Assembly (NCBI GenBank): GCA_027475525.1
Contig: JAMWFC010000122.1
Coordinates: 496,001 to 560,000, forward strand
Length of the DNA: 64,000 bases
Source: Macrolepiota albuminosa
Taxonomy: Eukaryota; Basidiomycota; Agaricomycetes; Agaricales; Agaricaceae
Direction of reading: 5' to 3'
A program made the translations under genes and the position numbers. This document shows positions 1 to 64,000 of this stretch, in pieces. Within the stretch, counting starts at the first letter, position 1. Each line of letters begins with the position of its first letter. Under the pieces are notes generated by a model. The model had not been told where the DNA came from, did no database searches, and saw only the letters and a program-made list of their open reading frames with translations.

Positions 1-1690
1 AAGTACATAGCAAATATATATATATTTACTTGTTGTTATGCCATTTTATAAAAGGCTAGCCAATAGGAAAAAATGGTTTATCTCTGTAAAAGTAAAAATG
101 AGACAAAGTTTTAGTATGTTGAAACAATTTATAGTGCCAATACATGTCAATTTGATCTTATATATAACTATTGTATTTCTCATATAGGAATATACATATA
201 TAAGCCTGCAACTCTTTTTCTTCTGATGTGCTTTCCACTTTTTTTATATCTTTTAGTTGTTGCTACTTCTGTTATCTGTTTCTTTTTGATGGTTTTTTAT
301 ACTGGCTATGTTATAGCTAGCTCACTCTTACAAGATGTTATTTGAATGAACTGGTACTAGCATTTTATGTTGCTATGAACTTGCTCAACAGACACCTGCT
401 AAAGCAAACACCATCACAGTATCTCAACTTGGTATTTATAACTCACTTTAAGCTAGAATGCTCTGATAGATAAAATTCTGCTTATTAATACAGTACAGAG
501 AGAACTTCAGACTGTTTAAAAATAAAATGTTTCTGCATGAACTTTTATAGAAAATATGCTGTGTTATTCAAACATTGATAGGAAGAAATACAACACATTA
601 AATTTATAAACCAATCAATATATTGATTTATCATTAAAACATGTCTTTAACAAGAACTCATTCATTTATACAACAACTATATGCTGTTGATGTATCTTCT
701 CAATATCTCTCTATATACATCTACACTTGTTATTCCATTCACATAACATCATGACTGCATTTCCCATTGCTAGTATTTAGTGTTGGTGCTTCTGCATGTC
801 TACCATATTATTATGTGGCAGACTGATAAGAAGAATAGTAGACATTGCATTAGCTATAGTCACCAGTCAGTACTTCAATATATTGATGCATGCTAACATT
901 GCCAATCTAGTGTTCTGATGAGTTTTTATAGATATTTTAGTGTGTAATAGACAGTTTTATAACATCAAATTTATATATTACTGTCAGTGCTTATGCTCAT
1001 AGAGACCAGAATGATGAACATCTCACAATCAAGAAATTTAACTGAGACAGTCAACTTGTTGCAGCTTTTTACCTATACTCAAGCAACAATGAGCAATACT
1101 TAGATGAAGCATTCACTTATTCATATTCTGGTGCATTGTACAGCTGGATGGCTTGGTATATATCAGTAATACTATAAGCAGACAAGAGAGTCCAACCTCA
1201 CTTGACCCACTAAATTGGAACACAATATAATTCATGGAAGAAACTAAGAAAGAACTAGACTACTTCTACCAGCTTCTATATATATGTGTTCTTTGTACTA
1301 TAATTAAAGTTCTTCTTTTCCTCAATTAAAGCCTCTATTCTCCAATCAGTGCTCTTCATCATCTTGATCCTCTTGATCTCATCATAGTAGTAAGTGGTAT
1401 GCTTACAAACATACATTATTTCAATTCATATAACTCCTCATCATGTTTTCAACAATGCTTTGAGAGAGATCATGAGTATTCCATTTTCTGATATTTCATC
1501 ATTATGCAGGCACATTACAAACTCACATGAGTGGATTGTATATATTTTATCTGTATTTTATATATAAGTTGGTTTCATATTAATGCTTATTAGGCCTTAT
1601 AATTTTTACAGATAATTTGCATATTTAATTGTAGTATCAACACATTGTATCATCTATCAACATACCATATTTAAAAACCGGTATAATAAA
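1..1690. other. AT-rich, CpG-free gene-less DNA
   Basis: No reading frame of note on either strand. The sequence is dominated by A/T runs with TG and CA dinucleotides, and I found no CpG before about position 1678. Composition changes abruptly near 1690, where CpG-containing host DNA begins. This fits long-term deamination of methylated CpG in old repeats. No repeat family could be recognised. Confidence 0.7.
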
Positions 1691-1784
1691 ATTAACGGCT
1701 TAGTGACGAGGGAGATCTCGGTCATGCCATGCTAGCAACGGCCCATACAAGCAAGTATTGTTACGCTGAGAAACAGTGCGTGTG

Positions 1785-2720
1785 TATGTGTCCTTAAAAT
1801 TTCCTGCTGTCGTGGTCTTGTCTAAATTTTCACAAACAAATCGGTGGAATTTAATACTGAATATGATTATTACCATGTAAAAGGACGAGACAAAACGATT
1901 TCAATGAAAGTACACATCAATACGGATAGTGATTGGATTAGCACATTGGCTTCAAGAATTCCAAATCTATTTCCATATGATGTACACAAAAAACATTGTG
2001 ATGGGCGTAATACTATCAAATAGCATGAATGGTGTGCTAGGTATATTAGGTATCTGCACCCAATCAACTGGGACCAGACCAGTTGTCCTGAGGAGTCGAT
2101 TGACCACTCTTGCAAGATGCTTTGTTGGACCCTTCAGAGTGCAGAAGACTTTCCGTCTTACGTTTGAGCTTGTTTGAAACAAACTTGGAGAGTTTTGCAA
2201 GCTTGTGTTTAACGCGACCTGCATTGGTCTTCCAGTTGATCTCTTGATCTTGAAGACACAGATTTAGGAGATTAGGTAGCCATTGAAGATTATCTAAGGC
2301 CTCCAATGCCGATGCCTTCTGTCTTTCTGCCTCCTCGCATTCTTTTGCCAGGGATGAATAATTCTTGAATTCTCTTGCGGGTTGAGTATATCGCTCGCAT
2401 AACACGTGCCGTATACATTGTAAAACGTACTCGATCCCGGCGTTGGCAAATCGTGCCTCTTCAATCAAAGAACCCGATTTCATATTCGGGCACCTCACAC
2501 GACCAAAGAAAGGTTGACCTGTCTCATTTCGATATCTGGCATCAAAGTTTTTGTGCAACCCAAGAGTCAGCCGTTCAGAGTGAAATGCATGACCTGTGTA
2601 TCATAGCGCCATCCAAAGTATGAGATGGTAAAAAGCCTCAATGTCATCAATCCGGTTCGGGATCATTGACTCTCTGTCATTCAGCCGCAAAAAACGGATT
2701 GGAAGGAACTGCCAAGTACC
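1785..2720 (-). pseudogene. FunK1-type protein kinase, copy A, 3' part (last exon and 3' flank)
   Basis: The last exon would run from 2720 down to 2064 and begins with the GTWQFL motif that starts the C-terminal FunK1 segment. It aligns along its length with the last exon of the intact copy at 45771-46448 (shared stretches such as ARFANAGI and VLCERYTQP). An in-frame TGA at 2601-2603 replaces the arginine of WMALRY in the intact copy, a CGA to TGA change. Similarity to copy B continues past the stop to about 1785, so the duplication included 3' flank. The gene is split by element A, inserted in the intron end right beside the splice acceptor at 2721. The upstream part continues at 24578. Confidence 0.85.
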
Positions 2721-2730
2721 CTATTGATAC

Positions 2731-2752
2731 GTCTGCCTCACTCGAGGCAGAC
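2731..2752 (+). other. Terminal LTR hairpin (9-bp stem)
   Basis: GTCTGCCTC, loop ACTC, GAGGCAGAC: a perfect 9-bp inverted repeat beginning 6 bp inside the LTR start. The same stem occurs at 12409-12430 and, with a different loop, in copy 2 at 34614-34636. Its role is unknown. Being next to the integrase-processed end, or lying in the promoter U3, are both possible reasons for its retention. Confidence 0.75.
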
Positions 2753-3123
2753 TAAAACAGTCAAATAAATCCCAAAACTATACCCAAAAACGCTGAAAAC
2801 TGTAAGCGATAAAAGTCGAAAACTGTAGACTAGGGATGACGCACCTTTTAAACCCCAAAAACCATATACAAAGACTCGTCGAAACCATAGCAGAGCAGTA
2901 AACCAGGCAGTGAGGCGGCAGCCATCAAGGGGTGATGGCGCGGGAATAACCGAGGAGGTGGCAGTGTTTGGCAGGGATTAGATCTCGGCATAACATCTGA
3001 GATCAACATCCTGTCCAAACACTGACATCACTCAGCTTGCCACCGATCCATCGTCCCGTTTCTAAACCTGCCGCACAACCACGAAGTCTCCTCCTCACAG
3101 CCCACCACCACGCACTCAAGTCA

Positions 3124-3277
3124 GAAAAAGAGACGTGTGAAAGAAGAGAGGCAACGAGCTGAGGAAAAGGAACGACAGAACCACGGAAAAAGGTTTAGCC
3201 GAAAAAGAGACGTGTGAAAGAAGAGAGGCAACGAGCTGAGGAAAAGGAACGACAGAACCACGGAAAAAGGTTTAGCC
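3124..3277. repeat. 77-bp tandem duplication (two units) in 5' LTR
   Basis: Unit 1 is 3124-3200 and unit 2 is 3201-3277. The partner LTR near 24008-24085 has one unit. Same period as ten other duplications in the window; probably an assembly junction. Confidence 0.85.
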
Positions 3278-3436
3278 AGAGAAAAAGAAAACCACGCGGT
3301 TGAGCACCAGGGAACACAAGTGCCGGTGCCCAGCCTCGGTAAAACATCGAGCACGCCAAGCACCTGGGCCCGGTAGCATGACGAGACAACGAAATCACAC
3401 GTGGGACAGGCATGGTCTGTGCGTCAGAGACAGGGG

Positions 3437-3443
3437 TATAAAA
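3437..3443 (+). promoter_or_regulatory. TATA box of element A 5' LTR promoter
   Basis: TATAAAA preceded by a G run. The same motif lies at 24245-24251 in the 3' LTR and, on the minus strand, at 34019-34025 and 43174-43180 in the copy 2 LTRs. Conservation across diverged LTR subfamilies supports it as the U3 promoter. Transcription would start a few tens of bases downstream. Confidence 0.7.
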
Positions 3444-3649
3444 GGGAGAGGAATTTGGGGGAGTTGGGCAAGCAATCGACTTGCCACGGCTTGGAGTCCC
3501 CAGGGAGTGGACATCTTAGGCCAATAGCACACAGATTGTCTTCGGGCTTTAGTAGTAATACTTATTTGCACCCATTTCGAGTGATAACTTTAAGTTTTCA
3601 TTCAAATAAAACAATTAAAAATTATACACTGCTTTTACAAAGTGCGCGT

Positions 3650-3803
3650 GAGTGTAGCTCTTGCCCCACGTACTCTGTGAATTTGTGGAGTTGAAATATA
3701 ATAAAGTTCAGTCTGAATTCCATTTTGAGTGTAGCTCTTGCCCCACGTACTCTGTGAATTTGTGGAGTTGAAATATAATAAAGTTCAGTCTGAATTCCAT
3801 TTC
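3650..3803. repeat. 77-bp tandem duplication (two units) near the end of the 5' LTR
   Basis: Unit 1 is 3650-3726 and unit 2 is 3727-3803. The 3' LTR at 24463-24540 has a single unit. It duplicates the polyadenylation-signal-like part of the LTR. Confidence 0.85.
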
Positions 3804-3844
3804 GGACTACTTTACATAGAGTAAATAACACATTTCGCATCATC

Positions 3845-3861
3845 TGGAGCCCACCGCGAGG
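3845..3861 (+). promoter_or_regulatory. Primer binding site of element A copy 1
   Basis: Two bases after the LTR end comes TGGAGCCCACCGCGAGG. It starts with TGG, as expected for pairing with the CCA end of a tRNA. Copy 2 has the same site with one C/T difference at 42832-42848. The tRNA used was not identified. Confidence 0.6.
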
Positions 3862-3887
3862 GGGCTTTTGTTGCACAATCAAACACT

Positions 3888-5459
3888 TTGTCGGATCTCC
3901 ATTTGGAGTCCAAACCACCAAAAAGAAACATTAGTTTTGCACCGCCAGGTTCTTGGCCTGGCACGCCTAAGGTTACTACACCAAGGGCAAAAACCATTAT
4001 TTCTCCCAGGAGAAGAGAAACTTGTGCATCCTCCAAGGGCACAGTTGCTAGTCTCCCGGATCCAGACGCTGTACTTTGTAAACGAAAACTTCGGACTGAG
4101 AAGTACACGCCTACACCACAAACACCTAAGTCTTCATTGCCTGAGCCAACTAAGTTGACCAGCATTATGGAGCAACCCATGCGCTATAAAATGCCATTGC
4201 CTGAAAGTAGAGATGCGCCCAAGTTCAGAAGCAGTGAGCCTGCTGAGGTTCACAGGTTTCTGCAGAGAATGCAGTCTCTATTCAATCATGCAGGCATTGT
4301 GGAGGATGGAGAAAAGAAGAAGAGGTTATTAGAATATGTGGATGCAGAGACTGAGCAGGAATGGAGAGGGTTCGACAGTTTTGAGGATAGATATCCTTGG
4401 GCCACCTTTATAAGGGAGGTTAAGGAATCATACCCTGAAGCTATGGATGAGGCAGGAAGCATGGCAAACCTGGATAGGATCTGTAAGGAGCATGCCAGGC
4501 TAAGCAGAGGGGATGCCCCTGAGCTGCACTCCTTAATCAGAAAATTCAGGGCTGAAGCCAAGAAGCTGGATAGTGTTGTAGGGAATGGGGTATTGGTGGA
4601 TAAGTTTATGGGGTGTTTTACACCTACCCTGGCAGAGTTAGTGGAGGAGAGACTCATCCACAAACATGGCCATTACAGGGATCCTGCTCATAATTGTCAC
4701 AAAGACAACAAGTATGACTTGTCTGAAGTGATAGCAGTGGTGACAGCCCTAGTAGATGGGACAACTGTCAGGAAAACTAGGGGAGAGACCACCAACAGGG
4801 AGGTGGGTGGAGTAGTAGTGAAAAATGAGGAGGCAGAAGAAAGGATGGCTCATCTGCAAGACTCTATGGTTGCTATTGGGAAGCAGGTTGGCAGCATCCA
4901 AAGTGCTATGCAGGCTCTGCAAAATAGCCAACTGGACATAAGGAATGCCTTCCTAACTACCAAAAGCCACCATGGAGGGCAAACAGAGAGGCCTGCTCAG
5001 GCCATGATGCCAACACCTGGTGGAAGCACATACTGCTTCTACTGTTGGGGAACTGGTCATCGTATAGCTGAGTGTGAGCAGGTGAAATCAGATGTTCAAA
5101 AGGGATGGGTGATACTAGTAGATGGGAGGACTAGAATGCCCAACAGAGCTCCTCTACCCAGAGAGCCATCCAGTATATCACCACATGATAGGGTGATGAA
5201 GTTACATGACTCTCAAGTGGGGTTATACTTTGGCTGGGCTGAGGAAGCTCAAGACATCCCAACCTACTCTACTTACACCAATGCTGTAAGAGATACTAGG
5301 GATGACATGTTGGAGCGCATCCAGCATGGAGAGGCAGACAGGCTAGGAGAACTGGAAAAAGGCTTTCAAAGACTAACAGAAGTCATGTCAGTCTTAGTCA
5401 ACACCAGGCATACTCCTAGTCCTGGTGAAGGACAACAAGGAGGGTCCAAGGATTTTTGA
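3888..5459 (+). CDS. Gag polyprotein, element A copy 1
   Basis: Forms the retrotransposon particle and binds RNA. The frame is open from 3825, but its first ATG is at 4167 (codon 94 from the TTG at 3888). The upstream stretch is open and nearly identical in copy 2, so it is probably translated from a non-AUG codon or a spliced leader. A basic, proline-rich N terminus is followed by a helical capsid-like region and one CCHC zinc knuckle near residues 383-396 (C-FY-C-WGTG-H-RIAE-C). The C-terminal 120 residues are charged. It ends GAT TTT TGA, and the next ORF overlaps in the -1 frame, so expression of protease probably needs frameshifting. No internal stop. Confidence 0.85.
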   Translation: MSDLHLESKPPKRNISFAPPGSWPGTPKVTTPRAKTIISPRRRETCASSKGTVASLPDPDAVLCKRKLRTEKYTPTPQTPKSSLPEPTKLTSIMEQPMRYKMPLPESRDAPKFRSSEPAEVHRFLQRMQSLFNHAGIVEDGEKKKRLLEYVDAETEQEWRGFDSFEDRYPWATFIREVKESYPEAMDEAGSMANLDRICKEHARLSRGDAPELHSLIRKFRAEAKKLDSVVGNGVLVDKFMGCFTPTLAELVEERLIHKHGHYRDPAHNCHKDNKYDLSEVIAVVTALVDGTTVRKTRGETTNREVGGVVVKNEEAEERMAHLQDSMVAIGKQVGSIQSAMQALQNSQLDIRNAFLTTKSHHGGQTERPAQAMMPTPGGSTYCFYCWGTGHRIAECEQVKSDVQKGWVILVDGRTRMPNRAPLPREPSSISPHDRVMKLHDSQVGLYFGWAEEAQDIPTYSTYTNAVRDTRDDMLERIQHGEADRLGELEKGFQRLTEVMSVLVNTRHTPSPGEGQQGGSKDF

Positions 5460-6481
5460 GGAGCTCAATGAAGAAAATGGGGGAAGCTCCACCAGGAATA
5501 CCCACATTGACAGAGAGACAGCCACAAAATTCCTGGAAAGAAAAGCTAACTTTGAGGATTCCACCCAAAGTGGCACCCAAGTTGGACTTACCTTTTGAAA
5601 AGGTGCCAGCTTTGAATGAGAGGCAGGAGGTACCAGTGCAGGACACTGGTAGGAGTTCCATTCAGGGAACTAGGAAGGAGTTGGAGAAGATGGTTGAGAA
5701 GCTGTGGGAGGTACCAGTGCCACTAACCACCAGAGAACTTCTGGATGTGGCACCTGGTTTGAGGGAGGTCATGGTACAAAAGTTAGTACCAAAGCCTCCC
5801 AGGCCTAAGGAACCCAACATTCCTAGGACAGCTACTCAACATCTGACAGCAGTGGAGAAAGAGCCTGACAAGGTAGATGTTAATGATCTACCTATGGCCA
5901 CCTACTTCATTGCAGATGGAACACAATCTGGTTTGCCTACTGGTGCAGTAGTGCATCGAGACTGTGTTGCCACTTACTTGGAAAATATCCCAACAGGAGA
6001 AAAGCCAGTAGTGGTATATGTAGCTAGGGAGTTGCAGGTTCTGAGATCTCTCAACCCAGTTGTCAATCAAAAGGGTAGAGCAGAGGCAATTCTAGATAGT
6101 GGATCTCAAATAGTCTGCATGGCTTTAAGAGAGGCTCTCAATCTAGGATTGACTTGGGATCCAGACATTAGGCTAAGGATGGAGAGTGCCAATCAGCAAG
6201 TAAATGAATCTGTTGGTTTAGCACGTAATGTGCCATTCACTTTTGCTGAAGGGTTCACTATCTATCTACAAGTGCATATTTTTGAGAGTCCTGCTTATAC
6301 TGTCTTATTGGGTCGTCCCTTTGACACCTTGACAGAAAGCAACATTCAAAACTTGCAGGATGGCAGTGCCATTATCACCATTCGAGACCCTAATACAGGT
6401 TGTCGAACTGCCCTGCCTACTATTGAAAGAGGCAAAATGCCAAAGGCAGGGGCTGCTAGGGAGAGTGAAGCAAAATTTTGA
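5456..6481 (+). CDS. Retropepsin-type protease ORF, element A copy 1
   Basis: Lies in the -1 frame relative to Gag, overlapping its stop by 4 nt. There is no ATG at the overlap; the first in-frame ATG is 9 nt after the Gag stop. An N-terminal linker rich in prolines and charged residues is followed by a retroviral-type aspartic protease core with ILDSGSQIV (catalytic DSG) and the later VLLGRPFDTL strand typical of the fold. The protein would cleave the Gag-Pol precursor. It ends AAA TTT TGA, with Pol again in the -1 frame. The copy 2 version differs by only a few residues apart from a 77-bp duplication. Confidence 0.85.
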   Translation: MRSSMKKMGEAPPGIPTLTERQPQNSWKEKLTLRIPPKVAPKLDLPFEKVPALNERQEVPVQDTGRSSIQGTRKELEKMVEKLWEVPVPLTTRELLDVAPGLREVMVQKLVPKPPRPKEPNIPRTATQHLTAVEKEPDKVDVNDLPMATYFIADGTQSGLPTGAVVHRDCVATYLENIPTGEKPVVVYVARELQVLRSLNPVVNQKGRAEAILDSGSQIVCMALREALNLGLTWDPDIRLRMESANQQVNESVGLARNVPFTFAEGFTIYLQVHIFESPAYTVLLGRPFDTLTESNIQNLQDGSAIITIRDPNTGCRTALPTIERGKMPKAGAARESEAKF

Positions 6482-9400
6482 GTCTCGAGGAACTGGTTAC
6501 AGACCAGGGAGAGATTGCAATAAGTCTTGCTGAGACTCAGGAAGGGGAGATTGTGGTGACTGGATATTCTATGGAACATAGTAAATTCAGTCAGGAAGAG
6601 TTGAGAGATGTGTACTTGCATGCTTTTACAGCAAGCAAGGAGTGTGAGGAGAAGGAGCAGAAGACATTGTCAGCATATTTGAATGGGCATTTAGCTCAAA
6701 TACCTGACAGTCTTGAGGAGTTGCTAGTACAAGAGGAAAACTTAGAGTCAAAAGCAGGTGTGGGGGAGACTGCCCAAGTATTTTCTAAGAAATACAAACC
6801 TGTGGCTAGAAAAGTTAAGCCTGTACTAGGTACCTCACCTGAGGAGTTTAGAATTGAGAGGTGCATTACTGGAGACCCACTGGCAGACATGCCTCAGTTG
6901 GATCCCAATCCACCAGAATTCAAACCCACAGGGAGATACACAGCTGAGTGCAAAGAAGTCATTGACCAAGCCCATGGTGATGGTTTTCTTTGGCCAGAGG
7001 AGATGAAGGCAGTACACCACCTTATGATGCTGCAAAACCAGGCTTTTGCATGGGATGATTCTCAAAGAGGCAGGCTGAAGGAGGAATTCTTCCCTCCAGT
7101 AATCATGCCAGTAATACCTCACACCCCATGGGTGTTGAAGAACATTCCCATTGCACCAGGTCTTAGGGATAGAATCTGCAAAATGATAAAGCAGAAGATT
7201 GAGGCAGGGGTCTATGAACCCTCTAACTCCTCATATCGCTCCCAATGGTTTACAGTATTAAAGAAGGATGGTGAAAGCTTGAGGATAGTCCACAGCTTAG
7301 AGCCCTTGAATAAAGTGACCATAGCACATTCTGGGTTGCCACCAGCAACTGAAGAATTAGCTAGTCATTTCTCAGGCAGAGCTTGTGGGGGAATCTTTGA
7401 CTTGTATGTAGGATATGATGAGAGAGTACTAGATGTACGCTCTAGGGATTATACTACATTCCAGACACCATTTGGTGCTCTGAGGTTGGTTACCTTACCA
7501 ATGGGATGGACAAATTCAGTGCCTATCTTCCATGATGATATTACATTCATCTTGAAGGATGAGATACCACATGTAACTTGGCCATACATTGATGATGTAC
7601 CAGTCAGAGGGCCACCTCATAGATATGAGTTACCAGATGGTGGTTGTGAAGTCATACCAGAGAATCCAGGCATTAGGAGATTTGTATGGGAACACCTACT
7701 CAATGTGAATAGAGTGTTACAAAGAATCAAATATGCAGGAGGGACTTTCTCTGGAAAGAAGTCAGTAGTATGTGCAGATGAGATTGTGGTTGTTGGCCAT
7801 AGATGCTCTTATGAAGGGCAGAAGCCAGAGACCAAGAGATTTGCCATAGTAATGGGATGGGGTGACTGCAGGGATAAACATGAAGTAAAGTCATTCTTAG
7901 GGACCTGTGGTACCTTTAGATCCTTTATCAAGGACTATGCTAAGGTAGCAGCACCTATCAATAAGCTTACTCAGAATAATGTACCTTTTACTTGGGGAGA
8001 AGAACAGCGCTCTGCAATGGCACAAATGAAAAAGTTGCTAGCAGAAAGTGCTCCTTTAAAACCCATTGACTATGAGTCAGGAGGTGCAGTAGTTCTGTCA
8101 GTGGATACATCCTGGATGGCAGTGGGTTTTGGAATCTTCCAAGAAGACCCAGACAATCCTAAAATGCGCACTTGTGCCAAGTTAGGATCTATCACCCTGA
8201 ATGAGAGAGAAGCTAGATTTTCTCAACCAAAAAGAGAGCTATATGGTCTCATGAGATCTCTGCTAGCCAACAAGCATTGGCTAGTTGGTTGTAGAAAACT
8301 AGTAATAGAGACAGATGCCAAGTATCTTAAAGGGATGCTAGGGAATCCAGGAGTAGGACCCAATGCCACTATCATGAGATGGATTGAGAATGTCCTCCTC
8401 TACCACTTCACTCTAAGGCATGTGTCAGGCAAAACATTCAGTGTGGATGGATTGTCAAGGTGGCCTAAGCAGTCAGGAGATGAGGAGTACCCACCAGTTG
8501 ATCCTGAGTTAATGGATGAACCCAAGTCTATGAACTATGAGTATCCAGACAAGATCAATAATATACCTGGTTGGGAGGATTGGGAACCTTGGGAACTTGA
8601 AGAGTTTGCAGATCAAATTGACACTAGAGGTGGCTATCTAAACATGGTAGCTACTGAAGTATCAGACTTTGAGCAAGAACTTTGTAGAGCCAGGTCCCAA
8701 GAGCAGGAGCTTAGGGATGGCATCTTGAGTCAAACCCCAGGAACAAGCATGAACCCAGTAGCAGTATTAGCTATGACCATGCCTCTGTTACCAGTGGAAG
8801 ACCAAGAAGTCAGAGTAGAGGACACACAAACCTACCTAGAACACAGGAAAGGTGGTGAGGGTGAAGACTGGGATAATCTGCTACCCACTGTTCAGAGCTG
8901 GTTGCAAGATCCAGGGACAGAACCCAAGAATCTACAAGGCTGGGATCTAGAGAAGTTTAAGAAGTTTGCTAGGCAATTCTTCTTTGACAAGAAGGGGAGA
9001 TTGTATAAGCGCTGTCATGAGGAGAAACATAAACTAGTAGTCCAAATTGATAGACGAATGTTCATGCTTAAATCAGCCCATGATGCCTTAGGACATAGGG
9101 GAGCCTATGCCACCAGGATGCTTATACAAGAGCGTTTCTGGTGGCCTGGCATTGAAGGGGATGTGCAGTGGTATGTTGGGACTTGTCACAATTGTCAAAT
9201 CAGACAAAAGACAGTAGTCAACAGAGAACCAACTGTAACTTATACTCCCTCCATCTTCCAAACAATTCACATTGATACCATGCACATGACACCAGCCTCC
9301 AATGGCTGTAAATACATAGTACATGGCAGATGTGCCTTGTCTTCTTGGATGGAAGGTAGACCCCTGAGGAAGGAGAACCATAAGACCATTGGTCAATGGT

Positions 9401-10302
9401 TGTTTGAGGATGTGATTTGCCGCTGGGGCTGCATTGCAGAAATCATCACAGATAATGCTGGACAGTTCAAGCAGGTCACTGCCTGGTTGGAAAAGAAGTA
9501 TGGGATCAGAGGTATTACTATCTCCCCTTACAACTCACCAGCTAATGGTAGAATTGAAAGACCTCATTGGGATGTCAGGCAAGCTTTGTTCAAAGCCTGT
9601 GAGGATCGCACTAAATGGTTCTGGTTCTTCTACCATGTAATGTGGAGTGACAGGATAACCATTAGGCAGAGGTTTGGATGCTCACCATACTTCATGGTCA
9701 CTGGTGCACATCCTACCCTACCCTTGGATCTAGCAGAGGCCACTTGGCTGGTAGAATTACCAGAAGGACCTCTGACTACTGAGGAGTTGATTGGATATCG
9801 TGCTAGAGCCCTAGCCAAACACCACCAGCATGTGGAAGAGATGAGAGAGCGAGTTGGGAAGGCTAAGCTCCAATGGGCATTGAAGTTTGCAGAGGAGCAT
9901 AAAAGCTCAATCAAAGACTTCAATTTTAAACCATTGGACTTGGTACTAGTCAAAAACATGACTACAGAAAGTTCATTCAGTGCTAAGATGCTGCCACGGT
10001 TTCATGGGCCTATGGTTGTGATTGCCAAGACTCAGGGTGGTAATTACATTGTAGCAGAACTAGATGGGTCAGTTTGGCAAGCACGAGTAGCTGCTTTTCG
10101 AGTGGTACCTTACAAGGCTCGCAAAAAGCTAATCTTGCCTCAGGGCATAGAGAAGTGGGTAGATATTACACCTGCTAAGCTAAAAGAGCTAAGGGAAGAA
10201 CTACAAAAACCTACAAAGTCAATCACCAAAGATATCTCATTTGGCACAGTCAGGCTCCATGAGCCCACTGACCAGGAGTTAGGTCTGCCACCAGCTGATT
10301 AA
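6478..10302 (+). CDS. Pol: reverse transcriptase, RNase H and integrase, element A copy 1
   Basis: An open reading frame of 1274 codons in the -1 frame after protease. RT carries the active-site motif YIDD at about residues 370-373, followed by an unusually long insertion before the next conserved RT segment. RNase H follows (VDTSWMAVGFGIF, then IETDAKYL). Integrase has an H-H-C-C zinc domain from about residue 868 (HDALGHRG ending CHNCQIRQ) and D,D,E residues in IHIDTMH, IITDNAGQF and SPANGRIERP. The C terminus has a GPY/F-like RFHGPMVV motif and no chromodomain. Domain order is Ty3/gypsy. The coding region uses few CpG-containing codons and has no internal stop. Confidence 0.9.
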   Translation: MSLEELVTDQGEIAISLAETQEGEIVVTGYSMEHSKFSQEELRDVYLHAFTASKECEEKEQKTLSAYLNGHLAQIPDSLEELLVQEENLESKAGVGETAQVFSKKYKPVARKVKPVLGTSPEEFRIERCITGDPLADMPQLDPNPPEFKPTGRYTAECKEVIDQAHGDGFLWPEEMKAVHHLMMLQNQAFAWDDSQRGRLKEEFFPPVIMPVIPHTPWVLKNIPIAPGLRDRICKMIKQKIEAGVYEPSNSSYRSQWFTVLKKDGESLRIVHSLEPLNKVTIAHSGLPPATEELASHFSGRACGGIFDLYVGYDERVLDVRSRDYTTFQTPFGALRLVTLPMGWTNSVPIFHDDITFILKDEIPHVTWPYIDDVPVRGPPHRYELPDGGCEVIPENPGIRRFVWEHLLNVNRVLQRIKYAGGTFSGKKSVVCADEIVVVGHRCSYEGQKPETKRFAIVMGWGDCRDKHEVKSFLGTCGTFRSFIKDYAKVAAPINKLTQNNVPFTWGEEQRSAMAQMKKLLAESAPLKPIDYESGGAVVLSVDTSWMAVGFGIFQEDPDNPKMRTCAKLGSITLNEREARFSQPKRELYGLMRSLLANKHWLVGCRKLVIETDAKYLKGMLGNPGVGPNATIMRWIENVLLYHFTLRHVSGKTFSVDGLSRWPKQSGDEEYPPVDPELMDEPKSMNYEYPDKINNIPGWEDWEPWELEEFADQIDTRGGYLNMVATEVSDFEQELCRARSQEQELRDGILSQTPGTSMNPVAVLAMTMPLLPVEDQEVRVEDTQTYLEHRKGGEGEDWDNLLPTVQSWLQDPGTEPKNLQGWDLEKFKKFARQFFFDKKGRLYKRCHEEKHKLVVQIDRRMFMLKSAHDALGHRGAYATRMLIQERFWWPGIEGDVQWYVGTCHNCQIRQKTVVNREPTVTYTPSIFQTIHIDTMHMTPASNGCKYIVHGRCALSSWMEGRPLRKENHKTIGQWLFEDVICRWGCIAEIITDNAGQFKQVTAWLEKKYGIRGITISPYNSPANGRIERPHWDVRQALFKACEDRTKWFWFFYHVMWSDRITIRQRFGCSPYFMVTGAHPTLPLDLAEATWLVELPEGPLTTEELIGYRARALAKHHQHVEEMRERVGKAKLQWALKFAEEHKSSIKDFNFKPLDLVLVKNMTTESSFSAKMLPRFHGPMVVIAKTQGGNYIVAELDGSVWQARVAAFRVVPYKARKKLILPQGIEKWVDITPAKLKELREELQKPTKSITKDISFGTVRLHEPTDQELGLPPAD

Positions 10303-10913
10303 AATTTAGAAAAGAAGAGCTATGATATTTCAAAGGAATAACAAAAGCTCAACTCAAATCTAAATTTGGAACAGTCTGATAGAGGGTTGTTGACAGTAGA
10401 CGGACTACTAGGGAGGAGGCTACCAACCAAAACCTCAGCTTAAGTCAATAAACAACGGAATTTTAGATCAGAACAAAAGGGCACAAAGTGCCGACGTTCC
10501 GATCTAAACCAGTGTTGAGACTTAATGGGGCTGGACAAGCGCAGCAATGCGTGCGTTCAAACCCTCGGGGGAGCATTGTTTAATCAATTAACTAGTAACA
10601 AACTCAGAACGGAGTAAACGTTGACTTGATAAGCCGACGTACGTGTTCGAACCGAGTACGGTACAAAGTTTTGATTAAATAAAGCACGAGGGGTCGGCGT
10701 GTCGAGAGTTCGAGCCCCAGGAGGAGAATAAAAATAAATTCGAAAAAGAGAATGAAACGTGTTGTTAAGTTATCAATTGAAAAACTTAAAAATCGCACGT
10801 TTTCGGACTTAAGGGATTTATTGGGGTACTACGGATTAGAAGAGAGAAGGGGGGAACTATTTTAAGGCTATACTAAGCAGACACAGAGATGGTGTTTGCA
10901 ACGGGGAAGCCGC
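10303..10913. other. Non-coding spacer of element A with three T-loop-like motifs
   Basis: No ORF of note. Three sequences resembling a tRNA T-loop or pol III B box occur near 10550 (GTTCAAACC), 10645 (GTTCGAACC) and 10710 (GTTCGAGCC), each followed by a purine-rich stretch. No complete tRNA cloverleaf could be folded around them by eye. The corresponding region of copy 2 is strongly diverged. Confidence 0.45.
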
Positions 10914-12194
10914 TTATACTGCCACGGGGTCTTCAGATCCCTCCTGCGGGAGGTCTTGAAACTTGATGTCAGAATCGTCCTGTCCAGACTGTACATAAAA
11001 CAGTTTAAGTGACACAGACATGGCAGTTATTAAAGACGTACCGGCAGTGAGACTTGAAGAGCGTGCAGTAACGAACCTGCTTGGTCAACCTCAGAAGGGC
11101 CAAGTGTCTTGCTGAGGCGAGCGTGACGGTCAGAAATAAGCTTGAACGTCTGCAACGCAATGTCGAGCTGATAAAGTTGATGTTGTGCGGCCAAATTAAC
11201 GGCGTCAAGGTGCTTTTGGAGGTCGGTGCAAGGAACCACTTCGCCGTCGTCAGCCAACTGAACGGAGTCGAGAACGTGGTTGACTTCGGAAAGCAACACC
11301 AATGTGTCTTCATGGCCAGGGAGGTGGTTAGCTTGAGTAACCGGCGTTTAGCAAAGAGGGGCAAGGCAGCAAAGAGACAGGGACGTACCCAATGCGGGTT
11401 GTACCTTGAGCTTCTTGGCCTTAGGCTTACCGTTGGGCTCAGCCTGGGAAAAAGGAAGGGAAATGGTCAAGGTGTCAAGATGGCGGGCTACGAGGTCAAG
11501 CTTGCGAGCTAGACTTACGTTAGCACAGCATTTTGAAGGGCGAACAACAGGTGTACCCAGCATCTCAACATCTTTGTCGTGTGCTCGGCGTTGTGCCTAG
11601 GAGAAAAGGAGATGAAGCCAGTGTGAAAAATAGAGGAAGGAATGAACCTCCTCAAGCTCCTTCCAAAGTTTCTCGCGGCGTCGTTCCCCAATAATGGTGA
11701 TGGCGTCGGCGAATAGAAAGAAGGCCTTCACGTCACTGGAACCGTCAGCAACGCTGCGGTCCAACAACGGAAGGACGTCAGACAAGGCCTCACAGAGGAT
11801 CCGCTGGTCAGAGAGGCGAGGGAATTGAGTCTCGTTGGAAAAACGCTGAAAGAGACAGTGAGAGCGAGGACAAAAGAGGCAGGAAGGAAAGGCGTACCCA
11901 GCTGAGACTCCCAAGGTACCGGGTCTGGTTGGAAGGCATACCAGGGAAGGATTTGGCAGTGGCAAAGAGACCCACCGCAGCCTCCGCAAACAATGGGAGC
12001 TTCAGTACCAAAGTAATCACGTTGTTTGTGTCCCGCTTCACGGAACGCTGAAGCATGCCAAAGAAGTCTGGTGGCTCAGGCAAGTTTGGAGGCGGCGGAA
12101 CAGCTGGTCTGGGAGGCGTCGAGATAATGACTTGAGGACGCGGTTTGGCGGTCACGGACCTGCAAGGAGCAGTAGGGATGCCTGAGGGAGCCAT
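10914..12194 (-). CDS. Antisense spliced gene of element A copy 1, unknown function (330 aa)
   Basis: Six exons on the strand opposite gag-pol: 12194-11898, 11845-11648, 11596-11519, 11443-11389, 11331-11042 and 10988-10914. All five introns (51-75 bp) are GT-AG and the joined frame is open for 330 codons to TAA. Donors are GTACGC, GTTCAT (weak), GTAAGT, GTACGT and GTACGT. Copy 2 has the same gene with every intron at the same place and phase. The protein has a proline-rich N terminus (ISTPPRPAVPPPP), a helical middle, a lysine-rich NLS-like patch (GKPKAKKLKV) and a long helical segment in exon 5. No known domain was recognised. Introns are on the strand not spliced in the genomic RNA, so they would survive retrotransposition. 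Transcription would start from the 3' LTR side. Confidence 0.8.
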
Positions 12195-12393
12195 ATGGTA
12201 GTACGGGTGGCACAAATCGTGCTTTTAAGCCAGTACGGGTATGATCAAGCATGGAGAAAGAAAAACAAAATTTTATTTTTTGTCTGTCTACTATGGGGCA
12301 GAGAAAAATTAATTTGGCTGGGATCGACGATTGGAAGAGAGGACCAACTCACCAGGCTACTGCTTATAACTGGGGACAGTCATTATATTGGTG

Positions 12394-12402
12394 CGGGGGA
12401 GG
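12394..12402 (+). promoter_or_regulatory. Polypurine tract before the 3' LTR of element A copy 1
   Basis: A purine run, GGGGGAGG, directly abuts the LTR start at 12403. The mirror position in copy 2 (34643-34650, minus orientation) has the same kind of tract. It would prime plus-strand DNA synthesis. Confidence 0.65.
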
Positions 12403-12617
12403 TGATATGTCTGCCTCACTCGAGGCAGACTAAAACAGTCAAATAAATCCCAAAACTATACCCAAAAACGCTGAAAACTGTAAGCGATAAAAGTCGAAAA
12501 CTGTAGACTAGGGATGACGCACCTTTTAAACCCCAAAAACCGTATACAAAGACTCGTCGAAACCACAGCAGAGCAGTAAACCAGGCAGTGAGGCGGCAGC
12601 CATCAAGGAGTGATGGC
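12403..12617 (+). repeat. 3' LTR of element A copy 1, left part
   Basis: First 215 bp of the 3' LTR, matching 2725-2937 closely, including the terminal hairpin at 12409-12430. It is interrupted at 12617 by element B. The last five bases, ATGGC (12613-12617), are the target site of element B. Confidence 0.9.
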
Positions 12618-13445
12618 TGTCACGACCCCTCCCCTCCGGGCCCACCCCGGGACACCCCCGGAACACCCTCCGGGACCCTCCCTCCAACCCCACAAGACAC
12701 GCCCCGCCATCACGACCGCTGACACCGCCATGATGCGCATCAAGGACTGCCATCAGCCGCCACCAGCCCCGATCAACGATCGGATCACGCGAATCGTTCC
12801 TGGCCATCACGCATCACGCATCACAACTTCCTCCATGCCAATTGATTGCGCGCCCCACACGCGCGATCCCGGTATACAACCCCTGCCGCTACTCAATGAC
12901 TCCCGGAACCCATCCCAGACACCCCGGAGCCCCGAGACCTGGCCCCGTAGTACTTATAGCACAGTTCCCTGTTGTATTCGGTAGTCTTGATATTACATAC
13001 ACTGTTACTTTGCTTTACTTGGATTGTTGCGTGCCCTCTATTTGACTGGTACGCATTGACTGGCACGCTTGACTGGCACGCTTGGATATTCGCGTGCTCT
13101 AAGACTGGTACGCACTTCGCGACGTTAACTTACTAACTTGGTCTCTTGACTGGCACGCTTGGATATTCGCGTGCTCTAAGACTGGTACGCACTTCGCGAC
13201 GTTAACTTACTAACTTGGTCTCGTCTTAGAACCTCCGGTTCACGACTCGACCCCCACCCGAACTCCCCAGTTACCACCACCCAAAACCCCCGGACTAAGT
13301 CCCCTCTCCCGGGATTTCCCTGTCCACGTCTTGAACCCCGGAGTCCTAGCCCCGGAGTTCCAGACACCCGAGTATCTGTGGGTCAAGTCCGCATTGTAAG
13401 GGCGATTGCTTTCCCGGAAAGCCCCCGACTCAGTGGAACCTGACA
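12618..13445 (+). repeat. 5' LTR of element B
   Basis: Starts TGTCACG and ends CCTGACA. It is 828 bp against 724 bp for the 3' LTR. The excess is accounted for by one 77-bp duplication, a 12-bp and a 15-bp repeat-unit indel. Conserved blocks rich in TGGCACGC/TGGTACGC repeats occupy its centre. Confidence 0.9.
13068..13222. repeat. 77-bp tandem duplication in the element B 5' LTR
   Basis: Units start at 13069 and 13146. The 3' LTR and the solo LTR each have one unit. Same period as the other ten. Confidence 0.85.
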
Positions 13446-13591
13446 TAATATCAAGACTCCCTCCTTACACCGTTCTTGATGGCTACATATACTCACACTT
13501 ACTACCCCACGGGCACCTGACATAATATCAAGACTCCCTCCTTACACCGTTCTTGATGGCTACATATACTCACACTTACTACCCCACGGGC
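13438..13591. repeat. 77-bp tandem duplication across the LTR/leader junction of element B
   Basis: Units start at 13438 and 13515. It repeats the LTR end, the leader and the Gag start codon, so a second ATG at 13479 runs into a stop while the ATG at 13556 opens Gag. Confidence 0.85.
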
Positions 13592-15540
13592 TACCAGACC
13601 GACCCCTATGGCCGCCTGGTACCCAAGCATTACTCCGCACGGACCCTCCGCCCCATCTACCCACCCCTCCCGTACGAACCCCCGTATCTCCACCGCCACT
13701 GGGCCCCCGACCCATCCCTCTATGATCTGGGGCCCTCAGCCAGCTGGGCCCCTCTGCCCAACTTAGCCATGGCACGACCCGTGGAGGTCCCCTCGTACCG
13801 GAGCATCCCCGGGGGCCTGCCGGAGACCCCACCAGTACCCAGTGGACCTCGCCCGATCCCCCCCAGCAAGGGCCCCTTTGCACCCACCCCCTACTACGGC
13901 TACCAGTGCCCCGTTCCCCAACCCCGAGAACCCCAAGGACCCCCCTACCTCGACTACCCCCCTCGTCACTACCCGGCCGCCGCTCCACCTGCTCGAACCC
14001 CTCCCTTGCCAATGGGACAACGACGCCTCAAGGAGTATGAACGGCAACGGGACGAAGTACTCCACTCACTCAGGATCTCGCCGGAGGACTTCGCGCAACG
14101 GGCAAGGGCGCTGCTCACGGAATTCGGACACGACGACTTCGAAGGCACTCCGAAGGAATGGGCTCATTGCTTGGTTGAATTCGGGGACCGCCTTACACGA
14201 GGAGAACTCCCGGAGCAAACTATGGTAAAGTATAGGCGCAATATGATCCTCCGAGAAGAGTTGCAGCAGCTGCTTGACGAAGTCCATGTGTCCCCCTCCC
14301 CTTGACCCCTCAACGACCCGGCGGACCCAGGTCGCTCAATTCACGTTTGACGGGAACCCCCGGAGCCGGCCCCGGCAGCTCCAACAGCCCCCGCGGACCC
14401 CACTCTGGAACAACGACAACGGGAAGAGCAACAAAACGCCTCAGCCATATTGCGGTCCCTCAACCCGACTGGAGGCCTCTTCGATCAACCTGCTGCCCGC
14501 ACAGTAGGCTTGTCCACTTGCCGCAGGGCTAACTCCGTTCCTAGTACCTTCGAGACCTGGGGACAGCCCCAAAGACCCCTGGAACCGCTTCCGCGAATGG
14601 ACAATGCCCGACCCCCGGCCCCGGCGAACCCCGGTAGACCCTGCGCGGACACCCCTAGCACGGACGACACGCTGTGCTACATTGACAAGCTCACGCGTGG
14701 CAACAACAAACCACGTCCCGTGCCTGTGCCCGTCCCGGTACCGCCCCCTACGTCAGCCCTGGCCCCTCCGGAACGCAACTTCCGCCGCGACCCCCCACCC
14801 CACTTCGATCTATGGAACCCCCCGCAACCCCCGATGCAAGCACAACCCTCCCAGGTTGAACGTCCCCCGCACGACCCAGCACCCAACCCCCCTCCACCCG
14901 ACCCAACACCGCCGAACCCTCCCCGACCACCTCCGCCACCCCCAGCCGAACCTCAAGGACGACCCCCAGGTCCCCCACTTCCGCCACCCCCTGCGTGGAG
15001 ACCCAGGCCTCCTCCCGGCAGGAACGAACCCCCCTGGGACAACGGGCCTCCTGGGCGTGGACCCCCAGGTGAGCCACCTGGAGGAGGACCTCCCAGCGGG
15101 TGGGGTCCCACCCTTGGTGCTTTTCCTCCTCAAGGAGGGGGGGGTAATCACTACTACTACTATTACAATGCTGGCCCCCCTCCCCGCAACGCTGCCGGAC
15201 CGGACGACGCTCACGACACCCTTGCCTGTGAAGGACGATTGGACATCCAAAAGCCCGACGCTTTCACGGGCCAGGACCCCCGAAAATGGCGTACCTTCCT
15301 CACTCAGTGTCTCAATACATTTCAGGCAAAGCCGCTCACGTTTCAGGTTGACAGCTCCTGGGTGGCCTTTGCCGCATCATACCTCCAGGGGATCGCCTTC
15401 GATCACTACACGGCCCTCATCCAGTTCGACCCCAACAACCCGGCACTCGCTCGCTGGCAAGCCTTCGTCGACGAGTTCTCCGGGAAATTCGGGATATACG
15501 ACACCGTGGCCGAGGCCGAGGACAACCTCTTCAACCTCCG

Positions 15541-15694
15541 GATGCGCTCGGAAGAGCGTTTCACCACCTTTATCGTACGTTTTGAGAAGGAAGCTTACGA
15601 AACAGGTTGGAACTACAGATGCGCTCCAAAGAACGTTTCACCACCTTTATCGTACGTTTTGAGAAGGAAGCTTACGAAACAGGTTGGAACTATA
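15541..15694. repeat. 77-bp imperfect tandem duplication in Gag of element B
   Basis: Units start at 15541 and 15618. They differ at several bases near the start and at the end, unlike most of the other duplications, so polishing or a mixture of repeat copies must be assumed if it is an assembly join. Confidence 0.75.
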
Positions 15695-15761
15695 GCGCCC
15701 TCCGGTACGCCCTCCGCCGCGCCCTGCCACAACGCATCAAGGACGTCCTCCGACTCGCCCC

Positions 15762-15915
15762 AAAACAACCCTCCTACGACGGATACAAGGCCCTCGTCAT
15801 GCAGATCGACCAATGCTACTGGGAAGACCGCAGCGAGTAAAACAACCCTCCTACGACGGATACAAGGCCCTCGTCATGCAGATCGACCAATGCTACTGGG
15901 AAGACCGCAGCGAGT
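15762..15915. repeat. 77-bp tandem duplication in Gag of element B
   Basis: Units start at 15762 and 15839. The join creates a stop codon at 15838-15840 in the middle of Gag. Confidence 0.85.
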
Positions 15916-17155
15916 ATTCGAATTCCCGACCCCCCTGGAACCCTAGGGGAGGACCCCCTTGGCCCTCCGGTAAAGCCCCCAACCCCCAAGGTTGAAACCC
16001 TGGTCCCCCCGCGTTTCCTGGTGGCTGACCCCCGGTAAGTCGCGGCCCACCCAATGCTAACCCCAGCAGCGGCGTCCGCCCCCAGGCCCAGCTTAACACC
16101 GCCGTGGCCGTCCACGACCCAGGCAACGTGCCAAGCCCTGAGGAACCCTTGGAAGACCCCGAAGACTTCGACTTCGACGACGAACGGGACGAGGAGGCCC
16201 TTCAGGCCAACCGGCTTCAAAAGAAGGGACGACCCTGGATCGAAGTCCCGACGGATGTGCAGGAACGACGGAGAAGGGAGGGTGTCTGCATACTCTGTGG
16301 TGAGAAAGACCATTTCATCTCCGAGTGCCCCAAACAACAGGTCATGGGACGTGCCACCTGGACCTTCGAAGGGGAGGACGCCACCTATGAGTATTCAGAA
16401 AACGACCTGGCGATTTAGACCTGGAAGATGCCCTAAATTGCGGAATTGACCCCGATGTCTTCTTCGCCCCGGTCTCACATCTTCGCTCTACGACACTCAT
16501 ACAGGACACCCTCACGGCTTACCTACCCTCCCACTCTTCACACTCCCTCCTCCTCAAAACCCGCCTCACCCCCTCCGGAACCCCCCTTGACACCCTCGTT
16601 GACAGTGGTGCCACCGACAACTTCATCGACAAAGCATGGTCTACCTTCGCCCCGGAACCCGCTCAGCGACTCCCGGTCCCGGTACAGCTCTGCCTCTTCG
16701 ATGGAGACGCCTCTACGGTGGGGGACATCACTCATTTTGTGCATATGCCCGTTACCTTCGCCAATAGACAGACTCACACCCTCCGGATGTTGATAACCAA
16801 ACTCCACCCTTCCGCACCCCTGGTCCTAGGGCTCCCGTGGCTCCGAGACACCAATCCCCGCATTGATTGGCGACATCTCACCCTTCGACTGACCCGGGAC
16901 CCAACGCCCAACGACCAGCAACTCCCCTTCGACATCCCCCACTCTCCGGACCCTACCCCAAAGGACGGGCCTCCACCACCCCCCGGACTCCAGTCCCGTT
17001 CGTCCCAATCCTTTGTCATCAATGCCAGGCTGGACGGCGCCCCAGGACCAGTATCGGCCCTCATCGACAGCGGAGCCACCGGAGTTTTCATCAGCGACAC
17101 TCTCGACCTCCCCCACGACTCCCTCGACCAGCCCCTCTGCCTGCAACGCCTCGAT

Positions 17156-17309
17156 GGCACCCCCTCCTCCTCCGGCCCCATCCAGAGGTCTCACTCGGGA
17201 CGTGTGACCCTGGACAACAACTACGAGTTCACGGCACCCCCTCCTCCTCCGGCCCCATCCAGAGGTCTCACTCGGGACGTGTGACCCTGGACAACAACTA
17301 CGAGTTCAC
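17156..17309. repeat. 77-bp tandem duplication in protease of element B
   Basis: Units start at 17156 and 17233. It falls within the second retropepsin module. Confidence 0.85.
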
Positions 17310-19549
17310 CTCTGACTTCCTGGTCACGCGACTTCACGAATCGACCCCGATGGTGCTGGGACTACCCTGGCTGCGCGACACGAACCCCGACATCGATTGG
17401 AGGATGCTCACCATGACCTTCCCAGGACCCGAAGACCACCCCTCGACCGCCGTGCACCTCCGGGCCCTAGGGAATGACCCAACGCCCGACATCCCTGGGA
17501 CGACTGCCGCGCCCCCCATGCATGCACCACCCACGCCCGCCTGAGACCGCAAGGCCCCCGATCGACCCCCAAACATTCCCCAGAACAAGTACAAAGGGCC
17601 GAACTACCCCTGCCAGTCTCAGACACGCGTCACACCCGCTCCGGCCGATGCTTCCGTGACCCCGATCGACCCAAGCGCACTCAACATTAGGATCATTGGG
17701 GCTGCCCCCTTCGCCCGCCTCATGAGGGATGGGACTCCCACGTTTCAGCTACACACCTTGCCCTCTCTCCCGGAAGAACATCTATGAGGGGATGCTATTC
17801 CCCCGGAACAGAAAACCGAGGAGCAAATCCTCCGAGAAGTAGTTCCCCTGGAGTATCACGAGTTCGCTGACATATTCTCCGAAGGAGACGCCAAGGAGAT
17901 CCCCCCTCACCGCCCCTATGATCACACCATCGACCTCGAGGAAGGAGCCACCCCCCCTTTTGGCAAGGTCTACAACATGTCGGAGGTCAAACTCCGGGCT
18001 CTCAAGGACTACCTCGACGAAATGCTCGGTAAGGGATTCATCCGACCCTCCGCCTCCGCCGCCGGAGCCCCGGTTCTATTCGCCAAGAAGAAGGACGGCT
18101 CGCTCCGACTCTGTGTCGACTACCGGGGACTCAATAAGATCACCAAGAAGAACCGCTACCCGCTCCCGCTCATTGGCGATCTGGTCGATCGACTCCGCAG
18201 TGCCAAGGTTTATACGAAGATCGACCTCCGCTCCGGTTACAACAATGTCCGCATCACCCCGGGACACGAGTGGAAAACCGCGTTCCACACGCGGTATGGT
18301 CTGTTTGAGTACCTTGTAATGCCTTTCGGAATGACTAACTCCTCCACCACGTTCCAATACTTCATGAACGACATCTTCCACGACATGAGTGACGTCTTTG
18401 TGATCGTCTACCTGGACGACATCCTCATTTATTCCGACTCACCGGAGGATCACCAGAAGCATGTCCGGCAAGTCCTCAAACGCCTCCGGGAGCACAACCT
18501 CCACGCCAAGCCTGAGAAGTGTTCATTCCATACGGAAGAGGTTGAGTATCTTGGCGTCATCGTATCCCCGAACGGCGTTCACATGGACCCCCACAAGGTC
18601 GAGGCCATCGTCAACTGGCCACAGCCCCGGAACGTCAAGGAAGTACAATCCTTCTTGGGTTTCGCTAACTTCTACCGGAGGTTCATAGATAACTACTCCG
18701 GTATCACGAAACCCCTCAACCGGCTCACACGCAAGGACGTCGCCTGGAACTGGGACAGTAAGTGCCAGAGTGTCTTTAACCTGCTCAAGGAGGCTTTCAC
18801 GACCGCCCCCGTACTCCGGCACTATGACCCGAACCTCCCGATTATCCTGGAATGCGACGCCTCCGACTACGCCATCGCCGGGATCCTCTTGCAGATGGAA
18901 CCTGACGGAGGGGAGCCCCGGCCAGTTGCCTTCTACACCCGGTCCATGATCGACGCCGAGCTCAACTACGACATCTACGACAAGGAGCTCCTCGCCATCG
19001 TCGAAGCCTTCAAGCAGTGGCGAGCCTACCTCGAGGGAGCCCGACACCGGATTCAGGTCTACTCGGATCACAACAACCTGCAGTACTTCACCACAACCAA
19101 ACAGCTTAGTCGACGGCAGGCCCGATGGTCCGAGGTCCTCTCGGAATACAACTTCACGATCCAGTACCGCCCGGGACGACTCGGAGCTAAACCCGATGCC
19201 CTCACCTGTCGTCCGGATGTCTATCCCAAAAAGTCGTTTGAGGCGGAACGCAATGCGTCCAATCATCGCGTGGTAATCCCTCCCGAACATTTGAATGCCA
19301 TACTGATCTTAAACAATGAAGGGACCCTGAGCCAGATCCGCCACGCCCCCCGAGACAAGTACTTCACCGACCACGACCCCCGCAACCCCCCCGACGGGAT
19401 CGACTGGGACCCCGCCTTCTCCCTGTCCCCCGACAAGAAACTCCTCCTCTGGGACGGCCGCATCTACGTCCCCAATCATGCCTGACTCCGCTACGACGTC
19501 CTCCGTCAACACCACGACCACAAGCTCCGGGGACACCCTGGAATACATA

Positions 19550-19703
19550 AGACCCTCCAGCTTATCTCCCAGACTTACTTTTGGCCAGGGTTGAAGAAGG
19601 ACGTGACCCGTTACATTCGATCATGCAGACCCTCCAGCTTATCTCCCAGACTTACTTTTGGCCAGGGTTGAAGAAGGACGTGACCCGTTACATTCGATCA
19701 TGC
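19550..19703. repeat. 77-bp tandem duplication in the integrase zinc domain of element B
   Basis: Units start at 19550 and 19627. The join falls between the histidine and cysteine halves of the HHCC domain. Confidence 0.85.
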
Positions 19704-20490
19704 GAACCCTGCCTCTGGGCCAAGGTCCCCCGACACTGACCATACGGACTCCTGAAACCCCTGCCAGTCGGACGACGCCCCTGGTCCTCCATATCCCTGG
19801 ACCACATCGTCGAACTCCCGGAATCTGAAGGGTTCGATGCCATTCTCGTCGTTGTGTGCAGGCTAACCAAACAGGGCATCTTCCTACCCTGCCACACCAC
19901 GGACACTGCCCCGGACTTCGCCTGGCTGTTCCTCGAGCATGTCTTTGCCAAACATGGACTCCCGGACAACATCGTCTCCGACCATGGCCCTCTCTTCATG
20001 TCCAAGTTTTGGACTTCCCTGTGTAAGGCACTTGAAGTAAAGACTAACCTCTCTACCGCCTACCACCCCGAAACCGACGGCCAAACCGAAAGGGTCAACC
20101 AGTCTCTCGAGCAGTACCTCTGACTGTACGTCAACTACTTGCAGGACGACTGGCGCGCCGAGCTCCCCCTGGCCGAGTTCACCTACAACAACACGCCACA
20201 CTCTGCCACCGGGGTATCTCCTTTCTTTGCCAACAAGGGATACCATCCTTGACTAACACTCTCGCTCCGGGACATCCCGTTGCACGCTGCCCATGAGGTC
20301 GCCCAGGATCTCCAATCCCTTCACAAGTTTCTCCGGGAAGAGATCGACACCGCAAACCGGGCCTACATGAAACACGCCGACCGGAAACGGGAAGACACCC
20401 CCGGCTGGACCCCTGGAACAAAGGTATGGTTAGATTGATGACACCTCCGCACCCGCCGGCCCTCCCCAAAACTCGATCACAAGCATCTCG

Positions 20491-20644
20491 GCCCGTTCAA
20501 AATATTGAAGAAGGTCTCATCCCACGCCTACAAGATCGAGCTCCCCCCGGGACTAAAAGGTCTGCACGCCCGTTCAAAATATTGAAGAAGGTCTCATCCC
20601 ACGCCTACAAGATCGAGCTCCCCCCGGGACTAAAAGGTCTGCAC
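20491..20644. repeat. 77-bp tandem duplication in the integrase C terminus of element B
   Basis: Units start at 20491 and 20568. The frame after the second unit agrees with a shift of exactly 77. Confidence 0.85.
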
Positions 20645-20725
20645 TCGGTATTCCACGTCCGCCTTCTGGAACGACACCCCCCGGATCCTTTCCCTGAACG
20701 ACGCCCCAAGCCCCCTCCCCCAGTC

Positions 20726-20879
20726 GAGGTCGAGGACGAGTACCACTACGAAGTTGAAGACATCCTCGACTCCCGGAACATTCGTGGACGACCCCACTTC
20801 CTGAGGTCGAGGACGAGTACCACTACGAAGTTGAAGACATCCTCGACTCCCGGAACATTCGTGGACGACCCCACTTCCT
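20726..20879. repeat. 77-bp tandem duplication in the chromodomain of element B
   Basis: Units start at 20726 and 20803. Confidence 0.85.
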
Positions 20880-21024
20880 CGTACGGTGAAAGGGATACGG
20901 CCCGGAAGACGACACCTGGGAACCACGTCGAAACCTCGAAGGCGCCCTCAACAAACTCCGGGACTTCCAACAACGGCACCCGGGAAACGACCTTCCCGGG
21001 CGCAGGACTCACAGACGGCAGTAG

Positions 21025-21304
21025 TGGGCGTAACCCCCGCCTCTGGGCTCAGTAGAGATTCAACTCCCATATATACTTTCCGCTTTCCTTTTCCACATCT
21101 CACTCTCTCTTAGTACCTCTTCGTATTAGTGTCCCGGAGTCGGGCAAGGTCTCTCGCCTTCTCGCCACATTACCTTTCTTTTTACTCACTTGAGCAGACC
21201 GAAGTATATACATTTTCTATAGTTACAAATATTACAGGGACAGGAACTACGGAAACGAAACTGGCAATGTCAAGAAAGAAAAAACAGAAAAGAAACGGGG
21301 GCCC
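21025..21304. other. Spacer after Pol of element B
   Basis: Non-coding, less GC-rich than the flanking genes, with pyrimidine-rich stretches. It would hold the 3' UTR of Pol and, on the other strand, the 3' end region of the antisense gene. Confidence 0.5.
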
Positions 21305-22687
21305 TTAGAGCTGGGGCCCTGAACCGCCCTCACCCTCCTCTCTCCTCAGCCAGCCCCGGAAGGCCTCCCCCATTCCCTCCAGACCGTGCTCCCGCAAGAC
21401 TTCCTCCGCCAGCTGGTCCCATGACGGGAGCTGCTCGCCCTTGTCCAGGACCCGCTCGAACCATGATCCTGGGGCTGGGACGTTCCTCCAGCGGTGCGTG
21501 GTCACCAGCCTCCCCAGCAGGTCCAGACCCCGCTCCACCCCGGGGCTCCCCGCTTCGGACTGCAGCCCCTCTTGCAGGGAGGCAAATGCCACGGCCACTC
21601 CGTCCAGGAGCAGGCGATGCTCCGGGGCCCAGCCTGGAGATATCAGTACCAGCCCAGCCACAAGAAGGGGAGTACTCACTTAGGGAGGCCATGCGCCCGA
21701 TCACTATGTCTCGGCGCAGGGCCTCGACCAACCCTGGGAGCCCTAACCCCTGCTCCAGCTGGGCCTCGGCCTCCCCCCACGCCACCCTCGCCTCCCCCAA
21801 CTCCCGGAGGGCCGCCTCGCGATCCTCCTCCAGCCCCCGCCGTAGCGCCGCCTCCTCCCTTGCCGCCTCCTCCCGCTCCTCCCTCTCCCGGTCGGCCCGC
21901 CCCAGACGCGCTTGCAACTCCCTCACCTCGGCGCCCAAAGGTCGCCTGGACAGCAGGGAGAACACTGCCGGAGAAACGTGCGTGGGAGAGGCCAGGGATG
22001 GGGTCTCAAAGGGCAGACGCGCCCTCTTGGAAGGCCTGGGGGACGGGCTCGGCGACGCCCGCCGCGCCCCTCCCGACTCCCCCCGGCCCGGGTCACCCGG
22101 CACGTGATAAGGACCACGGGCCGGCCCCGGCCCCCCACCCGAATGGCACCCCCACTCCCCGATCCCCCCCCTGAACCCCCCGCAGGCACCGCCTGTGGCT
22201 CCCCCTCCGGCTCCGCCACCCAGTCCCTCTCCTCAACTCCCATCCTCCAGGTAATCCCCCCGAGCGGCCACCCCTGTTCCCTCGCAATGCAACGCGCCCT
22301 CCACAACGCTGACATGGAACATCGTTCGTGATTGAGGCGGCACGCCTCGCACACAGACGTGTCCCGGCGGGACGAAGGGCCCGGGACCTCAAAAAGGCAC
22401 ATCACCCCCCAGCGGGCACAGTGCAGACACTGCGCTGAGGTCAGCGACGAAACCAGAGGTGCGAGGTTGCTTACCGGCCCGTTGCTCACACACCAGGCAT
22501 GAGGAGGCAAGCCCCGGGGCCTCTCCAGGGCTTTCCCAAAGGACTCCTGCGAGACCTCCTCCCACACAACACGCCGGTCCGCTGGGACTTCAGAAACGGC
22601 CCCCACCACCATCCTGGAACAGCGAAAACGAGGGGCGGTCAGCCTAGGGCGAGGGGGAGGATGTGGGCGCGGGGGGCGAACGGTCAT
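21305..22687 (-). CDS. Antisense gene of element B: Zn2Cys6-like cysteine cluster plus coiled coil
   Basis: On the strand opposite Pol. ATG is at 22687. The first open segment carries two CX2CX6C units (C-LH-C-ARWGVM-C and C-EA-C-RLNHER-C) about 15 residues apart, resembling the fungal binuclear zinc cluster of DNA-binding proteins. A second open segment (22103-21680) contains an NLS-like KRAR and a long Glu/Arg-rich coiled coil. It joins in frame, through a GT-AG intron (21679-21634), to a C-terminal exon ending TAA at 21305. The splice between the first and second segments could not be fixed, and a 45-nt intron inside the first is possible. The role may be nucleic-acid binding or regulation; that is inference. 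Very high GC content makes spurious frames common here, so the intron evidence matters. Confidence 0.6.
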
Positions 22688-23095
22688 CCACGTGAAAGTA
22701 GGCGTGGGGCAACCCGGGCATGACTCCGGAGAACCACCAGAAGCAGGCCCCGGGAGACGACTAGGGCCCGCCTCCAGAGCGGGGGAAGAACGTTGTTCTG
22801 AAGGGGAAAATCAACCACAGCAAACGGAACATCGTGGGAAGCACTCACGTTGTTGTACAAGCACCGCCATGCGCTCCCAGTCCAGGTGGGCTCAGTACCG
22901 CGCATCCCGGGCCTCCCAGGCCATAAGGGGCGCGACCTCGTTGGTTTGCGGGGGCATCAGGGAATGCGTTGGCGTACGCGACATGGTTGAACTTGACGGT
23001 AAAATTTTTTTTTCGATACGTGGCAAGTCAGGTGCCGGATCCCATGGTTGGACCCCAGTCCGGACCACCGGCTACGCGCGCTGAGGGGGGGGTGA
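22688..23095. other. Spacer between the antisense gene and 3' LTR of element B
   Basis: No convincing ORF. A purine tract (G run near 23083-23092) directly precedes the LTR and is the likely polypurine tract. The region would also be the upstream region of the antisense gene. Confidence 0.5.
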
Positions 23096-23819
23096 TGTCA
23101 CGACCTCTCCCCTCCGGGCCCACCCTGGGACACCCCCAGAACACCCTCCGACCCCACAAGACACGCCCCGCCATCACGACCACCGACACTGCCATGACGC
23201 GCATCAAGGACCGCCATCAGCCGCCACCAGCCCCGATCAACGATTGGATCATGCGAATTGTTCCCAGCCATCATGCATCACGCATCACAACTTCCTCCAC
23301 GCCAATTGATCGCGCGCCCCACATGCACGATCCCGGTATACAACCCCTGCCGCTACTCAATGACCCCCGGAACCCATCCCAGACACCCCGGAGCCCCGAG
23401 ACCCGGCCCTGTAGTACTTATAGCACAGTTCCCTGTTGTATTCGGTAGTCTTGATATTACATACACTGTTACTTTGCTTTACTTGGATTGTTGTGTGCCC
23501 TCTATTTGACTGGTACGCATTGACTGGCACGCTTGGATATTCGCGTGCTCTAAGACTGGTACGCACTTCGCGACGTTAACTTACTAACTTGGTCTCGTCT
23601 TAGAACCTCTGGTTCACGACTCGACCCCCACCCAAACTCCCCAGTTACCACCACCCAAAACCCCCGGACTAAGTCCCCTCTCCCGGGATTTCCCTGTCCA
23701 CATCTTGAACCCCGGAGTCCTAGCCCCGAAGTTCCAGACACCCAAGTATCCGTGGGTCAAGTCCGCATTGTAAGGGCAATTGCTTTCCCGGAAAGCCCCC
23801 GACTCAGCAGAACCTGACA
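23096..23819 (+). repeat. 3' LTR of element B
   Basis: 724 bp, TGTCACG to CCTGACA, followed by the target duplication ATGGC at 23820-23824. Differences from the 5' LTR are mostly C/T or G/A. Confidence 0.9.
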
Positions 23820-24573
23820 ATGGCACGGGAATAACCGAGGAGGTGGCAGTGTTGGGCAGGGATTAGATCTCGGCATAACATCCGAGATCAACATCCCGTC
23901 CAAACACTGACATCACTCAGCTCGCCACTGATCCGTCGTCCCGTTTCTAAACCTGCCGCACAACCACGAAGTCTCCTCCTCACAGCCCACCACCGCGCAC
24001 TCGAGTCGGAAAAAGAGACATGTGAAAGAAGAGAGGCAACGAGCTGAGGAAAAGGAACGACAGAACCACAGAAAAAGGTTTAGCCAGAGAAAAAGAAAAC
24101 CACGTGGTCGAGCACCAGGGAACACGAGTGCCGGTGCCCAGCCTTGGTAAAACATCAAGCACGCCAAGCACCCGGGCCCGGTAGCATGACGAGACAATGA
24201 AATCACACGCTGGACAGGCATGGTCTGTGCGTCGGAGACAGGGGTATAAAAGGGAGAGGAATTTGGGGGAGTCGGGCAAGCAATCGACTTGCCACGGCTC
24301 AGAGTCCCCAGGGAGTGGACATCTTAGGCCAATAGCACACAGATTGTCTTCGGGCTTTAGTAGTAATACTTATTTGCGCCCATTTTGAGTGATAACTTTA
24401 AGTTTTCATTCAAATAAAACAATTAAAAATTATACACTGCTTTTACAAAGTGCGCGTGAGTGTAGCTCTTGCCCCACGTACTCTGTGAATTTGTGGAGTT
24501 GAAATATAATAAAGTTCAGTCTGAATTCCATTTCGGACTACTTTACATAGAGTAAATAACACATTTCGCATCA
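23820..24573 (+). repeat. 3' LTR of element A copy 1, right part
   Basis: Continues the LTR broken at 12617, beginning with the second copy of ATGGC. It matches 2933-3842 apart from the two 77-bp duplications and ends GCATCA, followed by the target duplication CTAT at 24574-24577. TATA box at 24245-24251. Confidence 0.9.
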
Positions 24574-24577
24574 CTAT

Positions 24578-25284
24578 AGACTAATTTCAGTATGAGACAA
24601 CCAGTTTAAATGCTCATACCATGCGCTCAGACCATGCTTTGACATCACTTTCACAAGGCAGACCCAGGTCAAGAGAAAGGTCCCAATTGATGAGATAACC
24701 CTGAACTGTGCCGTCTTTGTTTTGTTTGAACATGATATTGGCGCTGTTGGTATCATGGTGAAGAACTTTGGCCATAGTAGCAGCCTGGCCATGAGCTAAA
24801 TCCATCATGTTATAACATCAAATCAGTCGTAAGGAATCTCAGTTGTACCTATCAAGGCATCTTGTCTGACAGTGACCATTTCCCCTATGACGTCAAGTTG
24901 CTTCAACGTGAATGGTAAGTACTCGAGGACAATGCGGTAGTGACGATATGTGCGCAACGCGAGCTCAAGAGGTTTTGCGGCCTTGTCAAGCCATAGCTTT
25001 GTTTGCGTGGTATGGTACAGATCATTGTCATCGCCAACTCAGCACCACCATATACTTCCAGAATATTCTGGACCTTATTTTCATGAAGCCGTGTATAAAT
25101 CTCGTGTTCTGGCATAAGGATAGGTGAGACGATGCGCCAACTGTCCTTGAGCATGACAACCATATTGTTCTGTAAGCAGTACGCTTTGAAACAGCACGTC
25201 GAGCACCCAATAGGCGAGGTAGAATCAGGATGCTGGTCTTTCAGAATGATGTATTTCTTGTCGCCAATGGAAATGGTAAGGAGA
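24578..25284 (-). pseudogene. FunK1-type protein kinase, copy A, kinase-domain part
   Basis: Continues copy A beyond the element A insertion. Readable motifs on the minus strand include the catalytic-loop equivalent HHDTNSANIMF (intact copy: HRDISNGNIMF) and LINWDLSLDL in place of LIDWDLSLDL. Further upstream are CFKAYCLQ, LKDSWRI and the IGDKKYIILKDQ strand. Similarity to the intact copy stops near 25284, where element C sequence begins, so the N-terminal third is missing. Together with 1785-2720 this is a dead duplicate of the gene at 45771-47992. Confidence 0.85.
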
Positions 25285-27644
25285 GATAATATAGACGATA
25301 CTATAAACATTTCTACCCCGAATAATAACCAGCTCCGCGACGATTCAAATCGCAAAATGGAAGAAACCTTAGCTGAAGCAAGGAGCCATTTGACTGATGC
25401 AGAGCGTGAACGTGTTGACAGAAGGATGGAAAAGGTAACATCCAACAATACACAGGCTCAAGACAATGCTGGGGAACCCCACGATAAGGGAAAGGGGGTA
25501 GACCCCAGGAACTGGGGAGATATCAATCTCAATGAGATCAAAATTAACCTCCAAACACAGAAGGAGTTGCTCACCAAGTACAACAAGAGACTCAACCGTG
25601 AACATCGGCAACACACTACCAAACTTGAGCACCATGCCCAAGACGTCAACCCTGAGACGATCGACGATGGCGGCAAAACTGCCCATGAGGAGGAAATTTC
25701 TGATGCGGCGGGCAAACACGAAGTTTCTCATAAGGACGTGTTGGAATACCTACAAAATAAAAGAAAATTGGAACGTGAGGTTAAAAGACTCTGTCAAGAG
25801 AGGGAACCTCTCACCGGAGACGTAAGGAACGTGTGGGACCTGAGCCTATCTCGGATGAGATGGCCGCCCTAATCCAAAAGGTGGTCGAAGGTTCCAAGAA
25901 CAAGCACAAGTACAGGCGTGTCGAGAAGCAAAAACCCAGTAAGCGTCCGGCAACAACACCAATAACTCAAATTACAAGTAAGAGCGCCCTAGGACAAGCG
26001 TTTGAGCGTCTGAAAGGACGCCAGGGGCTGCAAGCACCTGATACGGATGATGGGTTGTCCGACTCCTACGCCACAGATGGATCAGACTTGGACTCGAATT
26101 CTGGATACGAGAGTTCAGATGATGGATCTGACTCCACTAACTCCAGCTTGGGTTCAGACTCATCATCCCACCCACAGAGACGTTGTCGGTCCCACAGATC
26201 CAAGCGTAAAACAACGCCTCAATCAACTATAAAACCTACTCCGCCTGAGAAATACGACGGTAGGGTGGATGTACGTGCCTTCCACCAATTTCTTACACAT
26301 GGCACAGCCTATGTAAAGTATGGCTATGTCGAAAGGGAACGTCAGGTCATAGTACTATCTGAGTTTCTAACCGGAAAAGCTTACACATTCTACACACAAC
26401 GAGTGGCATTTGAACCTGAGAAATGGTCGACAAGAAAGTTCTTTGTGGAACTATTCAATTATTGCTTTCCAATTGATTTCAGGAGCCAGCAGAGAGACAA
26501 GCTGAATAGTTTAAGTCAAGGATGTCAGAAACCTGTTCAGAGATCTGAAAGAACTTAGAACAAGAAAGAGAGAACGAGTTTACGAGAGAGACAACTGTGT
26601 TAATTGTACAACGAATATAGACTAATACATGGGTTTTTATATGTAGTTTTTTAGGAGAAAAAGAATAGGAAGTTCTGAAACTGAGATACTCGTGAAATCG
26701 AAGAAATGTTTTATTAGAATAGGGAAGTAAGAAAAAAGGAGATTATGACGTATGTTATTAGGAGACTTCTGGGTTTTCAGACTTGTCACGAGGATCATGA
26801 CAAAGGACCAAAGTCCGTAACAGAATATGTGGCTGACATCGATGAACTCTTTGCTATTGTGGGTGCTGAGAGCCAACGAGCTCACGTTGTAAAACTATTC
26901 AACGGACTTAGACCATCTCTCCGTAAAGTGTTGTTACGTGCTCACCTGAACCCTGAATACAGCTCATGGAAAGAGATTGTTTGGGAAGCTGAATACCAAG
27001 AGTTAGCAGACAACGTAGAGTTCCGTGACTCAGCTGGTCATAATGGAACCCAACGCTCAGGCAATGCGCCACGCCACTCCCAAAGCTCCCAAGCTCCCAG
27101 AACACATGAGGGACAGCACAAAGAGGGAAAATCTTCCCACTCGTCCTGCTGAGCGTGTAATTTTAAATTCAGACATGGAAAAAAGACCAACAATGTCCCC
27201 GGTGCCTTGTCCAACTACCATGGGGCAAGTGGATCCAATGGCAATAAATGAAAGGCCAATGGAGATGGCAAGTCAGAATCAAGACAATCTGCGGGGCAGC
27301 AGAAGACTCTTCTGAGTAAGGAAGAAAAAGAGGAATACCATGCAGCAAACAAATGTTTCTGCTGTAGTCAGGAGGGGCACTTTGCTTGAAACTGTCCAAC
27401 TAAAGGGCAGGCAAAGTTGAATGGTGGTAAACCGCCGGGAATAAGTGCATTCAGGATCCAAGTGGATCTAAACCAAACTGAACAAAGGTGTATCGACAGT
27501 CTTGGAGAGACGACTGAGCTCTCTATTGGAATGATGCATTTTTTCAGCCCCCTTGAACGGGAATATGATAGCGATGGAGATACCATCCCAGACCTTCAGT
27601 CAGTAATGGATTCAGACTCAGGCTGGAAGGAATTACTTCCGTAG
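25285..27644 (+). pseudogene. Gag of element C (disrupted)
   Basis: Opens with a charged, helical region (ERERVDRRMEK near 25400). A frameshift follows around 25800 and then a Ser/Asp-rich stretch. The capsid-like block has PEKYDGRVDVRAFHQFL near 26250 and FRSQQRDKLNSLSQG near 26480. After a 252-bp interruption (26529-26780) the Gag-like text resumes with GPKSVTEYVADIDELF. A CCHC knuckle near 27355-27395 (C-FC-C-SQEG-H-FA-stop-N-C) contains a TGA in place of arginine. Other TGA codons are at 27150 and about 27247; it ends TAG at 27642. No functional product is expected. Confidence 0.75.
26529..26780. other. 252-bp interruption in element C Gag flanked by CAG
   Basis: AT-rich segment bounded on both sides by TCAG. 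Removing one CAG plus 252 bp (84 codons) keeps the Gag frame. The segment could be an insertion with a short target duplication, since its ends show weak inverted similarity (AAACC/GGTTT). It could also be an intron (GT at 26524, TTTTCAG at 26774-26780). Its first 60 bp read in another frame as RDLKELRTR, like Gag of related elements, so a recombination scar is a third possibility. Confidence 0.4.
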
Positions 27645-27712
27645 TCACAGAAACCAAGATAAATATCTATGGTGATGAAACCCTACTCGCGCCACCAGCT
27701 GAGTTTTACAAA

Positions 27713-28069
27713 ATGTATTGGATGCCAGTCGAATCAGCTGAAGAGAAGCTTGTCATGCTCGATGTTGATTCTAAGCATAAGAGTTTAGGAAATGCAGCAT
27801 GCAATAAGTTGGAAGAAATGCTCGAAAACATGCAACCTTACCCTGGCAATCCTGTCAATGTTCTTCAGTTCAGAGGCAGGCGATTTGTGGCTTCGACAGC
27901 TTTCCACAATGAAATACTTGTACATGACAGGGTTTTCAATGAATTCGAGGTGGTTAACCAATCCAAAGTGGAACAATGGCACTTTGAAATAGGCGACTGG
28001 TATGCAAAGATTGCCGTATGTGAGCAGGCACCCCATATACTAACCGGGCCTTCTATCAGACCTGTCTGA
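27713..28069 (+). pseudogene. Element C coding fragment between Gag and protease
   Basis: 118 codons in a frame different from the flanking segments, with no recognisable catalytic motif. Its position suggests the linker between Gag and protease. Frame changes at both ends indicate indels. Related text continues to about 28300. Confidence 0.4.
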
Positions 28070-28274
28070 TTGTAGACGTTTTCGCATGGAATGCAAAACG
28101 TGCGCTTGAAAACGGAGCCCCCTACCCATATGACGATGATAAATATACTCATAAATATCATTGGTTTGAGGTGATTTCCAATGAAGGAACTTATCTAGCC
28201 TATGATCGCCACTTGGGGTTCTGCACCCAATTAAGCACTCAACTAGTTAAGAATGAGAAATTTGACATTGTTCA

Positions 28275-30360
28275 GTGGTACTGGAAGCAGAAGCACATGC
28301 GTTACATTACGATCCTCAATATGACGTTGCCTGCTTATTTGGTGAGCAGGCGCCCCAACCTCTAGATGTGGAGAAGGAAGGTTCTGACATAGACCTGATA
28401 AAAACTTGGTTGTCCACAGCAGGACAGCTAAAAATCGAAGCCAAGGATGGACACCTCTGTATGGTTGAGTTAAATGGCCAACAGATACCTATGGGTACTT
28501 ACCCATCTGTGCAACGCAATGCGGCCTGTGCAAGGGACCCATCTAGGCTAATCCCAAAGCCTCTGGTCATAGTCGTCCAAATTAATGGGCATCCCACTCA
28601 TGCCCTAATTGACTCAGGGTCCTTGGGAGACTTTATGTCCAGTACGTTAACCCAGCAGCTTGGCATTCCAAAGAAGGAACTTACCTCCCCATTACCAGTT
28701 CAACTGGCAGTGCAAGGTTCTAGGTCACGCATCAACTTTGGCACTACTGCCCACTTCAAATATCAGTCAATTTCAGAACGGTGTTACTTCAACGTCATCA
28801 ACCTGTCAGGATATGACCTCATACTTGGAACTCCATTCCTATTCCAACACCACGTAACCTTCGGCATCAACCCCACCCATATAATGATCGGCTCCAACAT
28901 TTCTCTACCCCTGGAGGGAGCTGGCGTAGCACAACTTGCGTCGAGGTTGATGGAGTTATATCAGCAGTATCTGGAGAGTGTGAGAGAGGGACTGCATCAG
29001 TACGCAGAGCCCATATGCAAATTGGCAAGTGACACACCTTTACCGCTGCTCCAGGCTATCAATCATACAATTGATCTGATTGATCTCAGCAGAATCTACC
29101 CATGGCCTCCATCGCACTGTCCTGAGGCCATGAGGGATCAGTGGACCAAAAAGAGAGACACTTACATCAAGAATGGGAGATGGAAAATCACAAGTCGAGG
29201 GAACACCATTCCCATGATGCTGATACCCAAGCCCATGAGGCCAGGAGAACCTCCCCGGCTATGCACAGTGTTCGATCTCAGGGCACGGAACTCCAACATG
29301 GTGAAGAGGTCCTTGCCACTGCCAGATATTGATGGCATTCTGCAGAGAGTGGCTAGAGGTAAATACCAATCAATTTTGGATGGAAAAGATGCTTACGAAC
29401 AGATTCACATTGTGCCAGAACATGTCGAACGTATGGCTGTAACTACTCCAGATGGAAACATGGTCAGTAATGTAGTACAACAGGGAGATTGTAATGCCCC
29501 GGCTACGTATCAAGTGTTAATGAATCACATCTTGGTTGTTTCATGGATGTATATCTTGACGATATAATCATTTATTCACAAAGTGTGAAAGAACATATAG
29601 AGCATGTTAAAATTGTAATTGATATACTAAAAAAGGAGAAACTCTACCTCGGAAAGGACAAGCTCCAGTTTCTGTGCTCAGAAATGAAAGTCTTGGGTCA
29701 CATTGTAGATGATAGCGGAATCTGAATGGACCCAGATAAGGTTGACGCCCTCTCATGGATGGAAAACGCCAACCAATTGCGACCTACTGCGTGGTTTTCT
29801 AGGAGCCACAGGATACCTCGCCAATGACATAGACAGGGTCAGAATACCAATGGGAATATTGCATGGACTTACCAGTGATGCTGTTCCGTTTCGATGGGAA
29901 TATATGCATCAACGTGCGTTTGAGGACATCAAGCGCTTGGCGATGATCTGTAAAGATCATCACAGACGACCCATTGAATATGGAAAAAATGCTCAACCCA
30001 TAAATGTTATTACTGATGGGTGTGGAACCAGCATTGCGGGAGTTATCAGTCAGGGTGAAAACTGGCAGAAGGCTAAAGTTGCAGCCTTTTACTCTGCAAA
30101 ACTCAACTCTGCTCAGCAAAACTACCTGGTACATGAGATAGAAATGTTAGCCGGAGTAGAGACAATGCTACGTTACCAAGATATCCTGCAAGGTACCAAG
30201 TTCACATGGTATACTGATCACAAAGGTTTAATACATCTCTTAAACCAGAAGAACCTGTCAGGGTGACAGGCCAGATGGCTTGAGAAAATATCGGGGTTCA
30301 ATTTTGATGTTGTGTACGTCCCAGGAGTAGAAAATATCCTATCGGACTTGCTATCCAGAC
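28275..30360 (+). pseudogene. Protease, RT and RNase H of element C (frameshifted)
   Basis: The first segment (28275-29567) has the protease motif HALIDSGSLGDF and LILGTPFLF, then the RT N-terminal part (VFDLRARNSNMVKRSLPLPDID, split here only by frame). A one-base shift near 29535 separates it from the active-site segment VYLDDIIIYS (29543-29725). A TGA at about 29723 and another shift lead to the RNase H segment (29709-30266) with NVITDGCGTSIAG and YTDHKGLIHLL. A TGA at 30264 replaces arginine before QARWLEKI. The enzyme is inactive as given. Confidence 0.8.
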
Positions 30361-30749
30361 TATACTCTTACAATAAGCCAGGCACAGTACAAGCCCGCAG
30401 AGAATACACTTATCATGACATAATACATAATGACTTACTGGAAACACACCTCATTTCGATGCCGGTGTTGGTCAGAATGGAGGGCGAGGGCATGTCCCTA
30501 TCAGATGAGAGTATAAACTTAGACAAGGATGCGGAACGCACCACTGAGGCCAATAATAGCACTCCTGAGATCAATGGGAGGTATCAGCGATTGGATAAGG
30601 CACCAGGACCGAAACAGAAAAGAGCCTACCAACAAAAGGTGGTCCCCCCAGCTGAGACTGGTAGAGCGGAAACTTCTAAAGAGCTTGCAGCTCGAATGAC
30701 AAAGAATTTCATGCTGAAAGGCCCTCAGCAACAAAAGGAGAGTGAGTGA
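30312..30749 (+). pseudogene. Element C Pol linker segment
   Basis: Begins with VPGVENILSDLLSRLYSY, the conserved end of RNase H, and continues into a charged linker ahead of integrase. It ends at TGA 30747, after which about 55 bp separate it from the integrase frame. Confidence 0.55.
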
Positions 30750-30804
30750 TATAAACAGGAAGCTTACCATCTGAATCCCTGCCCAAAACCAGCGAAATAA
30801 CATA

Positions 30805-32658
30805 TTGAGATTAGCAAATAAATTGGGGACCCTGAATTTAGAGCAGGAACGTGAGCATGAAATTGCAGAACGATCCCAACAGCTAGAACATACAATGGAA
30901 AGGCTGAACCCCATAACATTGAATGAGCTGATGGCCAGAGGGCGCGAACCAATTGACTTGCTAGAGAACATAAGGGGTAAATACAATAACGACCCGACAC
31001 TATCCATAATAGTGGACAAACCTCGAGAGCATAAGAACTTCGAGTACACTGAGAATGGATTACTATATCTGAATACCAATGAGAAAAAAGTTTTATGCAT
31101 TCCAAGGATCCTAGTCAATGGATGGAATATACACGAAATAGTGATATCTGAGGCTCATACCATGTTAGCGCACCTTGGAGCAAGGAAAACGCTAACCTAC
31201 TTATGTGATAACGTTTGGTGGAAAAATATGAGTAGCAATGTACACATATTCTGTGAATCATGCGTGATTTGCGCTAGGAGCAAGCCTTCAAATCATAAAC
31301 CATATGGCACCCTGAACCCATTACCTGTCCCGACGCAGCCTTGGGAAGTAATCGGGATCGATTTTGTAGGACCTCTACCAGAGTCGAAAGATCGCGACGC
31401 AATATACAATTCTCTGACAGTAATAATAGACCACTTAACAGCTATGGTCCATCTGATTCCAAGCCATACCAGCTACACAGCCCGTAATATTGCAGAATTA
31501 ATATTTGCTGAGGTTTATAAATTACACGGGTTGCCAAAAGCAATAGTCAGTGACAGAGACTCTTACTTTACAAGTATTTTTTGGTCACACCTGCACGACC
31601 TGATAGGAACACAGCTCAAGATGTCCAGCGCATACCATCCTGAATTGGACGGAGCAACAGAGCATGCCAATTGCACTGTTACACAAATGATAAGACAATG
31701 TGTGAGCCCCAACCAATGGGACTGGATATCTAAATTACCAGCCATTGAATTTGCAATTAACAGTGCCCGGTCCAAAAGCACAGGATATTCCCCATTCTTC
31801 CTCAACTATGGAAGAATGCCCAGGATGATGGTCTGGAATTCCACACAAAAGGATGAGTATCCCGGCGTTCGAGTATTCGTGCAACGTTTAAAGTCTGCAA
31901 TATTAGCTGCCCATGACAGTATATTGGCTGCCCATGTTAAACAGACAAGAGATGCCAACAGGAAACGTGTTCCAGTCCCATTTAAAGAGGGTGATTTTGT
32001 ATATGTGTCTACCGAGAACATGACATTCCCCAAAGGCTTAGCACGTAAGCTGATCCCCAAATTTGTGGGTCCTTATTTACTTCTAAAAGACTTTGGCAAC
32101 CATTCCTTTAGAGTACAGCTGCCTGCTCACATGAGACAGAGAGGCATACACAATTCATTTCACGTGTCCTTACTATGTATACATCACTCTAACAATGATA
32201 GAAGATTTCTGGGAAGACTGTACTCCCAGATCATATCCAAAATCGAACCAGATCAGGATAATGAGTGGTCCGCTGATAAGATCGTGGGCCACGCAGGGTC
32301 AAAGACCAATGCAATTTTTGAAGTATTATGGTGTGCTGGGGACAGGACCTGGTTACAATATGATCAAGTCCGGAAATTGGATAGCCTCTTCCCGTACCTG
32401 GAAGCTCTCAATGTCGAGTTAATTCATGAGCTTCCAGAAGGAATGGGAAAACCTCCAACTGACAACCCTCAAGTTTTTCTAGTCCATCCATCCCAAACAC
32501 ATAAATACCCCCCATTATCCTCCAACCCAACAACCCCCTCAGCACCTCAGTCAGTTGTCAGAGCCAGCTACTTCCCAACTTTGACCACCTGCCGCCCACA
32601 TGTCTCACCACCCAAAAAACCACTATACTCCCCATCCATGCCTTGCAAAACGCCCTGA
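30805..32658 (+). pseudogene. Integrase with chromo-like C terminus, element C
   Basis: Open for 617 codons although the rest of Pol is broken. The zinc domain is readable (HTMLAHLGARKT, then C-ES-C-VIC), as are D,D,E residues in GIDFVGPL, IVSDRDSYFT and ELDGATEHAN. A GPY/F-type segment (KFVGPYLLLKDF) and a chromo-like tail (EWSADKIVGHAG, then DRTWLQYDQV) follow. It ends in a proline-rich stretch. Without the upstream frame it would not be made in a normal Gag-Pol precursor. Confidence 0.8.
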
Positions 32659-33262
32659 CGGCTTCGTGCAACTCACCTCCGTGGATCCCAACATCATCAT
32701 TCACCCGGCTCAATTATTAAAATTCCTAGACTATGACTATGAAGTACGCCATCGCCAAATCACCGCTGCCACTGTTGAGCCAGCTGGCTACGAATCCTTC
32801 ACCACTGCATATAACGCCTCCAAGGGGGACAACCCCTGCAAATTTATTATCTGTGACCCCGCTACAGGGGATTGGAACTGCAATAATTTTTCCATCCCCC
32901 GCTCCGTCCTCACCTTTCCCAGCCTCGACCCTCGCTATGCAGAGTTATGTGCATTCGGCATACTCGACGATAAGGGAGACATCGACGCTTATGCATGGGC
33001 TAGCCTGAAGAACGCCCTTCTTCGTCCTCACCGTGAGGTGGTCCGTAACCAGGCTAGGTCGGAAACGCGTCGCAGGGAAAAGGAGTTTAAAAAGCGTCGC
33101 ATGGAAGATGCTAGGCCTAACGGGTTCGAGTTACCCCCATTCTTCACGGATAACAAGAAGAAACGTGTCGGCAAGGCATCCCCTGCCTCCCCCACTGTCA
33201 ACCCACTCGCTGCTCTCAAGGAAATGACTATTGACTCCGCGTTCTTTGAAGCCATCGCCTAA
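32600..33262 (+). CDS. Extra 3' ORF of element C, unknown function (220 aa)
   Basis: ATG at 32600, overlapping the integrase end by 59 nt in another frame, with TAA at 33260. The N-terminal half is globular-looking with DPNIIIHPAQLLKFLDYDY. A strongly basic segment follows (RRREKEFKKRRMEDA) and then a lysine patch near the end. It is intact, in the sense direction and just before the 3' LTR. I believe similar ORFs accompany other agaricomycete gypsy elements, but I cannot name a family. Nucleic-acid binding would suit the basic region; that is inference. Confidence 0.6.
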   Translation: MSHHPKNHYTPHPCLAKRPDGFVQLTSVDPNIIIHPAQLLKFLDYDYEVRHRQITAATVEPAGYESFTTAYNASKGDNPCKFIICDPATGDWNCNNFSIPRSVLTFPSLDPRYAELCAFGILDDKGDIDAYAWASLKNALLRPHREVVRNQARSETRRREKEFKKRRMEDARPNGFELPPFFTDNKKKRVGKASPASPTVNPLAALKEMTIDSAFFEAIA

Positions 33263-33436
33263 AAGATCGGCAATATTTCGTTATCTTTCGTTATCTTTTG
33301 TCTAACAAGAGGCTTGCGTTCGATCCCCTCTCGACCTTTTATTTTGATCATTCAAGGGTGTCACGTATCTGCATTTACTCTCTACTTCATTTACTCATAG
33401 CTATCCTTCACCCGCTCTCGATACCTGGAGGGCGTA

Positions 33437-33690
33437 TGTAACGACCATGACCACCTTAGTTATTCGACCCTTAGTTGTATTATGGCTTTATCTTGTGATT
33501 CTTGTTGTTACCGGGTACTCTGGATAACCGAGACTATATAAACTAGTACAGTGCTAGAGTACGGTAGCTTCTTCCCAATTATCAGGACTTAACCCGGTTC
33601 TATTAACTGTGTGAAGACTCTATTCTCTTGTGGTAACACCATCACAGACGCTGTTCCCACAGATGTATAAGACAAATGATTCAAACTACA
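33437..33690 (+). repeat. 3' LTR of element C
   Basis: Starts TGTAACGACC and ends AACTACA, giving inverted termini TGTA/TACA. It is preceded by a short purine tract (GGAGGG) and contains a TATA-like TATATAAA at 33535-33542. At 254 bp it is short for a gypsy LTR but complete. Element A copy 2 begins 6 bp after it. Confidence 0.8.
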
Positions 33691-33695
33691 AATAG

Positions 33696-34642
33696 TGATG
33701 CGAAATGGGAAGTTTACTTTATTTAAAGTAGTCCAAAATGTAATTTAGACTGAACTTTGTTGTATTTCGACTGTCCCAACTTCACAGAGTACGTGGGGCA
33801 ACGTTACACGTGCACACACTTTGTAGAAAGTGATTATAATTTTTAATTGATTTATTTGAATGAAAAACTTAAAGTTTACACTCGAAATGGGTCAAAATAG
33901 TATTATTACTAAAACCCGAAGTAAATCTAGTCGCTCGTAGGCCTAAGACGTCCACTCCCTGGGGACTCCGAGCCATGGCAAGTTGATTACTTGCCTGACT
34001 CCCCCATCTTCATCCTCCTTTTATACCTTTTCCCTCGCTGCACGGACCACTCCTATTTCCCTCGTGTTTACTCGTAGTCTCGTTATTACTCGTCCAGGAC
34101 ACGATTGTGCTGGATCTGGGCCCTGGTTGTTGCGTTTCCGAGACTGCCGTCGTGGCTAATAGTTCGTCCATTGGATTGTATGGCTAATCCCTTCTTCTGC
34201 TTCTATTTCCTCCCTCACTTCTTTGTTTTCCCCTGCATCGTCTTCCTGGAGCTCCTGGTCTCATTCTATGGCCACCTCGGGTCGTACTGTAGGCTTGGGG
34301 ACGTGTTTGCACGAGGTCGCGATGGTCGGGAGGGAATTCGGATTTGGCTTTTGATGGGTGATGCCAAATGAGATTTCGGGGCTTCTGCCGAGATCTTATC
34401 TTGTGCACTGCCACCATCGGCTAATTCCTCGTGATCGCCTTTCTGATCGCTGGTTGCGCACCTCATTACTACGTACTTGGCTCGTCGTTTTATTGTCAGG
34501 GTTTGTTTTTGAGGTAAGGCTTCCGGCGTCTACGGTTTTCAACGCAATGCTTACAGTTTTCAGCATTTGTTTTATTAAAACACGGGTATATTGGGAGCCG
34601 TTGATACCAGCTTGTCTGCCTCAGTTGGAGGCAGACGTATCA
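33696..34642 (-). repeat. 3' LTR of element A copy 2
   Basis: Reads TGATGCG to GTATCA on the plus strand. It has a TATA box at 34019-34025 (minus) and the terminal hairpin at 34614-34636 with loop AGTTG. A purine tract follows in element orientation at 34643-34650. Confidence 0.9.
34614..34636 (-). other. Terminal LTR hairpin, copy 2 version
   Basis: GTCTGCCTC, loop AGTTG, GAGGCAGAC. The stem is the same 9 bp as in copy 1, while the loop differs in sequence and length. The other LTR of this copy (43772-43794) has one G/A change in the stem. Confidence 0.75.
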
Positions 34643-34855
34643 CCTCCCCCACACCATATAATGACTGCCCTCAGTCATCGTAGTAGACTTGATGTGTCCT
34701 GCCTTTCTTTCGATCACTGCTCCCAGCAGGAACTAAATTTTTCTTCTCTTACAGATAGAAAAATAAATTTCTTTGCCTTTTTCCCTCTTTTTCTCGACGT
34801 TCGATCATACCTGTCCTGGGTTTTTAAGTGCAACCTGAGTTGCCCATATCCCACC

Positions 34856-36142
34856 ATGGCTCCTCCTGGTGCGCCTACTGCCCCTCGCAGATCCGCGACC
34901 TCAAAACCTCGTCCTCAAGTCATCATCTCAACGCCTCCCAAGCCAGCTGTCCCGCCACCCCAGCCCGTGCCTGTCCTGACAGATTTTTATGGCTTGTTCC
35001 AGCACGCTGTCAAGCGTGATGGCAACAAGGCTATAACGTCGGTGTTCAAGTACCCATGGTTCACAGAGGCCATGATCGGCCTCTGTGCCACTGCTAGGTC
35101 TTTTCCCGGAACACCTGCCGACCGTGCTCGGTTTTTAGGTGGCGCTGGCTGGGTCTGTTTTTCTCCTTTTCCCTTTCCTCCTTACTTCCGTCTGATGTCT
35201 CGCACAGCGTTTTGCCGATGAGAGCACCTTCGGCCGTCTTGCCGAACAGAGAGGTCTCTGTGAGACCCTCTCCGAGATCCTCCCTTTGCTTGACCGTGGT
35301 GCAGCTGATGCTTCGGGCGACGTGAAGGCGTTCTTTTCCTTTGTCGACGTCTTCATTCCCTTTGCGCAGCATGAAAAACTTAGGAAGGAGCGTGAAGAAG
35401 TAAGCTTTCTTTTTGGCTTTATATTGTATTCTCACACGCTTATCCTGCGTTTCTTAGGCTCAACATTGTGCGCAAGATAAAGACGTCAAAATGCTCGGTA
35501 CGCCTGCCTCTCTCCCAACCAAGCGCCGCGCTAACGTAAGTTAAAGCTCAGAAGCTTGACTTAGTAGTGCGACGTCTTGACATGCTGACGCTATCCCTTC
35601 CTCCTCCTCAGGTCAAGCCCAAGGGCAAACCGAAGGCAAAACAACTGAAAGTGCAGCCATCGCTGGGTGCGTCTTCTGTTACTTTTGTTGCCTTGGTTTT
35701 CGCTAACTGCCTGTTACTCAGCTAATCATCTTCCTGGCAATGAAGCTGCACTAGCATTGCTTTGTGAAGTTGATCAGGTTCTTGAGTCCGTTCAGCTGGC
35801 TGACGACGATGAGGTGGTTCCCCATGCCGACCTCCAAAAGCATTTTGATGCCGTTGATCTAGCTGCGCAGCACCAGCTTTATCAACTGGACATCTCTTTG
35901 CAGACCTTCAAGCTCATCACAGACTGCCGTGCTCGTCTTTGCAAGACCCTTGGTCTTTCCGAAGTTGACCAAGCCGGCTCTCTCCTTCACGCGCTTCAGG
36001 TTTCTCTGCCGGTACGTCCTTACTATCTTCTTGTGTCTACCTCATTGCTCAGCTGCTTGTTTTACAGTCTGGTAACGATGATTCCGACATTGATTTTCAG
36101 GACCTCCCCCAGGACGAACCTGAAGACTCCGTGGCACTATAG
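34856..36142 (+). CDS. Antisense spliced gene of element A copy 2, unknown function (328 aa)
   Basis: Six exons: 34856-35152, 35208-35399, 35458-35535, 35612-35666, 35722-36011 and 36068-36142. The joined frame is open for 328 codons to TAG. The ATG sits in a strong context (CCACCATGG). Introns are 55, 58, 76, 55 and 56 bp, all GT-AG, with donors GTCTGT (weak), GTAAGC, GTAAGT, GTGCGT and GTACGT. Exon lengths equal those of copy 1 except exon 2 (two codons shorter). Proteins are roughly 60-70% identical by eye while introns do not align, which indicates selection on the protein. Features are a Pro-rich N terminus (ISTPPKPAVPPP), a KGKPKAKQLK basic patch, a helical exon 5 (QLYQLDISLQTFKLI) and an acidic C terminus. 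No known domain. Confidence 0.82.
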
Positions 36143-36736
36143 ACGTCCCCCTCGTTGTAAACACCGGCTCTGCCTTTGCCTAGCCTAGTTTTAAAATAAT
36201 TCCCCCTCTTCTTTAAATCCGTAGTCCCCAATAAAATTCTTAGATCCGAAACATGTGACTCTTAAGTTTTTCGGTTGATAACTTATCAACACGTTTCTTT
36301 TCTTTTCTGAATTTATTTCATTCTCCCCCCTTTGTGGTTCAAACACTTGACGCTGGTGTAGCATGGTCAAAAGTTCGTCCCCCTCTTAGTTCCGTACTTG
36401 AATATTGACTACGAGTCAATGTTTTAGTGCGTCCTTAGGGGTTTGAACTCCAGCGCGGGCATGCTTTGTCAACGTTCCTTTTGTAAACAAGTCCTAAGAC
36501 TCAGTCTGTACTTGAACGTTGACACGCGTTGTCACTTTTCTTCGTAACCTCGTCAGTGACTGACTTGGTTGAGGACCAGTTTGCTTCCTGGGGGAGCTTC
36601 CTCTTATGGGCTAGTACTTCCCCTGGCATGCCTTCCCACTGTCAAAGCACCCTTTTTCCTTTTACTGTTAAAACGTTGAGTAGTACTGAACTGTTATTAT
36701 TTCTTTGAAATATATCATAGTTCATTTCTCTGAGTT
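36143..36736. other. Spacer between the antisense gene and Pol, copy 2
   Basis: No ORF of note. It is the counterpart of 10303-10913 but largely unalignable to it. One T-loop-like GTTCAAACC is readable on the minus strand near 36450 and a GTTCAAAC on the plus strand near 36337. Confidence 0.45.
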
Positions 36737-39700
36737 CTAATCAGTTTGTGGGAGACCTAACTCCTGGTCAGTAGGCTCATGGAGCCTCACTGTGCCAAAT
36801 GAGATGTCTTTGGTGACTGACTCGGTAGGTCTTCGTAGTTCTTCCCTTAGCTCTTTCAGCTTAGCAGGTGTAATGTCCACCCACTTTTCTATGCCTTGAG
36901 GCAAGGTTAGCTTTTTACGAGCTTTGTAGGGTACAACTCGAAAAGCAGCTACTCGTGCTTGCCAAACTGACCCATCTAGTTCTGCTACAATGTAATTGCC
37001 TTCCTGAGTCTTGGCAACTACTACCATAGGCCCATGAAATCGTGGCAACATCTTAGCACTGAATGAACTTTCTGTAGTCATGTTTTTGACTAGTACCAAG
37101 TCCAATGGTTTAAAATTGAAGTCTTTGATTGAGCTTTTATGCTCTTCTGCAAACTTCAATGCCCATTGGAGCTTAGCCTTCCCAACTCGCTCTCTCATCT
37201 CCTCTACATGTTGATGGTGTTTGGCTAGGGCTCTAGCACGATATCCAATCAACTCCTCAGTAGTCAGAGGTCCTTCTGGTAATTCTACCAGCCAGGTGGC
37301 CTCTGCTAGATCCAAGGGTAGAGTAGGATGAGCACCAGTGACCATGAAGTATGGTGAGCATCCAAATCTCTGCCTAATGGTTATACGGTCACTCCACATC
37401 ACATGGTAGAAGAACCAGAACCACTTGGTGCGATCCTCACAGGCCTTGAACAAAGCTTGCCTGACATCCCAATGAGGTCTTTCAATTCTACCATTAGCTG
37501 GTGAGTTGTAAGGAGAGATAGTAATACCTCTGATCCCATACTTCTTTTCCAACCAGGCAGTGACCTGCTTGAACTGTCCTGCATTATCTGTGATGATTTC
37601 GGCAATGCAACCCCAGTGGCAAATCACATCCTCAAATAACCATTGACCAATGGTCTTATGGTTCTCTTTTCTCAGAGGTCTACCTTCCATCCAAGAAGAC
37701 AAGGCACACCTGCCATGTACTATGTACTTACAGCCATTGGAGGCTGGTGTCATGTGCATGGTATCAATGTGAATTGTTTGAAAGATGGAAGGAGTATAAG
37801 TTACAGTTGGTTCCCTGTTGACTACTGTCTTTTGTCTGATTTGACAATTGTGACAAGTCCCAACATACCACTGTACATCCCCTTCAATACCAGGCCACCA
37901 GAAGCGCTCCTGTATAAGCATTCTGGTGGCATAGGCTCCCCTATGTCCTAAGGCATCATGGGCTGATTTAAGCATGAACATTCGTCTATCAACTTGGACT
38001 ACTAGTTTAAACTCTTCAAGTTCCAAAGGTTCCCCATTCTCCCAACCAGGTATATTATTGATCTTGTCTGGATACTCATAGTTCATAGACTTGGGTTCAT
38101 CCATTAACTCAGGATCAACTGGTGGGTACTCCTCATCTCCTGGCTGCTTAGGCCGCCTTGACAAACCATCCACACTGAATGTTTTGCCTGGTACATGCCT
38201 TAAGGTAAAGTGGTAGAGTAGGACATTCTCAATCCATCTCATGATAGTGGCATTGGGTCCTACTCCTGGATTCCCTAGCATCTCCTTAAGATACTTGGCA
38301 TCTGTCTCTATCACTAGTTTTCTACAACCAACTAGCCAATGCCTGTTGGCTAGCAGAGATCTCATGAGACCATACAGCTCTCTTTTTGGTTGAGAAAATC
38401 TAGCTTCTCTCTCATTCAGGGTGATAGATCCTAACTTGGCACAAGTGCGCATTTTAGGATTGTCTGGGTCTTCTTGGAAGATCCCAAAACCTACTGCCAT
38501 CCAGGATGTATCCACTGACAGAACTACTGCACCTCCTGACTCATAGTCAATGGGTTTTAAAGGAGCACTTTCTGCTAGCAACTTTTTCATTTGTGCCATT
38601 GCAGAGCGCTGGTCCTCTCCCCAAGTGAAAGGCACATCATTCTGAGTAAGCTTATTGATAGGTGCCGCTACCTTGGCATAGTCCTTGATAAAGAATCTAA
38701 AGGTACCACAGGTCCCTAAAAATGACCTTATTTCATGTTTATCCCTGCAGTCACCCCATCCCATCACTATGGCAAATCTCTTTGTTTCTGGCGTCTGCCC
38801 TTCATAAGAGCATCTATGGCCAACAACCACAATCTCATCTGCACATACTACTGACTTCTTGCCAGAGAAAGTTCCCCCTGCATATTTGATTCTCTGTAAC
38901 ACTCTATTCACATTGAGTAGGTGTTCCCATACAAATCTCCTAATGCCTGGATTCTCTGGTATGACTTCACAGCTACCATCTGGCAACTCATATCTATGAG
39001 GTGGCCCTCTGACTGGTACATCATCAATGTATGGCCAAGTTACATGTGGTATTTCATCTTTCAAGATGAAGGTAATATCATCATGGAAGATAGGCACTGA
39101 ATTTGTCCATCCCATTGGTAAGGTAACCAACCTCAGAGCCCCAAATGGTGTCTGGAATGTAGTATAATCTCTAGAGTGCACATCTAGTACTCTCTCATCA
39201 TATCCTACATACAAGTCAAAGATTCCTCCACAAGCCCTGCCTGAGAAGTGACTAGCTAATTCTTCAGTTGCTGGTGGCAACCCAGAATGTGCTATGGTCA
39301 CTTTATTCAAAGGCTCCAAGCTATGGACTATCCTCAAGCTCTCACCATCCTTCTTCAACACTGTAAACCATTGGGAGCGATATGAGGAGTTAGAGGGTTC
39401 ATAGACCCCTGCCTCAATCTTCTGCTTTATCATTTTGCAGATTCTATCCCTAAGACCTGGTGCAATGGGAATGTTCTTCAACACCCATGGGGTGTGAGGT
39501 ATTACTGGCATGATTACTGGAGGGAAGAATTCCTCCTTCAGCCTGCCTCTTTGAGAATCATCCCATGCAAAAGCCTGGTTTTGCAGCATCATAAGGTGAT
39601 GTACTGCTTTCATCTCCTCTGGCCAAAGAAAACCATCACCATGGGCTTGGTCAATGACTTCTTTGCACTCAGCTGTGTATCTCCCTGTGGGTTTGAACTC

Positions 39701-40138
39701 TGGTGGATTGGGATCCAACTGAGGCATGTCTGCCAGTGGGTCTCCAGTAATGCACCTCTCAATTCTAAACTCCTCAGGTGAGGTACCTAGTACAGGCTTA
39801 ACTTTTCTAGCCACAGGTTTGTATTTCTTAGAAAATACTTGGGCAGTCTCCCCCACACCTGCTTTTGACTCTAAGTTTTCCTCTTGTACTAGCAACTCCT
39901 CAAGACTGTCAGGTATTTGAGCTAAATGCCCATTCAAATATGCTGACAATGTCTTCTGCTCCTTCTCCTCACACTCCTTGCTTGCTGTAAAAGCATGCAA
40001 GTACACATCTCTCAACTCTTCCTGACTGAATTTACTATGTTCCATAGAATATCCAGTCACCACAATCTCCCCTTCCTGAGTCTCAGCAAGACTTATTGCA
40101 ATCTCTCCCTGGTCTGTAACCAGTTCCTCGAGACTCAA
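36737..40138 (-). CDS. Pol: RT, RNase H and integrase, element A copy 2
   Basis: 1133 codons with the same domains and motifs as copy 1 (YIDD; HHCC; D,D,E) and about 98% residue identity. The first 270 or so residues are identical, and differences become denser towards the 3' end, around the last 40 codons. An in-frame loss of 141 codons removes most of the linker between RNase H and integrase, joining LEEF directly to KLVVQ. The zinc domain remains. Whether the shortened linker is functional is unknown. Confidence 0.88.
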   Translation of the reverse strand: MSLEELVTDQGEIAISLAETQEGEIVVTGYSMEHSKFSQEELRDVYLHAFTASKECEEKEQKTLSAYLNGHLAQIPDSLEELLVQEENLESKAGVGETAQVFSKKYKPVARKVKPVLGTSPEEFRIERCITGDPLADMPQLDPNPPEFKPTGRYTAECKEVIDQAHGDGFLWPEEMKAVHHLMMLQNQAFAWDDSQRGRLKEEFFPPVIMPVIPHTPWVLKNIPIAPGLRDRICKMIKQKIEAGVYEPSNSSYRSQWFTVLKKDGESLRIVHSLEPLNKVTIAHSGLPPATEELASHFSGRACGGIFDLYVGYDERVLDVHSRDYTTFQTPFGALRLVTLPMGWTNSVPIFHDDITFILKDEIPHVTWPYIDDVPVRGPPHRYELPDGSCEVIPENPGIRRFVWEHLLNVNRVLQRIKYAGGTFSGKKSVVCADEIVVVGHRCSYEGQTPETKRFAIVMGWGDCRDKHEIRSFLGTCGTFRFFIKDYAKVAAPINKLTQNDVPFTWGEDQRSAMAQMKKLLAESAPLKPIDYESGGAVVLSVDTSWMAVGFGIFQEDPDNPKMRTCAKLGSITLNEREARFSQPKRELYGLMRSLLANRHWLVGCRKLVIETDAKYLKEMLGNPGVGPNATIMRWIENVLLYHFTLRHVPGKTFSVDGLSRRPKQPGDEEYPPVDPELMDEPKSMNYEYPDKINNIPGWENGEPLELEEFKLVVQVDRRMFMLKSAHDALGHRGAYATRMLIQERFWWPGIEGDVQWYVGTCHNCQIRQKTVVNREPTVTYTPSIFQTIHIDTMHMTPASNGCKYIVHGRCALSSWMEGRPLRKENHKTIGQWLFEDVICHWGCIAEIITDNAGQFKQVTAWLEKKYGIRGITISPYNSPANGRIERPHWDVRQALFKACEDRTKWFWFFYHVMWSDRITIRQRFGCSPYFMVTGAHPTLPLDLAEATWLVELPEGPLTTEELIGYRARALAKHHQHVEEMRERVGKAKLQWALKFAEEHKSSIKDFNFKPLDLVLVKNMTTESSFSAKMLPRFHGPMVVVAKTQEGNYIVAELDGSVWQARVAAFRVVPYKARKKLTLPQGIEKWVDITPAKLKELREELRRPTESVTKDISFGTVRLHEPTDQELGLPQTD

Positions 40139-41237
40139 AATTTTGCTTCACTCTCCCTAGCAGCCCCTGCCTTTGGCATTTTGCCTCTTTCAATAGTAGG
40201 CAGGGCAGTTCGACAACCTGTATTAGGGTCTCGAATGGTGATAATGGCACTGCCATCCTGCAAGTTTTGAATGTTGCTTTCTGTCAAGGTGTCAAAGGGA
40301 CGACCCAATAAGACAGTATAAGCAGGACTCTCAAAAATATGCACTTGTAGATAGATAGTGAACCCTTCAGCAAAAGTGAATGGCACATTATGTGCTAAAC
40401 CAACAGATTCATTTACTTGCTGATTGGCACTTTCCATCCTCAGCCTAATGTCTGGATCCCAAGTCAATCCTAGATTGAGAGCCTCTCTTAAAGCCATGCA
40501 GACTATTTGAGACCCACTATCTAGAATTGCCTCTGCTCTACCCTTTTGATTGACAACTGGGTTGAGAGATCTCAGAACCTGCAGCTCCCTAGCTACATAT
40601 ACCACTACTGGCTTTTCTCCTGTTGGGATATTTTCCAAGTAAGTGGCAACACAATCCTGGTGCACTACTGCACCAGTAGGCAAGCCAGATTGTGTTCCAT
40701 CTGCAATGAAGTAGGTGGCCATAGGTAGATCATTAACATCTACCTTGTCAGGCTCTTTCTCCACTGCTGTCAGATGTTGAGTAGCTGTCCTAGGAATGTT
40801 GGGTTCCTTAGGCCTGGGAGGCTTTGGTACTAACTTTTGTACCATGACCTCCCTCAAACCAGGTGCCACATCCAGAAGTTCTCTGGTGGTTAGTGGCACT
40901 GGTACCTCCCACAGCTTCTCAACCATCTTCTCCAACTCCTTCCTAGTTCCCTGAATGGAACTCCTACCAGTGTCCTGCACTGGTACCTCCTGCCTCTCAT
41001 TCAAAGCTGGCACTCCTTCCTAGTTCCCTGAATGGAACTCCTACCAGTGTCCTGCACTGGTACCTCCTGCCTCTCATTCAAAGCTGGTACCTTCTCAAAA
41101 AGTAAGTCCAACTTGGGTGCCACTTTGGGTGGAATCCTTAAAGTTAGCTTTTCTTTCCAGGAATTTTGTGGCTGTCTCTCTGTCAATGTGGGTATTCCTG
41201 GTGGAGCTTCCCCCATTTTCTTCATTGAGCTCCTCAA
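40135..41237 (-). CDS. Protease ORF, element A copy 2 (frame broken by a 77-bp duplication)
   Basis: Same -1 overlaps with Gag (41234-41237) and Pol (40135-40138) as in copy 1. The DSG motif ILDSGSQIV and LLGRPFDTL are intact. A tandem 77-bp duplication (40935-41088) splits the frame into 41237-41001 and 41013-40135. With one unit the ORF equals that of copy 1. The break is probably an assembly error and not a real mutation. Confidence 0.8.
40935..41088. repeat. 77-bp tandem duplication in protease of element A copy 2
   Basis: Units start at 40935 and 41012; copy 1 has one unit (within 5620-5700). The period is the same as in elements A copy 1 and B. Confidence 0.88.
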
Positions 41238-42805
41238 AAATCCTTGGACCCTCCTTGTTGTCCTTCACCAGGACTAGGAGCATGCCTGGTGTTGACTAAA
41301 ACTGACATGACTTCTGTCAGTCTCTGAAAGCCCTTTTCCAGTTCTCCCAGCCTGTCTGCTTCTCCATGCTGGATGCGCTCCAACATGTCATCCCTAGTAT
41401 CTCTTACAGCATTGGTGTAAGTAGAGTAGGTTGGGATGTCTTGAGCTTCCTCAGCCCAGCCAAAGTATAACCCCACTTGAGAGTCATGTAACTTCATCAC
41501 CCTATCATGTGGTGATATACTGGATGGCTCTCTGGGTAGAGGAGCTCTGTTGGGCATTCTAGTCCTCCCATCTACTAGGATCACCCATCCCTTTTGAACA
41601 TCTGATTTCACCTGCTCACACTCAGCTATACGATGACCAGTTCCCCAACAGTAGAAGCAATATGTGCTTCCACCAGGTGTTGGCATCATTGCCTGAGCAG
41701 GCCTCTCTGTTTGCCCTCCATGGTGGCTTTTGGTAGTTAGGAAAGCATTCCTCATGTCCAGTTGGCTAGTTTGCAGAGCTTGCATAGCACTTTGGATGCT
41801 GCCAACCTGCTTCCCAATAGCAACCATAGAGTCTTGCAGATGAGCCATCCTCTCTTCTGCCTCCTCATTTTTCACTACTACTCCACCCACCTCCCTGTTG
41901 GTGGTCTCTCCCCTAGTTTTCCTGACAGTTGTCCCATCTACTAGGGCTGTCACCACTGCTATCACTTCAGACAAGTCATACTTGTTGTCTTTGTGACGAT
42001 TACGAGCAGGATCCCTGTAATGGCCATGTTTGTGGATGAGTCTCTCCTCCACTAACTCTGCCAGGGTGGGTGTAAAACACCCCATAAACTTATCCACCAA
42101 TACCCCATTCCCTACAACACTATCCAACTTTTTGGCTTCAGCCCTGAATTTTCTGATTAAGGAGTGCAGCTCAGGGGCATCCCCTCTGCTTAGCCTGGCA
42201 TGCTCCTTACAGATCCTATCCAGGTTTGCCATGCTTCCTGCCTCATCCATAGCTTCAGGGTATGATTCCTTAACCTCCCTTATAAAGGTGGCCCAAGGAT
42301 ATCTATCCTCAAAACTGTCGAACCCTCTCCATTCCTGCTCAGTCTCTGCATCCACATATTCTAATAACCTCTTCTTCTTTTCTCCATCCTCCACAATGCC
42401 TGCATGATTGAATAGAGACTGCATTCTCTGCAGAAACCTGTGAACCTCAGCAGGCTCACTGCTTCTGAACTTGGGTGCATCTCTACTTTCAGGCAATGGC
42501 ATTTTATATCGCATGGGTTGCTCCATAATGCTGGTCAACTTAGTTGGCTCAGGCAATGAAGACTTAGGTGTTTGTGGTGTAGGCGTGTACTTCTCAGTCC
42601 GAAGTTTTCGTTTACAAAGTACAGCGTCTGGATCTGGGAGACTAGCAACTGTGCCCTTGGAGGATGCACGAGTTTCTCTTCTCCTGGGAGAAATAATGGT
42701 TTTTGCCCTTGGTGTAGTAACCTTAGGCGTGCCGGGCCAAGAACCTGGCGGTGCAAAACTAATGTTTCTTTTTGGTGGTTTGGACTCCAAATGGAGATCC
42801 GACAA
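41234..42805 (-). CDS. Gag polyprotein, element A copy 2
   Basis: 523 codons from the TTG equivalent to that of copy 1, with about eight residue differences. It has the same CCHC knuckle (C-FY-C-WGTG-H-RIAE-C), the same absence of ATG for the first 93 codons and the same GAT TTT TGA end. The near-identity starts at the Gag leader; upstream of about 42820 the two copies diverge sharply. Confidence 0.87.
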   Translation of the reverse strand: MSDLHLESKPPKRNISFAPPGSWPGTPKVTTPRAKTIISPRRRETRASSKGTVASLPDPDAVLCKRKLRTEKYTPTPQTPKSSLPEPTKLTSIMEQPMRYKMPLPESRDAPKFRSSEPAEVHRFLQRMQSLFNHAGIVEDGEKKKRLLEYVDAETEQEWRGFDSFEDRYPWATFIREVKESYPEAMDEAGSMANLDRICKEHARLSRGDAPELHSLIRKFRAEAKKLDSVVGNGVLVDKFMGCFTPTLAELVEERLIHKHGHYRDPARNRHKDNKYDLSEVIAVVTALVDGTTVRKTRGETTNREVGGVVVKNEEAEERMAHLQDSMVAIGKQVGSIQSAMQALQTSQLDMRNAFLTTKSHHGGQTERPAQAMMPTPGGSTYCFYCWGTGHRIAECEQVKSDVQKGWVILVDGRTRMPNRAPLPREPSSISPHDRVMKLHDSQVGLYFGWAEEAQDIPTYSTYTNAVRDTRDDMLERIQHGEADRLGELEKGFQRLTEVMSVLVNTRHAPSPGEGQQGGSKDF

Positions 42806-42831
42806 AGTGATAGTTTGTGCAACAAAAGCCC

Positions 42832-42848
42832 CCTCACGGTGGGCTCCA
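42832..42848 (-). promoter_or_regulatory. Primer binding site of element A copy 2
   Basis: TGGAGCCCACCGTGAGG on the minus strand, two bases from the 5' LTR end. It differs from copy 1 only by C to T at one CpG. Confidence 0.6.
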
Positions 42849-42850
42849 GA

Positions 42851-43799
42851 TGATGCAAAATGGGAAGTTTACTTTATTTAAAGTAGTCCAAAATGTAATT
42901 TAGACTGAACTTTGTTGTATTTCAACTGTCCCAACTTCACAGAGTACGTGGGGCAACGTTACATGCGCACACACTTTGTAGAAAGTGATTATAATTTTTA
43001 ATTGATTTATTTGAATGAAAAACTTAAAGTTTACACTCGAAATGGGTCAAAATAGTATTATTACTAAAACCCGAAGTAAATCTAGTCGCTCGTAGGCCTA
43101 AGACGTCCACTCCCTGGGGACTCCGAGCCATGGCAAGTTGATTACTTGCCCGACTCCCCCATCTTCGTCCTCCTTTTATACCTTTTCCCTCGCTGCACGG
43201 ACCACTCCTATTTCCCTCGTGTTTACTTGTAGTCTCGTTATTACTCGTCCGGGACACGATTGTGCCGGATCTGGGCCCTGGTTGTTGCGTTTCCGAGACT
43301 GCCGTCGTGGCTAATAGTTCGTCCATCGGATTGTATGGCTAATCCCTTCTTCTGCTTCTATTTCCTCCCTCACTTCTTTGTTTTCCCCTGCATCGTCTTC
43401 CTGGAGCTCCTGGTCTCATTCTATGGCCACCTCGGGTCGTACTGTAGGCTTGGGGACGTGTTTGCACGAGGTCGCGATGGTCGGGAGGGAATTCGGATTT
43501 GGCTTTTGATGGGTGATGCCAAATGAGATTTCGGGGCTTCTGCCGAGATCTTATCTTGTGCACTGCCACCATCGGCTAATTCCTCGTGATCGCCTTTCTG
43601 ATCGCTGGTTGCGCACCTCGTTACTACGTACTTGGCTCGTCGTTTTTATTGTCAGGGTTTTTCTTTTGAGGTAAGGCTCCCGGCGTCTACGGTTTTCGAC
43701 GCAATGCTTACAGTTTTCAGCATTTGTTTTATTAAAACACGGGTATATTGGGAGCCGTTGATACCAGCTTGTCTGCCTCAGTTGGAGGCGGACGTATCA
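42851..43799 (-). repeat. 5' LTR of element A copy 2
   Basis: 949 bp, nearly identical to 33696-34642. TATA box at 43174-43180 (minus). It is followed by the target duplication ATAG at 43800-43803. Confidence 0.9.
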
Positions 43800-43803
43800 A
43801 TAG

Positions 43804-45486
43804 GGATGAGGATCCCTACGTTGTTGTCAGCGAGATAAAATTTCATCAATTTGAGTTTCTTCTCATCCTTCCATACCTGGAGCCGTGGCCAGAGTGTATC
43901 AGTACACTATTGCAAACGTATCAACTACATTCAATGAAGGTCGCTAACACAAGAAATGATCATGAATTGGTCGAAGGGATACTTATCCCAGTTATCTCAC
44001 GTAGTGACCACGTTTTAAAAAGCTCATCTTTCTTGAATCAACGCACCTTCCTCATGAAATCAGTCCTTCGACCGATTCTCACACGTATTTACTTGCTCTC
44101 CCCGATGCCACTTATCAGAAGCTTCTTCGCGCCATGGTCAAGTTTTGGTCAAGTTGTCATTCCCAGTCATTCGCTAGATCGATTTCAGATACCTATTACA
44201 AGACCTACAACAATGGATCTCTCTCTCTTGCATTATGTCGACACGTCGACATGAGATGTGGAAGACACTTGACGCTCTTGGGAGATTTTCACCCTTCATA
44301 CAATTTGTGTCAGATATCACATTACCGTATATACTCTACGACGTCTGCTTACCACGGGACAGCGTCCCTCGCCTGCAGTAAGTCAGTTCGCGATTAGAGC
44401 CTCAATATAGATCAGGTTGCCGCGTTTACCAAGGCACCGAATCTTTGACATTTCGCTGAAACATTCCCATTCATCGCTCGTAGATCTCCGATCGTTGACG
44501 GTCTAGAAACCTCAAACTTCCGGGTTCCTCACTCACTGGAGCTTCATTGGATCGACTACACCAGGCAATTCCTAGTTCAATGACCTGTCACTAACAAAAT
44601 TCCGATTTTTCTGCATCGACTTGAAATTTCTACCCCTTACCAACATATTGTCTTTCTTATCCTGATGCAAGTCGCTCGAAATCCTCGCTCTATTAGATGT
44701 GTGGAGAGACACGGGTTATCGCAAATCCACTCTCGATGTTTGTCTCCAAGCTTCAGAAAACACAGCCCGGATTCATTCCTTCACTTTTTTATTTCAATAG
44801 CATGTCGATTGTCCAGAGGATGCAAGTGCTATTGACTGTTTGATTCACTGTCGGATGAGATGTCTTTCGGAGGCAAAAGCTCAAAACGGTTATGGAAGAG
44901 CCGTTGGACTACCAAGACCGTGTCAACTGGAAATACCTTGTAAAAATGTCAGAGAGGGTTAGAGCCATGTATACGGGACGGAGAGGATGCAATCAGAATC
45001 AGTGTGTTGGATGAGATCGTTGAGAACAAAAACTCCCTCCCATTGGTAAACATGATTTCGATATCAATGAAACTTGCTGGCCTATAGATTTATAATGTAA
45101 CCGAATGACTCTACACTCTGATGGTGCATGGCTGTGCATAGATTGAATGGCAGCTGTTGGACCTACTCGATTCCTTTCGGTAAGGGCAACCACACATGCT
45201 ATTCAATGGGACACCCTTTTCTTAATCCACACTTGCTTTGTTTAAACGGGGTGGGGTGGTGGTTCTCGTGGTGTCGCCATATCCCGCATGACCCTGCCGC
45301 ATTTCCCTAAAGACACAGATTCAAAAAAATACTGATGCCTACGATGTCATAAAAGCTTTGCCCTTATGCAGCATTCCGCGCGACAAGCAAGACATCGTAT
45401 CTGCCAACACGCGTTATCTGCATGGTGAAAGCACATCTCCGACTGTCAAGGTACCATGGAGATGTTCTTCGACTCAACTTCAAGGG
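43804..45486. other. Host DNA without a clear gene
   Basis: Composition is ordinary, unlike the AT-rich regions. Short open stretches exist on the plus strand at 43804-44254 and 44134-44397, but neither has an ATG context, intron pattern or motif I can recognise. The reading is broken by many stops. It may be a decayed gene (an F-box/LRR-like gene was considered) or intergenic DNA. Confidence 0.4.
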
Positions 45487-45770
45487 CGGCAGTGTATGTG
45501 TCCTTGAAATTTGTAGTTTCCCGCTGTCGTGGTCCCCTCTAACTTTTTGCAACTACTGAATGTGATTATTATCATGTAAAAGGAAAAGACAAAATGATTT
45601 CAATGAAAGTACACGTCGATCTGCGAATAGTGATTGAATTAACACATTGGCTTCAACTATTGAATTCCGTATCTATTTCACATGATGTATGCAGAAAAAA
45701 AATTGTGATGGGCGTAATACTATTAGAGAGCAGGAATATGTTATAGGTATATTAGGTATGTGCACCTCAA
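45487..45770. repeat. Duplicated 3' flank of FunK1, copy B
   Basis: Resembles 1785-2063 beside copy A (for example GATTTCAATGAAAGTACAC in both). It shows that the two FunK1 copies arose from a DNA-level segmental duplication and not from a processed transcript. Confidence 0.75.
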
Positions 45771-47992
45771 TCAATTAGGACCAGACCGGTTGTCCTGTGG
45801 AGTTAATTGACCACTCTTGCGAGATGCTTTCCTGGACCCTTCAGAGTTCAGACGACTTTCCGTCTTACGCTTGCGGATGCTTGGGACGAACTTGGAGACT
45901 TTCACAAGTTCGTGTTTGACGCGACCTTCGTTGGCCTTCCAGTCAATCTCTCCCTCATGAAGCAACTGATCCAAGAGGGTCGGTAGCCATTTCGGATTCT
46001 CCAAAGTCTCCAACGCCAACTTTTTGTCCTCCTCTGCCATCCGGAGTCGGGACTTTCTGAAGCTATTGTTATTGTCACCAATAGAATAAGCTTTAGAGTT
46101 GGATTGGGGTTGAGTATACCGCTCGCACAACACTTGCCGCATGCTTTCTAAAACAGATACGATCCCGGCGTTGGCAAATCGTGCCTTTGCAATCAATCCG
46201 CTTGAGCCCATATTCGAGGATCTTGCAGTGCGGATGCGAAGCTGACCTGTCTCGGGATCGAAATACTTGGAATCAAAGTTCTCGTATATTGTTTCGGTCA
46301 GGGTCACAGAGTTAAGCTCATGAGATGTGTATCGCAGCGCCATCCAGAAGATGAGATGGTAGAAAGATTCTACGTCATCAATTCGATTCTGGATCACTGG
46401 CACTCCGTCGTCCGGAAACAAACGGATCGCAAGGAACTGCCAGGTACCCTGAGAATGACAGGAGATTGAGTTCAGTACAAAAGATAATCAGCTTATCCGT
46501 TCTTACCGTACGCTCCGGCTGTGCTTCCCCGGATTTCTTATCAGCCAGCTCCAGGTCGAGGGAAAGGTCCCAATCGATAAGATATCCTTGGATCGTTCCA
46601 TCCGTCTTCCGCTTGAACATGATATTTCCGTTGCTGATGTCACGATGAAGAATTTTGGCTCTAGTCGCAGCATCGCCATGAGCTATATATAATTGATATA
46701 ATGCTAAATTAAAATATAAACTCAGAATCACATACCTATCGAAGCGTCCCGTATGATAGTAATCATCTCATGTACGTTTTCAAATTCCTCCAGTGTCAAG
46801 GGCAGGTATTCGAGGGCGATCCGATAGTGACGATGTGTGCGCAAAGTTATCTCGAAAGGTTTTGCTAGTTTGTCATTAAATATCTTCGTTTGCGTAATGT
46901 GGTGACTATAGTCCTCATTGCCAATGTCAGCTCCATGATATACTTCCGGAACATTTTGGACTTTATGCTCATGAAGCGTTTCATAAATCTCGTGTTCGGG
47001 CTTGAGAGTAGGAGAGTAGACGCGCCAACTGTCTTTGAGCAGGACGACCTTTTTGTCCTTTAAGCAGTACGCTTTGAAACACCGCGTCGAGCGCCCAATA
47101 GGGGAGGTAGAGCCAGGAGGCTGGTCTTTAAGAATGAAGTAGTTCTTGTCTCCAACGGAAATGATAAGAAGCTGAGCTTTCTCATCGCACCCCAGCGAGT
47201 GTTGAATATCCGTCTTCTGAGAAGGAGATAGAGTAGCGTCGGCCACAGTAGGGTCACGTCCACGCTCCGCCGTCGTTGCAGAAGTGAATCGGCGAAAGAA
47301 GTCAAAGAGATGTGAGTCGTTGAAGAGAACCTTTTTAGTTACAACAACACCACTTCTGTCCCAACGAAGAAGGCGCAAGTATGTGCGGAAGATGAGAGCC
47401 GAGAACACATGAGTTCGGAACTCCATTGCCTGGTGACACGTCGCATAGCTTGTGATTTGACCAAGAGTCTTCTTGCCTCGAATACTTTCCCTCTCGAAAC
47501 CGTCGACAAGATCGTCAAAAGGATCGTCGTCGCCATTGTATTTGACTTCGAACATAGCCTCGATGGTAGCATTCTCGTTGCCGCGACATACAACGATGTC
47601 GGGTTCAATATTTACACCGTCGAATACTTTCAATACATTGCTGTGCTTGTCGCAAAAATTGATGTTTTCTGATGGTCGCAGTGTATTTAGATACTTAACC
47701 TAGACGATATTAGCGATGTAATGGTTTAATGATATGAAACACCTACCAAGGCTTCATACATGTCCCCTTCCTTGGTCGCACGTCCCAACTCCGGCGCAAG
47801 TGCTCGATATGCTGCTATTCCGTCGGGTTCGTTGCCTGTACTTTGTACAGCTGGCAAGAATTCGTTGAAAAGATGGACATCAACAGGGCCGACAACTCGT
47901 CCTGATATTATAGCATGAAAACCGGCCAACTCAGACTCAAGTTCATCAGAGATGGCGTTCCGTTCGCTGGGCACTGGCTTGTGCTGTTTCAT
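45771..47992 (-). CDS. FunK1-type fungal protein kinase, copy B (about 687 aa, four exons)
   Basis: Exons on the minus strand: 47992-47747, 47699-46736, 46682-46507 and 46448-45771. The introns (47, 53 and 58 bp) are GT-AG and the joined frame is open. Motifs are the catalytic loop HRDISNGNIMF, LIDWDLSLDLE as the metal-binding DFG equivalent, and the FunK1-typical GTWQFLAIRL after the last intron. The C-terminal tail is basic (KRKTESRLNS). The first ATG in the open frame is at 47992; the frame extends to a TTG at 48067, so a further 5' exon is possible. FunK1 kinases are an expanded family in multicellular basidiomycetes; substrates are unknown. No inactivating change was seen. Confidence 0.85.
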
Positions 47993-48067
47993 TGGTGTAG
48001 AACCAACCTTTGGAGGGCCTTTTGGACGTGGAGTGACAGGTGGAGATGACGTGTTCCCATCAAGCAA

Positions 48068-48300
48068 AAGTTGGCCTTAATAGGTCATCCTTAAACGTGC
48101 ACTGCCTGTCAGATTCTGTGGATTGCAGAATGAGAGAATGGCTCAGAACTCAAGGTGGATGGATAAAGTCGAGTTTAACGAAGGTCACATGAGGTATAGG
48201 CCTAGTCAGGAAGACTGTCCAAACTTGTACTTTCTCACGGTTCAACTTGACCATGAGCAATTTTGACTGCATCATATTCACACTTCTTTTAGCCTCAGGT
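48068..48300. other. Upstream region of FunK1 copy B
   Basis: No ORF. It should contain the promoter of the kinase gene, but no clear TATA box was found. It forms the transition to the CpG-poor region to the right. Confidence 0.4.
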
Positions 48301-51300
48301 TGCCTTCAAAGACGTTATGGGGTACTAGAACTACTTAGCTTCGCTTCCTTTCTGTTTGAACTACAGTCATTAGGCTGTCAGTCTCCGTAATGTTTGGTCA
48401 GAAGATCTGCAAAGTCCTGGCCATTTGTCTGGGGAAGCTGATGTATTTTTCTTTACTTTCTTCTTGACCTCCATGACCAGGCCTCTCTCAGGTCCTCAGC
48501 CCTGTTGAGAAGAGGGCTGCTGCTGTTCAGATGTTTATCTGGAATCTACATCTCTTTTTTGTGTTTGTGGCCATGCACTCTCAGTACATGGAATTATTTT
48601 CTCCTCTTTGCCCCATCGAGTGTGTCGTCAGTCCAACCTTGATTTTTTAACTGTATATGTACTGCTATTATGATTTGTATTATTTTAACATTGAACTTTA
48701 GATGGATTCTGTTCCTCATGGCAGGTTACTCTGCAATCACTGCCAGCAACCTTGGTTCACTCATGAAAATCTTCAATCTGTTTAACTTTTAATGTGGCTC
48801 CAATGCCTTACATGGACACCACCTCAAGACAGTGCATCAACCATTACATCTGTTAATGCCTGTTGCTGCCAAGTATATGAAAATCATTGCCCTTCATCTA
48901 ATCCTATTCTTGGACTGTCACAGTGAACAGGTATCTCAAGCAATTCAAGTATGTCTTTTTTTTACAGTTTGCATGCCACCATCAACAAATATTCAACCAT
49001 GGGCAACATTGATGGCCACAGGTTTGCAGTCTGTCCAAGGTTCCACCCCTAAGAATTTTTATTTTTATTTTATTACAATAGTGCATCCAGCATTGATATG
49101 CTTAAAAATCTCTAACTGATCAGCTGCTAACCCTGGATTATTTCAAGCTCTATAGATCAGATATAAGTGTTGATCCTGTATTTAAAAAATACATACTCTG
49201 ACCAAGTCCAAGATGCAATTATTTGTCAAACATCTCTTATATAAGAACTTGAAAAAAATCACAGGTCACTAAGCTAAATATTCTGATCCATCTAATTTGT
49301 CTGATTCTGTGCATGGTGTGTTGTTTATTGGTATGTTGTTGCACTTCAACCAAATTGTTTTTCATTTGCCTGTTTTCAGCACTGACTTCTCAACCTATTG
49401 TAGGTCCAATAAACAATTATGAGCACTATTTCTGCCTTGCACTATGCCTATAGGATAGGTTTCATACTGCAGAAATTAATGAAGACTCTACTGAACTTTC
49501 TTGTGAAAGTCATTATTTATGCATCACAATATATATCAAATTCATATTGTTACATTCCTAAATAATCTTTATGCTATTTCAGATGACCAATAATTGTTTG
49601 CCAAATGTAAAAGCTTTTTTTGTCAATGTTGCATCTGTCTGATTTTTTATTAGTCAGCATTGCCTTTATCCACTTTTTCTTTAATTTCAACATCACTATC
49701 AGATAATACTGTGAGTATATATAATTCATGCAACTAAGTTGAAACTGACTCAATATAGAAGGAACTCCTAATTGATCCTGCTCTGCTTGAAATCTATGTG
49801 AACTATGTGCTGACAGTGGCTAACTCTGCAACTAAATCTTTCAATATTGCAAAAATTTTAACAGAATACACCATTACTTCAGAAATTGGTATTACTCTTA
49901 ATTCTGCATCAATTTCCACATCTACTGCATTTTAAGATGCTTAGATCAACGATATTACTGCTGCATTATTTTTTGGTCTGGATTTGAACTTGTTTATTGT
50001 TCTCTACAACAAATCAGCCTCTGATCAAGCTCTTAATTCTGCCTTCAATGCTAATCAACTTGTCAAGAATGAGTAGATTTCACACATCCAAGGCATTTTT
50101 CTCAAGCCACTTGACTATGATGATCTTTTAGCTATTGCAGCTCCCACTGCAGATGAGACTGCATCTATTCTATATACTCACATCTGGGCTCTAGTAAAAA
50201 ATGAGGTGCTTCCTTTCTCAGGTTTGGCACCTGATATAATGGTCAAAAATTTTAACATTAATGGCTTGTTAGGCCCTCACCTGAGAATCAATGTGTATGT
50301 TGATGTCTTTTTTTAGAATATATTTGCAACTTATATTCATCTTAGTGGTGAAGATGTTGGAAATGCTCCTGTATGCTCAACTTGAGCAGCTTTATTGTCA
50401 CTTGTCATCCACATTGGGCACTGGGCTGAAGTAGCTCTAAAAATCTTCATGCCACATTTTATTCTGAGAATTATTTCCTTGCATGATGATGTTTTTGCAT
50501 ATTAAACATATGGTTTCATACTTTGGTTAACTATTCTTCATGACCAACTATTATTATCAGTGTCTCCCTTTTTTTTATTTTGCTTCTTTCTCATGGCTTC
50601 AATATTGCTACCAATCTCAACCTTATTAAGAAGATGACTCCTTTAATCAGAACTAAACTAAAAACTTGGCCTCTACAAACACTCTTGAATTCTGCAACTG
50701 GACTTACTGAGATGGTGCTTCATAATAGGTATAATTCAATGCTTCTCATAGTTGACTTTATTTCAAATGTCACTGTATGTCTTTTTCTTTTAATGACTTG
50801 TATTTTATAGCCTCAATCCTTCTACAAATATAATATATCTGTATGTTGTCACATGAATTTCTGAGTTCGATAAAAAAAACAACTTACAGCTGGGCTTTTA
50901 TTTGGAACTACAGATTATATAGGTCTTCAGTTACACCTACTCTTCATCACTTTCAAAAAAGAGTTCAACTATGACTTTGTTGAAAAAGGCTCCAAAACTC
51001 CATTTTTTATTGAGGTGAGTTACTTATTTTTATCAAGCATATTATTCATAGTTATATTATTGTCTTGGATATTTGGAAATAATGATCAAGCACTTCTCCT
51101 CATCAATGCCTTTTTCATTGAAAAGATTATTATCAAAGTCACTCAAGTAACTAGCCTCATTGAATTAGAGCACATTGACACTATTGGAACAACATTGAAT
51201 GCTAAAGAATGCCATGAATATGAAAAACTGGCACTGAAGTCAATCAAGCAATTTTTTAATGGATGTGGATATACCACAAGCAAAGAGATCATAGTTTATG

Positions 51301-54102
51301 ATAACAACAATGCAAATGATTCTTTATACTAGTCTAAACAATTCCTTCAAGCCATGACTGCATCTGAATATTTACCCAATAAAAGAATTTTTGTAAGTAT
51401 TTGCATTCTTGTCAGGCTATAACAAATCAACATTTCTGTGAATTTGTTTTGTTAATTCATTCAATACTTCTCAGAATATTGTAAAGAATGCTGTAAGTTT
51501 TCCATTGTTCTCTTTGTTCTTAAACTTTCCTCACAGTAAAGCTTTAGAGCACTCATATTCACACATGTACAACACATATGGATTTCCTCCTTAATAATTA
51601 TAAGAAGACCCTCTTAACAACTGAAGATGTCAATGCTCCATCTCATGTTTCAACCAGTTTTGATTACTGGTTCTTTTCAATTATTGATACCTCTCAAAAT
51701 GAATACAATAATGCATAGATTATTTATGCCTAGATCACACAAGTATACAGTTACAATAGAATATGAATTGCCAATAAATTGATCAAAAATTTATCAAATT
51801 GAGCATTGGTATTTTTGTTGAGCAAAGCAATATATGAAAACACTATGAGAGATTAAATGAAGAATGTAAGTCAAAGATATAATTGACATTTTTTTTCTAA
51901 CAAAATATTGAATATGAGGAAGGCCTAGAAAAGATTTAATTTACCTTTAAAAGAGGCTTTTATAAATTGCAAAGATATTTTATACAAAAAGGCCTTGTTG
52001 CAGATTTTACATACAAATGGTCACTAATAGAGATCAGAAAGAAACTTGGTTGAGTTTCAGCATGACTCACTTGTCATGTATAGGATCTTTGATGTTCTTT
52101 CAAATGCAAAGGCTTGAAGTATGAATAGGTGATGAAAACAACTTTGTAAAATTGAAACAATAACTATGTAACTGTAAGTTCTTATTATATTGGTGCAGAC
52201 ATATAGAAAAGACATACTTCAAGATTGTGCAAAGAGAGGATTGGATATTATCAACCTATAAAGACCAATGCTGCATCAGGATACCAGGATCCCAAGTCCC
52301 TTGATATCATACCAGGAGCTGAACTTCAGTTGATTAACCATTTTCAACTAGTTCAGCTATGATAATCTCCTTCAAGTCTTGTTTGGAGGCCTTCTGTGTG
52401 CAAACCAATGGTTTTGTTTTTGGAGAAGGGCATCTCTATCCCCTTTCTATGCCAGCTGCAACATTCCTGTGCTGCCATGTCATCACATATCCCTTTGGAC
52501 TATGATGGAGGCTGATGGAGTGCAGAGGTACTACAGGAAACCCAAGCAATAAGAAACCTGTATAGTACATTAACTAATCACTTCTATACTCTGATTACTG
52601 ACATTCACTACCTTTTTACAACTTCTATTCACCTCTCACTATCCTCACAAGCCTAAGAACATGAACTTATCCATACTTTAAACTTGTTCTAATATGTATA
52701 AGGACATGTTTTTTCTCATTCAACAAACTCTGATGCTACTGCTTGCAAATCTACAGTCACATTTTTTTGCTACTGTTGCATAAAAGAATGCATCATGACT
52801 TTGACATTTGCTGGTTTCTCCACAGCTGTTCTTGCAGCTCTTGCTGACAAAAAATTGCTCACTGCTCATAAAGCCATAGTAAATGTCATTATTCAGCTCA
52901 TCAGTGCTAGTGTAGTCAAGGCTCTTGAGGCTGCCCCATTGCAGATACTATAATTATTGATAATTCTCTCACATTGTATGTCTTTCATGTCACTAATACT
53001 GTTTCTATGTTGTCATGATTCAATGACTTCCATAATGCAGAGCTTACTGACCTTGTGCCTTTTCTTGTGGACTTGACCATGGTACCTGATGTCAGAGACA
53101 TCCTTGATAGCTTATTGCATTAGCGGCTGCAAATAGCTTAATTATACCCATTGAAACCACTAGGATTTATTTATATCTGCTATGTCTATTATTACCTCAT
53201 TTGCTTCAATATTGGCTCTTTTTTGGATTGGGCCTATCTGCTTGTTTCCACAACCACACACTCTGTACAGCCTGCCAGCTCAGCATTCTTCTACCACATA
53301 ACATATGCATATGTTGGCATCTTCAGAACTGCCATACAGAGCCTGGCCATCTTCAAGGTCCTTCATATTCTTATAAGCTGGGTCCACAGCCTGCTGCTTA
53401 TGTCCACTGCCTAGGTTGCCAATCACCTGTTCCTCATCTGGGGCATTGTTGACTAGTTTGCTGATATACATACAACTATTGTCTTCCATGCTCCTACACT
53501 GACTATTTTTGCTTCAACAGGCCTGCATGAACTTGCTATACATATTCATAGTTCTCTTCTGATCTATAACTGAAGTCATTTGGTACTTTTTCTATGTGTT
53601 TACTCTCATGGAATATGAGTCCTATGCACTCCTCTGGCTTTGCTACATGACATTTTATGTCCTTTGAGGCCTTCCTCATCCATGTGACCCTTTTGCTGTC
53701 CTTGCCAATCTGGATGTAAAGGTCTACAGACTATGCATGTGCTATGTTGTTTGGGATTTAGTGGCCTAGTGAGTTGTGCTCTCCACTCATATGAGCAAAA
53801 CTGATGTCTTAATAGGACTGTATAGTCTGTATATGCTTGGGAGAGCCAAAGAAAAGTAGCTTCAAATTTCTTTTCAAAACTTCTAAATCCTCTCTGCACC
53901 ATTAGGTGCAATTTGCCAAGCTGTCACTGACAGATGTTATTGACATAGACACATACAACAGTAAACTTGATACTGACAACAAAGGCAAGACAGTAATTGG
54001 CAAAGCTGCTGAAACACTTGCCTTCAACTCAAGTATTTCTAGGTGTGTGTGTCTCTCTCTACTTGTCATGTGCCAACAAGCCTGCAATACAGGAAGCACC
54101 TG
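48301..54102. other. AT-rich, CpG-depleted DNA with unassigned coding remnants
   Basis: Only scattered CpGs were seen. Interrupted coding-like text is readable on the plus strand, for example near 50090-50310 (ending LLGPHLRINVY), near 52820-52950 (AALADKKLLTAHKAIVN, vaguely HEAT-like) and near 53150-53410 (hydrophobic). Stops are mostly at positions explained by C to T or G to A changes. I could not assign any of these to a family with confidence. Confidence 0.45.
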
Positions 54103-55050
54103 ATGCATGAATGGCACCTGAGCGACTTTGACCTTGGATGGTTGCTAGGCAAAGGGAAATTCAGGCATGTATATATGATCCACACCAAGATTCCCCCCAA
54201 GTATATCCTCATACTCAAAACCCTCATCAAGTCAGAGATCACCACAAATGGTGTCAAGAAGCAGATCTGGTGGGAAATTGAGATTTAGCAGAATATAAGG
54301 CATCTGAACATCCTCCATCTCTATGGATACTTTCATGACTCCAAGCAGGTGTTTCTCATGCTTGAGTTTGCTGGTAAAGGAGAGCTCTATCAGCAGCTTA
54401 ACAAGGTCAGATAGTTTTCTGACAGACAGAGCTCATGGTGTATATATCTGATGATCAATATGTATATCAAATAATTAATATGCTCAAGTATCTATATTTG
54501 AAACATGTTGTTCACCATGACATTAAGCCAGAAAAACTTCTTCTAGGTCTCAGTAGAGAGCTGAAGATTGTGGATTTTAGATAGAATGTACATGTGTCTA
54601 GCAACTGGTAGATGACAATGTGCAGGCTAGATGCTGGACTATCTGCCTCCAGAGATGATTGAAGGGAAGGAATACAACAAAAAGGTCAATTACTAGATGC
54701 TGAATGTCCTGACATATAAATTCCTGGTTGGCTTTGTGCTGTTCAAGATATCAGGTGACTCTGCATATATGTTTATTAGTATACTTATTGTGTCAGATTG
54801 TACTGAACAGCAACTATGATTGTATCACTATATTGTCTGCATCAACTATAGAGTCTCTGATTTTGTGTTTTTTAAAGCAAAAAACTTAATTTTCAAGGTA
54901 AGCATGAGATGGCCAAGCTTCAAAGTTGATTTGACTAATGTTTTTATGGCAGCTCCTACAATATAAACTCACAAAAAAGATTATCCTTGCAGATATTTTA
55001 CGACATTCATAGATTGAGAAGCACAATCCTCAGCAGTTATCTACTCCTCT
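54103..55050 (+). pseudogene. Aurora-type serine/threonine kinase, heavily decayed
   Basis: Segments of the Aurora/Ipl1 kinase fold are readable in order. They include WHLSDFDLGWLLGKGKF (glycine loop), LKTLIKSEI (VAIK-equivalent lysine), [37 protein letters not shown], then DYLPPEMIEGKEYNKKV and finally IEKHNPQ. Catalytic HRD reads HHD and DFG reads DFR followed by a stop. Tryptophans have become TAG. These are all C/T or G/A changes. Remnant intron borders are likely, for example GT at 54406. Aurora kinases govern chromosome segregation and are normally single-copy in fungi, so an intact gene should exist elsewhere. Confidence 0.75.
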
Positions 55051-55453
55051 TGCAAAGCAATATCAGGCAATTGGATATTCTCTTATGATAGTTTTGTGAC
55101 TACATATACTTCTATTTCTTTATTTATATGCTGTGTGACTTAAGTTCTGCATTTAGACAAAGTTTATATCGTCATACACCTGACATATCTGTCATATGTC
55201 AATTGACTCTTTGTCCTTGACAATCACTATCTGTTCTTTACATACCTGATTTACTGGAGATCTAGCATGATCTATATTTTCTGAGATATTGCTTGTTATC
55301 CTAGGCTCTTATTTTCTGTCTGATCTGTAGTGATCATGTTTGTTGTGGCTCCCAAGCTGTTGAATCAGAACTATGACTTTATCTGAAATTCAATTGTAAC
55401 AGGAGTTTTTATAGAATAGGATAACAAGGAGATGAACTCTCCAAGGCTGTTCT

Positions 55454-56192
55454 TGTCACGACCCCTCCCCTCCGGGCCCACCCCGGGACACCCCTGGAAC
55501 ACCCTCCGGGACCCTCCCTCTGACCCCACAGGACACATCCCGCCATCACGACTGCCGACACCGCCATCACACGCATCAAGGACCGCCATCAGCCGCCACC
55601 AGCCCCGATCAACGATCGGATCATGCGCATCACGCATCACAACTCCCTCCGCGTCAATTGATCGCGCGCCCCACATGCACGATCCAGGTATACAGTCCCT
55701 GCCCGCTACTCAATGACCCCCAGAACCCATCCCAGACACCCCGGAACCCCGAGACCCGGTCCCGTAGTACTTATAGTGTAGTTCCCCGTTGTATTTGTTA
55801 GTCTTGATATTACACTGCTTATACTGTTTTCACTTAGTTACTTGAATTGTTGCGTGCCCTCTATTTGACTGGTACGCATTGACTGGCACGCTTGACTGGC
55901 ACGCTTGGATAATTGCGTGCTCTAAGACTGGTACGCACTTCGCGACTTTAATTTACTAACTTGGTCTTGTCTTAGAACCTCCGGTTCACGACTCGACCCC
56001 CACCGAATTCCCCAACTACTCGCCACCCAAAACCCCCGGACCAAGTCCCCTCTCCCGGGAGTACCCCTGTCCACGTCTTGAACCCCGGAGTCCTAGCCCC
56101 GGAGTTCCAGACACCCGAGTATCCGTGGGTCAAGTCCGCATTGTAAGGGCGATTGCTTTCCCGGAAAGCCCCCGACTCAGCAGAACCTGACA
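55454..56192 (+). repeat. Solo LTR of element B
   Basis: 739 bp, TGTCACGACC to CCTGACA, flanked by the 5-bp duplication GTTCT (55449-55453 and 56193-56197) with no internal element. It is still CpG- and GC-rich inside CpG-free DNA, so it inserted long after the surroundings decayed. It formed by recombination between two LTRs. Confidence 0.9.
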
Positions 56193-56197
56193 GTTCT

Positions 56198-59100
56198 CTA
56201 AAAATTTCCTCAAGCTTGTGCAGGATTTACAAGACAAGCTGCTTGTAGTTTTCAAATTCCAGGTGTGTTGTGTCTTTTGATAGATTTCAATGTCTCATCC
56301 AGTTTAGCAGAGATTTTCCTTGGTTGAATAGGCTAGAGTTAGTTGTAAACCCAAAATATCAGAGCCACAAGCTTTTCTTGGTTGAATAGGCTAGAGTTAG
56401 TTGTGGACCCAAAATATCAGGCCACAAGCAGCATTTTTATTCATCAATGTCCCCTGATATCAAAGCTGCAATCATTTAGATATTTCATTTGATATTCTCT
56501 ATACAGAACAGGATATTCATTTTGGATATGACAAGTATATGCATCACTACTAAACAGATGGTCACTCAGTATGAAGTATAGCCACTACTAAAAAACAGCA
56601 TGATGATTCCAGATGTTGATTCTGATGATGAAGAGAATGAAGAAACAGAACCTTCTGATTTTCAAATTAAATCTGCTTCAACTTTTGCATCACCTCTTCC
56701 ATTCTCATTTAAAACACACAGTTCATGGAATTCTTTTCATATCAATTATCCAGAGAAACAACTTAAGCTTTGTATGGAGATGATATAAGATTTCAGAGAG
56801 TTTTTTTGTTTGGATATTCTTGATTCTCAAGTAAGTATACTATGTAATATATATGTACTAAGTATCAATATTTGCTATAGTATTCTAATAGCCTAGTGCA
56901 GGTTGTAGAAGCTTTGTATAAAATGAGAGCTTTATCACAAGAAATCTGATGATATAACTATTGGAAAACTTGTGTAAAAAGATCTGGGCTAGCTAATATT
57001 ATCCTTTTAGTCTGTGTATCTGACACAACACTTGAATGTTCTGCATCTCATATTATAAAAAGTTTCTGAAATTACACTTAGAAAGAATCTCTTGGCCTTG
57101 TTTTTGATAAGTGGGCACCAGAGGCATTTAATGATCAATCTGATAATGTTTCATAAAAAGTTGATTTTTGATTTTATAATATATAGTATATTGCTGATTA
57201 TTTTTAGCAGTGCTACTAGGCCTACACTTCTTATAGTATTGACTTGCTGCTTCAAGGATTGAGTAATGATGGATGCATCATTTGCAATAAATCAAGACCA
57301 TCTTCTATTTTCTTCTTAATGACTCTCAGTAACTTTAATGATGCTTAAAATATATAGCTATTGTCAAGTCTTGTAAAACAAGAAATTCTGGTGAAAATTC
57401 TTATATTCACTCTTTAATCAATACTCAATACAAGCTCTAAGCATGTGACTGAGACATTAAAAAAGCTCACAAGCATTTACATGATCTGAATTCTGCCAAA
57501 TATAGGCATATTCCAGAAAAAATATATTTATGTCTAGCTCTTATTTTGAGAAAAACTCAATTTATTCAAAAAGATAATACTAGGGTGAAATATAAAGCCT
57601 TCCAACAACCATTTCCTATGTCTTTGCCTTTCAAATCAAAATCTGAACAAATTTCAAAAGCAAATAAAAATTCCTCATCTGAAATGGATATTGATGAAAC
57701 AAATACTTTATTGACTACTAAAAATTGCTAAAAGTGTAAAATTCTATCAGAAGCAGATCAGTGTGTGATAATTATGCTTGTGAAAGAAAAAAAAGACTAT
57801 ATAAAACTGAAAGAACATATTTTGACTTGTGCTTTTCTTCATGATTGCTTGTCTTCTTTTTGTATGTATAGTATTTCATTTACTTCAACTTTGCATGCTG
57901 AAATTTTATTAGACTGGGAAAAAAATTATCTCTGATCACAAATATTATTCATCTGATGAACTTTGGTCTCAGAATGATTGCACACTGCCCAGCTGTGTAT
58001 TTGCAATGCAAAAAAAATGTTGTGATTCTTTTAAATGCAAATAATCTTTCTAAAATGATAGGATTTTTTTTATAACATACTCAAGACTTACAAAGAGAAA
58101 TAAATTGGTGCAGTTCAATTTGAAGCTGCAGAAACTAAGACACTGGGTCAATTGATCTAGCATTATTATGCAGTATCACATCTGCAAACTTTAAAGCAAG
58201 GGCATATCTTTGAGGCTTAGCAATATGGACAAATGTGAGCTATTGGTTCTTGACAGCCTCAGAGTAGACATGCTGGAGATGGATATTCAGAATATCATGA
58301 AATCAATGCAGCTACAGATACTGAGATTTCTATAATGTTTGTTTATGCAGAAGTGAGATTTTAGTGACTTGTTTGTGGATACATTTTGATCTAGTTGATT
58401 TTTAGGCTGCAGACATTCTAGCAAATCTAACAAAGGTAATGCACCCCTCTCTAACTGGTAAAATTATTTCAGAAAATGAAGCAGAGGTGATTTTTGAAAT
58501 CATTTAGGATCAACTGACAGCAATTTATTTGCATGCTCAAATTATATGTTTCAGCACATTGACTATAATCAGAACATATCAATATACATGCAATATTTAA
58601 AAAAAGTTTTATTTGGATGAGTTCAATTTTGCATATACTCAGTGGAGAATGTATATTGAAACTTGTAACAATTGTCTTTAGTGAGCATTGATTATGACTA
58701 ACTTTATTATTTACTAATTTAAAAAAGGCTTTTTTATAGTAGCTATTTTTATAGTATAATCATGCCAAGACATTTCTAAATGACAAACAATCCTAGAGCA
58801 GGAGATAATCCTCTACCACTAGAAGGTTATGGAAACTATGCTGCTAGTCAAGGTATTCACAAAACAAAGAGAATATCAGATATTTTCAAGGCCAAACAGT
58901 ATCAAGTAGCTTGTTATAACTATAATTTATGCAAAAGATATTGGTCAAACTAACAATCTTATGAAATGAAGTTACAATCTTAAATGTACAATAGTTGGGA
59001 ATTTTTCAATGTCAAGCCTGGATATTGTTGTCTCAAATATATAGTTGAGGAAAACATAGTTTATTAAAAGTCATCAAGCAAAACAAATGTTAATTTAAGA

Positions 59101-60939
59101 TATTATTTGCTAATAAGAGAGCATGAATTCAAAGTAAATGTCAAGATGGCATATTAGTATGATCAAGAAAAGGAAAAGTACTAAGTTGAGCTTGAAAAGT
59201 AGCAAGCTGTTCAAAAGTAAAAGGGCAACATATGTTAGATACCTCAACATGAAAAAGATAATTTGGATAGTTGATAGTGAAGGGATTTGTAAGATCTCTA
59301 TGATCGGTATTGAACTTATTATAGTGTGCTTGAGTTTGAGCATTGTCTATGTCATCCCAATCAATGACAAATGCTGCAATATCTTCATCACTAAGAGAGT
59401 CATCAATGTAGACCCTACAATATCTATTCTAAATTATTCTATATAAATACATGTCAAGAGAGGTGTAATTCACCACATCATGAGAGTGTGGTGATTCCAA
59501 GTCTCTGCCCAGACTTCAGCACCATGGTTGATCAGATCAAGAAATAGGTAGTAGAGAAGCCAGATGTGAGCATTAACATCAACATTCAGTCTATCATGTA
59601 TTTTCAACAGCCTAAAAAAGTCCTTCTACTTTCTTCTAAAATTATGACTCACATCTACCTACAGTCATTCAATCTTAATATTATATACACTTCTGTTGTT
59701 TATATTAGCATTGAAATCATTAAAATATTTGAAAAATCAACTGACTGGCCCCAAATGTATGTTCCATGACCTTCTCCTCTGACATATTCTATCCTGGCAG
59801 CAACCTTGAAGTTTTTAGTACTATGGTCTCTCCAAGTGCAACTAGGATATCAAAATATAGCAGCAATATCTTCAAACAACTAGAGTACTGTCTTTGAGTG
59901 ATTGTTATTGCTTGCTCAAATTCCAAGGACAAATTATGAGTATTTATCTATAATTACATGAATAACAATCTTCCAGCATATCAAACCTGATGATTTATCA
60001 GACTCATTTCACTATTAAAGAAAATGTACCATACTATGTTGCCTGTTATAGTGCCAAATAGAGTTGAGCTCAGACATAAAATAAACCTGTTGTTGAATAT
60101 GTTGTGTACCAAATGTTGAGGTAGATGGTTCTATAACATAGTGATATGAATTTTCTATTCTTTAGTAGAGGACATGCTGATGACACCAACTGTGGTTGGA
60201 TATGCTAGACATTATGCAGTACAATGCTGTCTCTAGTGCCTAGCATGTGTAGTGTGTAAGAAGTCCTGACAAAGTCCTAGTGTGCTTGAGCAAATGTGAT
60301 AGGATAATGCATTAGATAATAGTGTCTTGAATGCTACCTAGCAACCTGTAAGCACCATAGCTTAGACAAAGATATTGTAAAGAGAAATAATGGCACAACA
60401 AAATGTGCCTGTAAGTTGCACTACAAACAATGAAGACAATAAAAACAATGCTAGTGCCCAACTTAGTGACAAAGTTAGGTCAAGCTAGTGCAATTTAAAT
60501 GCTGAGAGTAACTGGGTGCTCAATAAATTATGATTTGTTGTTATTTACATAGAAAGTAGCTATCTTTTATACTATGTGCTACTGTATTTTTAAAATAAGT
60601 CTATCTGTGGCACTACCAATTAGTGCCTCTCCTTATGGTTACAGCTAACAGCAGCCTGTCAACAGGCAACTGGCAGCATATGGATAATAACAACCAACAG
60701 TGTTGCAGCTTATTGGCTATGGTGACTCTAAAACTACTTAGAATTGTACAAGTCTGCTTACTTTTTAATGTAATTCCAATTGGCCAGGCCACTTTAAGGT
60801 ATATTCAGAAAATCTTTGATGGACACTATGAGCACTAATATTGGCACTAAACATTGTATTCTTTTCTGATAGGTTAAAATGTTGAGCTCGAATATATCCT
60901 GTCTCATTGCCATTAATGCTTTATATTTCTGATTGAGGT
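56198..60939. other. AT-rich, CpG-depleted DNA with unassigned remnants
   Basis: Contains an imperfect 58-bp-period direct repeat at 56319-56434 and short open stretches at 56600-56788, 57546-57731, 59138-59446 and 59566-59769. The last lies in text that looks formerly coding (IIKIFEKST). No domain was recognised. Nothing else supported. Confidence 0.4.
56319..56434. repeat. Imperfect tandem duplication, period about 58 bp
   Basis: Two copies of a segment containing GGTTGAATAGGCTAGAGTTA start about 58 bp apart, with several differences and small indels. It is unlike the 77-bp class in period and divergence, so this one is probably biological. Confidence 0.7.
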
Positions 60940-61760
60940 GCCTCAGCTACTGGCAGTGTCTAATGATACCCCTTTCAGAATTGATCAGAGTTTGATCAGA
61001 GTCACCTTCCTGCCATTGTGTTATTGTTGTGAATTCTGAGCCTTCTAAGTCTTTGAAGTCAATAGATAGTGGATGCTGAATAGCTGATAAATAGTGGTTG
61101 AAACTAGTAAATAAAAGCCTATAACAGGGTACCAAAGCTAGAGATGTCTTATGTCTAAGAAGGTTGCTTGAGTCTCCAGACTGCCAAGTGTTGGTAGGCC
61201 TATAGTGTTCCTTGATGTGCTTAGCCCATATAGAAGAAGCCTATCAATGCTCTTCAAGATGCAAAAGATATCCATTAATCATGCACCTTCTAAAAGATGG
61301 GAACTGCTCATAAATGTCAAGCATCAACTGGTCCAGTTTATTATCAGATAACTGTGAGATGTCAAAGGAGACACCTACAGAGTATACTCATTGAATTGTG
61401 CCATCTTCTTGGTGCTCCTGGATATATACTGGAAGGCCTGGCATAGAAAGGCTGAATTCAAGAAGTTGGCAGTAAATAGTTCATGCACTACATTCATAGA
61501 TATCTGCTATATACTGATGCATTGTATAGCCAGCTGAGAGGCTTGCAAAATGCTCAGATCTGATATCAATATGTAGAGGCCCAAGATTCCCATCATAGAC
61601 CAGTCCACTAAACTCAAGAGGTGGCGCATCAGAATAATTGAATGAATTTATAATGGCATCATTAAAAGCAGTTACTATGCATTCAACACTTTCATGGGCT
61701 GACTGATATTTAGACAGTGATATTGAATTAGAGTGTTATCTGTAATGTAAGTGTCTGGAC
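60940..61760 (-). pseudogene. Decayed unassigned coding remnant
   Basis: On the minus strand a long stretch reads as protein with only occasional stops. It contains FSGLVYDGNLGPLHIDIRS, then VYIQEHQEDGTIQ, and later SFNHYLSAIQHPLSIDF and FTTITQWQEGDSD. The stop positions fit C to T or G to A changes. I do not recognise the family. It could be host-derived or part of a transposon. Confidence 0.45.
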
Positions 61761-62960
61761 TCTCATGGAAAATGCATGTAAACACACCATGCAAAGTGCT
61801 GATTGAAACTCCAGACATCATTATTTCTGCTCTTCTAGCCTAGCAGCATCTCCAATTTGTATGCACAGTGCAATGTCTGTATTCTTACAAAGCTCTTGGA
61901 ATGCAATACTGAGATTATGCAGTAAAGTGGTCATTGCTAAAGTAAATAGCTATTGTGTTGAATTTATCAGTAAGTAAAGCAGAATACAGCAGCATTATTT
62001 GACAGCTGAGTAAAATTAGGGCACTATTGAGATCTGAGTATAGTCTAGGGTGTATAGCAAGTGACTAAGAAATGAAGCACTCTGCTCATATCAAAATTAC
62101 TAGTTTAAGATCATAAAAGGGCATGAAATAATATATCAAAGAAGTGAAAGCTCAAGTTGAACCATGGAAAAGTACAAGTTTGGACAGTGAAAGTGCATAT
62201 GCCAAAAATCAAAGTGTAAATAATTGTATCTGCTGAGGCTTTTCATACATTCATTAATGTTCATTAACATTGTTCTCTAACTTGTTAACTTGTCTATGTT
62301 ATTGTTGCATATAGTATCATTGACATCATTTCTAGAGCTCTAGAGGCCTAAGTGCTTAGGCTCTAACTGAATTTGAAGTTTGATTGATTTTTTCATCTCA
62401 TCTAACTCATGTGAGATTGTATACTAGCATTGCCATGTCTCAAGCCTCTCATCTCAAAATCATAAAGAATGACGCTACTTTTGTAACTGTCACTTGTATT
62501 GCAAACATAAAAAGCAGGTATCTAAAACAACGAACAATATACAATGCCTATCAAAAGCTTCTGAGAGATGCTGCAATCTCACAGTGTAATGACAGAAAAA
62601 TCACTATTATTAGTACTATACAGAGCAGCCAAAACTCGCTGAGAATTACTAACAAGACAATGCTGAAGTAGTAAGGGCTACTGAGAATATATCAGATCAA
62701 GAGGTGATGTATAGTATAGGATTTCCATCTGGAAGGCTCACAACTCATTTGTATAACTAGATGGAAATTGGCTTTAAAAGCACTCAACATCTTTGCTCAG
62801 GTTCTCTCTTGGACTTCAATTATTCTTTTCAGCTTCATTTTTATTCTCATTCTTAGTCTTATTCTGTAATTCAATCTAAGTTGCACTCTTCATCTGTTCA
62901 TTCTCAGAGTCATCTCTCTATACCATCATTCTTAGTCCTTTTCATAATCTCATTCTTGGT
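61761..62960. other. AT-rich DNA, no clear gene
   Basis: One open stretch of 95 codons (62384-62671, plus strand) lacks any recognisable motif. Pyrimidine-rich low-complexity text lies at 62790-62990. Nothing else seen. Confidence 0.4.
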
Positions 62961-62965
62961 CTCTA

Positions 62966-64000
62966 TTGTCTTTCCAATCACTTACTCCTGATTCTGGAGA
63001 TGATGTCAATAAGGACTCTGAGTCTGCCCTACTTAGTAATCTGATTGATGTCCATATTATTCAAGAATATATCCAACATCTCCAAAATATAACTCTACAA
63101 AATGATGACCTCACTAAAAATGATATTGAATTATTGCTAAATCTCCCTTAACAATCTTTTGAGTTTGATGAACTTTGTGATTATAATACTCTCCTTTCTA
63201 TCTGCCTATTTATGTTTTCACACACTGTCAAATCTTATACATTATCAAAGGAAGCTGTAGAGATTGTGCATCCTGAAGATGAAATACTTTCATATAATCA
63301 GGTCAAGAAACTTATTGTGGACATCACAGGTGTGCAACCAATTGTAAAGCACATGTGCCCAAATAGCTGATAACACATGTCTTCATTGCAATAAGCCATG
63401 CTATAACACAAATTATCAACTACAATAAACATTTGATACTATTCCAATCTTTTCTTCAATTCAAGCACTTATGCATCATTCAAAGATGGCTGCTGAAATA
63501 TGCTATTTTTATCAGCAAATTCATCATCTTTTGAATCAGCTTAAGCTTGGCAATAACATTCTCTTTGAAGCTGTAGCAAATAAAGAAATTGCAAAATATG
63601 ATATTATGTTAATGCTTTCATTTGATGGTTGCCAAATCTATCATAATAAGGCTTCAGACTGCTGTGTCTATATTTGGATATTTGTAAACCTAGCTCCTAG
63701 CTTGCAGTACAAGAGAAAATTTGTTTACTTAGGGGAAATTCTTCCTAGTTTCAACAAGATTAAAGATGCACAGTTATATTTTTATATTGTGCTTCATCCA
63801 ATTGCTGCTATTAATCATTATAAAGGTCTATTTATTTGAAATGCTAGTACAAACTCTTTTTATCAATCAAAGCTTTATATTATCCTTGCAACTGCTGATA
63901 GTCCTGAGATGGTATATCTGAATGGACTTGTTGGTCATTTAGGCAAAATAGGATGTTGTTTATAGTGTAGACTTATTGGGCAGAAAAAACTTGGTTCTTC
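62966..64000 (+). pseudogene. Plavaka/Tnp2-type (CACTA-like) DNA transposase, decayed, running off the window
   Basis: Interrupted segments in order: LTPDSGDDV, then DITGVQPIVKHMCPNS, TCLHCNKPCY (zinc-binding part), and MLSFDGCQIYHNKASDC in the catalytic region. YIWIFVNLAPSLQYK, GEILPSFNKIKDAQLYF and ATADSPEMVYLNGLVGH (about 63890) follow. The arrangement and spacing follow basidiomycete Plavaka transposases, with C/T and G/A changes and several stops. The longest open piece is 63471-63839. The C terminus lies beyond the window. Confidence 0.7.

Follow-up and report, generated by a model that had tools for sequence, protein, structure and literature searches.

Two copies of an LTR retrotransposon in the genome of Macrolepiota albuminosa carry, between pol and the 3' LTR and on the strand opposite to gag-pol, a gene interrupted by introns, which raises the questions of whether this is a genuine gene of the element and what its product might do. 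The window, i.e., the whole stretch of DNA analysed, comprises 64,000 nt of assembly GCA_027475525.1 (contig JAMWFC010000122.1, positions 496,001–560,000, forward strand); coordinates given below refer to this window.

Carrier elements and organization of the antisense gene

The two copies, elements A and B, had been attributed to a gypsy lineage in an initial annotation, and this attribution holds, as paired LTRs are accompanied by a CTAT target-site repeat and by the order protease, RT-RNase H, integrase. Pfam domains were found in the corresponding order Asp protease (below the Pfam cut-off), RT_RNaseH and Integrase_H2C2. The RT domain itself gave no Pfam match at E ≤ 1; its YIDD motif was recognized by eye, and PF00078 is carried by some relatives. 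A pol sharing 66% identity occurs in Armillaria. The components of the two elements are:

2725..3842, forward strand: 5' LTR of element A, containing two exact 77-nt tandem duplications
3888-5459, forward strand: gag-like frame of element A
5456-6481, forward strand: protease frame of element A
6478-10302, forward strand: RT-RNaseH-integrase frame of element A
12403..12617, forward strand: start of the 3' LTR of element A, interrupted by a nested element from about 12618 and resuming at about 23820-24573
33696..43799, reverse strand: element B, with LTRs at 33696-34642 and 42851-43799
41234-42805, 40135-41013 and 36737-40138, reverse strand: frames of element B
5456-5459 and 6478-6481 (element A), 40135-40138 (element B): frame overlaps
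3124, 3649, 13068, 13438, 15762, 17156, 19550, 20491 and 20726: 77-nt duplications in the window

Both elements are flanked by CTAT (2715–2724, 24574, 33695 and 43800), which hints at a target preference. Each transition between the gag-like, protease and RT-integrase frames involves a one-base step back, with 4-nt overlaps at GGATTTTTGA and AAAATTTTGA, where –1 frameshifting or termination-reinitiation is possible. The pol frame of element B (36737–40138) lacks, in frame, about 141 codons between RNase H and integrase, corresponding to positions 8608–9029 of element A. The 3' LTR of element A is interrupted by a further LTR element (12618–23819); this nested element has open frames on both strands at about 21300–22700, after its pol, among which no gene was resolved. 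Exact 77-nt tandem duplications occur nine times in the window and 21 times in ten of the 29 loci fetched from the genome (L009–L037), and exon 3 of L010 is broken by one such duplication; as their length is always 77, they are suspected to be an artefact of assembly (unmerged k-mer overlaps) and not a biological feature.

The antisense gene of copy A spans 12194–10914 and has 993 nt of coding sequence for 330 amino acids, while that of copy B (34856–36142) codes for 328 amino acids. As proposed in the initial annotation, both consist of six exons with five GT-AG introns each, in equal order and with equal phases. Introns measure 52, 51, 75, 57 and 53 nt in copy A and 55, 58, 76, 55 and 56 nt in copy B; exon sizes (297, 192, 78, 55, 290 and 75 nt in copy B) are the same in both copies, apart from exon 2 with its 198 nt in copy A. 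The parts of the gene, including those of a second predicted isoform (b) discussed below, are located as follows:

11898..12194, reverse strand: copy A exon 1, 297 nt, 99 codons, ending in phase 0
11648..11845, reverse strand: copy A exon 2, 198 nt
11519..11596, reverse strand: copy A exon 3 of predicted isoform a, 78 nt, ending ...GCTAAC and followed by GTAAGT
11557..11596, reverse strand: copy A exon 3 of predicted isoform b, the first 40 nt, ending ATGCTGG and followed by the donor GTACAC
11509..11556, reverse strand: predicted isoform b intron of copy A, 48 nt, GTACAC...TGCTAAC GTAAGTCTAG
11444..11508, reverse strand: segment b of copy A, 65 nt, reading ARKLDLVARHLDTLTISLPFSQ in the frame of exon 4
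11389..11443, reverse strand: copy A exon 4, 55 nt, with the basic cluster KPKAKKLKV
11042..11331, reverse strand: copy A exon 5, 290 nt, C-terminal helical region
10914..10988, reverse strand: copy A exon 6 with stop, 75 nt
34856-35152, 35208-35399, 35458-35535, 35612-35666, 35722-36011 and 36068-36142, forward strand: copy B exons
35458-35497, forward strand: copy B exon 3 of predicted isoform b
35547..35611, forward strand: segment b of copy B, 65 nt, AQKLDLVVRRLDMLTLSLPPPQ

That the gene belongs to the retrotransposon, as had been supposed, is borne out by its surroundings. All 20 loci for which flanks were available have the C-terminal part of pol on the opposite strand, immediately past the 3' end of the antisense gene; on the upstream side, the start of an LTR was recognised in A, B and 19 of these 20 loci, L026 being the exception. 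The start codon of the gene is located about 210 bp away from the 3' LTR, and a distance of about 610 bp separates the end of the gene from the pol stop. In a search starting from pol, 40 places out of 101 candidates were scored; an antisense gene occurs within 3 kb of pol, on the opposite strand, at 36 of these 40 (30 by DNA match, six by protein match). Among the other four, L039 has retained an exon-6 match, L040 and L041 show no match to the antisense gene in about 2 kb, and the sequence of the remaining place, on C68, was not fetched. The gene shares two attributes with the antisense accessory genes of LTR retrotransposons (aORF-3R), namely its place between pol and the 3' LTR on the opposite strand, and a conserved coding sequence that most family members have retained. 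Being located on the minus strand, its splice signals are invisible in the sense genomic RNA and hence survive each round of retrotransposition.

Selection on the protein and a predicted splice choice at intron 3

A search of the genome (100,137,612 bases) with the DNA of the antisense gene, in which 40 of 53 first-look candidates were scored, revealed at least 43 matches, some of them being pieces of one copy. Copies A and B were aligned with 28 of the 29 fetched loci (30 rows, 26 distinct sequences); L009, lengthened by an insertion, was kept out. GT-AG ends are present in 140 of the 150 introns projected onto the 30 rows, and the deviating sites comprise eight donors (8/150; AT or GC) and two acceptors. 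The frame is open to the final stop in 22 of the 30 rows, corresponding to 18 distinct sequences; in two of these rows, L012 and L020, the aligned start is not ATG, and an ATG is located three codons further in. Judging from the 140 GT-AG introns and the 22 open rows, the antisense gene is not a product of chance. The antisense gene is identical in five loci on different contigs (L021, L022, L023, L024 and L025), which points to recent amplification.

Silent changes clearly exceed replacement changes in the aligned coding sequences. Comparison of A and B (NG86) yielded pN 0.17 and pS 0.68, and dN 0.20 and dS 1.81, the latter being near saturation. The dN/dS ratio, which had been set beforehand as a test of selection, showed a median of 0.11 (range 0.06–0.40) for the 143 usable out of 153 pairs of the 18 distinct sequences, ten pairs being dropped from the Nei-Gojobori analysis due to dS <0.05 or saturation; the value is rough because most pairs have a dS close to 1 or higher, and the copies look mosaic, which breaks the assumptions behind dN/dS. 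The closest pair listed, copy B and L016, had a dN/dS of 0.40 at a dS of 0.09, as expected for the decay of single insertions. Taken together, the median dN/dS, the open frames and the conserved exon plan confirm the earlier proposal that the protein is under selection. The accompanying claim that the introns are unalignable was correct for introns 1, 2, 4 and 5, with p-distances of 0.43–0.53 as compared to mean values of 0.241–0.303 for the exons (26 distinct copies), but not for intron 3, which differs by 0.232 per site.

The exon-like divergence of intron 3 is due to its terminal part, segment b, which is conserved and open in frame with exon 4. Segment b, which in copy A sits within intron 3a (11518–11444), comprises the last 65 nt of the intron in 23 of the 26 distinct copies and 59 nt in L011, L014 and L036, the 6-nt difference preserving the frame. 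It reads ARKLDLVARRLDTLTLSLPPPQ or close, shares its frame with exon 4, is open in 25 of 26 copies, and shows a mean p-distance of 0.244, similar to the exons and unlike the other four introns. In its frame, pN is 0.136 and pS 0.510 (ratio 0.27; 23 equal-length copies), whereas the other two frames have pN/pS ratios of 1.16 and 1.69 and contain stops in 23 of 23 copies. Ahead of segment b is a spacer of 9–12 nt (GTAAGT, a few bases, and AG), whose length varies irrespective of frame, as for a non-coding spacer. A second donor, GTAC or GTAT following ATGCTNN, is located within exon 3, its GT being present in 26 of 26 copies, and the AG right after GTAAGT provides a second acceptor. In 25 of 26 copies, exon 3 terminates in CTAAC or CTAAT (CTAAY), the form that is usual for fungal branch sites; in copy A, the branch-site-like CTAAC of the isoform b intron coincides with the end of exon 3a. 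The frame is kept when the first 40 nt of exon 3 are joined to segment b, and the intron removed would measure 47–50 nt across copies. In all 18 coding sequences, T is the third base of the codons in which donor b and the branch-like site lie; for comparison, an invariant third base occurs in 3 of 47 fully conserved fourfold columns.

Since intron 3 contains a second conserved coding segment, the antisense gene likely has two mutually exclusive in-frame isoforms: donor a falls inside the isoform b intron, while donor b and the branch-like site fall inside exon 3a, and therefore one message carries one form only. Intron 3 would act as a switch. Splicing from GTAAGT to the distal CAG would result in isoform a, in which a segment of the K-R-R-A-N type, disordered in the model, is joined to the KPKAKKLKV cluster, whereas use of the upstream GTAC/GTAT donor with the AG just behind GTAAGT would produce isoform b, which would be without the K-R-R-A-N segment and whose long helix is predicted to gain about 20 residues.

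A search for homologues, a step recommended in the initial annotation, was productive. A database of 5.8 billion proteins, searched twice with about 8,000 candidates scored each time, contains at least 79 relatives, all from Termitomyces among the matches listed; the best identity between copies from this genome and the Termitomyces models is 64%. By motif count, the 79 listed Termitomyces models comprise 18 with segment a only, 16 with b only, 12 with both (read through) and 33 with neither, of which 24 are shorter than 280 amino acids and nine are not. Segment a was taken in some models and b in others, both peptides being recognisably alike; the proteins appear to be gene predictions, so that the a/b choice in them is no proof of splicing. 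A second family exists in the same genome (48 DNA matches, some being pieces). Its member L044, the sole one fully read, surfaced as a weak extra match in a protein search of the own genome. The pol product of L044 is 65% identical over 691 residues to that of the first family, and an antisense gene adjoins pol. Spliced by eye at GT-AG sites, this gene has six exons with phases shared with the first family, and both forms are in frame, a with KRKAND at the end of exon 3 and b with TQIDELFTRFAHFLLSLQ. Profile comparison of L044 with the first family gave a probability of 99.7 (E 3.8e-26, 32% identity, 275 columns).

Divergence of the LTR side, protein features and possible functions

The end of pol shows a median difference of 2–7% per 150-base bin among 20 copies (five of them identical). 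Right past the pol stop (window position about 10300), the difference amounts to 23–42% and persists through the antisense gene. Median pN and pS are 0.013 and 0.168 for the pol C-terminus of 16 copies, and 0.156 and 0.665 for the antisense gene (18 distinct coding sequences), the two sets overlapping without being identical. As for the 5' LTRs of A and B, most of the sequence hardly aligns, whereas identity amounts to 80% further on and to 96% over the last bases together with the start of gag. Such sharp steps can hardly result from mutation alone, suggesting repeated exchange by which one gag-pol core would have been set beside many LTR-plus-gene cassettes; template switching between co-packaged RNAs would be the simplest route.

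Two inverted repeats, situated on the two sides of the polypurine tract, covary between copies:

12366..12383, forward strand: inverted repeat before the polypurine tract
12409..12430, forward strand: inverted repeat GTCTGCCTC-ACTC-GAGGCAGAC, LTR positions 7-28

In a set of 17 sequences (A, B and 15 others) from 22 elements, with the duplicates L022–L025 and also L026 omitted, 94.5% of the cells pair, as compared to 88.4% in shuffles, and five pairs show changes on both sides. The covariation score of 0.141 (0.040 in shuffles) was reached by none of 500 shuffles, which ignore relatedness, the structure having been drawn from one member sequence; the count of further pair types is not above that of the shuffles (188 of 500 reach it). 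The repeats may form RNA structures close to the site of priming, or may serve for binding.

The initial annotation recognised no domain in the antisense protein, and scanning of the B and L015 proteins likewise revealed no Pfam family at E ≤ 1, neither bZIP nor TRP28 (PF04195) included; a DNA-binding motif supporting a regulator role was not found. VIA-align, which barely covered the N-terminal domain, did not indicate a significant known fold. For an a-type protein from Termitomyces, AlphaFold (37 sequences, mean pLDDT 74.6) predicted with confidence a helical domain at about residues 20–158, which includes a small pair of strands, followed by a disordered basic stretch and a long helical hairpin. 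The b-type model (72 sequences, mean pLDDT 77.5) shares the helical domain, but the helix spanning residues 119–158 in the a-type model extends over 119–179, so that the switch would trade a flexible stretch for a longer helix. Exon 3a ends in KRRAN or KRRTN in 15 of the 26 distinct copies; the other 11, among them copy A (KCCAN), have lost at least one residue of the motif. Basic clusters suggest a nuclear signal, the a-specific one not being kept everywhere.

With middling confidence, we regard the protein as an accessory nuclear regulator of its own element. The antisense gene would then be an accessory gene of a Ty3/gypsy-type LTR retrotransposon family, encoded opposite to gag-pol and probably transcribed from a promoter within the 3' LTR or close to it. 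Its product would enter the nucleus and regulate the element, most likely by damping or timing LTR expression, by analogy with the activity reported for APH-3/4 and with proposals for plant antisense ORFs, and the a/b ratio might set location or partner binding.

Rather unlikely, though worth considering, is a direct role in replication instead of regulation, in which a particle or preintegration-complex factor, translated from a separate antisense message, would for instance bring cDNA into the nucleus or bind genomic RNA. The basic clusters adjoin long helices, the gene is kept at 36 of the 40 scored pol places, and residues 117–197 weakly match a lentiviral matrix chain (E 2.5e-4 with a narrow profile). 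However, the match drops to E 0.71 with a broader profile, Foldseek gave no match at E ≤ 0.001, and gene and LTR diverge greatly beside a near-uniform pol end, which is unexpected for a part that has to fit Gag and Pol. Many fungal elements face silencing, and retention at most pol places under strong selection would also suit a protein that counters host genome defence in trans, e.g., by suppressing RNA silencing or DNA methylation. We consider this quite improbable, as the protein has no recognised domain and no named relative beyond Termitomyces hypothetical proteins among the matches listed, and the rapid divergence of the cassettes is compatible with such a function but not specific for it. 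The antisense transcript itself might be the working product, exerting antisense RNA control of pol or the LTR; its position and reports on antisense transcripts of several retroelements that act as RNA (PMC7264820, PMC10186651) agree with this, but the frame, the phases and the codon-level selection in 18 distinct sequences, as well as the second in-frame segment and the 140 of 150 GT-AG introns, point to a protein and make an RNA function very unlikely. That the gene was captured from the host, or is a passenger ORF of no use to the element, would agree with the lack of a recognised homologue outside elements, but is hardly credible: dN/dS is well under 1, the gene is retained at 36 of the 40 pol places scored, and it occurs in two families with pol products 65% identical.

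LTR and antisense gene might together form an exchangeable "immunity cassette", a notion that we regard as unlikely. The protein would control only elements with its own LTR type, perhaps via the covarying inverted repeat at LTR positions 7–28, and, in analogy to the immunity regions of lambdoid phages, the near-uniform gag-pol core would spread by recombining with many diverged cassettes. In that case, the a/b splice switch would set repression against release.

Comparison with known systems

Antisense genes between pol and the 3' LTR are known from plants and from fungal Boty (PMC7264820, PMC8365987, PMC11963269). The open-licence literature searched describes neither the present gene nor its introns and predicted splice choice, and no antisense gene combining five introns with a conserved, mutually exclusive choice of splicing came to light there. 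The plant antisense ORFs resemble the present gene in place, orientation and retention in most copies, and the antisense protein of Grande is described as nuclear and as having its own promoter (PMC7264820, PMC11963269). The protein of M. albuminosa is encoded by six exons with a conserved, predicted alternative splice, and the TRP28 domain of the Retand antisense proteins was not found in it. For plant antisense ORFs, the portion of PMC7264820 considered here names no introns, and the word "intron" is absent from the main text of PMC11963269. The brtn gene of Boty-like elements from Botrytis cinerea (Zhao et al. 2011, as cited in PMC8365987 and PMC7264820) is also an antisense extra gene in a fungal LTR element; its carrier, unlike the elements studied here, is an ascomycete element. 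Among the matches listed, the homologues, up to 64% identical, are Termitomyces entries such as C0992_007712, named hypothetical proteins and not retrotransposon genes.

Antisense accessory genes of retrotransposons are known yet unexplained, and dozens of copies in each of two families, together with the Termitomyces relatives, render the role of such genes tractable to test. The present gene would also be an example of how a gene with many introns and alternative splicing can pass through reverse transcription in a retroelement, namely by being kept on its silent strand.

Among retroviruses, HBZ of HTLV-1 and APH-2/3/4 of HTLV-2/3/4 are spliced antisense genes near the 3' LTR; HBZ is nuclear and occurs in spliced and unspliced protein forms, and APH-3 and APH-4 suppress 5' LTR-driven transcription (PMC10186651). 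With these genes, as with those of plants and Boty, the M. albuminosa gene would at most share its way of working. The resemblance to HBZ pointed out in the initial annotation stands for the layout but does not extend to the protein, in which neither a bZIP domain (Pfam, E ≤ 1) nor homology to HBZ was detected. Whereas the retroviral HBZ forms carry bZIP and differ at the N terminus, the gene of the M. albuminosa elements has five introns and a predicted internal, mutually exclusive choice.
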